Origin: a virus
Length of the DNA stretch: 55,721 nt
Reading direction: 5' to 3' (one strand)
IMG/VR virus record: IMGVR_UViG_3300017730_000010
Coordinates: 1 to 55,721 of that record
The position numbers and the translations under genes are program-made. Every line of letters starts with the position of its first letter. Within the stretch, counting starts at the first letter, position 1. The notes under the pieces are model-generated. The model was not told the origin of the DNA and made no database searches. It was given only the letters and a program-made list of their open reading frames with translations. This document shows positions 1 to 55,721 of this stretch, in pieces.

Positions 1-81
1 TGCACCAAGCACAACTCAATGACTTTGCTTGGGTAACTCTTCTTCACTCGTTAAGAGATGACCACAGAAAAGATTTAGACC

Positions 82-118
82 TTGACTAATCAACAAAACT
101 AAACTATATTATATATTA
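82..118 (+). promoter_or_regulatory. Leaderless sigma-70-type promoter for the 89-aa gene
   Basis: TTGACT (82-87), a 17-bp spacer and TATATT (105-110) are followed after 7 nt by the ATG at 118. The expected transcription start therefore falls on the start codon. It is the only plus-strand member of a promoter family that otherwise serves minus-strand genes up to 6657. No Shine-Dalgarno sequence precedes the ATG, which fits a leaderless message. Confidence 0.65.
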
Positions 119-387
119 TGGAATTAACCACAGAACAAAGAATCGCAGTTATCGCTAAAGCAGTCGAAAACTCAAAATCTATAACGCCATCTCAATCGGT
201 AGAAGAATTTATCGCAGAGATTAAAACTGAAGATGTTCTTGTCGAGCATGGTTTGCTTGATACTCAGAAGAACGATTTAGAAGATGAATCACAATTTTTT
301 CTTACTCAGTCTGCTGAAGAGATTGACGAAGAAGATCAAGAGTTTGGTGTCTCGAAAGAGATGCGAGGCGTATACAAAAACAACTAA
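118..387 (+). CDS. Small acidic hypothetical protein (89 aa)
   Basis: The ORF follows a consensus-spaced promoter directly, so the ATG at 118 is the natural start. The product is strongly acidic, with Glu/Asp-rich stretches in the second half, and is probably a helical cytoplasmic protein. No family is recognised. It heads a rightward mini-operon with the 82-aa gene at 404 and two tiny membrane peptides. A longer overlapping frame from 284 is less likely because it swallows this gene's 3' half and ignores the ribosome binding site at 404. Confidence 0.7.
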   Translation: MELTTEQRIAVIAKAVENSKSITPSQSVEEFIAEIKTEDVLVEHGLLDTQKNDLEDESQFFLTQSAEEIDEEDQEFGVSKEMRGVYKNN

Positions 388-403
388 ACCAAAAGGAATA
401 ATT

Positions 404-652
404 ATGCAATCAGAATTCTCATTCATTAAACAAGCTAACGCAGTAGAGGCTTACAAACCTTTGCAAGTAAATCGCCAAGGCGATAAGATGTGGTTCTCTT
501 ACAAGAACGCAGTTGGCACAATCGTCAACGCATACTATGATTATGCGACTCGTTCGTTTAAGTCAGTAGTTAAAGGCAGTCAGTACGGAGACGGAGTTGC
601 GATTCGCAATCTTGTTGCTCGTCCTGTTGTAGAATCCGTTTTGAAAGGATAA
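404..652 (+). CDS. Small basic hypothetical phage protein (82 aa)
   Basis: The ATG at 404 is preceded by an AAAGGA ribosome binding site, which decides the start over the in-frame ATG at 284. The protein begins MQSEFSFIKQANAVEAY and contains a compact beta-rich core (MWFSYKNAVGTIVNAYYDY, then RSFKSVVKG). I do not recognise a family with certainty. It is 17 nt downstream of the 89-aa gene and probably cotranscribed with it. Confidence 0.7.
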   Translation: MQSEFSFIKQANAVEAYKPLQVNRQGDKMWFSYKNAVGTIVNAYYDYATRSFKSVVKGSQYGDGVAIRNLVARPVVESVLKG

Positions 653-656
653 GAAA

Positions 657-722
657 ATGACTTGGGACATACTTTTACTTTCGCCTTGGCTATTCGTATT
701 TTACATGATGTTTACAAGCTAA
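657..722 (+). CDS. Tiny membrane peptide (21 aa)
   Basis: An ORF from ATG 657 to TAA 720-722 encodes MTWDILLLSPWLFVFYMMFTS, almost entirely hydrophobic and able to form one transmembrane helix. An AAAGGA ribosome binding site lies in the last codons of the preceding gene. The stop overlaps the next ATG (TAATG), a typical translational coupling arrangement. Function unknown; it could be a small membrane modulator or a non-functional stretch. Confidence 0.4.
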   Translation: MTWDILLLSPWLFVFYMMFTS

Positions 723-778
723 TGGAACTTATAATATTATTTATCATGGCTTATTGTTTTTATCGTATGGTTAATTAA
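722..778 (+). CDS. Tiny membrane peptide (18 aa)
   Basis: ATG 722 overlaps the TAA of the 21-aa ORF. The product, MELIILFIMAYCFYRMVN, is a hydrophobic run with a polar end, a plausible single transmembrane helix. The gene ends 19 nt before repeat R1. Its existence rests on the overlap architecture and hydrophobicity only. Confidence 0.35.
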   Translation: MELIILFIMAYCFYRMVN

Positions 779-797
779 AGTTGGTTGAGACCCCTGT

Positions 798-873
798 CCT
801 AAGTGACTGACTATCAAGCACTTGGGGCGGGCGGCGGCCAGCCACCTAAGTGACTGAGCCTTAACAACTTACA
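798..873. repeat. R1: three-hairpin dispersed element
   Basis: First of six ~75-bp elements. Hairpin 1 (798-827) pairs CCTAAGT with ACTTGGG around TGA-CTA-TCA. A GC-rich hairpin (GGC..GCC) follows. Hairpin 3 (845-873) pairs TAAGT with ACTTA. This copy is the most degenerate in hairpin 3. The stop codon of the minus-strand gene 861-1112 lies inside hairpin 3, so the element is the immediate 3' end of that message. Confidence 0.7.
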
Positions 874-1112
874 GAACCATTAAGTTCGTTTATTAGCTCG
901 TCTAACCTTGGAAGGTCAAGTCCCGAATCGTTCCAAGCGACACCATCGGGTGTGCGGTATCCGATTGCAGAGTCTCCGCTAGTGTCTTTGATGTCGTCAA
1001 CAAATTGCTGATAATCTTGACAATCCCTTGCGAAGTGGTAAAGACCTTCGTCGTTTTGAATCCAAAGGGCGACGTTCCAGGTCTGACGATTTTTCCATCC
1101 GTTATAGCTCAT
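861..1112 (-). CDS. NGWKN..TWNVALWIQND family small phage protein
   Basis: The N-terminus SYNGWKNRQTWNVALWIQND matches a small conserved family I recognise from many phages and plasmids (a DUF7249-type protein of unknown function). The rest is acidic with a LPRLDELINEL helix. The start at 1112 overlaps the stop of the 42-aa gene (ATGA), indicating coupling. Its 3' end runs into repeat R1. Confidence 0.8.
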   Translation of the reverse strand: MSYNGWKNRQTWNVALWIQNDEGLYHFARDCQDYQQFVDDIKDTSGDSAIGYRTPDGVAWNDSGLDLPRLDELINELNGSVSC

Positions 1113-1237
1113 AGGTTTTCGGTGTTGTGTCCTGCTCTCCTCATTGAGTGGAGGGCTTCTTGACGGGTCATATTGAATCGGGACATGAGATACATGAGTA
1201 AGTCATTCCCTGTGAGTTGTTGGTTTCTGTCTGTCAT
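1109..1237 (-). CDS. Small hypothetical protein (42 aa)
   Basis: An ORF of 43 codons starts at ATG 1237, beginning MTDRNQQLTGNDLLMYLMSR and ending in a basic tail. Its stop overlaps the ATG of the NGWKN gene (ATGA). A promoter with exact spacing (TTGACA, 17 bp, GATAAT) ends 6 nt before this ATG. Promoter plus coupling make this short gene credible. No family recognised. Confidence 0.65.
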   Translation of the reverse strand: MTDRNQQLTGNDLLMYLMSRFNMTRQEALHSMRRAGHNTENL

Positions 1238-1272
1238 GATATAATTATCTTATATTTTATCGTTTGTGTCAA
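1235..1272 (-). promoter_or_regulatory. Leaderless promoter, TTGACA-17-GATAAT-6-ATG
   Basis: On the minus strand: TTGACA (1272-1267), a 17-bp spacer, GATAAT (1249-1244), 6 nt, then ATG (1237-1235). The upstream half overlaps the end of gene 1250-1435. This is the strongest -35 match of the minus-strand family. Confidence 0.7.
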
Positions 1273-1435
1273 GGATATTTCCAAGAAAATTTACTTGTTT
1301 TATATCGTAGCCTTTAGCTTCTGATTTTGCAATTCTTAAAGCTTTTGATTGACCTTTTACTTCATCCACTAATCTACCAAAAGAAAAGATTTGAAAAAAT
1401 TGTACAAAGTTTGGGTTGCGTCTTACTGAGATCAT
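1250..1435 (-). CDS. 61-aa protein, paralogue of the gene at 6171-6362
   Basis: The product begins MISVRRNPNFVQFFQIFSFG and continues RLVDEVKGQSKALRIAKSEAK. It aligns along its length with the 63-aa protein at 6171-6362: shared pattern N-x-NF-x3-F-x-I-x2-FG-x-L-x-D-x3-K, then AL-x-IA. It starts 1 nt from the stop of gene 1437-1661, so it is likely cotranscribed with the genes upstream at 1437 and 1680. Function unknown; possibly a small single-domain alpha/beta protein. Confidence 0.7.
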   Translation of the reverse strand: MISVRRNPNFVQFFQIFSFGRLVDEVKGQSKALRIAKSEAKGYDIKQVNFLGNILDTNDKI

Positions 1436-1436
1436 A

Positions 1437-1661
1437 TTAGTTCCATTTGAGGTTTTTGAGACTTGTGTGTTTCTTTAACCACCTACGAAGGTGGTGAAAT
1501 CCATTACTTGACCAATGATTTGAATATGGGGTGATATTTGGATCTTGCAAGACGACTTTATATCCTTTTGCCGTATTTACAATTTCCTTAATGTCATTGC
1601 ATTGGTGCATCTGTTTCATTATCTTTCTGTTGCCCTTGCCCGAGTGTCCTCCTTTAGCCAT
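1437..1661 (-). CDS. Small basic hypothetical protein (74 aa)
   Basis: The ATG at 1661 has an excellent AAGGAGG ribosome binding site about 8 nt upstream, the best in the window. The protein is basic, beginning MAKGGHSGKGNRKIMKQMHQ, with a C-terminal part GYKVVLQDPNITPYSNHW and FHHLRRWLKKHT. The last part loosely recalls HicA/YcfA-like domains, but the catalytic His context is not convincing and no antitoxin neighbour is obvious. Confidence 0.7.
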   Translation of the reverse strand: MAKGGHSGKGNRKIMKQMHQCNDIKEIVNTAKGYKVVLQDPNITPYSNHWSSNGFHHLRRWLKKHTSLKNLKWN

Positions 1662-1679
1662 TGTATTATCCTCCTTGAT

Positions 1680-1796
1680 TTAGTATGAAAGGGCTTTTCT
1701 ATGTTTAACCCTGCGTGAATATTTAGACTTATCTTTCATTGGACGAGCCTTGGTGAAAAGAATTGGGATTCTTACTTTAATCTTTTTTTGCTTCAT
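1680..1796 (-). CDS. Small highly basic protein (38 aa)
   Basis: 39 codons from ATG 1796; 15 of 38 residues are Lys or Arg (KQKKIKVRIP, then KDKSKYSRRVKHRKALSY). A -10-like TAGTCT lies 6 nt before the ATG, as in the leaderless family, but no matching -35 is seen. The stop lies just before the AAGGAGG site of the next gene. A nucleic-acid-binding or ribosome-associated role would fit the charge but is inference. Confidence 0.5.
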   Translation of the reverse strand: MKQKKIKVRIPILFTKARPMKDKSKYSRRVKHRKALSY

Positions 1797-1955
1797 ATAT
1801 AAAGACTAAAGCACTTTTCAAACAATAGCGAGAAAAAAATTAACTAAATACAACTTTTAATTTTATCTAATAATAATTGATAAGAGATACTAATAAATAG
1901 GAACAAATACATAATACTATAAATACATTGACTTATAGTATATAAAAGCTTTATT

Positions 1956-2028
1956 ATAAGTTGTTGATTATCAAGCACTTATGGAATCGGCGGCCAGCCA
2001 CCTAAGTGTCTGACTATTAAAGACTTAT
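1956..2028. repeat. R2: three-hairpin dispersed element
   Basis: Hairpin 1 pairs ATAAGT with ACTTAT and TTGA with TCAA around loop TTA. The middle part is GGCGGCCAGCC. Hairpin 3 pairs TAAGT with ACTTA and TGA with TTA (G-T wobble) around loop CTA. It ends 1 nt before the stop codon of gene 2030-2242, so it is the 3' end of that unit. The 159 bp between it and gene 1680-1796 (1797-1955) is very AT-rich and holds no gene that I can support. Confidence 0.75.
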
Positions 2029-2029
2029 G

Positions 2030-2242
2030 TTAGAAGTCGTATTGAGCGTGGTAGCCCCAATCAATATCCTCGTTCTCAGAGAATTGCCGAAGAGCCTGGC
2101 GATCTGCTTCCTCCTCCATTCTGCGGCGGATGATTTGCTGAGACGCAATCTCGGCAAGGACGGATTCCCGTTCCTCGATTTCGAGGTCGGTCATTCCGAA
2201 GGCGTGAGCGGTGCGGGCGAGTGAATCATTTTCGTTTTCCAT
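2030..2242 (-). CDS. Small acidic helical protein (70 aa)
   Basis: Predicted leaderless gene starting at 2242 (MENENDSLARTAHAFGMTDL). It is rich in Glu, Arg and Ala, with a long amphipathic helix (EERESVLAEIASQQIIRRRM) and an acidic aromatic end (DWGYHAQYDF). No family recognised. Single-gene unit terminated by repeat R2. An opposite-strand ORF over the same bases is a shadow. Confidence 0.65.
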   Translation of the reverse strand: MENENDSLARTAHAFGMTDLEIEERESVLAEIASQQIIRRRMEEEADRQALRQFSENEDIDWGYHAQYDF

Positions 2243-2277
2243 ATATACAATGTAGCAGTCTGAGGGCGTGGAGTCAA
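2240..2277 (-). promoter_or_regulatory. Leaderless promoter, TTGACT-17-TACATT-6-ATG
   Basis: Minus strand: TTGACT (2277-2272), 17 bp, TACATT (2254-2249), 6 nt, ATG (2242-2240). Confidence 0.65.
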
Positions 2278-2304
2278 GGAATATTTTTGTTATTTTACAT
2301 TTTA

Positions 2305-2378
2305 TAAGTCGTTAACTATCAACTACTTACGACGCTGGCCGCCCGCGCCCTAAGTGCCTGAAGGGCAAGGACTTACGA
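2305..2378. repeat. R3: three-hairpin dispersed element
   Basis: TAAGT and ACTTA arms of hairpin 1 enclose TTAA-CTA-TCAA. A GC-rich middle (GGCCGCCCGCGCC) follows. Hairpin 3 has TAAGT/ACTTA arms, but its inner stem is diverged. The element abuts the stop of gene 2379-2528. Confidence 0.65.
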
Positions 2379-2528
2379 TTAGGCTTTGAACAAGCCGTAG
2401 CGACGACTGCCGTCGTTATTTGCAAGGCGACGACGCAAGAGCCTCTCGGCATCTTTTTTTCGCATCGCGATGGTTTCAACTTGCCAAACGGATCCCGCTT
2501 GGTTGAGAATGGATTTTAGTATGAACAT
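2379..2528 (-). CDS. Small basic hypothetical protein (49 aa)
   Basis: The ATG at 2528 is preceded by AAAGGAAAATT, a usable ribosome binding site; in-frame codons further upstream overlap gene 2545-2727 and are rejected. The product has a short hydrophobic N-terminus (MFILKSILNQAG) and an Arg-rich C-terminal half (RKKDAERLLRRRLANN). Last gene of a three-gene unit ending at R3. Function unknown. Confidence 0.6.
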   Translation of the reverse strand: MFILKSILNQAGSVWQVETIAMRKKDAERLLRRRLANNDGSRRYGLFKA

Positions 2529-2544
2529 AATTTTCCTTTTGTTA

Positions 2545-2727
2545 TTAGTTAAAAAATGGATGATGGCGAACATCACGAAGACGGATGCCGTGAACGATAT
2601 TAGTTCTGTACTTGCGAACATTTGCACAAGCTCCCCAAGTTGGGTGATTGATTGGATCATCCGTAAGTTGGTAGATTTTCTTGCAACGAGTGACGACGAC
2701 ATCGCCCTTTTTGAATTTGGTTTTCAT
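2545..2727 (-). CDS. KTKFKKGD small protein (60 aa), SH3-like start
   Basis: The start at 2727 follows AAAAAGGAAATAACAAT. The protein begins MKTKFKKGDVVVTRCKKIYQ, a beta-strand pattern common to small SH3-like barrels, and continues with a Cys/His-containing part. Upstream in-frame codons overlap gene 2732-2965 and are not used. Middle gene of the unit 2965-2379. Confidence 0.65.
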   Translation of the reverse strand: MKTKFKKGDVVVTRCKKIYQLTDDPINHPTWGACANVRKYRTNIVHGIRLRDVRHHPFFN

Positions 2728-2731
2728 ATTG

Positions 2732-2965
2732 TTATTTCCTTTTTGTGAAAATTGGGTTATTGAGAAACTTGTCCATATCGGCAGATTTTTGTTTTGCCTC
2801 GGCAAGTTGAGATTCAACCTTTGCAAGCTCAGGAAGAGCGAGCATTTCGATTGCCATTTCAACATTGGCATGGGTTGCAGGAGTTGCGTCTTTACGCATC
2901 TTTGCAATGGCGTTATTGATTGACTCGATACGAGATTCGAGAGTGAATATTTCCATTTCTGTCAT
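2732..2965 (-). CDS. Small coiled-coil protein (77 aa)
   Basis: Leaderless start at 2965 (MTEMEIFTLESRIESINNAI). The sequence is helical throughout with heptad-like spacing and an Ala/Glu/Lys-rich core, typical of a small coiled coil. First gene of a three-gene unit. No family recognised. Confidence 0.65.
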   Translation of the reverse strand: MTEMEIFTLESRIESINNAIAKMRKDATPATHANVEMAIEMLALPELAKVESQLAEAKQKSADMDKFLNNPIFTKRK

Positions 2966-3000
2966 ATATATAAGGTAAACTAGTTTTGAGTTAATTGCAA
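2963..3000 (-). promoter_or_regulatory. Leaderless promoter, TTGCAA-17-TACCTT-6-ATG
   Basis: Minus strand: TTGCAA (3000-2995), 17 bp, TACCTT (2977-2972), 6 nt, ATG (2965-2963). The spacer covers the stop codon of the preceding 47-aa gene. Confidence 0.65.
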
Positions 3001-3134
3001 ACTTTTTCTTTTAGTTTCTTTCCGTGGGCTTCGGCTTCTTTGTAAGTGTCAAAGCTCCCTGCGTAGTTGCCGTTCATGTATAAGACAAAATGCTCATTGC
3101 ACCAAGTCGAGAAGGTTTTGATTTCGATTTCCAT
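2991..3134 (-). CDS. Small hypothetical protein (47 aa)
   Basis: 48 codons from ATG 3134: MEIEIKTFSTWCNEHFVLYM, then NGNYAGSFDTYKEAEAHGKK. The pattern 'FVLYMNG..AGSFDTYKEAEAHGKKL' resembles very small DUF2188-like beta-beta-alpha proteins, but this is a pattern impression only. It starts 3 nt after the stop of gene 3138-3320 and is probably cotranscribed with it. Confidence 0.6.
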   Translation of the reverse strand: MEIEIKTFSTWCNEHFVLYMNGNYAGSFDTYKEAEAHGKKLKEKVCN

Positions 3135-3137
3135 TTT

Positions 3138-3320
3138 TTAATTTCTGCTTGAAGTTAACTTATGTTGAGCTTGCCACTCGGCAAGCCAATCTTGATTCTG
3201 CTTTAGCAGATCACGAGAGATCTTGACAAGAACGGGGTCGCTCTCGTTTCTGATAACTTCCTTGTGACGGAAGATATCGGCTTGAACCTTTTGGAAGAGT
3301 AGGTGTCGATCATTAATCAT
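3138..3320 (-). CDS. Small helical hypothetical protein (60 aa)
   Basis: Leaderless start at 3320 (MINDRHLLFQKVQADIFRHK). It is helical, charged and Gln/Trp-containing in the second half (KQNQDWLAEWQAQHKL). No recognised family. First gene of a two-gene unit. Confidence 0.65.
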   Translation of the reverse strand: MINDRHLLFQKVQADIFRHKEVIRNESDPVLVKISRDLLKQNQDWLAEWQAQHKLTSSRN

Positions 3321-3355
3321 ATATACAATCTAAAGGTAAAACCTAGTAATTGCAA
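3318..3355 (-). promoter_or_regulatory. Leaderless promoter, TTGCAA-17-TAGATT-6-ATG
   Basis: Minus strand: TTGCAA (3355-3350), 17 bp, TAGATT (3332-3327), 6 nt, ATG (3320-3318). Confidence 0.65.
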
Positions 3356-3410
3356 GAAAAATCTTCTGAAGTTATTCACAAAAAAACTTTAATGGAGTCG
3401 CATTTTTTCC

Positions 3411-3439
3411 TTGACACCCTTTGACTTTTATGTTATAAT
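3411..3439 (+). promoter_or_regulatory. Perfect sigma-70 promoter reading into R4
   Basis: TTGACA (3411-3416), exactly 17 bp, TATAAT (3434-3439): both hexamers are the full consensus. It points rightward while all neighbouring genes point left. The expected start (about 3446) is at the 5' edge of R4 hairpin 1. The product would be a structured non-coding RNA, antisense to the end of gene 3537-3803 if it extends. Confidence 0.75.
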
Positions 3440-3449
3440 GCGGACCTTT

Positions 3450-3524
3450 CGTAAGTTGTTGGTTACCAAGCACTTACGAGGGCGGGCGCCGATGCCCTAA
3501 GTGCCTGATTATCAGTGACTTAGG
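3450..3524. repeat. R4: three-hairpin element, best-formed copy
   Basis: Hairpin 1: CGTAAGT/ACTTACG (7 bp), a 2x2 internal loop, TTGG/CCAA, loop TTA. Hairpin 2: AGGGC/GCCCT. Hairpin 3: CCTAAGT/ACTTAGG, a 2x2 internal loop, CTGA/TCAG, loop TTA. Hairpin 3 is close to an inverted copy of hairpin 1, yet both loops read TTA on the plus strand. It lies 12 nt beyond the stop of the minus-strand gene 3537-3803 and directly downstream of a plus-strand promoter. Confidence 0.85.
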
Positions 3525-3536
3525 ATGTCAAGCTTT

Positions 3537-3803
3537 TTATTTCCAAGGATCGAAAAAAGTTGGGTTCATGTCGGCAAGGACATCGCGATTTACTTCGCCC
3601 CAATTCTTGCCATCGTGCCAAGTCATAAAGACTTTTTTACCGCAACCCTTTAGGTAGTTGAGCCATTCGTTAGCTTTTCCCAACTTGTCAAACTTGTAGG
3701 CGTAATCGAATCCGCCAAAGTGAAAGTTGCCGTCCATGCCTAAAGCAAGCCATGGTTTGCGAGGAGATCGATTTATTCCGATTAATTTTATTTGATAATG
3801 CAT
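3537..3803 (-). CDS. Hypothetical protein (88 aa)
   Basis: The product begins MHYQIKLIGINRSPRKPWLA and contains aromatic-rich segments (FHFGGFDYAYKF, then KKVFMTWHDGKNWGEV). It may be a small alpha/beta protein; I do not recognise the family. It lies 51 nt after the 49-aa gene 3855-4004 in the same direction and ends at R4, so the two probably form one unit. The start at 3803 has no clear ribosome binding site. Confidence 0.6.
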   Translation of the reverse strand: MHYQIKLIGINRSPRKPWLALGMDGNFHFGGFDYAYKFDKLGKANEWLNYLKGCGKKVFMTWHDGKNWGEVNRDVLADMNPTFFDPWK

Positions 3804-3854
3804 GTTAGTTTTGTTGATAGAAAAAAAGAAGAGAAAGAATAATTATCAAAGGAA

Positions 3855-4004
3855 TCATTTTTTAGATTCCTCTAATTTTTGGATTTCACTCCGCAAGTAT
3901 TGCACATGAGCGTCACGAATCGAGCGAAGTGATTCTTTGCGTGAACGATTGAGTTTGTCCTGCCACCAAGCAAGATCTTTTTCTAATTGTTTTTTTGTTT
4001 TCAT
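3855..4004 (-). CDS. Small coiled-coil protein (49 aa)
   Basis: 50 codons from ATG 4004: MKTKKQLEKDLAWWQDKLNR, then SRKESLRSIRDAHVQYLRSE. Entirely helical with heptad spacing. A promoter of the leaderless family ends 6 nt before the ATG. First gene of the unit that ends at R4. Confidence 0.65.
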   Translation of the reverse strand: MKTKKQLEKDLAWWQDKLNRSRKESLRSIRDAHVQYLRSEIQKLEESKK

Positions 4005-4039
4005 ATTATAAAGATAAAGTATTTTTTAAGAAGTTACAA
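4002..4039 (-). promoter_or_regulatory. Leaderless promoter, TTGTAA-17-TATCTT-6-ATG
   Basis: Minus strand: TTGTAA (4039-4034), 17 bp, TATCTT (4016-4011), 6 nt, ATG (4004-4002). Confidence 0.6.
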
Positions 4040-4048
4040 GGAAAAAGA

Positions 4049-4279
4049 TTACTTTTGAAATCTTTTTTCTTGGATGATTTCTTGCCAAGCTTTGCGAGCA
4101 ACTTGAACGGCATTGAGAGCGTCAAGGATTGCCATGCCTTGCGTGATCGAAGATTGCCAATCTTCCTTAGAGGATTCTCCTGCGAGAAATTTGAGATTTC
4201 CCTCTGCTTTAGAGAGAGCAAGACTTAGGTCTAAGTCTCGGTTGATGTCTTTTCTTAATTCTTCTAATGTTTGATTCAT
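4049..4279 (-). CDS. Small helical hypothetical protein (76 aa)
   Basis: Leaderless start at 4279 (MNQTLEELRKDINRDLDLSL). It consists of two or three amphipathic helices with a Ser/Gln linker. No family is recognised. Opposite-strand and shifted frames over the same bases are shadows. It is a single-gene unit, with the next promoter lying just downstream. Confidence 0.65.
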   Translation of the reverse strand: MNQTLEELRKDINRDLDLSLALSKAEGNLKFLAGESSKEDWQSSITQGMAILDALNAVQVARKAWQEIIQEKRFQK

Positions 4280-4314
4280 ATTATAAATGTAATCTATTTT
4301 TTGTTAAATTGCAA
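4277..4314 (-). promoter_or_regulatory. Leaderless promoter, TTGCAA-17-TACATT-6-ATG
   Basis: Minus strand: TTGCAA (4314-4309), 17 bp, TACATT (4291-4286), 6 nt (TATAAT), ATG (4279-4277). Confidence 0.7.
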
Positions 4315-4331
4315 GGAGAAAACGAATTATC

Positions 4332-4520
4332 TTAAGCAACCCATTTGACAAATTCAAACTTGCGGGGCAAGCCAAACTTTGCAAGGTCACGATTGAGAGA
4401 CTTAATCGAATCGTGATGTTCGCATTTGAGAATTTGATTCTCTGCGATGATGTCGCCCGTCTTGCGGTCAACGATGTTAACTTTGGCGATGAAGCCGTTT
4501 ACTCTTTTATTCTTAATCAT
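4332..4520 (-). CDS. Small hypothetical protein (62 aa)
   Basis: The start at 4520 (MIKNKRVNGFIAKVNIVDRK) is chosen because a leaderless-family promoter ends 5 nt before it; the longer reading from 4580 would put the promoter inside the gene. Beta-rich first half (KVNIVDRKTGDIIAENQI) followed by a Cys/His segment and a basic helix. Function unknown. Confidence 0.6.
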   Translation of the reverse strand: MIKNKRVNGFIAKVNIVDRKTGDIIAENQILKCEHHDSIKSLNRDLAKFGLPRKFEFVKWVA

Positions 4521-4554
4521 ACCTAAAGGTAACACATAAACAAGGGAATTGCAA
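4518..4554 (-). promoter_or_regulatory. Leaderless promoter, TTGCAA-17-TACCTT-5-ATG
   Basis: Minus strand: TTGCAA (4554-4549), 17 bp, TACCTT (4531-4526), then TAGGT and ATG (4520-4518). ACCTTTAGGT across the -10 is a near-palindrome, shared with the promoter at 5645-5681. Confidence 0.65.
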
Positions 4555-4608
4555 GAAAAACTTTCTAAAGTTATTAACAAATTTTTTTGCCTTGTGAGTA
4601 AAAAACCC

Positions 4609-4637
4609 TTGACAAGCAGAGCTTTTTATGTTATAGA
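4609..4637 (+). promoter_or_regulatory. Sigma-70-like promoter reading into R5
   Basis: TTGACA (4609-4614), 17 bp, TATAGA (4632-4637), pointing rightward. The predicted start (about 4644) is just before R5 hairpin 1. The flanking sequence is related to the R4 promoter (shared TTTTTATGTTATA), so promoter and element seem to have been duplicated together. Confidence 0.6.
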
Positions 4638-4646
4638 AGCCTTACT

Positions 4647-4721
4647 CGTAAGTCATTGTCTATCAAGCACTTACGAGAGCGGGCGCCGATCCCCTAAGTG
4701 CCTGACTATCAGTGACTTAGG
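4647..4721. repeat. R5: three-hairpin dispersed element
   Basis: Hairpin 1: CGTAAGT/ACTTACG with an inner TTG/CAA stem and CTA loop. The GC-rich middle is GAGCGGGCGCCGAT. Hairpin 3: CCTAAGT/ACTTAGG with inner CTGA/TCAG and loop CTA. About 100 bp of featureless sequence separates it from the stop of gene 4825-5088. Confidence 0.8.
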
Positions 4722-4824
4722 AGGGCCAAAACCACACTATAAGGCAAGGTATTAGCGTAGCTGAAAAGGGTATTAGGATTTGTATTAGGTCTAACATATT
4801 TTTATAGAGTTGTCAAGGATTTTT

Positions 4825-5088
4825 TTAGTAAAGATATTGCTCAGTTGAATCTTCCCATACATGGGTCAACTTAAAGTCGGTAGTTTTCCAAGGTGAAAAA
4901 TCTGCCTCGCCTATCAAGGCAATTCTTTCGGATATCTCTAGCTCTAAGGGATGCACCTCTGAAGAGCCTTGCATATTGTAGACCTCTACCTCTGAAGGGT
5001 CATCCTTCAGTACACGAGTGATTTGAGCCTTGAAGCTGAAGAAGTTTACCCTACGAGTAGGAACATTTTTATTTGATTGATTTAACAT
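4825..5088 (-). CDS. Hypothetical protein (87 aa)
   Basis: Leaderless start at 5088 (MLNQSNKNVPTRRVNFFSFK). The body is a beta-rich acidic domain (VEVYNMQGSSEVHPLELEIS) with Trp-containing loops near the C-terminus. Not recognised. Single-gene unit. Confidence 0.65.
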   Translation of the reverse strand: MLNQSNKNVPTRRVNFFSFKAQITRVLKDDPSEVEVYNMQGSSEVHPLELEISERIALIGEADFSPWKTTDFKLTHVWEDSTEQYLY

Positions 5089-5123
5089 AAGTATAATGTA
5101 ATGGATTTTTTAGGAAAAGTCAA
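5086..5123 (-). promoter_or_regulatory. Leaderless promoter, TTGACT-17-TACATT-6-ATG
   Basis: Minus strand: TTGACT (5123-5118), 17 bp, TACATT (5100-5095), 6 nt, ATG (5088-5086). Confidence 0.65.
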
Positions 5124-5143
5124 GAGAATTGCAAAGTTTTTTT

Positions 5144-5497
5144 TTACCAATTCCTTGGCATTTCGTTATTGGAAAGAAACCTTTCGGCTTCGTAGGGAGA
5201 GCAACGAAGATCATCGCAGATGTCTGCAAGTCTTTCTTCTCTTGCTTCGGCACGAGATTGACGATAGCGAGTGACCTTGCAAAAGCGAGGGTCTGCTTCG
5301 GCATCTGCCATTTCTTTTAGTTGATCGAAAAGATCCCAAGAAACAATTCCCTTCTTGCAAAAGTTATAAGCACATTGCTTACGAGAGACACCTTCGATCT
5401 CGAAGATGTGGCGAGCCTTGTTTTCGTTGTAAACGCTAAGGCTTGCGTTTATTACCTTGTCGGAGACTTTGTTGAATTTGATGTATATTAGTTCCAT
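5144..5497 (-). CDS. Hypothetical protein (117 aa)
   Basis: The product begins MELIYIKFNKVSDKVINASL and has a middle segment RHIFEIEGVSRKQCAYNFCK and a charged helical C-terminal third (RQSRAEAREERLADICDDLR). It is the largest protein of the left arm. No family recognised. It is unusual among its neighbours because its promoter lies about 50 nt upstream, giving a leadered message. Confidence 0.65.
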   Translation of the reverse strand: MELIYIKFNKVSDKVINASLSVYNENKARHIFEIEGVSRKQCAYNFCKKGIVSWDLFDQLKEMADAEADPRFCKVTRYRQSRAEAREERLADICDDLRCSPYEAERFLSNNEMPRNW

Positions 5498-5544
5498 AAT
5501 TTTTTTATTTTAGTAGTTTATCTTTCTTAATCTTATATATACAA

Positions 5545-5573
5545 TGTAACACAGATGAAGCGAAAAAGCAAAT
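5545..5573 (-). promoter_or_regulatory. Same-family promoter with leader, TTGCTT-17-TACATT
   Basis: Minus strand: TTGCTT (5573-5568), 17 bp, TACATT (5550-5545). No ATG follows at the usual 5-7 nt. The nearest gene start is 5497, so a leader of roughly 40 nt is predicted. This shows that the motif is a promoter rather than a start-codon-linked translation signal. Confidence 0.6.
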
Positions 5574-5647
5574 TATTTCTTCACTTTTTTTTGTTTAGTT
5601 ATTACGAATTTACAAAGGATTTTTTCTCTTTCAGTTAAGTTAATCAT
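5573..5647 (-). CDS. Tiny basic peptide (24 aa)
   Basis: 25 codons from ATG 5647: MINLTEREKILCKFVITKQK plus KVKK. A full leaderless-family promoter ends 5 nt before the ATG, the main reason to believe it is expressed. Its stop touches the -35 of the next promoter. Function unknown. Confidence 0.45.
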   Translation of the reverse strand: MINLTEREKILCKFVITKQKKVKK

Positions 5648-5681
5648 ACCTAAAGGTATCACAGAAAAGCCGAAAAGTCAA
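5645..5681 (-). promoter_or_regulatory. Leaderless promoter, TTGACT-17-TACCTT-5-ATG
   Basis: Minus strand: TTGACT (5681-5676), 17 bp, TACCTT (5658-5653), TAGGT, ATG (5647-5645). It shares the ACCTTTAGGT near-palindrome with the promoter at 4518-4554. Confidence 0.65.
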
Positions 5682-5750
5682 GAAAAACTTTCGACTATCT
5701 TTTTGCACAATCCTATTGCATAGATTGGCATGGTATGTGTGCAGCTGTTT

Positions 5751-5825
5751 CGTAAGTTGTTGGCTATTAGGCACTTATGGAAACGGCGGCCCGCCACCTA
5801 AGTGGCTGACCATCAATGACTTACG
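5751..5825. repeat. R6: three-hairpin dispersed element
   Basis: Hairpin 1: TAAGT/ACTTA with inner pairs that need G-U wobbles (TTGG with TTAG) and loop CTA. Middle: GGCGGCCCGCC. Hairpin 3: TAAGT/ACTTA with TGA/TCA and loop CCA. It lies about 50 nt beyond the stop of gene 5875-6183. No canonical plus-strand promoter is seen just upstream. Confidence 0.75.
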
Positions 5826-5874
5826 GGTTATGTTGTGCAGTAGTATAGGACAACACTTCCGACGATTATGACAA

Positions 5875-6183
5875 TCATACGACGAGAGGATTAGGCAACT
5901 TTGTGTTGCAAAAGTGCCAATCGAATGAGTCAATGATTTCCCCATTAAGGACAGGCTCAAAGTTGACTTGGTGAACACCTGCATTGGCAATGCCGTTGAC
6001 TCGTTCGCGTGTGGTTGGAGTATTCCAACCTGCAAGTGACCACTCGACCACGCCAAAGGCGTCTCGTTTGATTATGGCGTTACCATGAAGCCAAACGGTT
6101 TGCCCGTCTGTCTCGGTGTTGCCGACTTTTTTAGATGTGCCTTGTTCAAAGGCGAGTTTGATTTGTTCGGTTACTTTTCGCAT
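5875..6183 (-). CDS. Conserved-looking small phage protein (102 aa)
   Basis: The central motif WLHGNAIIKRD...SLAGWNTPTTRERVN is of a kind I have seen in small phage proteins of unknown function (HGN, then W-x-TPTTR-x-R-x-N). The start at 6183 overlaps the end of gene 6171-6362, suggesting coupling. The C-terminus carries FDWHFCNTK. Last gene of a two-gene unit ending near R6. Confidence 0.65.
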   Translation of the reverse strand: MRKVTEQIKLAFEQGTSKKVGNTETDGQTVWLHGNAIIKRDAFGVVEWSLAGWNTPTTRERVNGIANAGVHQVNFEPVLNGEIIDSFDWHFCNTKLPNPLVV

Positions 6184-6362
6184 GGTATGATTTCCCCTTC
6201 TCTTACGATTAAAACTCTTTCACCTTGCAAAGATAATTCTTTCTTTTTTCTGCTTGCAATGTTCAAGGCTTGAGCCTCTGTCTTTGTGTTGTCGATTAAC
6301 TTTCCGAAAAGTCGAATGTCGAACCACTCGGAAAAATTTGCGTTTTTTATTATTGTTATCAT
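6171..6362 (-). CDS. 63-aa protein, paralogue of the gene at 1250-1435
   Basis: The product begins MITIIKNANFSEWFDIRLFG and continues KLIDNTKTEAQALNIASRKK. It matches the 61-aa protein at 1250-1435 across the NF-x3-F/W-x-I-x2-FG-x-L-x-D core and the AL-x-IA helix; the C-terminal strand differs. Predicted leaderless. The paralogues sit at the two ends of the arm, consistent with local duplication and shuffling of small gene units. Confidence 0.7.
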   Translation of the reverse strand: MITIIKNANFSEWFDIRLFGKLIDNTKTEAQALNIASRKKKELSLQGERVLIVREGEIIPCEK

Positions 6363-6397
6363 GTTATAAATGTAAACCTTTTTTGTAATTAATGCAA
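6360..6397 (-). promoter_or_regulatory. Leaderless promoter, TTGCAT-17-TACATT-6-ATG
   Basis: Minus strand: TTGCAT (6397-6392), 17 bp, TACATT (6374-6369), 6 nt, ATG (6362-6360). Confidence 0.65.
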
Positions 6398-6406
6398 GGT
6401 AAAAGA

Positions 6407-6622
6407 TTACTTTGTGAAGTAATCTTTTACTTGTTGAGAGGTTGCCTTGCTAAGGTCGGAAATGTAAACTTCCGATTCAAACAAGTGATCTTGCTTGTGA
6501 TGCTTAATGGTAGCAACCCGAAGACCGCCCTTGATGCGATCAAGTGAGACGAGTCTCACGGCTTTATTGTTTTGCGAGGAGTGGTAAATGCCTCCGACTT
6601 TTAATCCTTTAGTAATGTTCAT
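6407..6622 (-). CDS. Small hypothetical protein (71 aa)
   Basis: The start at 6622 (MNITKGLKVGGIYHSSQNNK) is set by the promoter that ends 6 nt upstream; the in-frame ATG at 6742 would place the promoter inside the gene. Strand-rich first part (KVGGIYHSS, then AVRLVSLDRIKGGLRVATIK) suggests a small beta-barrel (SH3/KOW-like); C-terminal helix LSKATSQQVKDYF. First gene of the left arm when read leftward. Confidence 0.6.
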   Translation of the reverse strand: MNITKGLKVGGIYHSSQNNKAVRLVSLDRIKGGLRVATIKHHKQDHLFESEVYISDLSKATSQQVKDYFTK

Positions 6623-6657
6623 ATTATTAATGTAAGCTTTTTTTTGTCGAATTGCAA
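6620..6657 (-). promoter_or_regulatory. Leaderless promoter, TTGCAA-17-TACATT-6-ATG
   Basis: Minus strand: TTGCAA (6657-6652), 17 bp, TACATT (6634-6629), 6 nt, ATG (6622-6620). Confidence 0.7.
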
Positions 6658-6853
6658 GGAAAAAGAGAAAAAAGATTCGATTATTTTGTTGCACAATCCC
6701 ACCCCCGTTTTTTGAATTTATTTTGGCGGGCGACGCCAGCATATCGGCGGGGGGTGGTTTTTCTCAAAATCTAATGCAGTAATTCACAGGTAAATAACGT
6801 TTTTTGAAAAAAAATCGGCGCATTTACAAAAAATAACTGTAATATATAGTAGA
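6658..6853. other. Divergent intergenic switch region between arms
   Basis: This 196-bp gap separates the leftward small-gene arm from the rightward operons. It holds a GC-rich hairpin (TGGCG/CGCCA, 6724-6738) in otherwise AT-rich sequence, then a G-run (GGCGGGGGGTGG) and A/T tracts. TTTACA, 16 bp and TATAGT just before the PhoH start is a possible rightward promoter. No gene is supportable here. Confidence 0.4.
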
Positions 6854-7579
6854 ATGCCTAGACGCAAAAAAGCCGACATTGACGACGCTCAGGAAATAGA
6901 GAAGGTAATGACATCTCTCAATAAGACTAAGGTAAAACTTAAGAAATTAGAATTTTCTGAGAAACAGCAAGAGCTGTTAAAGATAATGTTTGATAGAGGT
7001 ACTAAAATAGTATTCATAAGTGGACCCGCTGGAACCAGCAAAACTTTTATGGCTATATACGCCGCTATTCAATTATTTAATATGGATAATAACTATAATA
7101 TTAGTTATGTAAGAACAATTATAGAGAGCGCTGATCGAGGAATGGGTGCGCTCCCTGGGAACATAGATGAAAAATTTGATCCTTTCATGATGCCCTTAAA
7201 TGATAAAATGTTCGAATTAATGAGCGCTAGTGACGTGAAAGCCTTGGATCAACAAGGCGTAATATCGGCTATGCCAATAAATTACCTTAGAGGCGCCAGT
7301 CTCAACGACAAGGTTGTTATTGCCGATGAATCTCAAAACTTTAGCGTAAAAGAGTTAATTACCCTTATTACGAGAATAGGAGAAAATACTAAAATGTTTA
7401 TTTGCGGCGACTCTATGCAAAGCGACATTAATGGTAAAAGCGGGTTTAACAAGCTTAAGGAATTATTTAATGATGATGCTAGCGCTAAACAAGGGATATA
7501 CAACTTCGAGTTTGATCACAAAGATATTAAGAGGAGTGAAATATTAAAATATATTGTTAAAAAACTAGAAAGTATATAA
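6854..7579 (+). CDS. phoH: PhoH-like P-loop ATPase
   Basis: 241 residues. Walker A is GPAGTSKT at residues 57-64, Walker B is VVIADE at 154-159, and GDSMQSD (185-191) is the sensor-type motif of PhoH proteins. The short basic N-terminus before the P-loop is typical of phage PhoH proteins, which lack the extra domains of some bacterial homologues. PhoH-like proteins are very common in marine and other phages; their role (RNA-associated ATPase or helicase-like) is not settled. It heads the rightward operon, with the next gene 1 nt downstream. Confidence 0.92.
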   Translation: MPRRKKADIDDAQEIEKVMTSLNKTKVKLKKLEFSEKQQELLKIMFDRGTKIVFISGPAGTSKTFMAIYAAIQLFNMDNNYNISYVRTIIESADRGMGALPGNIDEKFDPFMMPLNDKMFELMSASDVKALDQQGVISAMPINYLRGASLNDKVVIADESQNFSVKELITLITRIGENTKMFICGDSMQSDINGKSGFNKLKELFNDDASAKQGIYNFEFDHKDIKRSEILKYIVKKLESI

Positions 7580-7580
7580 A

Positions 7581-7775
7581 ATGAAAGAGGGGGATGAAAT
7601 TTGTTTTTGGCACGACCATAAGGATAGGTGCGGCAAAATAATCAAGATGTTTACTCAAATAGGCTTCGAGGATCATGGTAAAGAGTTTGTTGTCATTTTA
7701 CTTGACGACTCCAGGGGTTTATTTAATGATTGCGTTATTAAAACTGAAAAAAATAAATTAAAAATAATTAATTGA
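7581..7775 (+). CDS. Small hypothetical protein (64 aa)
   Basis: It starts 1 nt after the PhoH stop (TAAAATG). The sequence MKEGDEICFWHDHKDRCGKI, then KEFVVILLDDSRGLF suggests a small beta-barrel (SH3-like) protein. No family is recognised. Cotranscription with phoH is likely. Confidence 0.7.
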   Translation: MKEGDEICFWHDHKDRCGKIIKMFTQIGFEDHGKEFVVILLDDSRGLFNDCVIKTEKNKLKIIN

Positions 7776-7808
7776 ATTAATTAATAATTATTATATAATA
7801 ATTAACAT

Positions 7809-8054
7809 ATGAAGCAATTAAAATATTTTACAGCCAGCTGGTGCGGGCCGTGTAGATTTTTCAAACCATATATTATTGAGTTAATTAGAGATGGAGAAAA
7901 CATAGAAATGATAGATATAGATGCCAACCCAGAACAAAGTCAAAAATATCAAATAATGTCAGTCCCAACGTTAATCTTTGAAGAGGATGGAGAAATTTTC
8001 GCTAAGAGAAATGGCGCTATGGACCCAAGCGAAATAAAAGCTCTACTAAAGTAA
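7809..8054 (+). CDS. Thioredoxin-like protein
   Basis: 81 residues. FTASWCGPCRFFKP carries the CGPC redox site (Cys12 and Cys15), and a cis-Pro loop VPTLIFEEDGE follows. This is a minimal thioredoxin fold, shorter than bacterial TrxA (about 105 residues). The expected activity is disulfide reduction in the cytoplasm, for example electron supply to ribonucleotide reductase or as a processivity partner; the substrate cannot be told here. It is preceded by an AT-only stretch with TATATAA-like boxes. Confidence 0.9.
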   Translation: MKQLKYFTASWCGPCRFFKPYIIELIRDGENIEMIDIDANPEQSQKYQIMSVPTLIFEEDGEIFAKRNGAMDPSEIKALLK

Positions 8055-8055
8055 G

Positions 8056-8289
8056 ATGGAAATTATAATATCTTCTTTGGTTGGTGCTGTGGGAGCTATA
8101 TTAGTTGCTTATATTAATACTAAAGTTAGAGAAAAAAGAAAAGACGCTCTAATGGAAGAAATTACAAAAAAATTACACATAGACAGTAAAAATGTGTATA
8201 TAATAAACACTAAAAAAAATGAAGTACATAATTTCAAATACGAATCTAAAGCTTCGACTCAGGAGCCTTTTGTGTTTTTTATAAAATAA
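8056..8289 (+). CDS. Small membrane-anchored protein (77 aa)
   Basis: One N-terminal transmembrane helix (IIISSLVGAVGAILVAYI) is followed by a positively charged segment (KVREKRKD) and a short soluble domain. The charge pattern predicts the C-terminus in the cytoplasm. It starts 1 nt after the thioredoxin stop and overlaps the next ATG. No family recognised. Confidence 0.7.
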   Translation: MEIIISSLVGAVGAILVAYINTKVREKRKDALMEEITKKLHIDSKNVYIINTKKNEVHNFKYESKASTQEPFVFFIK

Positions 8290-8579
8290 TGAGAATTAAA
8301 TATTGTAAATCATGCGGTCATAAAAACCAGTTCATAGGGCTGGAACCAAAGTTTTGTTCAAGTTGCGGGGCGAGTTTTCAAAAAGGAACTTCTCAAGTTA
8401 CAAAATCTAAAATTGCTAATAGACAAAAACTTAACGAGGATGAAACAGATGTTGATTTCGTTCCTAATATAGCCAGTCTACAATACAGCGTATCTCCATT
8501 TGAAAAGAAGACATTCAAAATGGAAGAAATGTTCGATCTTGAAGATGATGGCGGAAACTCCGAAAAGAAAAAGAGGTAG
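8289..8579 (+). CDS. Zinc-ribbon protein (96 aa)
   Basis: The N-terminal module MRIKYCKSCGHKNQF...FCSSCGASF has two CxxC knuckles (residues 6/9 and 23/26), a treble-clef or ribbon zinc site. A low-complexity polar tail follows. The start overlaps the preceding stop (TAATG type). Such ribbons commonly contact RNA polymerase or nucleic acid; the adjacency to a sigma-like gene, which it overlaps by about 30 nt, fits a transcription role but is inference. Confidence 0.75.
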   Translation: MRIKYCKSCGHKNQFIGLEPKFCSSCGASFQKGTSQVTKSKIANRQKLNEDETDVDFVPNIASLQYSVSPFEKKTFKMEEMFDLEDDGGNSEKKKR

Positions 8580-9279
8580 ACCAAAGAAGGTAAAATTTGA
8601 GGATAAATATGAAATTATTGACACTCAAATTGCAAAAAGGAAAGGTAAGTGGTTTCTTAAGGCTATATCCTGGATAAGCTGGGAAGATGTTGGGCAAATA
8701 ATAAGATCTCATATATATAATAAATGGCACCTGTGGGATCAAAAAAGACCGTTAGAACCTTGGTTAAATAGAATCATATCTAATCAGATAAAAAATATAT
8801 TAAGAAACCATTATGGTAATTTTATTAGACCTTGCGCTCAATGCCCTTTCAACGCCTCTGGATCTATTGACAACATAAATGATGCTAATTTCTGTAGTTG
8901 GACTAAAACTGGCAAGCAAGATAGTTCTTGTCCTTTATTCTTGAAATGGGAAAAGACTAAAAAAAGCTCCTTCCAAATAAACATGGCTTCAAGTATAGAT
9001 GCTAATGAAAATATAAACGTTGGACTCTGTAAACACTTTGACATTGACCATTCTAAAAATAAATTAAATAAATTAATGAAAGAAAATTTAACAGAAAAAC
9101 AATATCATATATATGAGATGCTATATATAAAAGATTTAGATATTACCGAGGCTGCTGAAAAATTGGGTTACAAAAGCAATGAGAAAGGCCGTAAGGCGGG
9201 GTACAAGCAAATAAAGAACTTTGAAAAATTATTTAAAGATACTGCTAAAAAATTAATATCCGAACACGACATAGTATGA
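8548..9279 (+). CDS. Sigma-70-like factor with AT-hook and Cys-rich insert
   Basis: Numbered from ATG 8548 (243 aa; ATG 8545 is equally possible). Residues 6-15 (KRKRGRPKKV) form an AT-hook-like motif. Residues 42-90 (ISWEDVGQIIRSHIYNKWHL, then PWLNRIISNQIKNILRNHY) look like sigma region 2. Residues 181-225 (LTEKQYHIYEMLYIKDLDIT, then EAAEKLGYKS) look like a region 4 helix-turn-helix. Between them is an insert with Cys96, 99, 116, 128 and 161, suggesting a metal site. The ORF overlaps both neighbours slightly. A likely role is redirecting host RNA polymerase to phage promoters. Confidence 0.7.
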   Translation: MAETPKRKRGRPKKVKFEDKYEIIDTQIAKRKGKWFLKAISWISWEDVGQIIRSHIYNKWHLWDQKRPLEPWLNRIISNQIKNILRNHYGNFIRPCAQCPFNASGSIDNINDANFCSWTKTGKQDSSCPLFLKWEKTKKSSFQINMASSIDANENINVGLCKHFDIDHSKNKLNKLMKENLTEKQYHIYEMLYIKDLDITEAAEKLGYKSNEKGRKAGYKQIKNFEKLFKDTAKKLISEHDIV

Positions 9280-10325
9280 AACTAAATGACGAACAAAAAA
9301 CCTTGGTACAGGAAAACTATAAAGACTTTCCAGATTTAATAGAATTAACGAGAATGGTATTTGAAGATGATTCTTTAGATGGTCGAACGAAAGAAGGTCG
9401 CGCTGTTAGAAAGTTTCTTGTTGACAATTCACTTAATTATACTACGACAAAAAAAGAAAAAAGGGATGATATTGAGTTTTCTGAGGAACAAGAAGAATTT
9501 ATATTGCAATACGCTAAAGAAGGAATGTCTGCTTATGAAATTTCTAAAATATTATTTCCAGAAGTAAATGTAACAAATTTAAGTAAAGAAGTAATAGAAT
9601 TAGCTGAACATATAAAAAATATAGATCCAGCTTTATTATCTCCATCTGAAAACGCGCTTAATAATACTTACTTCCCTCCTAAGGCTGCATCAAGAGTAAT
9701 TAAAAAAATTAATGATTATTGCGCTAAAGAATTAGAAGAAAAAGAATTAAGTCGAGAAGAGATTGATAATATAGAAAGTACAATAAGATTTCTTGCTGCG
9801 CCTAGATTTGTTCAAGTTATGAACACTTATAGCGCTATGGATGACAGAGATTTATTTGAAGCTGAGTTTATTCGTTCGGTTTGGGATAAGCCTGACTTGA
9901 CGAGTGATGAACTTAATCTATATATTAACGTATGTATGGATTATATACATTTAAAAAATATTAGTAAAGCAATTGACAAATTAAATAGAATGTTTGAAGA
10001 TTGCGAAGATCAAAGAGATATGACTGTTAGGCTAGCGGAATTATTAAAAACTAAAAGTGAAGAATATAATCAATGTGAAAAACGTCAAGAGACTTTGATA
10101 GCTAGATTGAACGGTGATAGAAAAGAAAGAGTTAAAAATAGACATAAAGATAATGCTTCGATTATATCTTTGGTTCGAGTATTTCAAAACGAAACTGATA
10201 GAAAGCGTATGGTCGAGATGGCTGAAAAACAAAAATTATTAATAAAAGAAGAAGCTGACGGTCTAGAAAGAATGGACGTCTGGAAAGCTAGGGTTCTAGG
10301 AATTTCTAAAGATGAAGCAATATGA
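9276..10325 (+). CDS. Helical protein, candidate small terminase or regulator
   Basis: 349 residues, strongly helical. Residues ~70-110 (SEEQEEFILQYAKEGMSAYE, then ISKILFPEVN) resemble a helix-turn-helix. A Glu/Lys-rich helical body and a final basic region follow. It overlaps the sigma-like gene (ATGA) and the next gene. Position three genes upstream of the large terminase and the HTH make a DNA-recognition (small terminase) role conceivable, but no signature proves it. Confidence 0.5.
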   Translation: MKLNDEQKTLVQENYKDFPDLIELTRMVFEDDSLDGRTKEGRAVRKFLVDNSLNYTTTKKEKRDDIEFSEEQEEFILQYAKEGMSAYEISKILFPEVNVTNLSKEVIELAEHIKNIDPALLSPSENALNNTYFPPKAASRVIKKINDYCAKELEEKELSREEIDNIESTIRFLAAPRFVQVMNTYSAMDDRDLFEAEFIRSVWDKPDLTSDELNLYINVCMDYIHLKNISKAIDKLNRMFEDCEDQRDMTVRLAELLKTKSEEYNQCEKRQETLIARLNGDRKERVKNRHKDNASIISLVRVFQNETDRKRMVEMAEKQKLLIKEEADGLERMDVWKARVLGISKDEAI

Positions 10326-11011
10326 AACTAAAACACATCCATAAATCAGCTAGTAGTCTCGGACAAAGGTATTATACCATGTCTGCGGCGATAAACGTTT
10401 TCACGCAGTCCTACGGGCATAATATCGTACAAATTGGGTCCGAACCCAGGAACTCGGCGCACTCTAATTTTGATTTGTTTGATTTTTATGCTGATTTAGT
10501 AAAAGATTGTAATAAAGTTTCTTATAGTATATTTCATGAGTCTGATAACATAAGTCAACAAAAGAGAGAGCAACATTTAAACAGTATAATATATAATAAG
10601 TATAATGATGAATCTAATAGAATAAGAATAAGAAATATAAAAGATAGTAATATATATGAAAAGACAGATAATATAGATTTGTTAATATTAAATGATATAT
10701 ATTTTCCCATAGAAGAACTTACCACCAGGGTTTGCCCGAGCGCAGATTACTTATCTGGTAGAAACATACTGTATTCGATAACGGACGCTGAGATGAATCA
10801 TTCTTACGGTGAAATCATCAGTCCTTCAAAAGAAAGGTGTTTGTATGAGTACAAGCTATTCAAAAATAAACTTAGTAGATCCTCAGTCGTAATTCTAGAA
10901 GGAAACGATTATCCTGGCGGCGCACAAACTTCCCTTGTTAAAAAACAACTGGGAAGTGATGGATTTATCTGTTTATTAGACTTACAACAATCAGTGTGGA
11001 TAAAACGGTAA
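10322..11011 (+). CDS. Putative class I SAM-dependent methyltransferase
   Basis: 229 residues. After an N-terminal helix, HNIVQIGSEPRNSAHSNFDL resembles motif I (hydrophobic strand then a Gly-containing loop, E/D). DLLILNDIYFP resembles the motif II strand, and SSVVILEGNDYPGGAQTSLV with FICLLDLQQSVWIKR matches the C-terminal beta-hairpin of such folds. The usual GxGxG loop is degenerate, so activity is uncertain. The first part (10322-10460) and the end are less AT-rich than the middle. It overlaps the next gene by 16 nt. Confidence 0.45.
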   Translation: MKLKHIHKSASSLGQRYYTMSAAINVFTQSYGHNIVQIGSEPRNSAHSNFDLFDFYADLVKDCNKVSYSIFHESDNISQQKREQHLNSIIYNKYNDESNRIRIRNIKDSNIYEKTDNIDLLILNDIYFPIEELTTRVCPSADYLSGRNILYSITDAEMNHSYGEIISPSKERCLYEYKLFKNKLSRSSVVILEGNDYPGGAQTSLVKKQLGSDGFICLLDLQQSVWIKR

Positions 11012-11937
11012 ATTTCAATTGTAAGATATGTGGTGCTGAGTTTGATTCTGAACGATCACTACATGCACATATTAAGGCTCATAAAATATTATTATCAGAA
11101 TATTATATTACATACTATCCTAGATATAATTTATATACAAATGAGTTAATTCCTTTTAAGAACAAAGATCAATATTTTTCTACTTATTTTTCTAATAGTA
11201 TTGAAATGGAAAAGTGGGCGGCGACAGCCGACGACGAACATGTACAACAAATATTACTTGATATATTAAATAAAAGAATAATTAGTAAGAATTTACAATA
11301 TGCGCCGAATCATTTAGAATTAATGCTACTTGAGCTTCCTACAATAGAGATGTATAAAACATATTTCGGTTCATATAATGAAGCCTGTCGCAGGCTTCAG
11401 GTTGAGCCGTTACTAAATAAAAGTATAAAAAGTAAATTTTTAAACTTCGATAAAAATTTAAAGGACATGCAGATTATGATAGACACTAGAGAGCAAACTC
11501 CCTTAAAATTCAAGAACAGTAAACCTCATAAATTAGATTTTGGTGATTATACAGCAGCAGGAGGATACTATAATAAAACATATGTGGATAGAAAAAGCGA
11601 AACGGACTTTAAATCAACAATGACTGTGGGGTATGATAGATTTAGAAAAGAATTGCAAAGAGCTAAAGAATTCGACTCATTCTTATACATTGTTACAGAA
11701 AGCTCTATTGATAAAATAATAAACAATAATAAGTATGGTCCGCATCGATCAAACTTAACATTTGTATGGCATCAGATGAGAATGTTATCACATGACTTCG
11801 CTAGGAACTGTCAATTTATATTTTCTGGAGGAAGGAACTGGTCGCAAGAGTTAATTCCAACATTACTTTATGCAGGTAGAGAAATGTGGCATTCCGATGT
11901 ACAATATTATATAGACAAAAGAATTTTAAAATTATGA
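10996..11937 (+). CDS. C2H2 zinc finger + ERCC4-type nuclease
   Basis: GTG start at 10996. Residues 9-29 form a classic finger (C9-x2-C12-x12-H25-x3-H29). The C-terminal half holds an ERCC4/XPF nuclease signature: IDTRE (162-166), FGDY (182-185) and VDRKSETDF (197-205), where DRK replaces the usual ERK. ERCC4 nucleases cut branched or flap DNA. Its 3' end overlaps the terminase start (ATGA), so expression is coupled to packaging. A role in trimming or resolving replicative DNA before packaging is plausible. The middle part (Tyr-rich, then repeated short helices) is unassigned. Confidence 0.75.
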   Translation: MDKTVNFNCKICGAEFDSERSLHAHIKAHKILLSEYYITYYPRYNLYTNELIPFKNKDQYFSTYFSNSIEMEKWAATADDEHVQQILLDILNKRIISKNLQYAPNHLELMLLELPTIEMYKTYFGSYNEACRRLQVEPLLNKSIKSKFLNFDKNLKDMQIMIDTREQTPLKFKNSKPHKLDFGDYTAAGGYYNKTYVDRKSETDFKSTMTVGYDRFRKELQRAKEFDSFLYIVTESSIDKIINNNKYGPHRSNLTFVWHQMRMLSHDFARNCQFIFSGGRNWSQELIPTLLYAGREMWHSDVQYYIDKRILKL

Positions 11938-13802
11938 GCTGGGAACCAGGCAATCAAAAACGAAACCCTAAGGAATATGACATAAATAAACTGTTATTAG
12001 AAACAGAAGGGTTTATGGACGAAAGGGAAGCTAAAATTAAACTTTATGAATTTCTTAGAGAAAATATTACTTTTAGCACAAATCTCATAGCTGGAGTTGA
12101 CTTATTTCCATTTCAGCATATGGCTATTAAGGCAATGTTCGAAAGTGACTATTTCTTAGGCATATGGTCTCGTGGTATGTCAAAGTCTTGGACTACTGGT
12201 ATTTTTGCGTTCATGGATGCTATAATGAATCAGGGTGTTGAGATTGGTATATTGTCTAAGTCTTTTCGTCAGGCTAAAATGATTTTTAAAAAAATTGAAG
12301 ATATAGCTGCCAAGCCCGAAGCTAATTACCTAAGCCAATGCATAAGTAAAGTGACAAAAGCTAACGATGAATGGGTAATGCAAATAGGAGAAAGCTCAAT
12401 AAGAGCTTTGCCGCTAGGTGATGGATCTAAGCTTCGTGGTTTTAGATTTCATAGAATAATCATCGATGAAATGCTTCTTATGCCTGAAAGGATATATAAT
12501 GAGGTTATAGTGCCATTCTTGTCTGTTGTTCAGAATCCAAAAGAAAGAGAAGATTTATTTAATTTAGAAACTCAACTTATTGAAGAAGGCCAAATGAAAG
12601 AAGAAGATAGGTTTGTGTGGCCCAACAATAAACTTATAATGTTATCTTCTGCTAGTTACAAGTTTGAATATTTATATAAATTATACCAAAACTTTGAGGG
12701 ATTAATTAACCAAGGGGAGTCGGAAGGAAAAAACAAAGCTTGTAGGGCTATAATGCATTTTTCTTACGATTGCGCACCTAAACAACTTTTTGATGAAAAC
12801 CTTGTGGAACAAGCTAAGTCAACCATGAGTCAAAGTCAATACGACAGAGAGTTTGGGGCTATATTTACAGATGATAGCTCTGGTTACTTCAAGATATCAA
12901 AAATGAAAGAATGTACCGTAGAGGAAGGTGTTGAACCCTCAGTAGAAGTAAAAGGTGAAGATGGAGCAAAATATTTATTGGCATTTGACCCTAGTTGGGC
13001 CGAGAGTGAAAGTTCTGACGATTTTGCAATGCAGGTGTTTAAATTGAATGAAGAAACTAAGCAAGGAACTTTAGTTCATGTATACGCTATGGCAGGAGAA
13101 AGTTTAAAAAATCATATTAATTATTTTATTTATTTATTAGAAAATTTTAATATTGTATCTATTGTTGGGGATTATAATGGAGGAGTACAATTTTTAAACG
13201 CCGTAAAGGAAAGTTCTATATTTAAACATACCAAACTTAATATTAATATAATCCAAACTGAATTTGACGATATCGAAAATTACCACAAATCATTAAGAAT
13301 GGCTAAAGCTGAATTTTCTAAAGATGGTATACCTTGCTGCTTAAGAAAACCTACCTCTGGATGGATCAGAAGAGCAAACGAATTATTGCAGGCTAATTTA
13401 GATCATAAAAGAATATGGTTTGCGTCTAGAGCTATAGATGAAAGTTACCACAAGCAAAGAAAAAAGAAAATACCAATTAAAAACTTAAAATTCTTAAATT
13501 TTGCAGACGACGAAGAAAAACAAAATGATGCCGCTAGGATGATTGATTTAGTTGAGCATCAGCACGATATGATGGATTATACAAAAGGGCAATGTGCGTT
13601 AATAGAAGTAAAATCGTCTCCGCAGGGAACCCAAACTTTTGATCTACCTTTAAACTTAAAAAGAACTACTGGGCCAAGTAAAGCTAGAAAAGATTGTTAC
13701 TCTGCTTTAGTATTGGGTAATTGGATGATTAAGATACATAACGACGTTAATGATTATAAGGACGAAGTAGTTAATTCATTCGTACCAATGTTTATAAAGT
13801 GA
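11934..13802 (+). CDS. terL: Terminase large subunit
   Basis: The start at 11934 overlaps the preceding stop (ATGA); 622 residues. Walker A variant WSRGMSKSW (78-86), Walker B RIIIDE (174-179), and a C-terminal RNase H-like nuclease beginning LLAFDPSWAESESSDD with Asp352, followed by VGDYNGG. This is the packaging motor ATPase and headful or site nuclease, acting at the portal vertex. The order ERCC4-terL-portal is clear. Confidence 0.9.
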   Translation: MSWEPGNQKRNPKEYDINKLLLETEGFMDEREAKIKLYEFLRENITFSTNLIAGVDLFPFQHMAIKAMFESDYFLGIWSRGMSKSWTTGIFAFMDAIMNQGVEIGILSKSFRQAKMIFKKIEDIAAKPEANYLSQCISKVTKANDEWVMQIGESSIRALPLGDGSKLRGFRFHRIIIDEMLLMPERIYNEVIVPFLSVVQNPKEREDLFNLETQLIEEGQMKEEDRFVWPNNKLIMLSSASYKFEYLYKLYQNFEGLINQGESEGKNKACRAIMHFSYDCAPKQLFDENLVEQAKSTMSQSQYDREFGAIFTDDSSGYFKISKMKECTVEEGVEPSVEVKGEDGAKYLLAFDPSWAESESSDDFAMQVFKLNEETKQGTLVHVYAMAGESLKNHINYFIYLLENFNIVSIVGDYNGGVQFLNAVKESSIFKHTKLNINIIQTEFDDIENYHKSLRMAKAEFSKDGIPCCLRKPTSGWIRRANELLQANLDHKRIWFASRAIDESYHKQRKKKIPIKNLKFLNFADDEEKQNDAARMIDLVEHQHDMMDYTKGQCALIEVKSSPQGTQTFDLPLNLKRTTGPSKARKDCYSALVLGNWMIKIHNDVNDYKDEVVNSFVPMFIK

Positions 13803-13829
13803 CTTTTAAAGTGACATTTTAACTTTTTC

Positions 13830-13845
13830 GTGTATCATATAAGTA
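13830..13845 (+). promoter_or_regulatory. Candidate late promoter, GTGTAT-ATATAAG
   Basis: GTGTATCATATAAGTA sits directly before the portal ATG (13846). The same core precedes 16769 and 52604 and resembles T4 late promoters (TATAAATA). No -35 of sigma-70 type is seen. Confidence 0.4.
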
Positions 13846-15906
13846 ATGAGCAAGCCTAAAAGGAAATATACTAAAAAATCATCTTATTGGGAAAATCTTT
13901 CCAAGAGGACTCAAGTCAATCTAGGTTCCGATAGTGACTCTATAGAGCCTGTAATGTGTGGAGATAACTATTACGTTAGTAACTCAAGCGTAAAGGGTGT
14001 TAAGAACATAACTCAAGCTAATTCAGTCGCATCATCAGTTTCAGACGCATTAAGATCTGGAGGCACATCCAGTACAGGAACTAGGTTTAATAGAGCTGGC
14101 TCAGGCTCCAAGAAAGAAAAGTATAAAAACATTAGCGAGGGAATGCTTCCTTATGATGTGTCAGTAGAAGGTATTGACGTAAGGGAATCTATTGAATTAT
14201 GCCAAAAGGCTTATGCTAATATACCAATCTTCAGAAACGCTGTAGATGTAATGTCTGAGTTTTCTAATTCAGAAATATATCTAGAGGGTGGAAGCGAAAG
14301 CGCAAGAAACTTTATTGAAAAGTGGCTTGAGAAAATTAATTTATGGAAACTCAAAGATCAATACTTTAGAGAGTATTATAGATCGGGGAATATATTCTTA
14401 TATAGAATAGATGGTAAATTTAAAAAAGAAGATATATCTAAGTTTAACAAAATATACGGAAACTCAAAGTTTTTAGATCCTGGAAAAATTCCCTTAAAAT
14501 ATATTTTATTAAATCCATACGATATAGTATCCACTAAAAGTACATCTTTTGAGGGTGGTGTTTATAAAAAACTTTTATCCGAGTATGAATTGGAAAGATT
14601 GAGAACGCCAAAGACTCCTGAAGATGAAGAAATTTTTAACGCCTTGGACAAAAAAACTCAAAACTTAATTAAGCAGGGAGGGTTTGCCACAAGAGGGTTA
14701 TCTGTTAATCTGGATGAAGAAAGATTAATTTATTCATTTTATAAAAAACAAGATTATGAACCTTTTGCTATTCCTTTTGGTTATCCAGTATTAGACGATC
14801 TTAATTGGAAAATTGAACTTAAAAAGATTGACCAAGCTATTAGTAGAACAATTGAAAACGTAGTATTATTAATAACTATGGGCGCTGAACCCGACAAAGG
14901 TGGAATTAACCCACATAGCTTAAGCGCAATGCAATGTTTATTTCAAAACGAAAGTGTTGGAAGAGTATTGGTTAGTGATTATACAACAAAAGCAGATTTT
15001 ATTATACCTGATATAAATAAAATTTTAGGACCAAACAAATATGAAATTGTAAATCAAGATATTAGAGAAGGTTTGCAGAATATAATTGTTGGTAAAGAAA
15101 ATTATTCTAGCACTCAAATAAAAGCTCAAATATTTTTAGAAAGATTAAAAGAAGCTAGAAACGCATTTTTAAATGATTTCTTAATGCCCCAGGTAAAAAT
15201 TGTCTGTCAAGCATTAGGGTTTAGAAAATATCCGACAGTTAGATTTCAAGAAGTTGATATTAAGGATGAGATTCAATTCCAAAGAGTTGTTACGAGATTG
15301 TTAGAAATTGGTATTATATCCCCAGAGCAAGGTTTGTCAGCTATTAGAACTGGCTTATTTCCTCATCCAGATACAATGTCAGACGCTCAAAGAAAATACG
15401 CTGAAGACAGAGGGGAAGGAATGTATAACCCTTTAATCGGTGGTGTTCCTCCTATTGAGCCTGCTGGCGCAGAAGAAGAAAGAGATCTGAGAGAAGAACA
15501 ATCTAAGAATGTAGTTCCGCTTAAGCAAAACCAACAAACTCCAGAAAAAGCGCCCAGTCAACCAGGTCGCCCAACAGGAGCTACAGCAGAAGATTTATAC
15601 TCCAGGAAAGACTTGCAATCTATAATTTATAAAATAGAAAAACTAAGAGCTTCTGCTACAAAGGAGGTAAAAGATAAATTTTCCGTAAAAAGATTAAATA
15701 AAAATCAAACAAAGATTGTAGATAGTTTAGTTGAAGCTATTGTCACCTCCACAGAAAAAGACTCTTGGGAAAAAGAATTAAAAGCTTGTATAAAGGATAA
15801 TGAAAAAATGGCTAATTTAGAAACCTTAAAAGAAGTTTTAAATATTGGCGCAGATCATCAACTACCAGATTACCCTTCTGCGATATTATTTCATAGTAAA
15901 AAATAA
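13846..15906 (+). CDS. Portal protein
   Basis: 686 residues. A basic, low-complexity N-terminus (~100 aa, Ser/Gly-rich) precedes a body with portal-like features: YANIPIFRNAVDVMSEFSNS, YREYYRSGNIFLYRIDGKFK and the segment RTIENVVLLITMGAEPDKGG, consistent with a tunnel-helix context, then AQIFLERLKEARNAFLNDFL. The C-terminal ~150 residues are charged and helical. Size and position between terL and the protease/scaffold fit the dodecameric channel at the head vertex. Confidence 0.8.
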   Translation: MSKPKRKYTKKSSYWENLSKRTQVNLGSDSDSIEPVMCGDNYYVSNSSVKGVKNITQANSVASSVSDALRSGGTSSTGTRFNRAGSGSKKEKYKNISEGMLPYDVSVEGIDVRESIELCQKAYANIPIFRNAVDVMSEFSNSEIYLEGGSESARNFIEKWLEKINLWKLKDQYFREYYRSGNIFLYRIDGKFKKEDISKFNKIYGNSKFLDPGKIPLKYILLNPYDIVSTKSTSFEGGVYKKLLSEYELERLRTPKTPEDEEIFNALDKKTQNLIKQGGFATRGLSVNLDEERLIYSFYKKQDYEPFAIPFGYPVLDDLNWKIELKKIDQAISRTIENVVLLITMGAEPDKGGINPHSLSAMQCLFQNESVGRVLVSDYTTKADFIIPDINKILGPNKYEIVNQDIREGLQNIIVGKENYSSTQIKAQIFLERLKEARNAFLNDFLMPQVKIVCQALGFRKYPTVRFQEVDIKDEIQFQRVVTRLLEIGIISPEQGLSAIRTGLFPHPDTMSDAQRKYAEDRGEGMYNPLIGGVPPIEPAGAEEERDLREEQSKNVVPLKQNQQTPEKAPSQPGRPTGATAEDLYSRKDLQSIIYKIEKLRASATKEVKDKFSVKRLNKNQTKIVDSLVEAIVTSTEKDSWEKELKACIKDNEKMANLETLKEVLNIGADHQLPDYPSAILFHSKK

Positions 15907-15927
15907 TTTTTGTGTGTATACATTTGT

Positions 15928-16743
15928 ATGCGCAAATATATTATTGATTTATCAGATAAAATAAAATCTCATGAGCTTTTTTGCGATTGCGAAGAAGACG
16001 GAGTAGAAAACATTTCAAATGAGTCCTGGGCTGCAGAAAAAAACAAAGGAAAGAAATTAAACAAACCCTTTAGAACGTCGGGTGGCCCGAAGAAATTTTC
16101 GGTTTACGTTAAAAACGACAAAGGTAATGTCGTAAAGGTAAATTTCGGCGACCCTAACATGTCGATTAAACGAGATAGTCCAGCAAGAAGAAAATCTTTC
16201 AGAGCTAGACATAATTGCGATAATCCTGGGCCAAAAACAAAAGCTAGATATTGGTCTTGTAGACAGTGGAGAGCTGGCTCTAAAGTCGAGGGTTCTGATG
16301 TAGAATTTTCCGAACAAGAAATTGAAGATATTATATTGGATGAACTTGACGAGTCTGAAGCTAAAGGTAAGGGTTTATGGCACAACATTAGAGAAAAGAA
16401 AAAAAGAATGGGTAAAAATTACCGTCCAGCAAAACCAGGAAGTAAAGACTACCCAGATGAAAAATCTTTAAAGAAAGCTCAAAAACCCTCCAAAGAAAAA
16501 AAGGAATCAAAAGGAGAGTTAACCAAAGAACAAAAAAGTTTACCTCCAGCCTTACAAAAAAAGATTTTAGAAAAGAAGGGTAAATCCCCAAAAAAAGAAA
16601 ATAAAGATAAAAAAGAATCTAAGGCGGAATATCAACCGCACATGATGTATGATCTTAAAACTGGCAAGGGTTATATGGCTAAAAAAGAAGAAGATCACCT
16701 CAGAATGAAAAAGATGGGTTATTCTCACGAAAAGCCTAAATAA
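15928..16743 (+). CDS. Conserved head-associated protein, SPARRKSFRARH motif
   Basis: ATG 15928 is preferred over TTG 15910. The conserved core is VNFGDPNMSIKRDSPARRKS then FRARHNCDNPGPKTKARYWS; I recognise this pattern from portal-proximal genes of many large phages, where the function is unknown. Two Cys in the motif and one nearby Trp may form a small metal-binding or structural module. The C-terminal third is extremely Lys-rich. It lies between portal and protease and could be an internal head or scaffold-associated DNA-binding protein. Confidence 0.65.
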   Translation: MRKYIIDLSDKIKSHELFCDCEEDGVENISNESWAAEKNKGKKLNKPFRTSGGPKKFSVYVKNDKGNVVKVNFGDPNMSIKRDSPARRKSFRARHNCDNPGPKTKARYWSCRQWRAGSKVEGSDVEFSEQEIEDIILDELDESEAKGKGLWHNIREKKKRMGKNYRPAKPGSKDYPDEKSLKKAQKPSKEKKESKGELTKEQKSLPPALQKKILEKKGKSPKKENKDKKESKAEYQPHMMYDLKTGKGYMAKKEEDHLRMKKMGYSHEKPK

Positions 16744-16750
16744 ATTATTA

Positions 16751-16768
16751 GTGTATATTATATAACAC
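16751..16768 (+). promoter_or_regulatory. Candidate late promoter, GTGTATATTATATAA
   Basis: GTGTATATTATATAACAC immediately precedes the ATG at 16769. Same box as at 13830 and 52590. Confidence 0.4.
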
Positions 16769-18397
16769 ATGAAATTTAAATATAAAACTAAATTTTTGAA
16801 TGAAGTACAAGCTTCTGCAGAAAATGTAAAAGATGGAAAGTTTGTATCCCAAGCTTCATTGGAACAATTAAAGTCTTTAGTTCCAGAAGATATTGATTTC
16901 GAAAAAAATATTGATTTGATTGGTGTAGCTTTTAATGCAGCAGTAATTAATCAATTCAATAAAAATCATGATGGTATAGACACAAAAACTGCGCTAGCTA
17001 TTAAAGATTATTTTATTCACAAGCCCACTAATATAGAACATAATAAAAAGAAAATTGTAGGGCATATTGTATCATCTGGATTTTCTAGAATGTATAATGA
17101 TGAATTAATAAGTTCTGTCGGCGAAGAAATAAATCAACCTTTTAATTTGGCTCTTGGAGCTGTAGTTTATTCTGCAGCTAATAAAGAATTTGCCGAAATG
17201 GTTTTAAGATCAGTTGATCCAGAAGATGAAATGCATCAAGTGGTATCTGCGAGTTGGGAATTAGGATTTAATGAATATGTAATTGCAGCTGGAAGCAGAA
17301 GCTTGGATGAAGCGGAAATTATTTCAGACCCTAAGCATGTAGAAGAATTATCTCAGTATTTAAAAGCTTTCGACGGAGAAGGTAAATTAAATGACGGTAC
17401 TGAAGTATATAGATTGGTGGTTGGAGATGTCTATCCATTAGGCATAGGCTTTACTGCAAATCCTGCGGCTGACGTAAAAGGAATATACGTATTTGACGAT
17501 AAAAAAAAAGAAGAATCTGAGGACGATTCTTTGAACGCTGAAGAAAAAATACAAGTCAATAATAAAATTTATTTTTCGAAAAATGAAAAAAATATTTCAC
17601 AAAATGGAATTTTAACTGTAAATGAATCTATAAACAATATTTCTATTATGGAAAAACAAGAACTACTAGAAGACTTTAAAGCTATCCTTGAAGAAAAAAT
17701 GCCTGGTCATGATTTCTCTCAAGAGACTGTAGCTAATGTTGGTCGTGTTATTGGAGATGCTATCAAATCCAAAAACGAACAATATGAAAAAGAACTTCTT
17801 GCTCTTGAGGAAGAGCGTCAAAAATTCGCAGAAGCTGAAGAAGGTATTAAGGCTGATCTTGAAGATCTTAAGTCTAAGCTTGAAGCTGCTGAGGGTCAAG
17901 TCGCCACTCTGAGTGAGGAAATCGATTCTCGCAAAAGCGAAGACGCTTTTAACGCTCGCATGGAAGATGTTGATGCGACTTATGATCTTTCAGAAGAAGA
18001 TCGCAAGGTTTTAGCCTCCGAAGTTGAAGCTATTAATCTTGACGAAGCTTCCTTTGAGGAGTATAAGTCAAAACTTTCCGTTATGTGGGCTCATAAAAGT
18101 AAGGAATACTTAGCCGAACAAGAAAAAGCTTTTGAAGAAAAGCTTGAGGCTGAACTCCAAAAACGCTTGCAAGGCATGGAAACATCTGAAGCTTCTGACG
18201 CTTCCGACACTTCCGAAGAAACTGAGACTGAAGAATCCGAAGCTTCTGAAGAAGTTGAAGAGGTTCTCGAAAACGCTGAAACTGAAGAAGAAGAAGTTAT
18301 TGCTAATAATAACACAACTTCCGCAGTTGAAGAAGTTTCTTTAAGAGAAAAATTCGCAGAAGCTTTTGCGAAAGAAAATATTTCAATTAAATTCTAA
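16769..18397 (+). CDS. Prohead maturation protease fused to scaffold
   Basis: 542 residues. The N-terminal ~240 aa look like a prohead protease: PTNIEHNKKKIVGHIV gives the catalytic His (His91), and VVSASWELGF the Ser (160-162), followed by IGFTANPAADVKGIYVFDD. Residues 294 to the end are a Glu/Lys-rich coiled coil ending in an acidic low-complexity region, typical of scaffold or core proteins. An acidic linker joins the two. Arginine codons are all AGA before residue 294 and mostly CGT/CGC after it, so the scaffold half looks like a separately tuned, highly expressed product. Confidence 0.8.
   Translation: MKFKYKTKFLNEVQASAENVKDGKFVSQASLEQLKSLVPEDIDFEKNIDLIGVAFNAAVINQFNKNHDGIDTKTALAIKDYFIHKPTNIEHNKKKIVGHIVSSGFSRMYNDELISSVGEEINQPFNLALGAVVYSAANKEFAEMVLRSVDPEDEMHQVVSASWELGFNEYVIAAGSRSLDEAEIISDPKHVEELSQYLKAFDGEGKLNDGTEVYRLVVGDVYPLGIGFTANPAADVKGIYVFDDKKKEESEDDSLNAEEKIQVNNKIYFSKNEKNISQNGILTVNESINNISIMEKQELLEDFKAILEEKMPGHDFSQETVANVGRVIGDAIKSKNEQYEKELLALEEERQKFAEAEEGIKADLEDLKSKLEAAEGQVATLSEEIDSRKSEDAFNARMEDVDATYDLSEEDRKVLASEVEAINLDEASFEEYKSKLSVMWAHKSKEYLAEQEKAFEEKLEAELQKRLQGMETSEASDASDTSEETETEESEASEEVEEVLENAETEEEEVIANNNTTSAVEEVSLREKFAEAFAKENISIKF
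17629..17636 (+). promoter_or_regulatory. Possible internal late promoter box, TATAAACA
   Basis: TATAAACA lies 11 nt before the internal ATG at 17648; the identical octamer precedes the tail tube start at 23523. It may drive separate transcription of the scaffold half. Confidence 0.3.
17648..18397 (+). CDS. Possible separately translated scaffold protein
   Basis: An in-frame ATG at 17648 begins MEKQELLEDFKAILEEKMPG, the first residue of the coiled-coil half. Codon use switches exactly here from the AGA-type to the CGT/CGC-type shared with decoration, capsid and tube genes, and a TATAAACA box lies 11 nt upstream. Lambda C/Nu3 and similar systems use the same nested arrangement. There is no Shine-Dalgarno sequence before this ATG, so the call is an inference. 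Confidence 0.45.
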   Translation: MEKQELLEDFKAILEEKMPGHDFSQETVANVGRVIGDAIKSKNEQYEKELLALEEERQKFAEAEEGIKADLEDLKSKLEAAEGQVATLSEEIDSRKSEDAFNARMEDVDATYDLSEEDRKVLASEVEAINLDEASFEEYKSKLSVMWAHKSKEYLAEQEKAFEEKLEAELQKRLQGMETSEASDASDTSEETETEESEASEEVEEVLENAETEEEEVIANNNTTSAVEEVSLREKFAEAFAKENISIKF

Positions 18398-18411
18398 AAC
18401 TAAAAACTAAA

Positions 18412-19122
18412 ATGCATAAACTATTACCATTTAGACAGTATGATGAAAAGGATGTTATCAACCTTTTCAAGCTGGATCTTAGCGGAGCTACTTTAACATC
18501 GTTAAAGCCTGGCGACGAAACTGGATTCACTAAAAAGAACTGGAGTGGAACAGGTGTTGACGTAAAATCGTCCAACGACTGGTACGCTACTGACCCTGCT
18601 GGCTTGCATACCTCTAGTCACACTGCTCAATCGTACCTCGGTGCGATTGGAAGCGCTGACCAAGGTAATGCTTCCAAGTTCGGTAGCTTTTATCCCGAAG
18701 CTCCTATGGCTTTAGAAGCCTCAACTGCTTCAAGTGGATTCCTCGGAATTACACTTAGATCAACCCTCGCTTATGATGAGAATGACGAAAAACTCTCGAG
18801 CTACCCCGTAAAGAAAGACGAGCTTCAAGCTGTACTTCCTGGCGAGGCTGTTCCTGTTGTTACTCGTGGATTCTTCACCTTAACTGGTGACGCTGTTACA
18901 GGTGCTGCTGTTGGAAATATCTTAACGCTTGGCGCTAACGGTACATTCCTTACTCCTGCAAATGAAACTATTACAGTTGATACTTCAGGCCGTAGTGCAG
19001 CTACTGACGCAATTTCCGCATCTTCCAGCTTTGGTGTTGGTCGCGTACTTGCTGTTGGAGCCGCTGGCACAACTAAACCTGCTGCTATCTTTGTCCAACT
19101 TCTTGGATCCGCAGCTCAGTAA
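18412..19122 (+). CDS. Head decoration protein (putative)
   Basis: 236 residues, between scaffold and major capsid, where decoration or head-stabilising proteins usually lie. It starts MHKLLPFRQYDEKDVINLFK, is Ala/Gly/Ser/Thr-rich and beta-rich, and contains PGEAVPVVTRGFFTLTGDAV, like lambda D/Shp-type decoration domains. Codon usage is of the high-expression type. An alternative is a minor capsid protein. Confidence 0.65.
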   Translation: MHKLLPFRQYDEKDVINLFKLDLSGATLTSLKPGDETGFTKKNWSGTGVDVKSSNDWYATDPAGLHTSSHTAQSYLGAIGSADQGNASKFGSFYPEAPMALEASTASSGFLGITLRSTLAYDENDEKLSSYPVKKDELQAVLPGEAVPVVTRGFFTLTGDAVTGAAVGNILTLGANGTFLTPANETITVDTSGRSAATDAISASSSFGVGRVLAVGAAGTTKPAAIFVQLLGSAAQ

Positions 19123-19145
19123 CCATAGAAAGGTAAATTTATAAA

Positions 19146-20333
19146 ATGAATATTACACTAAAACGAACCGAAGAACAAGTCGAGCTTATTAAAGCTATGG
19201 CTTCGAAAAATCGTAATGTTGCCTATGAGGCTCAAGCAGCTGCTGCTGAGTTTGTTGGTCCCGTTCTTTCTGAAGTAATGAATAATGCTCCTACATTGAG
19301 CAATATGTTCACTTCCTTCCAGTTTAACGATGATGATAATCCCTCGATTCCGTTGGATTTGTATCACGACATTTCGGATGAGGATTACCTCGAAGTATAC
19401 AGTCAGTCAGTTCCTGGCGGATTGCCTTCGAACACAATCACACCTTTGCATAGCGAACTGAAATTTGCTACTTATCGCATGGAAACAGCTGTTGACTTTG
19501 ATCGTCGATATGCTGCTCGTTCCAGACTCGATGTAGTTAGCAAAACTTTTAGCCGCATTGCACAAGAGTTGCTTCAAAAGCAAGAATACACCTCTGCAAA
19601 TCTTTTGCTTGGCGTTCTTGCTAATGCCACAACTAACGGCGACGCTCATGTAGTTGCTTCTGCATCTGCTAATCAGTTCCTTATTGCTGACGTTAACACT
19701 CTTATCACTGCTGCTAAGAGGTTGAACACAGCTTGGAATGGTGGAACACCGATCACTGGAACTCGTGGAGTTTCTGATCTTCTTGTTTCTCCTGAGATTA
19801 TGGGCGAAGTTCGCGCAATGGCTTATAACCCCATTAATACTCGTGGTCTTAGTAGTACCCTTACTGGTACTGCTACAGCTGACGGAGATGCAGCTACGGA
19901 TGATACCGTATCTGTTAACAGTACAGGTGGAGGAGTTATTCCCGCGACTGAGCAAATGCGTAACGCATTGTATGCTAACGCTGGAGCTTCCGAGCTTTAT
20001 GGTATCGCTCTTACTGAGATCAATGAACTTGGTGTTGGTCAGCGCTTCAACGACGTATTTAAGTCGATGGTTGCTGGCGGAGGTAAAGCAGGTGATGTCG
20101 GACACAGTAGCGGAAACTTCGATACTTCTGGTGATGAAATCATCATTGGTCTTGATCGTGGACGCGAGTCGCTCATGAGAGCTATCGCTGTTGATTCTGA
20201 GACAGGAGCCGAGTTGAATCTTGTAGCCGACGACCAGTATACTGCTCGTCAAAGCAAGATCGGATACTTCGGATCCATCGAAGAAGGACGCATGGTCCTC
20301 GACAAGCGCGCTGTTACAGGAATTGTGGTATAA
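19146..20333 (+). CDS. Major capsid protein
   Basis: 395 residues, in the canonical position after the scaffold and decoration genes and followed by a strong terminator. The sequence is compatible with an HK97 fold: N-terminal helical arm (EEQVELIKAMASKNRNVAYE), E-loop-like and P-domain regions, and a long C-terminal strand/helix with LLVSPEIMGEVRAMAYNPIN and EIIIGLDRGRESLMRAIAVD. Arg codons are mostly CGT/CGC, unlike most of its neighbours. A GAAAGGTAA sequence lies upstream of the ATG. Expected in several hundred copies per head. Confidence 0.85.
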   Translation: MNITLKRTEEQVELIKAMASKNRNVAYEAQAAAAEFVGPVLSEVMNNAPTLSNMFTSFQFNDDDNPSIPLDLYHDISDEDYLEVYSQSVPGGLPSNTITPLHSELKFATYRMETAVDFDRRYAARSRLDVVSKTFSRIAQELLQKQEYTSANLLLGVLANATTNGDAHVVASASANQFLIADVNTLITAAKRLNTAWNGGTPITGTRGVSDLLVSPEIMGEVRAMAYNPINTRGLSSTLTGTATADGDAATDDTVSVNSTGGGVIPATEQMRNALYANAGASELYGIALTEINELGVGQRFNDVFKSMVAGGGKAGDVGHSSGNFDTSGDEIIIGLDRGRESLMRAIAVDSETGAELNLVADDQYTARQSKIGYFGSIEEGRMVLDKRAVTGIVV

Positions 20334-20360
20334 GGTAACTTATCCATATATATTGAGTTT

Positions 20361-20390
20361 AAAAAAATCCACCTACGGGTGGATTTTTTT
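20361..20390 (+). terminator. Intrinsic terminator after the capsid gene
   Basis: A perfect 13-bp inverted repeat, AAAAAAATCCACC / GGTGGATTTTTTT, closes a TACG loop (C-UACG-G is an UNCG-type stable tetraloop). The U-run follows directly. The symmetrical A-tract could make it bidirectional. Confidence 0.92.
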
Positions 20391-20438
20391 ATTCCCAGAT
20401 TTAGTATATAAGTGTAAGATTTTAATAGTACATAAGTT

Positions 20439-20882
20439 ATGAAACCAAAGAAAAATTCAACGAAATCTGTTAAGGCTAAGCCTACTACAAGAAAAAGAAA
20501 AGCGGTTGCTAAAGCTCCCAGCAAAGAGAAAAAACTTTCATACATAGACGGTAAGACAGCTGAAGCTGTTGAAGATAAAGAAAGATTAAGGGATCTTGAA
20601 AAGTTGTTGAATCCATCTTCATTGCATAATCCATTTAAGGTTACTAATGCAGAAGACTTGGATAAAAAATTAGGCGATATGAGTTTGCCAGAACTACAGT
20701 CCTTATCTGTTGAGGTTGGAGTTTTTCCTTCTGGAAGCAAAGCTACGCTCAAAAATAAATTGAAAAAAGAATTTAAAAATAGATTTTTCCTCGGAAAAGG
20801 AAAAGTTCTTTCAACAACAAATCCCGTAGCAGATTACTCGTCTATGACAGAAGAGCAAAAACGCCTCTTCTCAACCGAGTGA
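20439..20882 (+). CDS. SAP-like domain protein (147 aa)
   Basis: A very basic N-terminus (about 40 residues, KPKKNSTKSVKAKPTTRKRK) precedes a SAP-like helix-extended-helix motif at residues 88-110 (MSLPELQSLSVEVGVFPSGS, then KATLKNKLKKEF). SAP motifs bind DNA. Position after the capsid gene suggests a head-completion or DNA-contacting connector protein. A TATATAAG box lies at 20405-20412, between the terminator and the gene. Confidence 0.6.
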   Translation: MKPKKNSTKSVKAKPTTRKRKAVAKAPSKEKKLSYIDGKTAEAVEDKERLRDLEKLLNPSSLHNPFKVTNAEDLDKKLGDMSLPELQSLSVEVGVFPSGSKATLKNKLKKEFKNRFFLGKGKVLSTTNPVADYSSMTEEQKRLFSTE

Positions 20883-20885
20883 TAA

Positions 20886-21542
20886 ATGGGACAAATAGAT
20901 TCTATAGCTGAAAGTATATTTAACACTGAGTTCTATGAAGAAGTTGGGACTCCTGAATATATACAACAAAGGAAAGTACAAATATCAGCTTGGCTGGAAA
21001 CAAATATTGGTCAATTAAATATATTAATCAATGAAGGCTTTAGGGTTGACGAAAATAATGATGCGTGTCCAGTTCTTAAAAATGAAGAAATCGCAATTTT
21101 TATTCAGCTCTATTTAAAATATTATTACAAAAGGCAAAGCCAGTCAATACTAAAGAATCTAACTACCACTACAACTTCTGGAGGGGAATCCTCTTCGTCT
21201 ATGTCAGAGTGGACTCAATTAAGAGAAGGAGATTCTTCAATTACTAGAGTTGCACAAAACGCTTCTCCACAACAGAAAGTTCAAGTCGCTCAAACTTATA
21301 AAACATTTGCTGAAGAAGCTGATATAAAATTAAGCGAATTGGTTCATTCTTATAATATGTACAAGTCTTCGCCGAGACAAGTTGCTGGAAACGAAGCTTC
21401 TTCTGAGGATTGTACGCCAGAAGCCTCTGGGTGCGATACAGAAAGTGTTCAAACTGAATCGCAAGTACAACCTCAAGTTACGAGTCAAGAAGAAGGGCAG
21501 AGTCAAAGTCAAGATATCACATTCTTTTCCCAGGATGAATAA
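20886..21542 (+). CDS. Head-tail connector protein (putative)
   Basis: 218 residues. The first ~85 are helical (FNTEFYEEVGTPEYIQQRKV, then SAWLETNIGQLNILI and IAIFIQLYLKYYYKR), like gp6/gp15-type connector adaptors. The rest is Ser/Thr/Gln-rich and low-complexity. It starts 3 nt after the SAP gene. Function is assigned mainly by position between capsid and tube genes. Confidence 0.5.
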   Translation: MGQIDSIAESIFNTEFYEEVGTPEYIQQRKVQISAWLETNIGQLNILINEGFRVDENNDACPVLKNEEIAIFIQLYLKYYYKRQSQSILKNLTTTTTSGGESSSSMSEWTQLREGDSSITRVAQNASPQQKVQVAQTYKTFAEEADIKLSELVHSYNMYKSSPRQVAGNEASSEDCTPEASGCDTESVQTESQVQPQVTSQEEGQSQSQDITFFSQDE

Positions 21543-21544
21543 TT

Positions 21545-21985
21545 ATGACCGACCTAATATCAAGCTCAGATAAGGAGGCTTATGAGTCTGTATTCAATGA
21601 TATACATGATACTTTTTCAAGGGAGATAACAATATTCAAAAAAGCTCAGAAAGTATTTATATCTACAGATAATACATATAACGCTCTCTACTCTAGAGTT
21701 AAGAACCAAAAGGGTGGAGATAAAGTAGTTGAAGAAATAAAAATTAAAGCTAGAATACTTTACTCTTCTAGCACTTCAAGAGAAAACTCAGAAAATGAAA
21801 TACTTGGAGTTGATGTTCCTGATGATCATATAAGAATAAAAGTTAATGAAGAAGGTTATAATTTTATTAGACAAGCATCTGACGTTGAAATAGATGGAGA
21901 ATTATTCGAAATAGTTTCAGACGCTTCTAAAGCTGGATTATTTTCTGTTAAATATTATAATATATTACTTAAAAGAAGGGGTTAA
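21545..21985 (+). CDS. Head completion/stopper-like protein (putative)
   Basis: 146 residues with a strand-rich core (VEEIKIKARILYSSSTSREN, DDHIRIKVNEEGYNFIRQA, EIDGELFEIVSDASKAGLFS). This architecture, an N-terminal helix then a small beta-barrel, recalls head-closure proteins such as SPP1 gp16 or lambda FII. It starts 2 nt after the previous gene. Assignment rests on fold impression and gene order. Confidence 0.5.
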   Translation: MTDLISSSDKEAYESVFNDIHDTFSREITIFKKAQKVFISTDNTYNALYSRVKNQKGGDKVVEEIKIKARILYSSSTSRENSENEILGVDVPDDHIRIKVNEEGYNFIRQASDVEIDGELFEIVSDASKAGLFSVKYYNILLKRRG

Positions 21986-21987
21986 TA

Positions 21988-22584
21988 ATGAAGATTAGGA
22001 TTAATAACAACGCTCTTAAGAAAATAGAAAACTCTCAAGTAGCTCCTATCGTTCATGCTGAAGCTAGAAGAAGAATAGAAAAATCTTTAAGAGAGGCTCA
22101 GAGAGAAATGTTGCAACAATTTGAAAGTCATCCTGTAACTCAAGAAATTGACATGGGTCCAGATGGATACAATTCCAGTGGGACTCTTGGCGGGTACGGA
22201 AATTTATATTCGTTTATTGGGTTTGAAGAAGGTATGGACCCCATAGCTCCAATAAGAATGTTATTAAAAAAAGCTTTAAAAATTAAAAATTCTCCAAATA
22301 GTCATAAGTCTATGATAACAAATTTTATAATAGAACTTCCATCAAAAGAAGAAATTTTTTCAGCGACTCCAAACCCTTGGGCTTCAGGAAGAAGTTGGGC
22401 AGAAGGAATAGAAAAAGGTATATCTGGATTAGGTCAATATTTAAATACCCAATCTTTCTCTAGTAGATCTGGGGAAGGTATTCAGGCGGATAAAAAAATA
22501 AGAGGGGGAGGTTTTTCTAACACAAAATATTTAAGTCAAATACTAAATGACTTAAAAAGAAATATACTTAGTAAAGTAAAATGA
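21988..22584 (+). CDS. Neck/tail-completion protein (putative)
   Basis: 198 residues. The N-terminus is a long helix rich in Arg/Glu (ARRRIEKSLREAQREMLQQF); a Gly-rich region (GPDGYNSSGTLGGYGNLYSF) and a Ser/Gly C-terminal part follow (NPWASGRSWAEGIEKGISGL). Length and position fit HK97 gp10-type tail-completion proteins. Overlaps the next gene by 4 nt (ATGA). Confidence 0.5.
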   Translation: MKIRINNNALKKIENSQVAPIVHAEARRRIEKSLREAQREMLQQFESHPVTQEIDMGPDGYNSSGTLGGYGNLYSFIGFEEGMDPIAPIRMLLKKALKIKNSPNSHKSMITNFIIELPSKEEIFSATPNPWASGRSWAEGIEKGISGLGQYLNTQSFSSRSGEGIQADKKIRGGGFSNTKYLSQILNDLKRNILSKVK

Positions 22585-23456
22585 AAATAGGATTTGATCA
22601 TGAATTGTTATCTAGTTTCTATCTCTGGTTTGATGATAGGTTGAATTATTTTGCAGAAGCTTATAAAGATCCTATTGAGCACACATTTCAACAAGTTGAC
22701 TCTATAGATATACCTTCAAACTATTTAGCTTATTATAGCCCTTATAGACAATTTGTATGGGCTTCTGATAAAGTATCTGTACCAAGTCAAGTAACTATAG
22801 ATGGAAATGTAGTGCAAGATCGAAACGGAATATATATAGATTATAATCAAGGAAGAGTGTTAGTTGATACAGGTGTATTTGGGAATAATAAAAATTTAGA
22901 TATTAAAGGTACTTTTGCATATAAAACAATTAATACTTATATAACAGACGAAACAGAAGAAGCTGTTATTGTAAATAGTGATTTTATTATATCTCCTCTT
23001 AACCAAACATATTTACAACAAAATGGAGGATTTAATGATAAAATATATACTATTCCCGCAGTATTTTTAACTTTAGCAAATTCTGAAAATCATCCTTTTG
23101 CTTTTGGAGGTTTAGATCGTACTGAATTAAATCTTCGAGCAGTTGTAGTTGCAGACTCAAATTATACGCTAGATGGCGTACTTTCTTTATTTAGAGATTC
23201 GGCTAGAACATGTTTTAGTTTAATTAATTTTGAAGATTTTCCATTTGGCGAGTTCTCACACATAAAGAATCCTCCGTACAAATATTCCGATTTAATTGCT
23301 TCTTCTAATAAAAAACCTTTTATTGAAAACGTTAGAGCTTCCAAATTAACAGACCGATCCAGAGAGAGAATTACCTCTTCAAAGGACTATAAAATAGGAT
23401 TTTTAGATTTTGAATTATCTAAGGTGAGAAATCCTAGAGAAAGTTTTTCTAGATAA
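22581..23456 (+). CDS. Tail terminator/completion-like protein (putative)
   Basis: 291 residues beginning MKIGFDHELLSSFYLWFDDR. Beta-rich, with Tyr/Phe-rich strands; a segment NLRAVVVADSNYTLDGVLSL is typical of proteins located just before the tube gene. No specific family is certain. AGA codons dominate for Arg, contrasting with the tube gene downstream. Confidence 0.45.
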   Translation: MKIGFDHELLSSFYLWFDDRLNYFAEAYKDPIEHTFQQVDSIDIPSNYLAYYSPYRQFVWASDKVSVPSQVTIDGNVVQDRNGIYIDYNQGRVLVDTGVFGNNKNLDIKGTFAYKTINTYITDETEEAVIVNSDFIISPLNQTYLQQNGGFNDKIYTIPAVFLTLANSENHPFAFGGLDRTELNLRAVVVADSNYTLDGVLSLFRDSARTCFSLINFEDFPFGEFSHIKNPPYKYSDLIASSNKKPFIENVRASKLTDRSRERITSSKDYKIGFLDFELSKVRNPRESFSR

Positions 23457-23510
23457 AATTTCACATTTAACAATTTTTACTGTAATATAAAATACAAATC
23501 AACCTTTTAA

Positions 23511-23520
23511 TATATAAACA
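23511..23520 (+). promoter_or_regulatory. Candidate late promoter box, TATATAAACA
   Basis: TATATAAACA lies 2 nt before the tube gene ATG at 23523, in a 66-bp AT-rich gap. It matches the TATATAA boxes before other virion genes. Confidence 0.4.
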
Positions 23521-23522
23521 TT

Positions 23523-24824
23523 ATGGCAACTGATAGAATTATTTACCAAAGTGAATCGCTATTCGTTAGTAAAATCGATGGAACTGGATCTGTTACTGTA
23601 GCTAACAGTACAGACAAAGACATCGATGTAGACGACATTAGCGAAATCAATCGTGTTCAGGACATGAGTTACAACATGGAAGTAACTCGTACTGATATCA
23701 ATGAGTTTGGTCAACTTGCTGCTCTTTCGAGAGAAGTAACTGAACCCCCCACAGTATCAATAGACTTTTCATACTACCTCACCAACGGTACACAAGAAGA
23801 AAATTTAGGATTCAAACTTAATAAGGGAGATGTTTTTCCTGAGACAAGTCCTACTTCTTTCACTTCTGATTTACTTACTGGAACAAGTGGTAAAGATGAA
23901 TTGAATTACTACATCGTTACTTCTCCAGAAGGTGAAGATGTTCATGGTCAAGGAGTCTCTCCTGATACTAATGGAATTAATCATACTGATCACGGATGCA
24001 TCGGTATCGGAAACGGATTCATTACAAGTTACGGAATTACCGCAGCTGTTGGTGAACTTGCTACTGCAAGTGTTTCTGTAGAAGCTTCTAACATTCTTTT
24101 TAAGAATGATTTGAGTAGTGGCATGAATAACCCTGCTATCGATATTGATTCCACAACTGGAGCAAAGATTGCTAGTAAGGTAAACTGGGCAAGCGTTCAA
24201 TCTTCTGACGGAGATCATAAGGATAATGGCGGTCAAGAACTTTTCGCTATTCGCCCTGGTGATATTACAGTTGACTTTGATGCAGCTGGATATATTGGTT
24301 CCACACAAGCTGGATCCCTTCAAACTGGTGGTGCTGTTCTTCCTGGTGCAGGAAACAGCGCTCCTACAACAAAGAGTGCTATTCACTTGCAAAACGTATC
24401 AATTGATCTACCTGTTGGTCGTAGTCCTCTTACAAGACTTGGAAATCACTATCCTTTCGCTCGTAAGGTTGACTTCCCAGTAAACATGACATTGTCCGCT
24501 TCCGCTCTTATGACGGATATTGATGATGGTTCTCTTGACGCACTTATTTGTGGTGGTGAAACTCCTCGTGATATCGCTATTACTCTTAATACTCGTTGCG
24601 GAAACACAACTGCAATGGTTTTTGTAATGCGTAATGCTATTCTTGATACTCAATCATTCTCCGCTTCGATTGGTGATAACAAAACCGTTGATCTTACATT
24701 CAGCAGCCAAATTGGTGGTGCTAATGATTCTGACAATGGAGTATTCTGTTTCGCTAAGCCATTCAACAGCGCAGCAGCTTATGGAGCTGGCACAGCTACT
24801 AATGCTATCACTCCTACTCCCTAA
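23523..24824 (+). CDS. Major tail tube protein
   Basis: 433 residues. The N-terminal part ISEINRVQDMSYNMEVTRTD, then INEFGQLAALSREVTEPPTV, matches a pattern I know from tube proteins of large phages (QDMSY, then TD-x-N-x-FGQLA, then EPPTVS-x-DFSYY). Two related halves are visible: FGITAAVGELATASVSVEAS and FSASIGDNKTVDLTFSSQIG. Codon usage is of the high-expression type, and an intrinsic terminator follows. No sheath gene accompanies it. Confidence 0.8.
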   Translation: MATDRIIYQSESLFVSKIDGTGSVTVANSTDKDIDVDDISEINRVQDMSYNMEVTRTDINEFGQLAALSREVTEPPTVSIDFSYYLTNGTQEENLGFKLNKGDVFPETSPTSFTSDLLTGTSGKDELNYYIVTSPEGEDVHGQGVSPDTNGINHTDHGCIGIGNGFITSYGITAAVGELATASVSVEASNILFKNDLSSGMNNPAIDIDSTTGAKIASKVNWASVQSSDGDHKDNGGQELFAIRPGDITVDFDAAGYIGSTQAGSLQTGGAVLPGAGNSAPTTKSAIHLQNVSIDLPVGRSPLTRLGNHYPFARKVDFPVNMTLSASALMTDIDDGSLDALICGGETPRDIAITLNTRCGNTTAMVFVMRNAILDTQSFSASIGDNKTVDLTFSSQIGGANDSDNGVFCFAKPFNSAAAYGAGTATNAITPTP

Positions 24825-24844
24825 GAGTTAAAGGTAAACAACTT

Positions 24845-24877
24845 AAAAACCCCAGGTTTCACATCTGGGGTTTTTTT
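24845..24877 (+). terminator. Intrinsic terminator after the tail tube gene
   Basis: AAAAACCCCAG (24845-24855) pairs with CTGGGGTTTTT (24865-24875) across a 9-nt loop, followed by further T residues to 24877. Confidence 0.92.
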
Positions 24878-24909
24878 GTGTATTTACACATAAGGTAAAA
24901 GGTAAAATA

Positions 24910-25194
24910 ATGAAATCAGAAAGAGAATTACTTGAGTTTCAAGTTCTTCGCTCTATCACTAATCTATATAAGTCGTTTTTGACTTTAGTAGAAGATTTGA
25001 GCGAAGATCACAAAGAACAGTTTGAAAGACTGAAAGAGGCTCTCCCAGAGAGTGAAGATATAATAAGACAGGCTGAATACCTCGATGAAGGTCAGCTTAA
25101 TTATTTAAGAAAAAAAATACTTGATTCTGGCAACGATGTTAGAAGAGAACTTTTCGCATGTATGGAAAATTTTGAAATCAAGTTTAAAAAATAA
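24910..25194 (+). CDS. Small helical tail assembly protein (94 aa)
   Basis: All-helical, charged protein (MKSERELLEFQVLRSITNLY, ending FACMENFEIKFKK) preceded by two AAGGTAA repeats that may serve as a ribosome binding site. It lies between tube and tape measure, a position typical for tail assembly chaperones. Function is inferred from position only. Confidence 0.5.
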   Translation: MKSERELLEFQVLRSITNLYKSFLTLVEDLSEDHKEQFERLKEALPESEDIIRQAEYLDEGQLNYLRKKILDSGNDVRRELFACMENFEIKFKK

Positions 25195-25240
25195 ATTTAT
25201 TTATTATAATATATAATATAAACCAAGGTATAAGGTAACT

Positions 25241-26122
25241 ATGAAAATTGACGAGAAAAAAATATTGTATTCTTTCGAGGTAAATGTCGAGAAAGAAGTT
25301 GAAGAAACAGTCGAGAAAAAGAAAAAACGCAAGAATAAAGAGACTGGTAAAATGGATGTTATTACAACTAAAGAAACAACTATGGTAAAAAAAGATGTTC
25401 CTTTTAATATTGTAATCAAGAAACCTACTAGAACACAACTTGAGGACGGAGACATGTTTTATAGCTTAGAGTTGAATAAGTTTATTAAAATGGGTCTTTT
25501 AACTAAAGCTATGCTTGCTAAGCAGTATGGAACTCAGGGTGGAGTTTGGACAGAGAAAGAACAAAAGCTTTACGCTGAATTGATATACAAAATGCATCAG
25601 AAGCAATTGGAGATCCAGCAGTTCTCTATTCTTGGCGAAAATGGAAAGCTATCTGATAGACAGAAGTTGAAACTTGATATTGCTATGAGAGAAATGGCTG
25701 AATTGAAAAAAGAATTAACTGAATACGAAATGGTTCAAAATTCCTTGTTTGATCACACCGCAGATATTAAGGCTAGAAACAGAACTATTATGTGGTATAT
25801 TCTGCATCTAACTCATTTTGCCGAAGGTGAAGATGAAGATGCAATATTAGAAGAGATGTTTGAAGGTGATGATTTTGAAGACAGGTTCTCTCTATACGAA
25901 GATAAAGAAGAGGGTGGAGATGAAGTATATGAAAGAGCTATTGACAAAATTTCTTCTATAGTGACTATTTGGTACATCAGCGGAAATCAAGAAAAAGAAA
26001 GTCTAGAAGAGTTTATGGAACAAATGAAAAAAGACTCTGAAGATTTAGAAAACGATCTTGAGGAAGATTTAGAGGAAGATTTAGAGGAAGAGTCTGAAGA
26101 GGCTGAAACTCAAAATGCCTGA
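25241..26122 (+). CDS. Tail assembly chaperone-like protein (293 aa)
   Basis: The N-terminal ~70 residues are a Lys/Glu-rich strand/helix region, with a helical core (MHQKQLEIQQFSILGENGKL). The last ~80 residues are very acidic and include a perfect 12-bp tandem repeat, GAGGAAGATTTA (26060-26091). Its 3' end overlaps gene 26115-27125 by 8 nt in another frame. The pair resembles the G/GT chaperone position upstream of a tape measure, although I see no convincing slippery heptamer at the junction. Confidence 0.5.
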   Translation: MKIDEKKILYSFEVNVEKEVEETVEKKKKRKNKETGKMDVITTKETTMVKKDVPFNIVIKKPTRTQLEDGDMFYSLELNKFIKMGLLTKAMLAKQYGTQGGVWTEKEQKLYAELIYKMHQKQLEIQQFSILGENGKLSDRQKLKLDIAMREMAELKKELTEYEMVQNSLFDHTADIKARNRTIMWYILHLTHFAEGEDEDAILEEMFEGDDFEDRFSLYEDKEEGGDEVYERAIDKISSIVTIWYISGNQEKESLEEFMEQMKKDSEDLENDLEEDLEEDLEEESEEAETQNA

Positions 26123-27125
26123 TGATCTGCCAGATAAAAAACTTCTAGAAAAAATATTTAGAGACATAAGGCTAGGTTTCTCTTCTTTTATCTATGAGGG
26201 AAAGACTTGTTTTGTTAAACACGCTTCTCACCATCAAACAGATATCCTTAACCAGTCTTACGAAGAATACTATAATAAGGCAACCTCAAAAGGGGTAATG
26301 ACCGAAAAAGAACTTCTTGAAACTTTAGAGAAACAAGAAGTGTGGAGTTCACAAGATGAAAACCTTTTCGAGAAGAAAGAAATTGAGATGGAAAATCTCA
26401 AAAAAACTTCTGCAAATTTAATTGTAAAAGCTCAAAGAAATTCTTTTGAAAAAAGAATAAAAGATCTTGAAGAAACTTTATTAAAGCACAGAAATAAAAG
26501 AAACTCTTTAGTTAAGAATACTGCTGAAGAATACGCCTCCAAGAGGGCTAATGAAATTTTTATGTTTAATTCTTTATTTAAAGATAGAGAATTTAAAGAA
26601 ATGTTTTTTTCTGAAGAAGAGTTTGATCATTTAAATAAAATTGAACTCAGCGAAGTTTATATTGAATATAATAAATCAATAGAAATATTTAGTCAAGAAA
26701 ATATAAGACAGCTGTCAATAGAATCTTTTTTTACAAGTTTATTTAATTTATTTGATAAAGATGTTTCTAATTTTTATGGCAAGAAAGTATTTGATTTAAG
26801 TTATTACCAAATCAATCTATTAAACTATGGAAAGTTATTTCTTAAAATATTTGAAAATAAAGAGATCCCAAAGGGAATACAAAGAGACGCTGGAAAAATA
26901 TTAGAATATTTAGAAGAGTCGGAGACAAAGAAAAAGGCCGCTAAAACCGCAAGTGAAAAAGCTCAATCTGCAGCTGGGTTTTCCTATAAGGGCGCGACTA
27001 GAGAAGATCTTGAAGAAGCGGGAATCAATACAAAAGGTGCTATGGACATACATGACTTGGCCAAGGAAGAAGGCAAAGATGGCGAATTAGATATGGAAGA
27101 TTTAATGAAAATCCATAAAAAATAG
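26115..27125 (+). CDS. Tail assembly protein (336 aa, putative)
   Basis: Helical, Lys/Glu-rich protein starting MPDDLPDKKLLEKIFRDIRL inside the end of the preceding gene. A coiled-coil core (KDLEETLLKHRNKRNSLVKN) and an aromatic-rich helical bundle follow, and the tail (KAAKTASEKAQSAAGFSYKG) is Ala/Lys-rich. The location just before the tape measure suggests the second chaperone component or a tape measure-binding protein. It could also be a separate minor tail protein. Confidence 0.45.
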   Translation: MPDDLPDKKLLEKIFRDIRLGFSSFIYEGKTCFVKHASHHQTDILNQSYEEYYNKATSKGVMTEKELLETLEKQEVWSSQDENLFEKKEIEMENLKKTSANLIVKAQRNSFEKRIKDLEETLLKHRNKRNSLVKNTAEEYASKRANEIFMFNSLFKDREFKEMFFSEEEFDHLNKIELSEVYIEYNKSIEIFSQENIRQLSIESFFTSLFNLFDKDVSNFYGKKVFDLSYYQINLLNYGKLFLKIFENKEIPKGIQRDAGKILEYLEESETKKKAAKTASEKAQSAAGFSYKGATREDLEEAGINTKGAMDIHDLAKEEGKDGELDMEDLMKIHKK

Positions 27126-27158
27126 TGTAACTAAAATTACACAGGTAAAAGGAAAATT

Positions 27159-30100
27159 ATGAACCCCATTGTAAACATACCAACAGGTGCGAGTGGCTAT
27201 AGGCAAAGTATAGTCTCTCAAGCTCAGGCTGCTCAAAGAACTGTTAATAATATGCAGATGAGTCCAAGGTTGAACCCAAATGGATTTGTACAACCTTTAG
27301 GTAAAATTACTAATGCAGCCAGTGAGTTTCAAAAGTCAATGGATGCTTCTGCCGCTCGTGTATTTGCGTTTGGAGCAGCCGTAGGAGTTATTAATGGAAT
27401 TAGTGACGCTTTTAAAACTTTAGTGACATCAGCTGTAGAAGTAGAAAAGTCTCTTAAAGATATTCAAGTTGTTATGGAAGCTACTGATTCTGCAATGCAA
27501 AAATTTGGAGATGGTTTATTTGACGTAGCTAGAAATACGGCAACTAGTTTTGATTTGGTTGCAGCTTCAGCAACAGAGTTGGCCAGGCAAGGCTTAAGTG
27601 CGGAAGAAACTTTAGCAAGAGTTAACTCAGCACTTATTCTTAGCAGGCTATCTGGGTTAGACACAGTAAAGTCAACAGAAACTTTAACAGCAGCAATCAA
27701 CTCTTTTAATAAAGAGGGTATAACGCATGAACAAATAGTTAATAGAATGGCTAATGTAGATGCAGCTTTTGCTGTCTCATCTGCAGACTTAGCTGAAGCC
27801 ATATCAAGAGCGGGCGCTGTCGCTCAATCTTCTGGAGTTTCGTTTAATCAATTGTCAGCTATTGTAACAGCGGTTCAACAAAGAACTGCTCGTGGGGGAT
27901 CTGTTATTGGTAATGGATTTAAAAGTATATTTACAAGAATTAAGAGGAGTGGAGTGAGAGAAGCTCTTGAAGAAATAGGCGTCACAACCAAAGAAATGGA
28001 TGGAAGTTTTAGATCTTCCATAGATATTATAAAAGATTACGCAAAAGTTTATCAAACATTAACAGATACTCAAAAAGCTTATACATCAGAACAAATAGCT
28101 GGAGTCTTCCAAATACAAAATTTACAAGCTTTAATACAAGATTTGAATAGTGGGTATTCAGTATTTAATAAAGCTTTATCAGTTGCTAACAATACAACAG
28201 ATCAAGCGACACAAAGAAATAAAGCGTTGAACGAAACCTTAGATGCAATATTTAAATCAACAACTTTAAGCGTAAAAGAGCTCTCAGCATCACTTGGGTC
28301 TTTAGCTTTTGAGGATAGCTTTAAAAGTATATTAAAATTTGTAGGTAATTTAGCTGATAGCTTAAATGGATTATTCGATGAAGAAACTGGTAGCAGTTTA
28401 GCTAAAAATTTAGTTAAAGGTATAGGAGCTTGGATAACTGGGCCTGGCGCAGTCTTACTAGGAGCAGCGTTTTTCAAAATTTTCTCACTAGTTGGGAAGT
28501 TTGCTAAAGACGCTTTCAAAGATCTTTTAGGTATAAATATGGAAGCAAAACGCCAGCAGTCATTGCAGGCTGCTATAGGTTCTATATTGATGAAAAACGA
28601 ATCTATATATAAACAAATATTAGCAGCTAGTGGAAACTCCGCTAGGCAAGAACAAATTATTTTAAATATAGTAAAACAAGAAACTGCAGAAAGAGTTAAA
28701 CAAGAAGCTTTAATAAAAAGAATAGCTTCATCTAGCGCATTAGTGGGGGTTGGAGCTGGAGATACTGGTTTTGTGCCGATGGGAAAGAGAGCTTCCAGAA
28801 AACGAGGTAAGCAAACTTTAGGTTTAGCAGGGGGATATTTACCTTCAATAAATAAAGAACACCATTCAATATCAAAGGGAGTTGGAGGAGCCAGAAGAGG
28901 TGATAGACCAGTTGTTCTTAAAAATCATTCTATGGGGGGTGGAAAAAAACAGACTGTTGTAGCTCATACTGGAGAGTGGAGGGTTCCTAATTTTGGTGGT
29001 AGCGGGGGAGACGCTATATTTAATAGATCTATGGTTAAAAAATTTGGGCTGCCAAGTGGCGCAAAAAAGATAACTGCGGCAGATGGTTTAATACCTAATT
29101 TTGCTAAAGGAACTCAAAAAGTAACAGCCACGGCAGCGCAATTAGGGTGGAAGGAAGTTGTTGGTAGAGGTAGGCCAAATGAAATAGGAAAAAGATCTGA
29201 TAGGATAGATTCGTTTACGGGAAGAATTAAACTTGAAAGATTAAATAAAACGAGTAGTCAAATAGGTACAATGGCTAATCAGACTTTATCTGGAAAGGGG
29301 TCTGTAAAATCTAGATCACTACCATTTTTTATACCAAAGGGTGACAAATATATATTAAACCCGCAGTATAAAGACGCTAACGACGCAATTAAACAAAAAT
29401 TAACAAATCAATTTGGAAAAAAAGCATTGGCGAGCGGAACAGGTTTGAATTTAAAAAATCAAATCCAAACACTTTCTGCGGGCTTTGATAAAAGAAAATC
29501 TGCAATAAAATTTAAAAGTTTAAATACTTTATTAAAAGGTTTACATGGAGAAAAACTAGCTATATCTCATTTAAAGAATAAAGGGGTAAAAGCAGAGGCA
29601 ATTGAAAGTAGTGGATTTTTCGACTTAAAAACATCTAGGAGAAAATTCGAAGTTAAGTCTGGCAAAAAAATAAACAACTTTGAAATATTGAAGAAAGCTG
29701 CAAGCGAATTTCTTATGTCAAGCGGAGGAGATAAAGAATCTGGATATCCGTTTAAAAATAAAATAGCTGAAAGGATAGACGTATCAAGGAAAGCTGGATT
29801 AGGAAGATTTATAAACTTAGTTTTACCAAAAGGGTCTCCATCAGAAAATGTATTTGATAAAAAAGGACAGCCTGTAATACAGGCTCCAAGATCAGCAGCT
29901 TCTGGATTTATTCCTAATTTTGCCAGAAGATTTACAGATGTTAAGTCTTGGGGCGGAGCTAGGTCCAAAAAACTTAAAGACACTGGCTCGTATTTAGAAT
30001 ATGAAGGTGATCATATATCTCACATAGCGTCACAGAAGAAGGGTGACGCTAATTTATTATTTGATAAGTTCATGAAACAAAAAGGTACTGTTACCAGTGG

Positions 30101-33100
30101 AGGTTTAACTCAAAATAGAAGTTTTAAAGAAAATTCTAAATCTAACTTTGAGGATTTAATGTACGCTTTCCCTCAGTTGCAATATAGATTAAAAAAAGGA
30201 TTACAGACCACAGGAAGATATGTTGGGGCAGATGGAGACACTTTTAGATTTCAATCTCTCATAGGTTTAAAAGAGCAAATTAATAAAAAATATCGAAGAG
30301 GAGAATTCAGAGATATGTTAGGGAATAAAAGCGGCCCTCCAGGAATGGGTTCGATGGATATTCAAGATTTAGTTACATCTAGAGTTTCAGGCGCTGGAGA
30401 TAATATATATAAAAATTACGCAGAAGGTCTTGTCCCAAACTTTGCCGCAGGAGTACTGACATCAAAAGGGTTTTTTACTCCTCAAAAAATTAGAAGACTG
30501 AGAGACGGAGAGTTCTCAAAAACAGAGAGTGGTGATCGAATTTATTTAAGTCAATTTAGTAAGCAGGATCAAGATAAAATTACTGGATTTGATGCGCAAT
30601 TTTCTAATAAAAATGTAGCTAAGGCTGCAGCCGCAAGTAAAGCAAAGAAAGGGGCTATGCCTACTATAGACGCATCTAGGCAAGCTACAATGCTTGTTGC
30701 GACGAATAATTTAAGAAAAAAAGTAGACTCAACTTATAAACATAAGGGAACTGATTTTAGGTTAAAATATAGGGTGGAAGGTTTAAAGCCATCTAGGTTA
30801 AAAGGTTCAGAGGCTAAGCTTAGAGAAAGAATGCAAACTTCAATGTTGAGAGAATCAAGTTCTTTCGCAAAACAATTGTCTGGGGCGGGATCATTTGGTG
30901 CTAATACCCCAAGCGTTACACAACTTTCAAATGCTGGAGCTCCAGGGGCTGCGGCGGGAACAGTGTTTGAAAGCGCACTCAAAGCAGTAGGTAAAAATAA
31001 ATTATTTACAAAAAACAATGCTGGTTTTGATATTGGTGGTTATCCTGATGGAAGCTTGCAAAATTTATTTGGTTATTACACTCCATTTGCTGACGCAAAG
31101 ATAGGGTTAACTCCAGACACCAAAAGAGATTTTCATGGTAAGCTAATGGGACTGCCTACTAGTGGGGCAGCAATAAACGCTGCAAACAAAAAGAAACAGG
31201 GTCAGATGGCTATGACTACTAGAGCTAAATATGGAGCTCCTAGTTTTGCTAGCGGTTTCATACCTAATCTAGCTAAGTTTAAACCAAAAGACTTTGGCTT
31301 GAGTGACGACAGAGCTAATCAACTACAAAGTTATGTTGACAAAAGAAAAAGTGAGGGTCGTCCATTTAAATTTGAGAATTTGCTAGGCGGAAGTAAAATT
31401 AAAGCTCAAGGTAGAATAAACCTTGTTACAAAAGAGTTGGGCAAAGACAAAAAAATAACTGCTACTCGATTAAAGAAAGAAGAAATTCAAAAATCAAAAG
31501 ATTTTGCCACAAAGAGGGCTCAAGCTGGAATAAACACCCTTAGGTCTGTGAGTGGCGCAGGTGGCGCGTTTGCCGTAACTAAAGCAAACGCAAATTCGAC
31601 GGCAATCACTGGTTTAGAAGCGCGCGTTTCAAGACTAGAATCCTTACAAGCAAGAAGCAATGTTAATAATTTTGCTGGAGGTTTCGTGCCTAACTTTGCT
31701 GCTCCCGAACTCCCCTTTAACTCAGACACAATAATTAGAAAAGCTGTAACTCAAAATGTAGGAGGGATAAATAGCGACGGATTCACGATGGCTAAAGATG
31801 GAACTTTAATGTTTAATGATAGAGATTTTAATCCTGGTAATAAAAAACATCTTAATTCATTGATGAATAATAAAAAATTTAAATCTCATATTCATGATCA
31901 AATAAATAATGAATTAAGATCTATTCAAAAATACAATACTGGATTAGCTGGCATGGGTAGATCTTTTGCAGAAAAAACTGGGCTCGCTATAATTAATCCT
32001 AATTTAGCTGTTGATCAAAGTAAAATAGTACAAAGAGATTACTTGAGAGATATGGCTAATAATGTAGAGGGAGCTTCCGTTCAAACAACTAGATTTAAAA
32101 CTGGAGCAGGAGACGCTATAAAGAAAGACATTCATTATGGTGGAATGTATAAGCATGATCCGAGAGACAGGTCAAGGGTAATTTTTAACCCATCGGCTTT
32201 AGATCAATTATTTACCAAGAAAAATTATGGACAATCAAATATAGATGTGCCAACATTTATAGAAGTTGAAAGAAGAAGGAGGCAAGCTGCATCTCAGGGT
32301 GGCAAAAACAAAAGAATGAGTTTATCGCCAAAAAGAACTATGCAAACAGCTACCGACCTTATAACAGGAGGATTTAATTTCGGAGGCAGACTTATAACGG
32401 GAGGAATAAATGCGTTGGGGAATATAAAAAAAGCGGGTCGTGATAGAATAGGCAAAAGAGTTCAGTATGTAAGAGATTTGAAACAACGATTTAATCTTTC
32501 TGAAATGACCGAGGGTGGAAGAAAAAGATTTTCAGCAATTAAAGAATCTGCTAGGAGTAAAGCAAGAAATTTAGGTGGCACTTTAAAAGGTGGGCTTGAG
32601 AAATTAAAACCATCATTGGGTGGCGTTACGTCTAATCCATATGAAACAGCTTACGAAAATGAAGAAAGATTAGCTCGAGAAAACCCAGTAGCGCAAGCTG
32701 AAGAAGCTTTTCTTGAAAAAGAAAACGAAAGGTTTAATAAAAGAAATAATTTTGCAAGAAGATTTAAGATTGGAAAATATAAATTTAAGAAACGCTTAAG
32801 GGGAAGAATGACCAAGGTTTCTGATAGGTTGAATAGTTTCGGCACTGGAGCTTCTGATTTTATAGACAGAAAAAAAACTAAAGTTAGTGGCATGCTTAAA
32901 GGTTTTGGCCCTGGAGTAACTGGGCTTATAGACAAAGGGGGAACTCTATTTAGTAATATGCTAAAGGGTTTGGGGTCTGGAACTTCTGGACTAGTAAACA
33001 AAGGTAAAGATAAAATTTCGTCAATAATAGATGCTGCTGGATCCCAGGTAAACGAAAAAAGATTCAACCCTTCAGATTTAACTAAAAAAAGCGTAAGTGC

Positions 33101-36100
33101 TTTATGGAAAAGAATTACAGGTGGAATAAAACTAGGTTTTATAAATCCAGACACCTTAAAAATACTTAGTGCATTTAGAGGTTTAGGTTCACCTGAAATT
33201 TCTGCACTTAAGATTAAAGAGGGTATAACAAAAAAAGGTCAGATAATTAGAAGAAACGCTTCTGAAAAATGGAAATTTCTACAAGAAAATATAGGTAAAG
33301 CTTTGGGCGTTGGTGGAGAAAAACTAAATCAAGCTCTTAAGGCTGGAAAATTAAGAACCCAAAACTTTTTTACCGCAGCTGGTGAATTTAAACCTAATTT
33401 GGGCGGAGAAAAAATTAAAGAACTAGCTAAAGCTTTAGGCGTCAGAGTTCAGGATTTAAGAAAAAAAATAAAAGACGCCAGAGATTCAAGAAGGCAGTCT
33501 GCACAGAAAAAAGATCCATTCTTAAAACCAGGAGCGATAACAGAAAGATATAATAAAACAAGAACCGCGATAGGAGATTTATTTAATAGAGGGGTAGCCT
33601 TGAAAAATAGAGCTGTTGAAGGAGGAATTAATTTAGGAAAGAGGGGGTTAGAAAAAGCAAGCAATTTAAGTAAGATGGGGTTAGCGGGGGTACAGAGCGG
33701 CGGAAGAGCTGGAGTGAAATTTGCCAAAGGTAGAGGTGGAATTGCTGTGGGTGGGGCTACAGCCATTGCTGGATTAGGTTACGCACTGTCTGGGATGTTT
33801 GAGTCGGACGGAAGCTCTTCTCAAAAAAGAAGCAATGCTGAGTTAAAACAATTAACTAAATACGATTTTCAAAACGCAAAACAAAAATCATTAACAAAAA
33901 ATGGCTCCGTTGTCACTTATAGTGTTGGACCTAATGGAACAATATTAAAAGTCTCTACCGATAAAAGTGGTAAGGTTAAAACTGAGAAATTAACACAAAA
34001 AAACCCTGAGTTCCATACTGCTGCAAAATCAATGGGAGTCACAACCGATAAAGGGGGCTTGCTTGACAACACTGAAAGAAGAAATGGTAGAATTTTTGTT
34101 AATGGCTCAGAGATGAGTAATGCTGAATTTAATCAATTAAGAAAAGAAGAGCTTTATGGCCCAGATTTTGAAGTTATGGGTATAGGAGCTGGAGGTTTAG
34201 GGATTGGAGCTGGATTAGGATTGGTTGGAGCTTTAGCTCTAGTGGCTAATAAACAGCATAAAGAAAGAGTTTCTAAAGAAATTGATGCAATAGAAAAATC
34301 TACCATGACTGATGAGCAAAAAAGCTTAAAGAAAAGAATTGCTTTGTTAGATCCAGTTGATAGAAATTCTTTTGAAAAATATAAAAATAATTTAAAATTA
34401 GAATTAACAGAAAAAAGAAAACAACTGAACGTGGCTAAGTCAGACCCAAATGTTAAAAATGCTCTAAACTTTCAAAAATCTGGGGCAGCTGGGCCAAGCT
34501 TACCTATTCCAGATGACGTTAAAAATTTAATAGATGATATAGCTCTTTTAGATGATAGTTCTAAAAATCCTGAAAAGAGTTTTCTTGCAGATGATGGCGG
34601 CGCTAAAATAGAGCGAAGGTCTAGGGCAGAAGCAGTATTAAAAAAGAGAAAAGAAAAAAGAATTAATAGAGGTAATCCTTCTGCGCTAAGACGTTTTGGA
34701 AGAAGAATGCCGCTTATAGGATCTAGGTTTTCTGACGGTTTCATTCCCAACTTTAATAGATTAGCTGTTGCAGCTCAACAAAGAAGAACTCAACAATCAT
34801 ATTTAAGTAAAAAAGACATTAAAATTCTTGAAAGTAAAAGAGATGATATTCTTTCGATGGGTGTTAATATAGGAACTAGGCCAATAACTTCAACAAACAT
34901 GCCCTTTGGTAAAAGACTCAGCGGCGCAGAACTTGATCAGTTATCTGCAAATTTGAGATCAATGAATATAGATAAAGGTTTAATTGGTAGAGTTATTAAT
35001 AGCCATAAGATGACACCATCTGAAATTAATCGCGCAAAGTTACAAGACTTTATATATAAAAATAAACAAGCTAGAGATGTAGGGGGGAAGCTAGCTAATG
35101 TTAAAGCCTACAAACCAATGAATGAAGAAAGGTATGATCCATTTAGAACTTCTAGGCAAAATAAAACTGCTTCTGGTGGACTTATTCCTAATTTTGCTCC
35201 AAGATGGAGGCGTCAGAAAAAATTAAATAAACCGAGAAAACCAGGAGAAGGAAAAATTTTAAAAGATAAAGAGAAAGAAATGCAACTTCTTGCAGACAGT
35301 TATGCGAGGGGTGAAATAAGCACTCGAAAAATGAGAGAGCTTAAAGAGAAAATTGATCCTTTTGGAGTATTAGACGATGTAATACAAGGGCTTTTCTCTG
35401 ACGGATATATTCCAAATTTTTCAAACCCATTAACTGACGCTATAGCTAGAGAATCGTCTGCATTAAGTGATAGGGGGGTTTCCCTAGGTGCAATAAGGGT
35501 TGAACAGTCAAACTCTCTTAAGAACTCAAGGAACCCATCTGGGCTTGCTGTAACAAATACCTTTGATGAACCAGCTGGAGTTCAACAAGGAATAAATCGA
35601 TCTAGATCTATGGGTATAAACCCAAAGTCTCACGGGGCGGCAACAGGCTTTGTTCCTAGTTTTGCTGCAGGTATAGGTGCCAACTTGTTAAAGACTTTGA
35701 TGAACGTAAGAAACATGAAAGGGATTAAACAAACACTTGATGTTCTGGGAAAACCAGTCAAGGGGGTTAGAGATCTTGAAATGGGTCCATTGAAAAAAGG
35801 CTTTTTTAACTCAGAACAAATGAACGCGGGTATGATGGCAAGTTTTCCATTAATGATGTTAACGGAACAAATGAGAGCTTCTCAGGCCGAAGGCGGTGGA
35901 AATGTGTATACGGACATTGGGACAGAGGCTATGATGGGAGCTTCTTTTGGAGCTATGGGTGGAGTTAAGGGTGCTGCAATTGGAGCTATTGGTGGGGGCA
36001 TATATGGAGCTACAAAAGGGTTTTCTGGGGAAAGAGAGACTGCAAAAGCTTTTGCGGACGCCTTAAAAAGACAACTTGACGTAGTTGGAAAAGCTGCTGG

Positions 36101-39100
36101 AAATATTACGGGTTTACAAAAATATGCAGAAGCCTTGAGCGAATTAAATCAAGCTACAGAAGAGCAGGATATAGGAGCAATGGTAGAAGCTCAAGAAGAT
36201 TTGAGCAATGCTATGATTTCTGTTAAAGATGTTCATTTGCATAGCACAATGATGGATATAACTAATTCAACAGCTTCTTTCACAGAAAAAATAAGACTTT
36301 TAAAGAGAGAAATGGAAGATCAAATAAAAGTTAAAGACGTAGGCGAAGCAGCTGCTGAAATGACTGGTGATGCACAAACACAACTAAAAAAAGATGAAGA
36401 CTATATAAATACGGTAGAAGGAATTAGTGGTGCGGACCAAGATAAAATGCAGGCTCAAATGGCGAAAATGCTTAATTTTACGATTCCAAAATTTGATCGA
36501 GAAGGCGAAATATCAAAAGTGGCTAAAGAAAAAAACGTGTCAGAAAAAGAAGTTAGAGAAGATTTTGATTTAATGTCTGGAATAACTAAGAAAGAAATGA
36601 CTGAAAGAAGAGATTTTCTAGTTGGATTCAGCGATGTTCTTACACAAGCAATGCAAAAGGAACTGCCATCAATTATGAATTCTACAGATTATGACACAAT
36701 AACTGTAGAAAAATTTGCAAAAGAAAACCTTGGCGGCGAAGATAATATAGGAAATCTGGCTGACCAAAGAATGCTTAATGTTTTTTCCTCGATGTTTAAT
36801 GCGACTGGGGATTCCAACCTGGAAGCAAAAGGAATTCAAGAAGCTATGGAGAATTACCTTGAAAAAGAAGGTGTGCTTACAAGGAATAGTAATGGAGAAA
36901 TTGACCGATCTAGAGCAGGAGTTGGATCTTTAATGGACGGGCTAGCTGCATTCAACTTGGATTCAAGTGATGGGCCAGTAACAGGCGAAAACGCTGAGGA
37001 TGGGATTGTACAAGGAAAAGAAGTGCAAAGATTAGTAGCGGTCTCAAGGGCACTTACCTCTGAAGTTGATTCTATTAATAGTTCATTGAAGAGTTTTGAT
37101 GGTTTAACTGAATCAGGCAATAAATTAATTGAAGCTAATAAAAGCGCAGAACAACAAGTGGTAGATCTTTTAAAATCTACGAGAAATTTAGAACTAAAAT
37201 TCAAAACGTTTGCGGAAGATGTAAAATTTCAATTTGATATGGCGTCAACTGAATTAAAAAGTCAACAACAAAACCTTCTTCAGTCAAATTCTTTATTACA
37301 GCAAATAGGTGGAATATCAGTTCCAGAATCGCAAAGAAGAGATTCGCTTATAAATCAGCAAGCAATTAAGACGCAGTCAAGATTAACTGGAGCAAGTCAA
37401 ATATTTGACCTTATAGAGGGAATGTTTGATGCTGGTTCCATAAATAGACTTGGCATAGAGGATATTGAAAAATCAAATGATACTGGAGATAAAAAAGATA
37501 ACTCTGGATTTAAAAAGAGGGCTGCTGACAAGCTTCAAAGAGAAGATGATATGGTTGCAGCTCATATAACAAGAGGGCTAGCAGGTATGGCGGGGTCAAT
37601 GGTTAAGGGTGACACAACTTTAAACCAAGGTATGAAGCAACTGGAAGCCGCAATGAAAGGTACTATGGCGGAAACCTATCAGTCTAAACAATTTTTATCT
37701 AGATCTCAATCTATATTAAAAAGAAATCAAAGTCTTCAAGAACAACAATTAAAAGAATTAAGGAGGCAAACTGACCTTGCAAAAGTTCAAACCGCAGCTG
37801 CAAAGGTTGAGGCTATTGGGGGAAGAATAATTAGCCCACAAGAAGTTGCGCAGTTTGGGGATGGAGTTACTAAGGGAGCTGGCAAAAAAATTGAATTAGG
37901 GCTTAGTGATCCTAATTCCACACCTCTTGATGCGCAAAGGTTAAGCAGCTCAAGAGCGCAACAACTAGGCGCTCAAATACAGGCTGAAGATTTTATATCT
38001 AATCTTACAGGGGTAGACTTATCAACATTAACTGGAAGAAGCGAGTTAGATAATAAAGAATTAAGAACGCTAATTAATTTAAGTAATTTAGACGACCCAA
38101 TGCCTGGCGTAAACCGAGAGGATCAACAAAAATTAGTAGATGAAATAGCTAAACAAGCAAAAGCGAATTTTGATATATTAAGAAAATTTGAGGCAGAACA
38201 AAAAGAAAAATTTGAAGGTGGCAATGAAGACGCTTTATATGATTTATTAAGTGAAGAGCAAAGAATATCTGCAAATACTTTACGCATGGCTGAAACCCTA
38301 GACGAAATAATTAAAAATGGAATTGCTGTACAATTCGACCCCGAAGCTTTAAAGTCATTAATGGACCCCTCTGATAATGAAAATGATGTTTTAAATAGCG
38401 AAGATAACAAAAAAATACAAAAACTTCAAAAGAAAAAACAAAAGCTCGAAGAACAAAAAGCTACTGAACAGAGTAACTTGGAAGAAAATCAATCCGAGGC
38501 AGAAAAATATCAGAAAAAAGGGAAAGCCATGTATGATCAAGTCGCCTCTGGCGGTATGGATCAACCAACAACAGTCCAAAATAAGGCTGTTATGTTGGGA
38601 GCTGAAAGATATAAAGATAAGCAGGAGAAGGGGGAATTAGGTAAAGATTTTAATATGGGAGATTTTAAACGTGTGGTATTAGGCGCCTTAAATGATCTTA
38701 GTCCATCAACTCCAAAAGCAAATGATCAATTTGTAAACGCTAACTTAGGTTCTGCAGACAGTGCAATGGGGAGCTTGGGCTTGTTTGGTCAGGGTAATAT
38801 TTACACACAAAGGCAGAGAGCTCAGGACGAACCTGGTGAAGGTGAATCCATCCAACTGGATGATGAAATGTTAAAAGAATTCGCTAAACAAAGTAAGGGT
38901 ATGCAACTTGAGGCAACTGCCACAGGAATAAATACTGCTGATAGAACGACAAAAAGTTCGTTAGAACAGGTTGAAAAAGCTGAAGGTAAATTAAAAACAA
39001 TTCAAGAAAATTTAAATGCTATAGACAAAAAATTAAAAGAGCTTGGTGTCGGTACATCTGACGCATCAAGCGCAAGTGAAACAACTCAACAAGATTTTGA

Positions 39101-40556
39101 AAAATTGCTTACAAGCTCCCGAGAGGTTTCTATTCTGGATTCCGATAAACAAGCGACAACACCAGCTGCGAAAACACCAGCTGCGACAACACCAGCTGCG
39201 ACAACACCAGCTGCAACAAAAAATGATGCAGGCGCTGCTCCTCCGCGGGCTCTCGATTTCAATACCCCTATTCAAAGGTTTCTTCAAGATCCTAATGTAT
39301 GGAGTGGTGCCGCAGACGCGTTTATAAGAAAGTTGATGACGAGTGGGAAGCTTGAGCAGTTCAAAAAGGAGAGAAGCTCTGATCCAGAAACACAAGAAAA
39401 ACACTTTAAGGAATTAATGTCAAATTTAGTTGGTCATTATAAGCTAGAAAATGAGCTTGCAAACCGAATAATTAATGAGCTTAAAGCAAGGAATTCGCCG
39501 AAGCCGAGAAAAGCCACTCCAATAGCTTTTAATCCTTCCTCGCAGGGATTTAGCGACGCTAATAATAGCATTGATCGGGCTGGTAATCAATTAAGCATCG
39601 AAGCAAAAAAATTAGAAAACACTACGAGCCCAGGTCAATGGACAAGAAACTCTCCCTCGGCTGCTGAAATAATTAGCAGCTCTGGTGGTAATTTAAATGC
39701 GGCGAGCAAGCGTATACATCAGGCGACTGAAGGCTTTATATCTTCGTCGATGGATGTGACTTCGAGTTTGGGTGGTAGGTCTGCGCTTGATGATGCCGCG
39801 AAATCATACGGCGTAGGGGGAGGTACAAGTCGTCACGAATTTAGAGGCGGGTATGGCGCAATGAGGGGGATTGCAGATATGCAGAAAGATTACAACGGAG
39901 GGGGAGGTACAAGTAGTCACGAATTTAGAGGCCGTAGGTCTGCGCTTGAAGATGCCGCGAATTCATACGGCGGAGGGGGAGGTACAAGTAGTCACGAATT
40001 TAGAGGCGGGTATGGCGCAATGAGGGGGATTGCAGATATGCAGAAAGATTACAACGGAGGGGGAGGTAATAGTAACCCTTTTGCAAAGCCTAATTGGGCA
40101 AATACCCCTAATCAAAACATTCCAAATCAAAACGCTCCAAATCCTTTTCCAAGGCCCATACCTAAAGATGCGCCACCACAAGGAGGTATAGAGGGTGGTG
40201 TATCTGAATTAGTTCCAGTGGCCAAAGAAATTGTTTCAGCAATAAAAGATCAAGGAGAATTGTTACCAGCAGAAGCTTTTCAAAATTTTTCGTCAACGAT
40301 ACAATCAATAGGTGAATTGTCTGAGACTATAACAACAATACCAACATTAATTTCGGAATCTGTTGGAGAGTTGATTATGACACATGCTATAACTGGAAAT
40401 ATGACATTTGAATTTAATAATGAACTTATAGAAGGTATGCTAACTCCAGTAGTTAAAAAAGCTATAATGCAAGAGTTGGCTAGACCTATGGTTCTCGACT
40501 TTTTAGCTAGGGGGCTTAGTGGATATATAAAAGATATTGGTGGCGGCACAAATTAA
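27159..40556 (+). CDS. Giant tail tape measure protein (4465 aa)
   Basis: Residues ~50-420 are a TP901-type tape measure core (AARVFAFGAAVGVINGISDA, then KSLKDIQVVMEATDSAMQKF and IVTAVQQRTARGGSVIGNGF). Residues 609-2836 carry ten [SDEGT]G[FLY][IV]P[NS][FL]A-type motifs that divide the chain into segments. Segments 650-914 and 1097-1364 show PD-(D/E)XK-like residue patterns. Hydrophobic Gly-rich stretches occur near 2190-2215, 2345-2370 and 2925-2965, possible membrane-insertion segments. From ~2980 to ~4000 the chain is helical or coiled. The end has Pro/Ala and Gly repeats. As an extended helix, 4465 residues would span up to about 670 nm; globular inserts would reduce this. AAAGGAAAATT precedes the ATG. 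Confidence 0.9.
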   Translation: MNPIVNIPTGASGYRQSIVSQAQAAQRTVNNMQMSPRLNPNGFVQPLGKITNAASEFQKSMDASAARVFAFGAAVGVINGISDAFKTLVTSAVEVEKSLKDIQVVMEATDSAMQKFGDGLFDVARNTATSFDLVAASATELARQGLSAEETLARVNSALILSRLSGLDTVKSTETLTAAINSFNKEGITHEQIVNRMANVDAAFAVSSADLAEAISRAGAVAQSSGVSFNQLSAIVTAVQQRTARGGSVIGNGFKSIFTRIKRSGVREALEEIGVTTKEMDGSFRSSIDIIKDYAKVYQTLTDTQKAYTSEQIAGVFQIQNLQALIQDLNSGYSVFNKALSVANNTTDQATQRNKALNETLDAIFKSTTLSVKELSASLGSLAFEDSFKSILKFVGNLADSLNGLFDEETGSSLAKNLVKGIGAWITGPGAVLLGAAFFKIFSLVGKFAKDAFKDLLGINMEAKRQQSLQAAIGSILMKNESIYKQILAASGNSARQEQIILNIVKQETAERVKQEALIKRIASSSALVGVGAGDTGFVPMGKRASRKRGKQTLGLAGGYLPSINKEHHSISKGVGGARRGDRPVVLKNHSMGGGKKQTVVAHTGEWRVPNFGGSGGDAIFNRSMVKKFGLPSGAKKITAADGLIPNFAKGTQKVTATAAQLGWKEVVGRGRPNEIGKRSDRIDSFTGRIKLERLNKTSSQIGTMANQTLSGKGSVKSRSLPFFIPKGDKYILNPQYKDANDAIKQKLTNQFGKKALASGTGLNLKNQIQTLSAGFDKRKSAIKFKSLNTLLKGLHGEKLAISHLKNKGVKAEAIESSGFFDLKTSRRKFEVKSGKKINNFEILKKAASEFLMSSGGDKESGYPFKNKIAERIDVSRKAGLGRFINLVLPKGSPSENVFDKKGQPVIQAPRSAASGFIPNFARRFTDVKSWGGARSKKLKDTGSYLEYEGDHISHIASQKKGDANLLFDKFMKQKGTVTSGGLTQNRSFKENSKSNFEDLMYAFPQLQYRLKKGLQTTGRYVGADGDTFRFQSLIGLKEQINKKYRRGEFRDMLGNKSGPPGMGSMDIQDLVTSRVSGAGDNIYKNYAEGLVPNFAAGVLTSKGFFTPQKIRRLRDGEFSKTESGDRIYLSQFSKQDQDKITGFDAQFSNKNVAKAAAASKAKKGAMPTIDASRQATMLVATNNLRKKVDSTYKHKGTDFRLKYRVEGLKPSRLKGSEAKLRERMQTSMLRESSSFAKQLSGAGSFGANTPSVTQLSNAGAPGAAAGTVFESALKAVGKNKLFTKNNAGFDIGGYPDGSLQNLFGYYTPFADAKIGLTPDTKRDFHGKLMGLPTSGAAINAANKKKQGQMAMTTRAKYGAPSFASGFIPNLAKFKPKDFGLSDDRANQLQSYVDKRKSEGRPFKFENLLGGSKIKAQGRINLVTKELGKDKKITATRLKKEEIQKSKDFATKRAQAGINTLRSVSGAGGAFAVTKANANSTAITGLEARVSRLESLQARSNVNNFAGGFVPNFAAPELPFNSDTIIRKAVTQNVGGINSDGFTMAKDGTLMFNDRDFNPGNKKHLNSLMNNKKFKSHIHDQINNELRSIQKYNTGLAGMGRSFAEKTGLAIINPNLAVDQSKIVQRDYLRDMANNVEGASVQTTRFKTGAGDAIKKDIHYGGMYKHDPRDRSRVIFNPSALDQLFTKKNYGQSNIDVPTFIEVERRRRQAASQGGKNKRMSLSPKRTMQTATDLITGGFNFGGRLITGGINALGNIKKAGRDRIGKRVQYVRDLKQRFNLSEMTEGGRKRFSAIKESARSKARNLGGTLKGGLEKLKPSLGGVTSNPYETAYENEERLARENPVAQAEEAFLEKENERFNKRNNFARRFKIGKYKFKKRLRGRMTKVSDRLNSFGTGASDFIDRKKTKVSGMLKGFGPGVTGLIDKGGTLFSNMLKGLGSGTSGLVNKGKDKISSIIDAAGSQVNEKRFNPSDLTKKSVSALWKRITGGIKLGFINPDTLKILSAFRGLGSPEISALKIKEGITKKGQIIRRNASEKWKFLQENIGKALGVGGEKLNQALKAGKLRTQNFFTAAGEFKPNLGGEKIKELAKALGVRVQDLRKKIKDARDSRRQSAQKKDPFLKPGAITERYNKTRTAIGDLFNRGVALKNRAVEGGINLGKRGLEKASNLSKMGLAGVQSGGRAGVKFAKGRGGIAVGGATAIAGLGYALSGMFESDGSSSQKRSNAELKQLTKYDFQNAKQKSLTKNGSVVTYSVGPNGTILKVSTDKSGKVKTEKLTQKNPEFHTAAKSMGVTTDKGGLLDNTERRNGRIFVNGSEMSNAEFNQLRKEELYGPDFEVMGIGAGGLGIGAGLGLVGALALVANKQHKERVSKEIDAIEKSTMTDEQKSLKKRIALLDPVDRNSFEKYKNNLKLELTEKRKQLNVAKSDPNVKNALNFQKSGAAGPSLPIPDDVKNLIDDIALLDDSSKNPEKSFLADDGGAKIERRSRAEAVLKKRKEKRINRGNPSALRRFGRRMPLIGSRFSDGFIPNFNRLAVAAQQRRTQQSYLSKKDIKILESKRDDILSMGVNIGTRPITSTNMPFGKRLSGAELDQLSANLRSMNIDKGLIGRVINSHKMTPSEINRAKLQDFIYKNKQARDVGGKLANVKAYKPMNEERYDPFRTSRQNKTASGGLIPNFAPRWRRQKKLNKPRKPGEGKILKDKEKEMQLLADSYARGEISTRKMRELKEKIDPFGVLDDVIQGLFSDGYIPNFSNPLTDAIARESSALSDRGVSLGAIRVEQSNSLKNSRNPSGLAVTNTFDEPAGVQQGINRSRSMGINPKSHGAATGFVPSFAAGIGANLLKTLMNVRNMKGIKQTLDVLGKPVKGVRDLEMGPLKKGFFNSEQMNAGMMASFPLMMLTEQMRASQAEGGGNVYTDIGTEAMMGASFGAMGGVKGAAIGAIGGGIYGATKGFSGERETAKAFADALKRQLDVVGKAAGNITGLQKYAEALSELNQATEEQDIGAMVEAQEDLSNAMISVKDVHLHSTMMDITNSTASFTEKIRLLKREMEDQIKVKDVGEAAAEMTGDAQTQLKKDEDYINTVEGISGADQDKMQAQMAKMLNFTIPKFDREGEISKVAKEKNVSEKEVREDFDLMSGITKKEMTERRDFLVGFSDVLTQAMQKELPSIMNSTDYDTITVEKFAKENLGGEDNIGNLADQRMLNVFSSMFNATGDSNLEAKGIQEAMENYLEKEGVLTRNSNGEIDRSRAGVGSLMDGLAAFNLDSSDGPVTGENAEDGIVQGKEVQRLVAVSRALTSEVDSINSSLKSFDGLTESGNKLIEANKSAEQQVVDLLKSTRNLELKFKTFAEDVKFQFDMASTELKSQQQNLLQSNSLLQQIGGISVPESQRRDSLINQQAIKTQSRLTGASQIFDLIEGMFDAGSINRLGIEDIEKSNDTGDKKDNSGFKKRAADKLQREDDMVAAHITRGLAGMAGSMVKGDTTLNQGMKQLEAAMKGTMAETYQSKQFLSRSQSILKRNQSLQEQQLKELRRQTDLAKVQTAAAKVEAIGGRIISPQEVAQFGDGVTKGAGKKIELGLSDPNSTPLDAQRLSSSRAQQLGAQIQAEDFISNLTGVDLSTLTGRSELDNKELRTLINLSNLDDPMPGVNREDQQKLVDEIAKQAKANFDILRKFEAEQKEKFEGGNEDALYDLLSEEQRISANTLRMAETLDEIIKNGIAVQFDPEALKSLMDPSDNENDVLNSEDNKKIQKLQKKKQKLEEQKATEQSNLEENQSEAEKYQKKGKAMYDQVASGGMDQPTTVQNKAVMLGAERYKDKQEKGELGKDFNMGDFKRVVLGALNDLSPSTPKANDQFVNANLGSADSAMGSLGLFGQGNIYTQRQRAQDEPGEGESIQLDDEMLKEFAKQSKGMQLEATATGINTADRTTKSSLEQVEKAEGKLKTIQENLNAIDKKLKELGVGTSDASSASETTQQDFEKLLTSSREVSILDSDKQATTPAAKTPAATTPAATTPAATKNDAGAAPPRALDFNTPIQRFLQDPNVWSGAADAFIRKLMTSGKLEQFKKERSSDPETQEKHFKELMSNLVGHYKLENELANRIINELKARNSPKPRKATPIAFNPSSQGFSDANNSIDRAGNQLSIEAKKLENTTSPGQWTRNSPSAAEIISSSGGNLNAASKRIHQATEGFISSSMDVTSSLGGRSALDDAAKSYGVGGGTSRHEFRGGYGAMRGIADMQKDYNGGGGTSSHEFRGRRSALEDAANSYGGGGGTSSHEFRGGYGAMRGIADMQKDYNGGGGNSNPFAKPNWANTPNQNIPNQNAPNPFPRPIPKDAPPQGGIEGGVSELVPVAKEIVSAIKDQGELLPAEAFQNFSSTIQSIGELSETITTIPTLISESVGELIMTHAITGNMTFEFNNELIEGMLTPVVKKAIMQELARPMVLDFLARGLSGYIKDIGGGTN
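28983..35675 (+). repeat. PNFA motif array inside the tape measure
   Basis: Ten copies of a G-[FLY]-[IV]-P-[NS]-[FL]-[AGNS] motif, with the I/V at protein positions 609, 645, 918, 1092, 1368, 1510, 2529, 2676, 2751 and 2832. Examples are DGLIPNFAKG, SGFIPNFARR, EGLVPNFAAG, GGFVPNFAAP and TGFVPSFAAG; position 609 is a variant (RVPNFGG). The DNA differs between copies by synonymous changes, so the peptide is what is conserved. Spacing varies from 36 to 1019 residues. Confidence 0.85.
39156..39215 (+). repeat. 15-bp tandem repeat (TPAAT linker)
   Basis: Four units of ACAACACCAGCTGCG with single mismatches encode a Thr-Pro-Ala-Ala-rich linker in the tape measure (around residue 4000). A typical flexible linker and likely length-variable. 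Confidence 0.85.
39776..40074 (+). repeat. 159-bp direct repeat near the tape measure C-terminus
   Basis: A 159-bp (53-codon) unit starting TAGGTCTGCGCTTGA at 39776 recurs at 39935 with few changes, encoding Ala/Gly-rich modules with HEFRGGYGAMRGIADMQKDY. A shorter internal unit (GGTACAAGTAGTCACGAATT) occurs three times. The near-identity at DNA level indicates recent duplication. Confidence 0.9.
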
Positions 40557-40583
40557 TATGAATTATAATAATACTATTATACA

Positions 40584-43500
40584 ATGGATTTAATTTTTAG
40601 TAATGTTGAAACTCTTGGCATATCACAAGAGGTAGAAAAATTTGATAGTGATTTTAACTTTAGTAGGATCAAGACTATTAACGTATCGGGATTATTTTTA
40701 GATTTACAAAATACAGAGGGAGTAAAAAATATAACTGAAGCTTCTGAGTTATTTATAAAATCAACAAAAACAAATCTAGGTGCGGTATTAATAAATGGAG
40801 TTAATTATGGGGACGGTTTTGTTTCTACTTTTGATTTAGAGGGAGAACAAATAAGAACAGCCAATTACTCTGCTGAAATCATAATAAGAGAAAGCGAAAG
40901 CTTATCTGATATAGCCTTAAGGCAAAATGAAGGGGCAGATTATAATCTCTCAACAAATACGAGCGGAATAGTAGATGAGGATTTAAAATTTTTAACATCT
41001 TTTTCTGAAAGTTTTGATTTTTCTGTTAGTGAAGAAAACAATTTCTCTCTTTCTCATGATGTAGCATGCTCGTTCGGTTATAGAGAATCAATAATAACAA
41101 ACAATAATACAGATTGGACTGGATCAATATCTGGAGGAAGATCAACTAATTTAGGAAATAGAGGTAAGGGGTCTATAAGAATAAATGGCGGGCTTGAAGC
41201 TTATTTGTCAGCGGGTCAATTACAATCTGGAGTAACATATATTGTAGAGTTTGAATATCTTGGGCAATATATAAATAAAAACTCATGGACTGATGTAAGT
41301 TTGTACGCTTTAACAAATGTAAATAATAAAAATAATAATATAGCTGTTAAAACTATAAATTCAAGAGGTATTCATAAATTAGAGTTTACTCCAGATGTTA
41401 CTGGGGAAGTCTTCCTTCTTTTAGAAACCCTAACAAACGCAGCTTCTTTCGACAACGTTAGATTATACAAAAAAAATGAAATGCCTCTGGAGAAATCAAA
41501 AGCTCTTTCTGAGTTATTATTTAACATATCCCCTTATTACGCAGTATTAGAATCTAATGTTCAAAATAAACAAACTGATATTAATTTATTTGATAATTTT
41601 ACAATTAATCAATCTTTTGATGACATTAATTTAGAGTTTTCGGCTTCAAAAAATATAGATTATGCTAGCGTAAAAGTTAGTGGTCAGAAGAAATATTCAG
41701 TCCAAACGAGAACTTCTAAATCTTTTCAGGAAAGCGGTATAGTTAGCATAACTGAAAATATAGAAATAAAAGCTTTAAAAAATAAAACGGAATCAGCATT
41801 AAGAGAATATATAAACTCTGAAAAAAGTTTAGTTAAAAATAGAATTGAGCAAAGTTTTTCAAATTATGAAAGCTTTATAGATTACGATTGCCCAATACCA
41901 ACTAACACTAAATCGCCAGTCAGTTTTTCCGAGTTTTCTACAAGCCCTATTACTCAAGGTGAAAATATAGATTTAAATTCTGGCACAGCTAGCTTAACTA
42001 TAGTTTATAGCAATGATCCAACTTTTAACGCAAATTATTTTAATGAAAATAGCACCTCAATAAGTGAATCAGAGGGTAATAATTTAATAACGATATCTGG
42101 AACAGTTGTAGGTATAGGGGATAGTGCGGAACAAAGATTTAATAATGCTAGATCTTTCCCAATGTCTTTTACGTCGGAAATAAATAAAGCTAAACAAAAT
42201 AACTCTTTAACTGGAACTTTTAATCTGTACTCAAGGTCAATTCAATCGAATAAAAAAGAAGGATCAATACAGTATAACTGGCAATATTCTGATTCAGATT
42301 CTTTAGAAAAAGAGTCTCAGGGTTTAGTAAAATCATACGACATTCAAGTATCTACAAAAGAAAGCGGGCTACTTTATAACGAATTTTCTTTAGGTTGTTC
42401 TACAATAGCTCAAGTTTTTAGAGACTTAAGAACTCCAGAAGAGTTGAAAGTAGAGATATCAATGGAAGGATTTTTTAATGCCACTGTAAAACAATTATAT
42501 GACGAAGCTAAAGTAATATTATTAAATAAAAATTTATTATTTGGAGAAGATTCAAGACAGGCTAAGAATTGGTCTGGCTGGGATAGTGTAGATGAATTTT
42601 TAACTTCTGAGAGCTTTTCTTTTTCCGAGGAAAATAAAACTTTAGATTATAATAGAACTTCAATTAAAATAACCTGCCCGCCAACATTAACGCCTGGTTT
42701 GCCATCAGAATACGGATATAATGAGTATAGCTTAATTACACCCACTCCAGATCCAACTCCTACGCCTATATACTTTGATATAAGTGCAATACCTGCAACA
42801 TTAACTTTTAGTGAAGAAAGTGTGCCAACAATCACCCCTTACGTAGATTATGTTTTTACGCCAATTCCAATTACTGATATATCAACAGATAATCCATTGG
42901 GCACACCGACTCCAGTACAAAATCCTACGCCAACGCCAACAGCGACAGTAACTTCTACACCACTTCAAATATTAAGAAGGATAACTAAACGGGTTCCAGA
43001 AGATTGGAATGACACAATAGCAAATCTACTTCCTGGAGCTGATTTTGTTTTTGGCAATAAATGCGTAGATGATGGAAAGTTAACAGGCGCAATAGACTTT
43101 GCGGAAAGAAATTGTGGAGGTAATATAGAGGCTGTGCCATATGGTCCACATGTAAATAATTTGTCAAGCAGTTATTTAAGTAGTGTTCAGGTGGTTGGGT
43201 GCAATAGCTCTATAAATTCAACTTATAGGTATTTTGATATGACGTTTGAAGCTCCAGAAAGTTTTACCTTGCCAAACCCAAGCCAAGGGTTTTCGTTTCA
43301 AAACAAACAGGTAATTAGACAAGATTTAAATAAAGAGTACATTTATTCAATAGAAGTTGAGAGTGGGTGTCCTATATATAAAAACGCTCCGTTTGAAGAA
43401 GATTTATATGCATGTACTGGAAATTTAAGTGGCTACACGAAAGTTTCTCTACCTATGTTTTATGGAAGTATTTACGATGAGTTTTTCTTGGGTAATGCTC

Positions 43501-44123
43501 CTTATGCACAAGAATCCGAAACGCTAAGAAACGCTTGGTCAACTTTGAGTTCAGACGGTAAATATACGCCAAATCAAAATGTTGAATTAATCGCTTATCA
43601 ACTGCCAAACGGAACCTATAAATATATTCAGTCTGATGAGCTAGATAAGCCATTGATACTTTCAACTGAATTTAACGATTTTCACCCAAATTTTTCAAGG
43701 TCTAATAAAATAGTGACAACAGGAAACTTATTATATAAAAACTGCTCTAATGAAACTTATCAGCCCCATTATGAGGTTCATGAATTTGATGTTCCTTCAG
43801 ATTTTAATTTACCAATAAACTCGCAAAACATTTTTGGTCAAGCTGAATATTATAGACGTGCGCCTGGCACTTCAGGGTTAGGTGGTTACGAATTTTATGG
43901 GCTTGAAAATTGTTCGGGGGATATAGAACATACTGGTTATTCAACTACTTGGAACTTTATGAATGAATTATTTTCAATTACTTATAGAACAGACTATGAA
44001 TATAATACTTTAATAGATGGGTGTAATATAACAACAAATCTTCCACAAATAAATAAAATTTTCTCAAAACAAATGCCACAAAGCTTATTGCATGCAGAGG
44101 CAAAAAGAGATCATTTAGAATAA
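40584..44123 (+). CDS. Tail tip/receptor protein with CBM-like domain
   Basis: 1179 residues. Residues ~165-300 resemble a jelly-roll carbohydrate-binding module (YLSAGQLQSGVTYIVEFEYL, LEFTPDVTGEVFLLLETLTN, then FDNVRLYKK). Residues ~300-715 contain repeated beta units (VYSNDPTFNANYF; SESEGNNLITISGTV) shared with the next protein. Residues ~716-795 form a Pro/Thr linker (repeated TPTP). The C-terminal ~380 residues are Cys-rich with two related halves (SCFDM-like FDMTFEAPESFTLPNPSQ and HEFDVPSDFNLPINSQNIFG). A modular host-recognition fibre or tip protein is the likely role. Confidence 0.6.
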   Translation: MDLIFSNVETLGISQEVEKFDSDFNFSRIKTINVSGLFLDLQNTEGVKNITEASELFIKSTKTNLGAVLINGVNYGDGFVSTFDLEGEQIRTANYSAEIIIRESESLSDIALRQNEGADYNLSTNTSGIVDEDLKFLTSFSESFDFSVSEENNFSLSHDVACSFGYRESIITNNNTDWTGSISGGRSTNLGNRGKGSIRINGGLEAYLSAGQLQSGVTYIVEFEYLGQYINKNSWTDVSLYALTNVNNKNNNIAVKTINSRGIHKLEFTPDVTGEVFLLLETLTNAASFDNVRLYKKNEMPLEKSKALSELLFNISPYYAVLESNVQNKQTDINLFDNFTINQSFDDINLEFSASKNIDYASVKVSGQKKYSVQTRTSKSFQESGIVSITENIEIKALKNKTESALREYINSEKSLVKNRIEQSFSNYESFIDYDCPIPTNTKSPVSFSEFSTSPITQGENIDLNSGTASLTIVYSNDPTFNANYFNENSTSISESEGNNLITISGTVVGIGDSAEQRFNNARSFPMSFTSEINKAKQNNSLTGTFNLYSRSIQSNKKEGSIQYNWQYSDSDSLEKESQGLVKSYDIQVSTKESGLLYNEFSLGCSTIAQVFRDLRTPEELKVEISMEGFFNATVKQLYDEAKVILLNKNLLFGEDSRQAKNWSGWDSVDEFLTSESFSFSEENKTLDYNRTSIKITCPPTLTPGLPSEYGYNEYSLITPTPDPTPTPIYFDISAIPATLTFSEESVPTITPYVDYVFTPIPITDISTDNPLGTPTPVQNPTPTPTATVTSTPLQILRRITKRVPEDWNDTIANLLPGADFVFGNKCVDDGKLTGAIDFAERNCGGNIEAVPYGPHVNNLSSSYLSSVQVVGCNSSINSTYRYFDMTFEAPESFTLPNPSQGFSFQNKQVIRQDLNKEYIYSIEVESGCPIYKNAPFEEDLYACTGNLSGYTKVSLPMFYGSIYDEFFLGNAPYAQESETLRNAWSTLSSDGKYTPNQNVELIAYQLPNGTYKYIQSDELDKPLILSTEFNDFHPNFSRSNKIVTTGNLLYKNCSNETYQPHYEVHEFDVPSDFNLPINSQNIFGQAEYYRRAPGTSGLGGYEFYGLENCSGDIEHTGYSTTWNFMNELFSITYRTDYEYNTLIDGCNITTNLPQINKIFSKQMPQSLLHAEAKRDHLE

Positions 44124-44132
44124 AAAGACAAA

Positions 44133-45743
44133 ATGAGCGTAGAAATAAAATATAATAATCAAAATGTTTTCGGCAACTTAAATTTACCAGCGCCTCAATT
44201 CTCAAGGTCCGCTAGTGAAATTATATATGGAAAGAAAAGAGGTGTAAAAGAAAGTATATCTTTAGATGGGCAAATTTATATAGAAAATCCACCCACTGAT
44301 TGTGACTACTTTACTCTCTTAACCTCGAAAAGAGATCAGTTGTTAAATATATTTTCTGAAAATTATAAAACTTTATCCATAGAAGAAAATGGTGTAAATA
44401 TTTTGAGAAAAGATTTTTGCGAAATAATAAATATAGATTTCCCAACATCTTCAAATATAAAAATTATAGAATATTCTATACAAATAGAATGTATAGATGA
44501 AGAGTTTCATAACGAATTCTTTGGGGTTGTTGAGCCAAAAAATTCAACAAGTTTTGCTTTATCGGAGGTTGGTCATTATTCTATAACTAGAAGTATATCG
44601 GCAAAAGGAATTAAAACATCTGGATCTACATCTGCGATTCAAAATGCTATAGATTTTGTAGAAAATAATTCAGGAAAAGAATCTGTAGATTTATCGATAA
44701 TTGAAAGTGGTTTAAAATTATATTTAAAATCTAAAACAGAAAATGTAAATAGAATAAAAAATTCTTTTGAAGTAACAGAAGAGTACATAGCTGATAAAAA
44801 TGATAAAAATTTAGATCATGGAATTTTAATCTACACAATAAACTCAAATATAAATGCGGGCCAAGTGCATGAAGTCGATATTGGTGGAAGTTTAGACTTT
44901 GGTATAGATGAAGACTTCAATAAAGCTAGAGATAGGATTAAAGAAATTGACTTTTATTCTATAGCTCAAAAATCTGGAATACAAAATTTAGTTACAAAAC
45001 CAATATCATCTAACATAAATGAAAATGAAAAAACGGGAAAAATAGAATTTTCATTTGTTTACAATAATGACACTACTTTTGATAGCTGTGGAATATCAAA
45101 AGAATATAATTTTTCATTATCAGAAGTTGGAAATAAAATAACAATTTCTGTATCTGGATTAATAAATGCTAGGGGTCCAGTTGGTAAAAGATGGGGTCTA
45201 ATAAAAGATAAATTTTACTCAGAAGAAATAAATAATATATACCAAAAAGCCCAAGATAATGTAAACTTATATTTTAATGGAGTTACATTAAATGAAAATT
45301 ATGAATCTAAAAGTATAATAGAAAAGGAACGAGTAGGGCAAATAAGTTTTGAGTTTGCTTTTTCAAATAAAAATAAAATTGAAAATTTTAAAAGTTTTAA
45401 TTATAATATAAGTATGGAAATGTCTGTCCCAAATGTATCTATAGATATGAATTTTGGCGGAAAACAAGATCACTACACTGTATCAAGGGGAGGGTTTACA
45501 AAAACGGTTTTATCAGTATCAGCAAGCGGAGAATATTTAAATACAACCACAAAAGAACAAGCAAAAGTTTTAATGAAAAATAAAGTAAATCAAGTTTTAA
45601 GTCAGATTGAAGTTGATTTTGGATTAAATTCTGGGATAACTTTAGATGAAAACTCAAGCTTTGCTAAAAATAAAAATTTAATAACGCTTAATAAGAATGT
45701 AGAATTTTTTGACGAAGCTACGTTAATGGGGAAACAAACATGA
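44133..45743 (+). CDS. Baseplate/tail-tip structural protein (536 aa)
   Basis: Beta-rich, Asn/Ser/Lys-rich protein with at least two copies of the domain pattern found in the preceding protein: GKIEFSFVYNNDTTFDSCG with YNFSLSEVGNKITISVSGLI, and GQISFEFAFSNKNKIENF with SVSASGEYLNTTTKEQAKVL. The first ~140 residues (GNLNLPAPQFSRSASEIIYG, then YGKKRGVKESISLDGQIYIE) look like a distal-tail (Dit-like) N-terminus. It overlaps the next gene by 4 nt (ATGA). Confidence 0.55.
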   Translation: MSVEIKYNNQNVFGNLNLPAPQFSRSASEIIYGKKRGVKESISLDGQIYIENPPTDCDYFTLLTSKRDQLLNIFSENYKTLSIEENGVNILRKDFCEIINIDFPTSSNIKIIEYSIQIECIDEEFHNEFFGVVEPKNSTSFALSEVGHYSITRSISAKGIKTSGSTSAIQNAIDFVENNSGKESVDLSIIESGLKLYLKSKTENVNRIKNSFEVTEEYIADKNDKNLDHGILIYTINSNINAGQVHEVDIGGSLDFGIDEDFNKARDRIKEIDFYSIAQKSGIQNLVTKPISSNINENEKTGKIEFSFVYNNDTTFDSCGISKEYNFSLSEVGNKITISVSGLINARGPVGKRWGLIKDKFYSEEINNIYQKAQDNVNLYFNGVTLNENYESKSIIEKERVGQISFEFAFSNKNKIENFKSFNYNISMEMSVPNVSIDMNFGGKQDHYTVSRGGFTKTVLSVSASGEYLNTTTKEQAKVLMKNKVNQVLSQIEVDFGLNSGITLDENSSFAKNKNLITLNKNVEFFDEATLMGKQT

Positions 45744-48208
45744 GTAGCTGCGTAACAAAACATATAGATGAATTTTGTGATAAATTTTTGTCACTAAATG
45801 TTAGCTTTGGTCCTGAGAGTGAATTTGTTGTAGAAGCAGAAACTTTAGGTAATGGGACTATACCAATAGAATCTGAAGTTTTTCAAAAATATTTACCAGG
45901 CACAGCAAAATTCCAATTACTTGAAGAAACTTTTAAAAAATCTTCTGGAGGGTTATCTACAAACTCTAAATTTTACGACCCTGTAGCTAAGTCTTTTAAG
46001 ACAGACACAATTGCTGCAGGTTTTGGGGGAGATTTTAATCTTGGAATGGAATACTTTACAGTTCAGGGCATACCAACACATTATGGATCTCCTAGAAATC
46101 TTACGGTATCACGATACAACTATATGAGAAATATTTGGCCATTACTTGATAGAAAAAAAAATGGATCACTTTATTACATAGGCGTAGACGGTCTTGTTAG
46201 ACAAATGAACTCAAATGATCCTCAACAAAATCAACATGTCCCTGGATATCCAAATCCGTATACTGAATTTGGAGAATGGTATTATACGTTTGGTTCAGTG
46301 ACCCTGAAATTTGGAATAGAAACTTATGATTTTAAAACTGGTGGAAATTTACCCTCAGGAGCTATAGCATATCCTCAAGGCTTTTTTTCTGATTCGGGAA
46401 CTATACAATCAGTAACAAACTCAATGCTATCTGGGTCTGGAGCTATAGCAATTGGCTCTTCATTATTTGGAGGTTATAAGATAATAGAAGCTGGCACAGA
46501 TCTTGGAAAAGTAGGAATTTTAAATGAAGTTGGTATATCTGTACCAGACGAAGCAGAGTCTTCATCAATAACAAAAAGTTATGGAGACTCTTATTCTTCT
46601 GGCGCTCAAGTTGTATCAAGGACGACTGGAAGAGTTCCAGATACAACTGCGGAAGAAATGGGTGAAATAAATGGTGGATTTGAAGAAGTTGGGTATACTA
46701 CACAACAATATCAAGATTCTGATGAAAGACCTGGGAGTTATTATAATTTAAGCGCTTTAAACGTTTTTGGGAGACCAACAGACGGTACAGTAAGTAGTGA
46801 TAGAGACACTTATATCTGGGCAAAAATAAGAGATTTAGGCGTAGTCAGGGAATATGGATTAGCACTGTTAATTCAAACAGGAGGCACTTCCGTTTCAAGT
46901 ACAGAATTTATTGAAAAGACATATGGGCCTGAATGGTTGAAAGATAGTAGGAGTATTTATTATAATGCAGAAGCAGCGATGAATTCGGGGGACGCGCTAG
47001 ATACAGTAAGAAACACGTTGTTACCTCAAGCAAGCGAATCTGTAAATGAAACTCTTTTTTATTCAAAAATTACAAATTATAATCGGTTTTGGAAGGCGGC
47101 GGATCCTGGCGCAAGTCTTTATTGGAGTACTAGTGGGGATTTAAATAGAGACCCTAATGATCCACATATTGACGAATTAGTTGGATTTCAAAATTTTGGA
47201 TCAGCAAATAATCCTACTGGAGAAAAATTCTGGAGGTCACCAAGTGGTGGAAATATTAACCTTGTGGAATTTGATACGCCAATTGAAAATACAGGTTTTT
47301 CAGACATTAAGTTGGCAGAAAATAATGAAATCTTTACTATAGGAGATCTTGTGGGAGAACCTGGAGAAAAACCTCAAACAAGTGGTATAATATTGGTTGA
47401 CTTCGGGCCAATAGTAGAGCCAAGCTTTAGTGGAATGGATGAAGATTTTACTAGGTATGAATCTATAATAGACTTTACTAAATCAAATTTTGATCAAAAT
47501 GAAACAATGTTTGGAGGATTAGCTTCTATTGATACAGTAAATCTTGAAGCGTTAGTTAAAAATTTAATAAATAAATATGGAGAAATATACGATTCTATGT
47601 TAGATCAAAACCCAAGTGATCCTAGTTCTATATACAATTCGGGACCAAACAGTTACGACGTACCTAGAACCGCACTTAGAAGAATAAATAACGAAAACAA
47701 TGGAAAAAAAGGGTATTGGGGTAGTACATTTATAAATAGATCAGGACCAAGGTTATTCGGATGTAGATCGAACCGAGCGAGACATAATAGAAACGATTCT
47801 TTTTCGACGGTTGAGTTTAATATTAATATTTCTCCTGATGGAAGAAATAAATCTATTGGAGGTGGTGATGAAGGGATTGCATTTGATACAGTTAATAGAA
47901 CTTGCGCAAATCAAGTTGACGTAGAATACGTAGAAAAAATAAACTTTACTTTAATAAATCAACTATATGATTTTGAAGCAAACCCTTTTCATTTAAGATT
48001 TTTAGAAGGAGCTTCGATAACCGTGAATAATGGAAAATTAAAAGCTAGCTATACATTTTCACAAAAGCCATATATACCTAATTTTGCAAAAGCAGCTGAA
48101 GGATCAGCTTCAGCAAGAAGATTTATTGGAAACAGGAGTTATTATTCAAACTTACCAGCGTATAGCCTTGGTACACAAAAAGGAGTGCTTCCTGGCTTCA
48201 GATATTAA
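45740..48208 (+). CDS. Tail-associated protein with C-terminal PNFA motif (822 aa)
   Basis: A large Gly/Ser/Asn/Tyr-rich protein with no catalytic motif that I recognise. A domain near the C-terminus (STVEFNINISPDGRNKSIGG, then VEKINFTLINQLYDFEANPF) leads into YTFSQKPYIPNFAKAAEGSA; IPNFAKAA is at residues 779-786. The motif is followed by ~40 residues ending KGVLPGFRY. It shares the motif with the tape measure, so the two proteins probably contact a common partner or share a processing step. Confidence 0.6.
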   Translation: MSSCVTKHIDEFCDKFLSLNVSFGPESEFVVEAETLGNGTIPIESEVFQKYLPGTAKFQLLEETFKKSSGGLSTNSKFYDPVAKSFKTDTIAAGFGGDFNLGMEYFTVQGIPTHYGSPRNLTVSRYNYMRNIWPLLDRKKNGSLYYIGVDGLVRQMNSNDPQQNQHVPGYPNPYTEFGEWYYTFGSVTLKFGIETYDFKTGGNLPSGAIAYPQGFFSDSGTIQSVTNSMLSGSGAIAIGSSLFGGYKIIEAGTDLGKVGILNEVGISVPDEAESSSITKSYGDSYSSGAQVVSRTTGRVPDTTAEEMGEINGGFEEVGYTTQQYQDSDERPGSYYNLSALNVFGRPTDGTVSSDRDTYIWAKIRDLGVVREYGLALLIQTGGTSVSSTEFIEKTYGPEWLKDSRSIYYNAEAAMNSGDALDTVRNTLLPQASESVNETLFYSKITNYNRFWKAADPGASLYWSTSGDLNRDPNDPHIDELVGFQNFGSANNPTGEKFWRSPSGGNINLVEFDTPIENTGFSDIKLAENNEIFTIGDLVGEPGEKPQTSGIILVDFGPIVEPSFSGMDEDFTRYESIIDFTKSNFDQNETMFGGLASIDTVNLEALVKNLINKYGEIYDSMLDQNPSDPSSIYNSGPNSYDVPRTALRRINNENNGKKGYWGSTFINRSGPRLFGCRSNRARHNRNDSFSTVEFNINISPDGRNKSIGGGDEGIAFDTVNRTCANQVDVEYVEKINFTLINQLYDFEANPFHLRFLEGASITVNNGKLKASYTFSQKPYIPNFAKAAEGSASARRFIGNRSYYSNLPAYSLGTQKGVLPGFRY

Positions 48209-48211
48209 AAT

Positions 48212-48481
48212 ATGAGATCTAGTGGAAAAGGAGCAGGTTATAATAGTATTATATCAACACAAGATGGAAAGATATCTTTATGGATTAATTCTGAAGGAAT
48301 TACAGCAGAAGGAGTTGATAAAGAAGTTGTGTTTGATATTAATCAAAAAAAAGTTTATGGAATGACTCCAGCAAATGGAGACACATTAACAATAGCACTA
48401 AGAGAAGTTGATTATTGCGACACTGAGGGTAATCAATATAAAATGTTAGTTTTATGCTCAGAGCCATATACGTCAAGTTAA
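48212..48481 (+). CDS. Small structural hypothetical protein (89 aa)
   Basis: Beta-rich protein (GYNSIISTQDGKISLWINSE, then VVFDINQKKVYGMTPANGDT) with a C-terminal CDTEG...VLCSEPYTSS. It lies 3 nt after the PNFA-bearing tail gene and 11 nt before the beta-propeller gene, so it is probably a minor tail or chaperone protein. Not recognised. Confidence 0.6.
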   Translation: MRSSGKGAGYNSIISTQDGKISLWINSEGITAEGVDKEVVFDINQKKVYGMTPANGDTLTIALREVDYCDTEGNQYKMLVLCSEPYTSS

Positions 48482-48492
48482 TAATAATTATT

Positions 48493-50082
48493 ATGGGTAT
48501 TGGACTATGCTGCTGCTCTGACAATCGAGGGGGTAATAAAATATACAAGTATGAAGGCTCTTCCTATCTTAGTAATGCTTCATTGTTTAATCAATTTCCA
48601 GGAAATCAATTAAACCCACTTTTTTCCAACAAATCTTCAACAAATTTTTACGGAGGTTCTACGGGGTCTTTTTCAGAAGATAGTTCTTCAGTGAATTTTA
48701 GATATGGTTACAAAATAAAAATAGGAGGAAATTATCTGGGGCTTGCAGCTGGAGATGCTGGGTTAAAAGTGTATAGAATAAAAAAAGATGGAACGTTAGA
48801 ATACAGTAACCAGTTTAATTTAGTTACAGGAAGGAGCTCTGAAATGTCAGCTGATATTTCAACTTCAATTGGCTTTGGTAATATTGTAACGCCATGTTTT
48901 TTTGGCGATTCGCTTGGATCTAGGTATGGTTACGAGCAAAATTCTTTTAGTGGAGTTTATGGATTAAGCTATGGTTCTTTAGGTGACGGTAGTGTCGGTT
49001 TCTTTGCTGCGTGTGGAATTAGTGGAGTAAAGTTTGTAAGTTTAGAGGATAATAGAATTGTAAATTTAATAGATCAGTCTTCATTTTTAATAAGGGAGGT
49101 TTGTAGTGCTGGAAATTATTTAGCAGTTGGATATGCATCTTATAATAGGCCAAATACAAATTTTTCAACTTTCGATCAGTTAGATTTTTTACCAGAATTT
49201 GGGGGAGCAGGAGCTCCATATATATCTCAGCCATCTGGAGCTGGTAAATGTCAGTTTTATAGTAAAAATGAAAACGGAGGAGTTGATTATGTTGGTGAAA
49301 TTAATTGTGGATCAGTAAACGAAATAAGTAATTATGAACAATATATATATGTAGCCCATGAGTCTGGATTAGATAGGGTTAGTATTGAAGGGCAAGGGGT
49401 TACGTCAGAGCAATTAATATCTGGAAGAAGTGTATTTGCTGTAGATGTTATTAAAGATTATTGGGCAGCTTCAGTAGAGAATGGATATTATATAAACGGC
49501 CAATTTACAAGTATGTCTTTTGAAAAAAACTTGTGTGAAGACATCCCTTCAGGCACTGGACAAGTAAGGGCAAAAATAAATGATAAAAATATATTTGCGA
49601 ATGAATATGTAGACGTAAACCAAACAAGTTTTAATTTACAATCAGAGCCATTTTCAGTAGGTTTTAGTGGAACTAGTAATGATTTAATAATAGGAGCTTT
49701 ACCCACTTCTATAGATATGACATCTTCTTTTGATATAATTGGTTCGTGGCAAGGGGGATTAGTTATCAATAATGAAAATATTTTCGATATTATATCTAAC
49801 AACTGCTCAAACTGGAGGAAATCTGAATCAACATCATTAAGAAATGGCTATGGAAATTTTCAATATACTCTTTCAGCAATAGATATAGCATCAAAAGGTG
49901 ATTATACATACGTTTTAGATTGCCCTCAATACATAGCTAATAGTATGGGGCCTGGATGGTTTACGCCGCTGGCACCTCAAGAAGAAAAACCTAGAGAAGC
50001 TCCAATTGAGTTATATTTAAATTCAGAAAATGGAGTACATGAAGCTGCCGCTGGAATTTTAATATTAAAACATCAAGATTAA
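48493..50082 (+). CDS. Putative beta-propeller tail protein (529 aa)
   Basis: ATG 48493 is preferred; the in-frame ATG at 48454 lies inside the previous gene. The N-terminus (MGIGLCCCSDNRGGNKIYKY) has a Cys cluster. Repeated blades occur: NYLGLAAGDAGLKVYRIKKD, FFAACGISGVKFVSLEDNRI, NYLAVGYASYNRP, YIYVAHESGLDRVSIEGQGV, and DYWAASVENGYYING, which resemble LVIVD-type propeller repeats. The C-terminal part is unassigned. Position at the end of the tail block suggests a receptor-binding or decoration protein. Confidence 0.55.
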   Translation: MGIGLCCCSDNRGGNKIYKYEGSSYLSNASLFNQFPGNQLNPLFSNKSSTNFYGGSTGSFSEDSSSVNFRYGYKIKIGGNYLGLAAGDAGLKVYRIKKDGTLEYSNQFNLVTGRSSEMSADISTSIGFGNIVTPCFFGDSLGSRYGYEQNSFSGVYGLSYGSLGDGSVGFFAACGISGVKFVSLEDNRIVNLIDQSSFLIREVCSAGNYLAVGYASYNRPNTNFSTFDQLDFLPEFGGAGAPYISQPSGAGKCQFYSKNENGGVDYVGEINCGSVNEISNYEQYIYVAHESGLDRVSIEGQGVTSEQLISGRSVFAVDVIKDYWAASVENGYYINGQFTSMSFEKNLCEDIPSGTGQVRAKINDKNIFANEYVDVNQTSFNLQSEPFSVGFSGTSNDLIIGALPTSIDMTSSFDIIGSWQGGLVINNENIFDIISNNCSNWRKSESTSLRNGYGNFQYTLSAIDIASKGDYTYVLDCPQYIANSMGPGWFTPLAPQEEKPREAPIELYLNSENGVHEAAAGILILKHQD

Positions 50083-50120
50083 ATGTTGAAAAAATAAAGT
50101 TAATAGATAATATATTATAT

Positions 50121-50369
50121 ATGGAAAAAGACTTAAATATAATTTTAAATAATTTTTTAGATTCTAATCAACCATTAATAGATTCAGAATTTAAAGAGCA
50201 TATAGAAGCTGTAAGAATAGAGTATTTACAGGAGATAGGCAAGCCAGGATGTACTCCATGTATAGTAAACGCAGCTAAAAGAAAGTTTTCTGAAAGAGTA
50301 AAAAAAATATTCGAAGAAAAACAACAAAAAAATATCGACCCTTTTGAAGATACATCTCCAAGCCCATGA
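50121..50369 (+). CDS. Small hypothetical protein (82 aa)
   Basis: Helical, acidic-to-basic protein with a CxxC pair in GKPGCTPCIVNAAKRKFSER, which could bind a metal or be redox-active. The ATG directly follows a TATATTATATATG run. It overlaps the next gene by 4 nt (ATGA). No family recognised. Confidence 0.6.
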   Translation: MEKDLNIILNNFLDSNQPLIDSEFKEHIEAVRIEYLQEIGKPGCTPCIVNAAKRKFSERVKKIFEEKQQKNIDPFEDTSPSP

Positions 50370-50725
50370 TTGATTTCACTAAACAGTTTTTAGAATTTTA
50401 TATATGGGGCTTCTTGGCGTCAATGAATTGGATATTCGTTTGGCAAACGACAACGTTAAAAGTTAAATTTTTAAAGGTGTGGCTTTTTATCAGAAGGAAA
50501 AAGAAAAAAGTTTTTACCCCAACTGACTTCGAAGAATATGTATACGAAAATTGGGGTCTGTTTGGAGAATTATTATGCTGTCCTATATGTTTCAGTCATT
50601 GGACTGGAGCTATATTTTATTCTTTGTTGTGCTATTTTTTTAATGCTCCTTTGTGGGCTATACCAATAGCATTTTTTACATATCCTGTTTTAATATACTT
50701 TCTTATCAAGAAGTATATCAACTAA
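50366..50725 (+). CDS. Membrane protein with CPICFSHW motif (119 aa)
   Basis: Hydrophobic segments at residues ~8-28 and a C-terminal hairpin (GAIFYSLLCYFFNAPLWAIP, then IAFFTYPVLIYFLI) flank a basic cytoplasmic loop (RRKKKK). Between them is FGELLCCPICFSHWTG, a CPxCxSxWxG motif like that of DUF1360-type phage/bacterial membrane proteins of unknown function. The 3' end overlaps the convergent gene 50718-51584 by 8 nt with no terminator between. Confidence 0.65.
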   Translation: MIDFTKQFLEFYIWGFLASMNWIFVWQTTTLKVKFLKVWLFIRRKKKKVFTPTDFEEYVYENWGLFGELLCCPICFSHWTGAIFYSLLCYFFNAPLWAIPIAFFTYPVLIYFLIKKYIN

Positions 50726-51584
50726 ATTCTTCTTTCATTATCTTGAGAAGTATTCTAGCCTCTTTAGAAGGTATATCTTTATAAGCTTCCCAAGATTCAA
50801 CTTCTGAACAGATATAAACTTTAGCTTCTTTGAGTTGTTTTAAATAGTCTTTGAAGCAATCAAAGTTGTAACAGTTTATAAGTTCTTTAGCGTTTTTCTC
50901 TAAAGATGATTGAATGTCAAAAGATGGGCTAGAGGAAGTTTGCTGATTTAAGGCGATAGGCTTACCATCAGATGTATCCATTTCATCTGATCCAACTATG
51001 TGTACATTCAGAAAGTTTCTGACAGCTCTGACGAACGCTCTGTTACAAGCGATAGTTTCTAAAAACTTCACAGCAAAACTGCTACAATTATTTATTGTTG
51101 CATTAGCCATGTCTTCATAAATTATAGCCTTACCTCCTGTTTCATAGTTTGGTATAAAAACAATACTGCACCTAACTGCAACATGGTCGTGTTCGCATTT
51201 CACAGTTTCATACGAGACTGAGTCAAACCCTCTTAGTCTAGCAAGCTCTTTAATTCCAGACAATTTAATTAATAGTTGATGATCTCTCAATCCATCAATT
51301 ACTTTTGGTACGGGTTTGTTAAATCTTTCAAAAAAAGCTTTATTAGGAAATAAGTGTTCTTCCTTTACCATAGCTCGCCAATTAATTGAACCACCTTCAT
51401 CGAAGGTATATTGAACATTTGTTAATAATCCGTTTTCATCCCTCTTAAATAGGGATGGTCCATAATTATTATCTATTAATATATCTTCACTCATATTTCC
51501 TCCTTCATTTGATGATTTAACTGTCGTAGAATTTTCGCAAGTAGTTTCTGAAGAAACGTTTTTTTTTGGTCTTCCTCTAGGCAT
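50718..51584 (-). CDS. Probable single-strand annealing (Rad52/Sak-like) protein
   Basis: 288 residues. The N-terminus MPRGRPKKN is AT-hook-like. The conserved-looking core is DGLRDHQLLIKLSGIKELAR (residues ~98-117), a strand region VAVRCSIVFIPNYE, and FLETIACNRAFVRAVRNFLN with HIVGSDEM. Similar core patterns occur in proteins of other large phages, and the 'NRAFVRAVRNFLN' helix recalls Rad52-type annealing proteins; this is a pattern judgement. The C-terminal third is helical. It lies in the same minus-strand block as SSB and other replication genes. Confidence 0.4.
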   Translation of the reverse strand: MPRGRPKKNVSSETTCENSTTVKSSNEGGNMSEDILIDNNYGPSLFKRDENGLLTNVQYTFDEGGSINWRAMVKEEHLFPNKAFFERFNKPVPKVIDGLRDHQLLIKLSGIKELARLRGFDSVSYETVKCEHDHVAVRCSIVFIPNYETGGKAIIYEDMANATINNCSSFAVKFLETIACNRAFVRAVRNFLNVHIVGSDEMDTSDGKPIALNQQTSSSPSFDIQSSLEKNAKELINCYNFDCFKDYLKQLKEAKVYICSEVESWEAYKDIPSKEARILLKIMKEEFS

Positions 51585-51615
51585 GACTATATATTACTAT
51601 AAAAATTTAGATAAG

Positions 51616-52149
51616 TCAAGCTTTTTTAACGTTTTCTATCTGCTTTTTAATTCTAAAGTTAATTATTCTTGTTATTATATTTTTAACAAGCTCTTTCACT
51701 ACTTCAACTTCACCTGGTTCTAGGGGTATTTTAAATGTATCAGAACCATTTCTGGTAATAGAGATTCCAAATGCAGGAACGGTTTGTTTCTTTTCTTCAA
51801 ATTTTTTAGTTTGAGGGTTTAGTGAACTAACTTTAATTTGTTTATCCCAGGGGGAGAATTTTATAGTAGTTTTATTATCTTCAAAGTTATGGAATGTATT
51901 GTATTCATACCTATTTGTTAAGGCATTGATAATTGATCCACACTCAAATTCATTAAATTTTATAGAAAGATTCTTAGATGGATCATTAGAATTACCAGAA
52001 AAGCTTCCTGTTTTACTATCTGCGTTCCAACTAAACTGCTTGATCGCATTAACGAAAAGGCAAGGTTCACCATCTTTTTGAACGCCGTATCTAAAGCTGA
52101 AGGCGCATCCAGCATTTTTTGAGTTTGGTTTATATATTGATGTGCTCAT
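51616..52149 (-). CDS. Conserved-looking hypothetical protein (177 aa)
   Basis: The pattern CLFVNAIKQFSWNADSKTGS, FSGNSNDPSKNLSIKFNEFE and TIKFSPWDKQIKVSS suggests a small antiparallel beta-sheet protein with a C-terminal basic helix (ITRIINFRIKKQIENVKK). The overall look (strand repeats, aromatic residues, basic helix) would fit single-stranded nucleic acid binding, but I cannot place it. It starts 2 nt after gene 52152-52553. Confidence 0.55.
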   Translation of the reverse strand: MSTSIYKPNSKNAGCAFSFRYGVQKDGEPCLFVNAIKQFSWNADSKTGSFSGNSNDPSKNLSIKFNEFECGSIINALTNRYEYNTFHNFEDNKTTIKFSPWDKQIKVSSLNPQTKKFEEKKQTVPAFGISITRNGSDTFKIPLEPGEVEVVKELVKNIITRIINFRIKKQIENVKKA

Positions 52150-52151
52150 AA

Positions 52152-52553
52152 TTAATCGTAGTCTATTTTAATGTTTTTGCTTTCAAATCCTTTTTCTCTT
52201 AGTTCGGTCATGTGTCTCGCACCCTTTCTTTCTTTTGCATAATTATCATAGTACGTTTTTTTAACTGGGTCTACACCTCCATTCATTGAGGCTCTTTTTT
52301 GAGAAAGTTCTTTTGAGTAGTCTTGCATATCTCCATATGTACCTTTCATATTCCCTGTTTTTTCTATAAAAGCTGTATTAGAGAAAGGGTCAATGTTTGA
52401 TTCGCAGTTTAATTGCGGATTAGTCCATTCCCTTTTCCATTCCACACCGTCTTCGTCAAAGTATACATGCTCTTCGTTCATTGTTTGGACAACTTCTTTA
52501 TATTCTTCTTTTTTTGGATGTTTGTAGATATAAATTGGCATTATTTTATACAT
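52152..52553 (-). CDS. FmdB-like phage protein lacking zinc cysteines
   Basis: From MPIYIYKHPKKEEYKEVVQT on, it follows a pattern I know from phage 'FmdB/zinc ribbon-like' proteins: MPIY start, W-x-NP, a DPFS-x-TAFIEKT motif, KGTYGDMQDYSKELSQKR. The cysteines of the ribbon are absent. Two starts are possible: 52553 (after a TTATATATG box) or the second Met four codons later, which gives the canonical MPIY. Function unknown, possibly regulatory. Confidence 0.65.
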   Translation of the reverse strand: MYKIMPIYIYKHPKKEEYKEVVQTMNEEHVYFDEDGVEWKREWTNPQLNCESNIDPFSNTAFIEKTGNMKGTYGDMQDYSKELSQKRASMNGGVDPVKKTYYDNYAKERKGARHMTELREKGFESKNIKIDYD

Positions 52554-52589
52554 ATATAATAACCAAATACCTTAAAAAATCAAGAAAAA

Positions 52590-52603
52590 GTGTATATAAA
52601 GTT
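52590..52603 (+). promoter_or_regulatory. Candidate late promoter, GTGTATATAAAG
   Basis: GTGTATATAAAGTT ends directly before the ATG at 52604, in the divergent gap to gene 52152-52553. Same box as at 13830 and 16751. Confidence 0.4.
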
Positions 52604-53812
52604 ATGATGTTTTCATTTATATTGACATTGTGTTCTGCACTAGCTATATCTATAGTTGGTGCATATTTCAGCATAATTGGACTTTCGACAATATTCGTTG
52701 GTTCTAATTTATCTGTCATAATAATGGGTTCATTTCTTGAAATTGGAAAAGTAGTAACAGTACTATGGCTCCATAAGAATTGGAAAAAGAGTGGGATAAT
52801 GCTTAAAACATATTTTATTTTTGCAATAGTAGTTTTAATGGGTATAACAAGTTTAGGTATATTTGGTTTTTTAAGTAAATCACATTTAGAGCACCAAGCT
52901 AAAGCTAATACTGATATAATGTTGATTGAAACAGCTGATAAAAAAATAGAAAAAGAAAACGCATTTATTCTTCAATACGAAAAACAAATTAAAAATTTAG
53001 AATCTAGTATGGAATCGGGATCAAAGGTTTCTACTGTAGAACTCGATAGAGAAGAGTCTAGATTAAAATCGTTAAGGGAAGAATTTAATGAAAATATATC
53101 TTTAGATTTAAAAAGGATAGAGCAAAGTAAAGATAGATTAAAAGTATTAGATAGTGAATTAAATACTCTTAAAGATTCCCCTGGAGGTTTATTTTCGAAT
53201 AAAAAGAAAAAAATTGAGGAATTAATTAATTCTCAAAAAGAAGAAAGAGAAGAAGTTAAATCTAATATAGCTATGTATAACTCTTATATAGAATCATTTA
53301 GGGAAGATTTTGAACAAAAATCTAATTCAATAAATAAAAATATAGATTCACTTAGGGGTTTAAATTCAAATCAAAAAGGTGAAACTTTTAAGAATATTCA
53401 ATCATTAAATGATAGAATAAAACAGTCTATGGAATCTATAGAAGAAGCTCAAATAGAAAAAGCTCAAAGAGGTAAAAACATAAGAGAAATGGAAGCTGAG
53501 ATAGGACCACTTAAATATGTAGCTGAGGCAGTTAAGGATTTTGGTGGTAATGAAATTAGTACGGATACAGCTGTAAGAATGTTAATAATGATAATTATGG
53601 TCGTATTCGATCCTTTAGCTTTGCTTTTAGTAGTAGCCGCTCAAATAACTTTCTTTAGTACAAGAACTAAAGTAAAAAAGGTTGTTACGAAAACTAAGAG
53701 TGAAAGCTTACCTGAAGCGCCTAAAGAGAAAAAAACTATTAAAGATAAAATTAAAAAAGTTTTTTTACCAACCCCGCAAAAAGATTTTAAGGTCTTAATG
53801 GACGACGATTAA
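52604..53812 (+). CDS. Membrane protein with long coiled coil (402 aa)
   Basis: ATG 52604 is chosen (52607 also possible); earlier in-frame codons overlap the divergent gene. Three N-terminal transmembrane helices (FSFILTLCSALAISIVGAYF, TIFVGSNLSVIIMGSFLEIG, FIFAIVVLMGITSLGIFGFL) precede a ~220-residue coiled coil. A hydrophobic segment (RMLIMIIMVVFDPLALLLVV) and a basic/acidic tail follow. I recognise the N-terminal pattern from membrane proteins of marine T4-like phages; role unknown. Its stop and that of the SSB gene share TTAA. Confidence 0.7.
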   Translation: MMFSFILTLCSALAISIVGAYFSIIGLSTIFVGSNLSVIIMGSFLEIGKVVTVLWLHKNWKKSGIMLKTYFIFAIVVLMGITSLGIFGFLSKSHLEHQAKANTDIMLIETADKKIEKENAFILQYEKQIKNLESSMESGSKVSTVELDREESRLKSLREEFNENISLDLKRIEQSKDRLKVLDSELNTLKDSPGGLFSNKKKKIEELINSQKEEREEVKSNIAMYNSYIESFREDFEQKSNSINKNIDSLRGLNSNQKGETFKNIQSLNDRIKQSMESIEEAQIEKAQRGKNIREMEAEIGPLKYVAEAVKDFGGNEISTDTAVRMLIMIIMVVFDPLALLLVVAAQITFFSTRTKVKKVVTKTKSESLPEAPKEKKTIKDKIKKVFLPTPQKDFKVLMDDD

Positions 53813-54282
53813 AATTCAAAATCGGGGTCAAATTCTGAATAGGAGTCGTCTGAAGTTTCTTTGGGCGACTCTTCTTCTTTTACAGTTTCTTCCTCAACTT
53901 CTTTTTTCTTTGGTCTACCTCTTTTGGGTTTAGATTCAGATTCTTGATCTACTTTGGGGCCAAATTGAACTTTACCACAGTAACCATCTACATTTACTGT
54001 TACGCTATTGCAGGAAATTTCTTCTCCATTGCTGAGAGTTTTCTTATACTGCTTAGGCATAACTTGAGCGTTTGAGATTAAGACTTGAGCTCCTTTCTTG
54101 AGCAACATACACTTTTCGCCTTCTTTACCCCAAACGTCTACATAAAAGAATAATGCATTTTCGTTATGAGGATTATTAACGGCGATTCTGAATTTACAGA
54201 CTTTTGTTTTACCAGCGTCTTTAAGTTCTGGATCTGCAACTAGATTTCCGATGCAGTGGAATTGATTTAAATAAAAAGCCAT
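53809..54282 (-). CDS. ssb: Single-stranded DNA-binding protein
   Basis: 157 residues. The N-terminal OB-fold pattern FHCIGNLVADPEL, VCKFRIAVNN and ALFFYVDVWGKEGEKCM is typical of bacterial/phage SSB. The linker contains PKRGRPKKKE (AT-hook-like), and the tail is acidic with a phenylalanine end (EFDPDFEF), like the DDDIPF tip that recruits partners. AGAAAGGAAAA before the ATG is a good ribosome binding site. Coats ssDNA in replication and recombination. Confidence 0.88.
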   Translation of the reverse strand: MAFYLNQFHCIGNLVADPELKDAGKTKVCKFRIAVNNPHNENALFFYVDVWGKEGEKCMLLKKGAQVLISNAQVMPKQYKKTLSNGEEISCNSVTVNVDGYCGKVQFGPKVDQESESKPKRGRPKKKEVEEETVKEEESPKETSDDSYSEFDPDFEF

Positions 54283-54285
54283 AAT

Positions 54286-54861
54286 TTATTTTTCCTTTCT
54301 AATTTTTTTTAAGTATTTATCGTGAACATTAATGCATCCTTGGACGCTTAAATTTATATCTTCCTGGCAACAGACGTCTTTCCAAGGCATAACATTGTTA
54401 TTTTTACCCTCTAAATATCTAAATGCAAAAATTTTATAAACCCTTTGATCTTTTTCTTTTTTTAGCATTTCAATTATTTCTTGTATCATCTCTGTGTTTA
54501 TTGACTCTGTTTTGTCTGGGCAATTTTTTAAAAATTCTTCTGGATAGTTAGATTCTTTTTTCTTTTTTTCTTTATTGTAATCATTTATACATATCCACGT
54601 TACTCTGTTACCTAGGTATGTGCTGAATTTTGCGTTCTTTGTTTCGTCGAAGTCCATAATAGCTTGGTAAATATAATACTCTTTATCTCTGAAGAAGTCA
54701 AGTCTTTTTTCTTTAAATTTTTTAGATATATACCTTGAAGCCATTTTAAAAAAAATACCTGAATGCCTAGAGCATATTTCGCAGAAATTTTCAGCAATGT
54801 TTATTTCAGATTGTATTTCTTTTATTAATTGATTATCAGTTTTGTTTTTCGAGTCTTGCAT
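54286..54861 (-). CDS. Sigma-70-like protein (region 2 + region 4)
   Basis: 191 residues. IMDFDETKNAKFSTYLGNRV, then TWICINDYNK, is a clear region 2 hallmark (compare FDP-x-KGAKFSTYA). A basic stretch and C-terminal segment (KIFAFRYLEGKNNNVMPWKD, then SVQGCINVHDKYLKKI) look like region 4. Its start lies within the end of the dNMP kinase gene (26-nt overlap), and its stop is next to the SSB start. A second phage sigma-like protein besides 8548-9279; one of them probably serves late transcription. Confidence 0.7.
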   Translation of the reverse strand: MQDSKNKTDNQLIKEIQSEINIAENFCEICSRHSGIFFKMASRYISKKFKEKRLDFFRDKEYYIYQAIMDFDETKNAKFSTYLGNRVTWICINDYNKEKKKKESNYPEEFLKNCPDKTESINTEMIQEIIEMLKKEKDQRVYKIFAFRYLEGKNNNVMPWKDVCCQEDINLSVQGCINVHDKYLKKIRKEK

Positions 54862-55393
54862 TTATAAATGATCTTACTTGGGTTTCGCCATTTTTAATAT
54901 CTTGGTTATCAAAATTATCCCAAACGACAATATAGTCAGCATTCTTTTTTAGAAAAGGGAGGTTGTTTCTTTCGTCTTCGTTTGCTGGGTTGTTTCCTAA
55001 TCTTTGAATAAAAATATTAATAGAGTCTTTAAAATTTTCTTTTATCCATTCCTGCTCATTGGGGTATCTTACATCGGTAATAATTGATATTATATTTGAT
55101 TCTTGTTCTTTTTCAACTTTGTTTGATATTTTTTTTATCCAAAAATTTTTATCAATAGACCTAGCTAATGTTCCGTATGATACCATCAATGGTCTTACAG
55201 TTTCTTTCTCTTTATCAGAGTAAGAATCTACATCGATATTAAATTTCTCTAGCAGTAGTGGTCTTATATCTTTTTTAAGTTCATCGGCAAAAGCTGACCT
55301 CTCAATATTTGCACTCTCGCTTAAAATTTCTTTAAATAAAAGATAGAAAGAATCTTTTCCTGATCTTGCGGCTCCTGATATTCCTATTAACAT
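54836..55393 (-). CDS. Deoxynucleoside monophosphate kinase-like protein
   Basis: 185 residues. GISGAARSGKDSF (residues 4-16) is a P-loop, SAFADELKKDIRPLL and FWIKKISNKV fit the substrate and lid regions, and IITDVRYPNEQEWI is the DVR-x-x-NE motif of T4 gp1-type dNMP kinases. It converts dNMPs to dNDPs for DNA synthesis. The start overlaps the stop of the upstream gene, indicating an operon. Confidence 0.85.
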   Translation of the reverse strand: MLIGISGAARSGKDSFYLLFKEILSESANIERSAFADELKKDIRPLLLEKFNIDVDSYSDKEKETVRPLMVSYGTLARSIDKNFWIKKISNKVEKEQESNIISIITDVRYPNEQEWIKENFKDSINIFIQRLGNNPANEDERNNLPFLKKNADYIVVWDNFDNQDIKNGETQVRSFINARLEKQN

Positions 55394-55692
55394 TATGCGT
55401 CTGGTATTATTTTTTTAAATTTTTTAGCTAAAGAATGCTCTCCAATATCAGATAAAACCATAGATGTTGAAAAAACTTTAGAGTGGTCTTCTGAAAAGTT
55501 TATACAATAATTTGTCGTATCTACGACAATTATAGCAGGTGAGAGCTTAAGACTCTTTCCATATTCTTTAAATAATTCTGATAAAGCTTTTGAGACCGCC
55601 TTATCGAATGAGGTTGATATCACACAAGCTTCCCAATCGGCAGAGGTTACAAAATACGTATTTGATATATCGTCTTCTTTAATTCTTAACAT
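55393..55692 (-). CDS. Hypothetical protein (99 aa)
   Basis: Begins MLRIKEDDISNTYFVTSADW; a mixed alpha/beta pattern with VSKALSELFKEYGKSLKLSP and a hydrophobic strand AIIVVDTTNYCINFSEDHSK. No family is recognised. First gene of the leftward operon at the right edge; a TATAAT at about 55708-55703 lies upstream, 10 nt before the start, as a possible promoter box. Confidence 0.6.
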   Translation of the reverse strand: MLRIKEDDISNTYFVTSADWEACVISTSFDKAVSKALSELFKEYGKSLKLSPAIIVVDTTNYCINFSEDHSKVFSTSMVLSDIGEHSLAKKFKKIIPDA

Positions 55693-55721
55693 AATACGTT
55701 GGATTATATCATATATTTTAA

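Follow-up and report, generated by a model that had tools for sequence, protein, structure and literature searches.

A short repeated peptide as the border of exchangeable cassettes in the tape measure proteins of uncultured phages

Short, near-identical peptides in a giant phage tape measure protein are almost certainly the borders of exchangeable cassettes. The protein is encoded in a 55,721-nt stretch of viral DNA (IMG/VR record IMGVR_UViG_3300017730_000010), referred to here as the window. Its reading frame is translated without interruption and matches PhageMin_Tail (Pfam, E = 2.6e-29) and several tape-measure PHROGs (E = 4.6e-46). Its position in the tail gene cluster, where the order u4-u3-u2-u1-tape measure is conserved in relatives, also fits a tape measure, the protein which determines the length of the phage tail. 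A conserved N-terminal part is followed by the cargo cassettes, a conserved 75-residue terminal module and a C-terminal part (Table 1).

An earlier note, made from the letters of this DNA, had listed ten near-identical motifs with a consensus ending in alanine. Nine clear copies were found with the pattern G[FLY][IV]P[NS][FL][ANS], seven of which fit that consensus exactly while two end in N or S. The tenth, at residue 609 (GEWRVPNFGG), is degenerate and lies inside a conserved glycine-rich module, which precedes the first true separator here and in relatives, and the number of separators is therefore taken as nine. The strict motif was absent from 2000 composition-preserving shuffles of the window tape measure, and a relaxed form appeared at a mean of 0.37 copies per shuffle (500 shuffles). 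In 20 phage records (2.3 Mb) there were 76 matches, arranged as one short cluster on one strand in each genome, and none in the controls. The shuffles and the single clusters together rule out a chance origin. Many single matches in bacterial genomes were unrelated chance occurrences in non-phage proteins.

Table 1. Features of the tape measure gene and its upstream neighbours in the window.
Feature	Position (nt)	Strand	Description	Basis
u2	25241..26122	+	two genes upstream of tape measure; conserved; putative tail-assembly chaperone	position
u1	26115..27125	+	directly upstream of tape measure; conserved	in 112/127 loci with upstream sequence
Tape measure protein ORF	27159..40556	+	4465 aa	PhageMin_Tail; tape-measure PHROGs
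PhageMin_Tail domain	27528..28103	+	aa 124-315	Pfam
Degenerate copy region	28983..29006	+	GEWRVPNFGG, aa 609-616, within Gly-rich module	motif scan
Separator 1	29082..29105	+	DGLIPNFA, G at 643	motif scan
Cassette 1	29106..29900	+	aa 650-914; PD-(D/E)XK-like by signature only (E..., FD, EVKSG)	sequence; no Pfam match
Separator 2	29901..29924	+	SGFIPNFA, G at 916	motif scan
Cassette 2	29925..30422	+	aa 923-1088; family of 5	41% identity to L237 segment, E 5e-24
Separator 3	30423..30446	+	EGLVPNFA, G at 1090	motif scan
Cassette 3	30447..31250	+	aa 1097-1364; commonest family (125 segments); PD-(D/E)XK-like signature	invariant G1267, E1271, D1291, K1314
Separator 4	31251..31274	+	SGFIPNLA, G at 1366	motif scan
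Cassette 4	31275..31676	+	aa 1373-1506	relative search, none found
Separator 5	31677..31700	+	GGFVPNFA, G at 1508	motif scan
Long motif-free stretch	31701..34733	+	aa 1515-2525 (1010 aa); basic; TM-like segment aa 2339-2365	motif scan, sequence
Separator 6	34734..34757	+	DGFIPNFN, G at 2527	motif scan
Cassette 6	34758..35174	+	aa 2534-2672	relative search, none found
Separator 7	35175..35198	+	GGLIPNFA, G at 2674	motif scan
Cassette 7	35199..35399	+	aa 2681-2747	single weak relative, L133, E 0.001
Separator 8	35400..35423	+	DGYIPNFS, G at 2749	motif scan
Terminal module	35424..35642	+	aa 2756-2828; conserved last cargo-region module	77 segments
Separator 9	35643..35666	+	TGFVPSFA, G at 2830; closes cargo region	motif scan

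The claim that codons differ between the copies was borne out, the nine being pairwise identical at only 12-19 of 21 nucleotides. As their surroundings are also unrelated, a recent duplication of the DNA is ruled out, and what is conserved is the peptide itself, selected as a peptide. The same low nucleotide identity argues against a DNA site, ie a recombination hotspot which spreads cassettes and leaves the peptide as a by-product. Such a site would account for the coincidence of breakpoints with motifs described below, and proline codons do match within genomes slightly above expectation (0.55 vs 0.42), but all synonymous codons are used, glycine, asparagine and alanine lie near each reading frame's own usage, and the conservation is of reading frame and residues. 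Neither a recombinase nor a conserved DNA motif linked to the separators was seen. The codon evidence excludes a recombination site as the sole cause, and a DNA site in general is considered very improbable.

In the form A[AS]xG[FY][IV]PN[FY]A the peptide occurs two to eight times per tape measure in well over 200 IMG/VR contigs, which represent a large group of uncultured bacterial viruses; a freshwater Flavobacterium-type host is no more than a guess. Over 685 distinct contexts the information is restricted to positions -3 to +6. The separators are arranged as fence-posts, numbering one more than the cassettes and standing before the first and after the last. By tblastn, named phages had no match to the terminal module or to a nuclease-like cassette of a relative, and the pre-motif module gave only chance matches to them. 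Peptide-pattern searches found no relatives of the window cargo region, because its cassettes are too divergent. Neither a description of this separator system nor a relevant occurrence of IPNFA was found in PMC, the former search covering full text.

Evidence for exchange comes from 91 pairs of related tape measures, in which 91% of 101 identity breakpoints fall within 10 residues of a motif, compared with 10% expected; the motif thus marks segment borders, as the earlier note had held. In five worked pairs, with N-terminal flanks 83-97% identical, identity stops at one motif and resumes at the next. The 543 inter-motif segments form 131 families, which recur with different neighbours. In a test set beforehand, the breakpoints in the 91 pairs indicated that homologues which keep the segments also keep a separator. 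Homologues without the strict motif have either no cassettes or a border marked by a variant separator (GFMPKFA, GHIPKFA or GGYMNAA), and L394, with the possible separator GSLPNLK, is a doubtful case. Mosaic signals in tape measures were reported by Smug et al. 2023 (PMC10684548), where a recent case was not confirmable; the pairs studied here, unlike those, are clean mosaic cases.

Structure prediction placed the motifs outside the folded segments. In the AlphaFold2 model of the largest recognisable cassette of the window most of the core has a pLDDT of 85-97, and the flanking motifs have a pLDDT of 47-71 and no secondary structure. The model of the terminal module gave a similar, though weaker, picture. 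Low-confidence linkers in both models rule out a motif buried in one continuous fold, in keeping with the partition that had been proposed. Foldseek gave no significant PDB match for either model.

Most cassettes have no Pfam match. In relatives, a GNAT cassette and a region associated with HIGH nucleotidyltransferases score above the Pfam cut-off, a GHKL-ATPase-type cassette just below it, and an SNase-like cassette weakly, also below it. A HAD-type family (family 7; 8 sequences, ~30% identity) has D5, D7, T9, T69, K139 and D159 invariant, so that HAD motifs I to IV (DxDxT, T/S, K, D) are all present; it gave no PDB profile match. A P-loop family (family 4; 9 sequences) has G36, G38, K39 and the T/S of Walker A (GxxGxGK[ST]) invariant, and its profile matches a phosphate-loop protein in the PDB (E = 2e-6). 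The dominant family is PD-(D/E)XK-like, with E183, D203 and K226 invariant in 80 sequences; in the model the glutamate lies on a helix and the lysine on a strand. Since neither Foldseek nor profile search found a significant PDB match, this assignment stays at the level of a signature. The window cassettes carry only PD-(D/E)XK-like enzyme signatures; the other types were seen in relatives, where several unrelated enzyme-type domains occur in one phage polypeptide. The known GNAT, HIGH nucleotidyltransferase, HAD, P-loop and GHKL-type families act on intracellular substrates.

In general, a tape measure occupies the tail tube and is released from it on infection; the cassettes, many of them enzyme-type, would accordingly arrive in the host envelope or cytoplasm together with the DNA. 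From this general tape-measure biology, the cassettes are probably delivered effectors. They could instead be tail-structural or envelope-penetrating domains which diversify like other tail proteins, as might be expected from the many families that have no enzyme signature and from the frequency of peptidoglycan hydrolases in tape measures (TM4, PMC1796659). The conserved active-site motifs of the GNAT, HIGH nucleotidyltransferase, HAD, P-loop and GHKL-type cassettes make this unlikely.

Within a genome the motif copies agree at positions -3, -2, -1 and +1 (z = 4.6, 7.9, 5.7 and 8.7, respectively), and flanking positions have no within-genome excess above z = 1.8. Agreement at the motif positions and not in the flanks indicates a shared reader, and it is likely that one common factor reads the separator as a tag in trans. 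That this factor is the tail chaperone or the tube is a more tentative proposal, given somewhat less than an even chance. The distance between these genome-specific dialects tracks that of u2 after removal of the u1 and tape-measure distances (partial r = 0.27, n = 60; 0.18 at n = 35; not significant at n = 23), in partial Mantel tests, which are lenient, and with u1 and u2 distances correlated at 0.9. The gene u2, a putative tail chaperone by its position, is thus weakly indicated as the best correlate of the dialect; neither PHROGs nor Pfam gave a match for it.

The earlier note had offered a protease site, a docking peptide or a spacer as the role of the motif, and the shared reader and the u2 correlation lean towards docking. 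As a spacer, a hydrophobic peptide containing glycine and proline might insulate unrelated folds or, by self-association, align three or six parallel chains at cassette borders. However, insulation alone needs no ten-residue consensus common to hundreds of phages, and in-register self-association needs no agreement between copies, yet the copies agree within genomes; a spacer is considered improbable. A proteolytic reader would also yield a genome-wide dialect, so the dialects are compatible with cleavage too. The tape measure would then be a polyprotein, cut at the separators by a protease of phage or host origin to free the effectors, either within virions or inside infected cells. The fence-post layout, the location of the motifs in linkers, and an upstream side which is strict with freedom after +6, as in extended P-side recognition, all agree with cleavage. 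The tape measures of lambda and other phages are known to be processed (review in PMC1796659), and metallopeptidases are believed to separate polyvalent proteins (PMC5512222). No conserved protease gene lies beside the tape measure, however, and u1-u4 and the downstream families carry no visible protease signature. Only 5 of 543 segments contain the metallopeptidase-like HExxH motif. The cassettes thus do not as a rule supply a protease of their own, and a cassette-borne metallopeptidase is ruled out as the general processor. We know of no protease of this specificity, and cleavage is thought somewhat unlikely.

Docking tags for cargo handling, on a tape measure which acts as a multi-payload carrier, are the reading we moderately favour. 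Exchangeable cassettes make up the cargo region, with the separator peptide at the end of each. This peptide would be a short tag to which a single tail factor encoded by the phage binds, the likeliest candidates being the chaperone-like u2 protein and the tube wall. Such a tag would let the tail treat any cassette sequence alike, and a new cassette would be accepted if it carried the right one. The cassettes would be injected with the DNA and would act as effectors in the host envelope or cytoplasm. More speculatively, this might constitute a cargo-loading code of the tail, in which a genome-specific peptide and a dedicated reader allow an open-ended set of effectors to be taken up, lined up and injected, and dialects keep phage lineages separate in part. 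In a stronger variant the same peptide may also be a cleavage site which frees the effectors in the host.

In the polymorphic toxins CdiA and Rhs the variable toxin end follows a short conserved peptide (VENN, DPxGL). There, as here, such a peptide marks the point at which unrelated domains are exchanged, but those proteins have one exchangeable end and belong to bacterial secretion systems, whereas here many internal cassettes of a virion protein have the peptide at both ends. The tape measures of mycobacteriophage TM4 (PMC1796659) and Thermus phage P23-45 (PMC10770324) similarly contain an enzyme domain, in P23-45 a fused RNA polymerase, which is expected to exit the tail at infection, and that of P23-45 is also giant (5002 aa); these have one or a few fixed domains, compared with up to eight exchangeable cassettes bounded by one peptide. 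Several unrelated enzyme domains are likewise combined in one long phage polypeptide in the polyvalent proteins of Iyer, Burroughs, Anand, de Souza and Aravind 2017 (PMC5512222), which are believed to enter the cell along with the DNA and to counter host defence and machinery at an early stage. That paper never mentions tape measures; in the portions cited here it describes no separator peptide, and metallopeptidases are pervasive rather than rare. Sle1-type effectors of actinobacterial contractile injection systems, as portrayed in the passages of PMC13277306 used here, are tape-measure-related, packaged in the tube and variable in one domain, whose swap alters the effect. They belong to a bacterial nanomachine, the variable domain is C-terminal, and no multi-cassette separator array is described in those passages.

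If this interpretation is correct, the tape measures of a common group of uncultured phages are modular effector carriers, and the separator peptide offers an easy way to locate their payloads in sequence and to define where each begins and ends. The approximately 130 cassette families, mostly unannotated, would supply candidate proteins, of known borders, for early takeover or for countering defences. The dialects make the handling of foreign folded cargo by the tail directly testable, and separator tags might serve to load chosen proteins into phage tails.

Related tape measures in IMG/VR (loci given L-numbers), whose flanks are 83-97% identical, differ by whole cassettes, ie the stretches between two copies of the short separator peptide A[AS]xG[FY][IV]PN[FY]A. 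L086, L100, L009 and L259 have their N-termini and other modules in common and diverge in the first cassette; between L144 and L268 a single late cassette is different, and L065 has three cassettes that are missing from L288. In the pairs worked through, sequence identity ends at one motif and restarts at the next. The 91 pairs gave 101 breakpoints, of which 77% fell 5 residues or less from a motif centre and 91% fell 10 residues or less away, compared with 5% and 10%, respectively, expected for random positions. This is the strongest evidence of the analysis, and establishes the motifs as the exact borders of exchangeable cassettes.

The earlier note had counted ten motifs partitioning the window tape measure, which tape-measure PHROGs also match. 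Nine were confirmed; the tenth, at residue 609, is a degenerate copy within a conserved Gly-rich module. The strict motif was absent from shuffled sequences of this protein and was in frame in no other window ORF of annotated size. The motif is general beyond the window. Back-translated patterns gave at least 120 matches in IMG/VR for each of GFIPNFA and GYIPNFA, and 119 for GFVPNFA; among the matches listed, the motif is present in 274 ORFs 300 aa or longer, counting that of the window, the first copy being mostly near residue 540-650 where the start falls inside the fetched DNA. The consensus comes from 685 distinct contexts among the matches listed, in which positions -3 to +6 hold all the information and nothing outside is conserved; the search patterns bias +1 and +2 and left -3 to -1 free. 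In 20 phage records (2.3 Mb in total) all 76 pattern matches fell in one short single-strand cluster per genome, and control patterns gave zero matches. In a collection of 50,697 records, the probes used gave no match to any named phage. Tape-measure-like matches in bacterial bins, among them Flavobacteriaceae or Flavobacteriales, Verrucomicrobiales and Proteobacteria, are probably phage contigs within the bins.

Among the matches listed, cutting at the motifs gave 543 segments in 131 families, the majority without a Pfam match. In the commonest (125 segments), all 80 aligned sequences have G, E, D and K, and nearly all have F, in the order expected for PD-(D/E)XK enzymes. Other families matched GNAT (Pfam, 30.7 bits, cut-off 20.7), a HIGH nucleotidyltransferase-associated region (34.1, cut-off 26.7), GHKL ATPase (slightly under cut-off) and, weakly, SNase. 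A HAD family keeps all four motifs invariant despite about 30% identity, and a P-loop NTPase family has a profile match in PDB (E 2e-6). ART-like, zincin-like and kinase-like segments were assigned by signature only. A 75-residue terminal module (77 segments) is usually last in the array.

Features of the window and of two related tape measures
Location	Strand	Feature
Window 27159-40556		Tape measure ORF, 4465 residues
residues 124-315		PhageMin_Tail domain (Pfam)
residues 643 to 2836		G[FLY][IV]P[NS][FL][ANS], nine copies
residues 1097-1364		Cassette 3, member of commonest cassette family
residues 2756-2828		Terminal module
Window 31701-34733	+	1010-aa basic motif-free stretch between separators 5 and 6, TM-like segment; no relative found; may be several cassettes with lost separators
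Window 8500-9279	+	Matches sigma-70 region 2 and UPF0122 weakly; possible phage sigma-like factor
Window 10996-11937	+	Weak C2H2 zinc-finger match at ORF start
Window 15910-16743	+	Matches two function-unknown PHROGs (E 2e-12, 1e-4); between putative portal and 542-aa ORF
Window 16769-18397	+	542-aa ORF; N-terminal half (VSASWELG ... GFTANPAAD) prohead protease-like by eye, C-terminal half acidic, coiled, scaffold-like; no Pfam match
L025:5021-6748	-	GHKL/HSP90-type ATPase region in 576-residue cassette
L049:4865-6145	-	P-loop motif and HIGH-type nucleotidyltransferase region in one cassette; resembles bifunctional nucleotide enzyme

AlphaFold2 models built with family alignments place the motifs in linkers. 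The core of cassette 3 was well modelled (85-97 in most blocks), and both flanking motifs scored 47-71 and were devoid of secondary structure; the terminal module scored 80-89 and its motifs 54-66. Neither model had a PDB relative by Foldseek.

A motif-independent sample was obtained by scanning for the conserved N-terminal peptide RGGAVIGN, giving 61 new loci, 21 of them long enough or complete. Eight of these had at least two strict motifs, four had one and nine none (one of the nine incomplete). Without the strict motif, L353 and L371 had no recognisable cassettes, L388 and L400 had no cassette other than a terminal module whose ends are degenerate, and L359 and L366 kept the nuclease-like cassette with separators GFMPKFA or GHIPKFA. 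In L385, GGYMNAA stands between the two cassettes that have GFIPSFS between them in L031; GGNLPRYA also occurs among the variants of L359, L366 and L385. These sequences suggest that the separators of a tape measure can change together. L394, the doubtful case, kept the nuclease-like cassette with at best 'GSLPNLK' at its border.

Selection on the motif acts at the peptide level, its synonymous codons being distributed much like the remainder of each ORF, with one Pro codon mildly in excess. Copies from the same genome agreed above expectation at -3, -2, -1 and +1 (z 4.6, 7.9, 5.7 and 8.7), with no excess beyond z 1.8 in their flanks and a slight deficit at +4 and a few flanking positions. The copies of one protein thus vary in concert, following a genome-specific dialect, as expected if a single partner reads them all; in-register self-association would not need such agreement. 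Two conserved genes lie upstream of the tape measure, u1 and, next beyond it, u2, a putative tail chaperone by position. Of the 127 loci that extend upstream, 112 keep u1 and 94 keep u2; neither gene had a usable match in Pfam or PHROG. Across 60 non-redundant genomes, dialect distance gave correlations (r) of 0.40 with u2, 0.32 with u1 and 0.20 with the tape measure N-terminus, and mutual correction left u2 alone (0.27). Under stricter thinning the u2 value was 0.18 (n = 35, p 0.003) or 0.12 (n = 23, not significant), and u2 as the partner is a lead only.

The main rival explanation is protease processing at the separators. Processing of tape measures is known, but neither the cassette segments nor the genes beside the tape measure showed a general candidate for the protease. 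The separator was found in no open-licence PMC paper, where absence is no proof. The closest concept is that of polyvalent proteins (PMC5512222), in a paper that makes no mention of tape measures; the closest tape-measure cases are TM4 (PMC1796659), P23-45 (PMC10770324) and Sle1 (PMC13277306). On the reading we prefer to processing, the separator would be docked by a tail chaperone or the tube, and the cassettes would be delivered through the tail.
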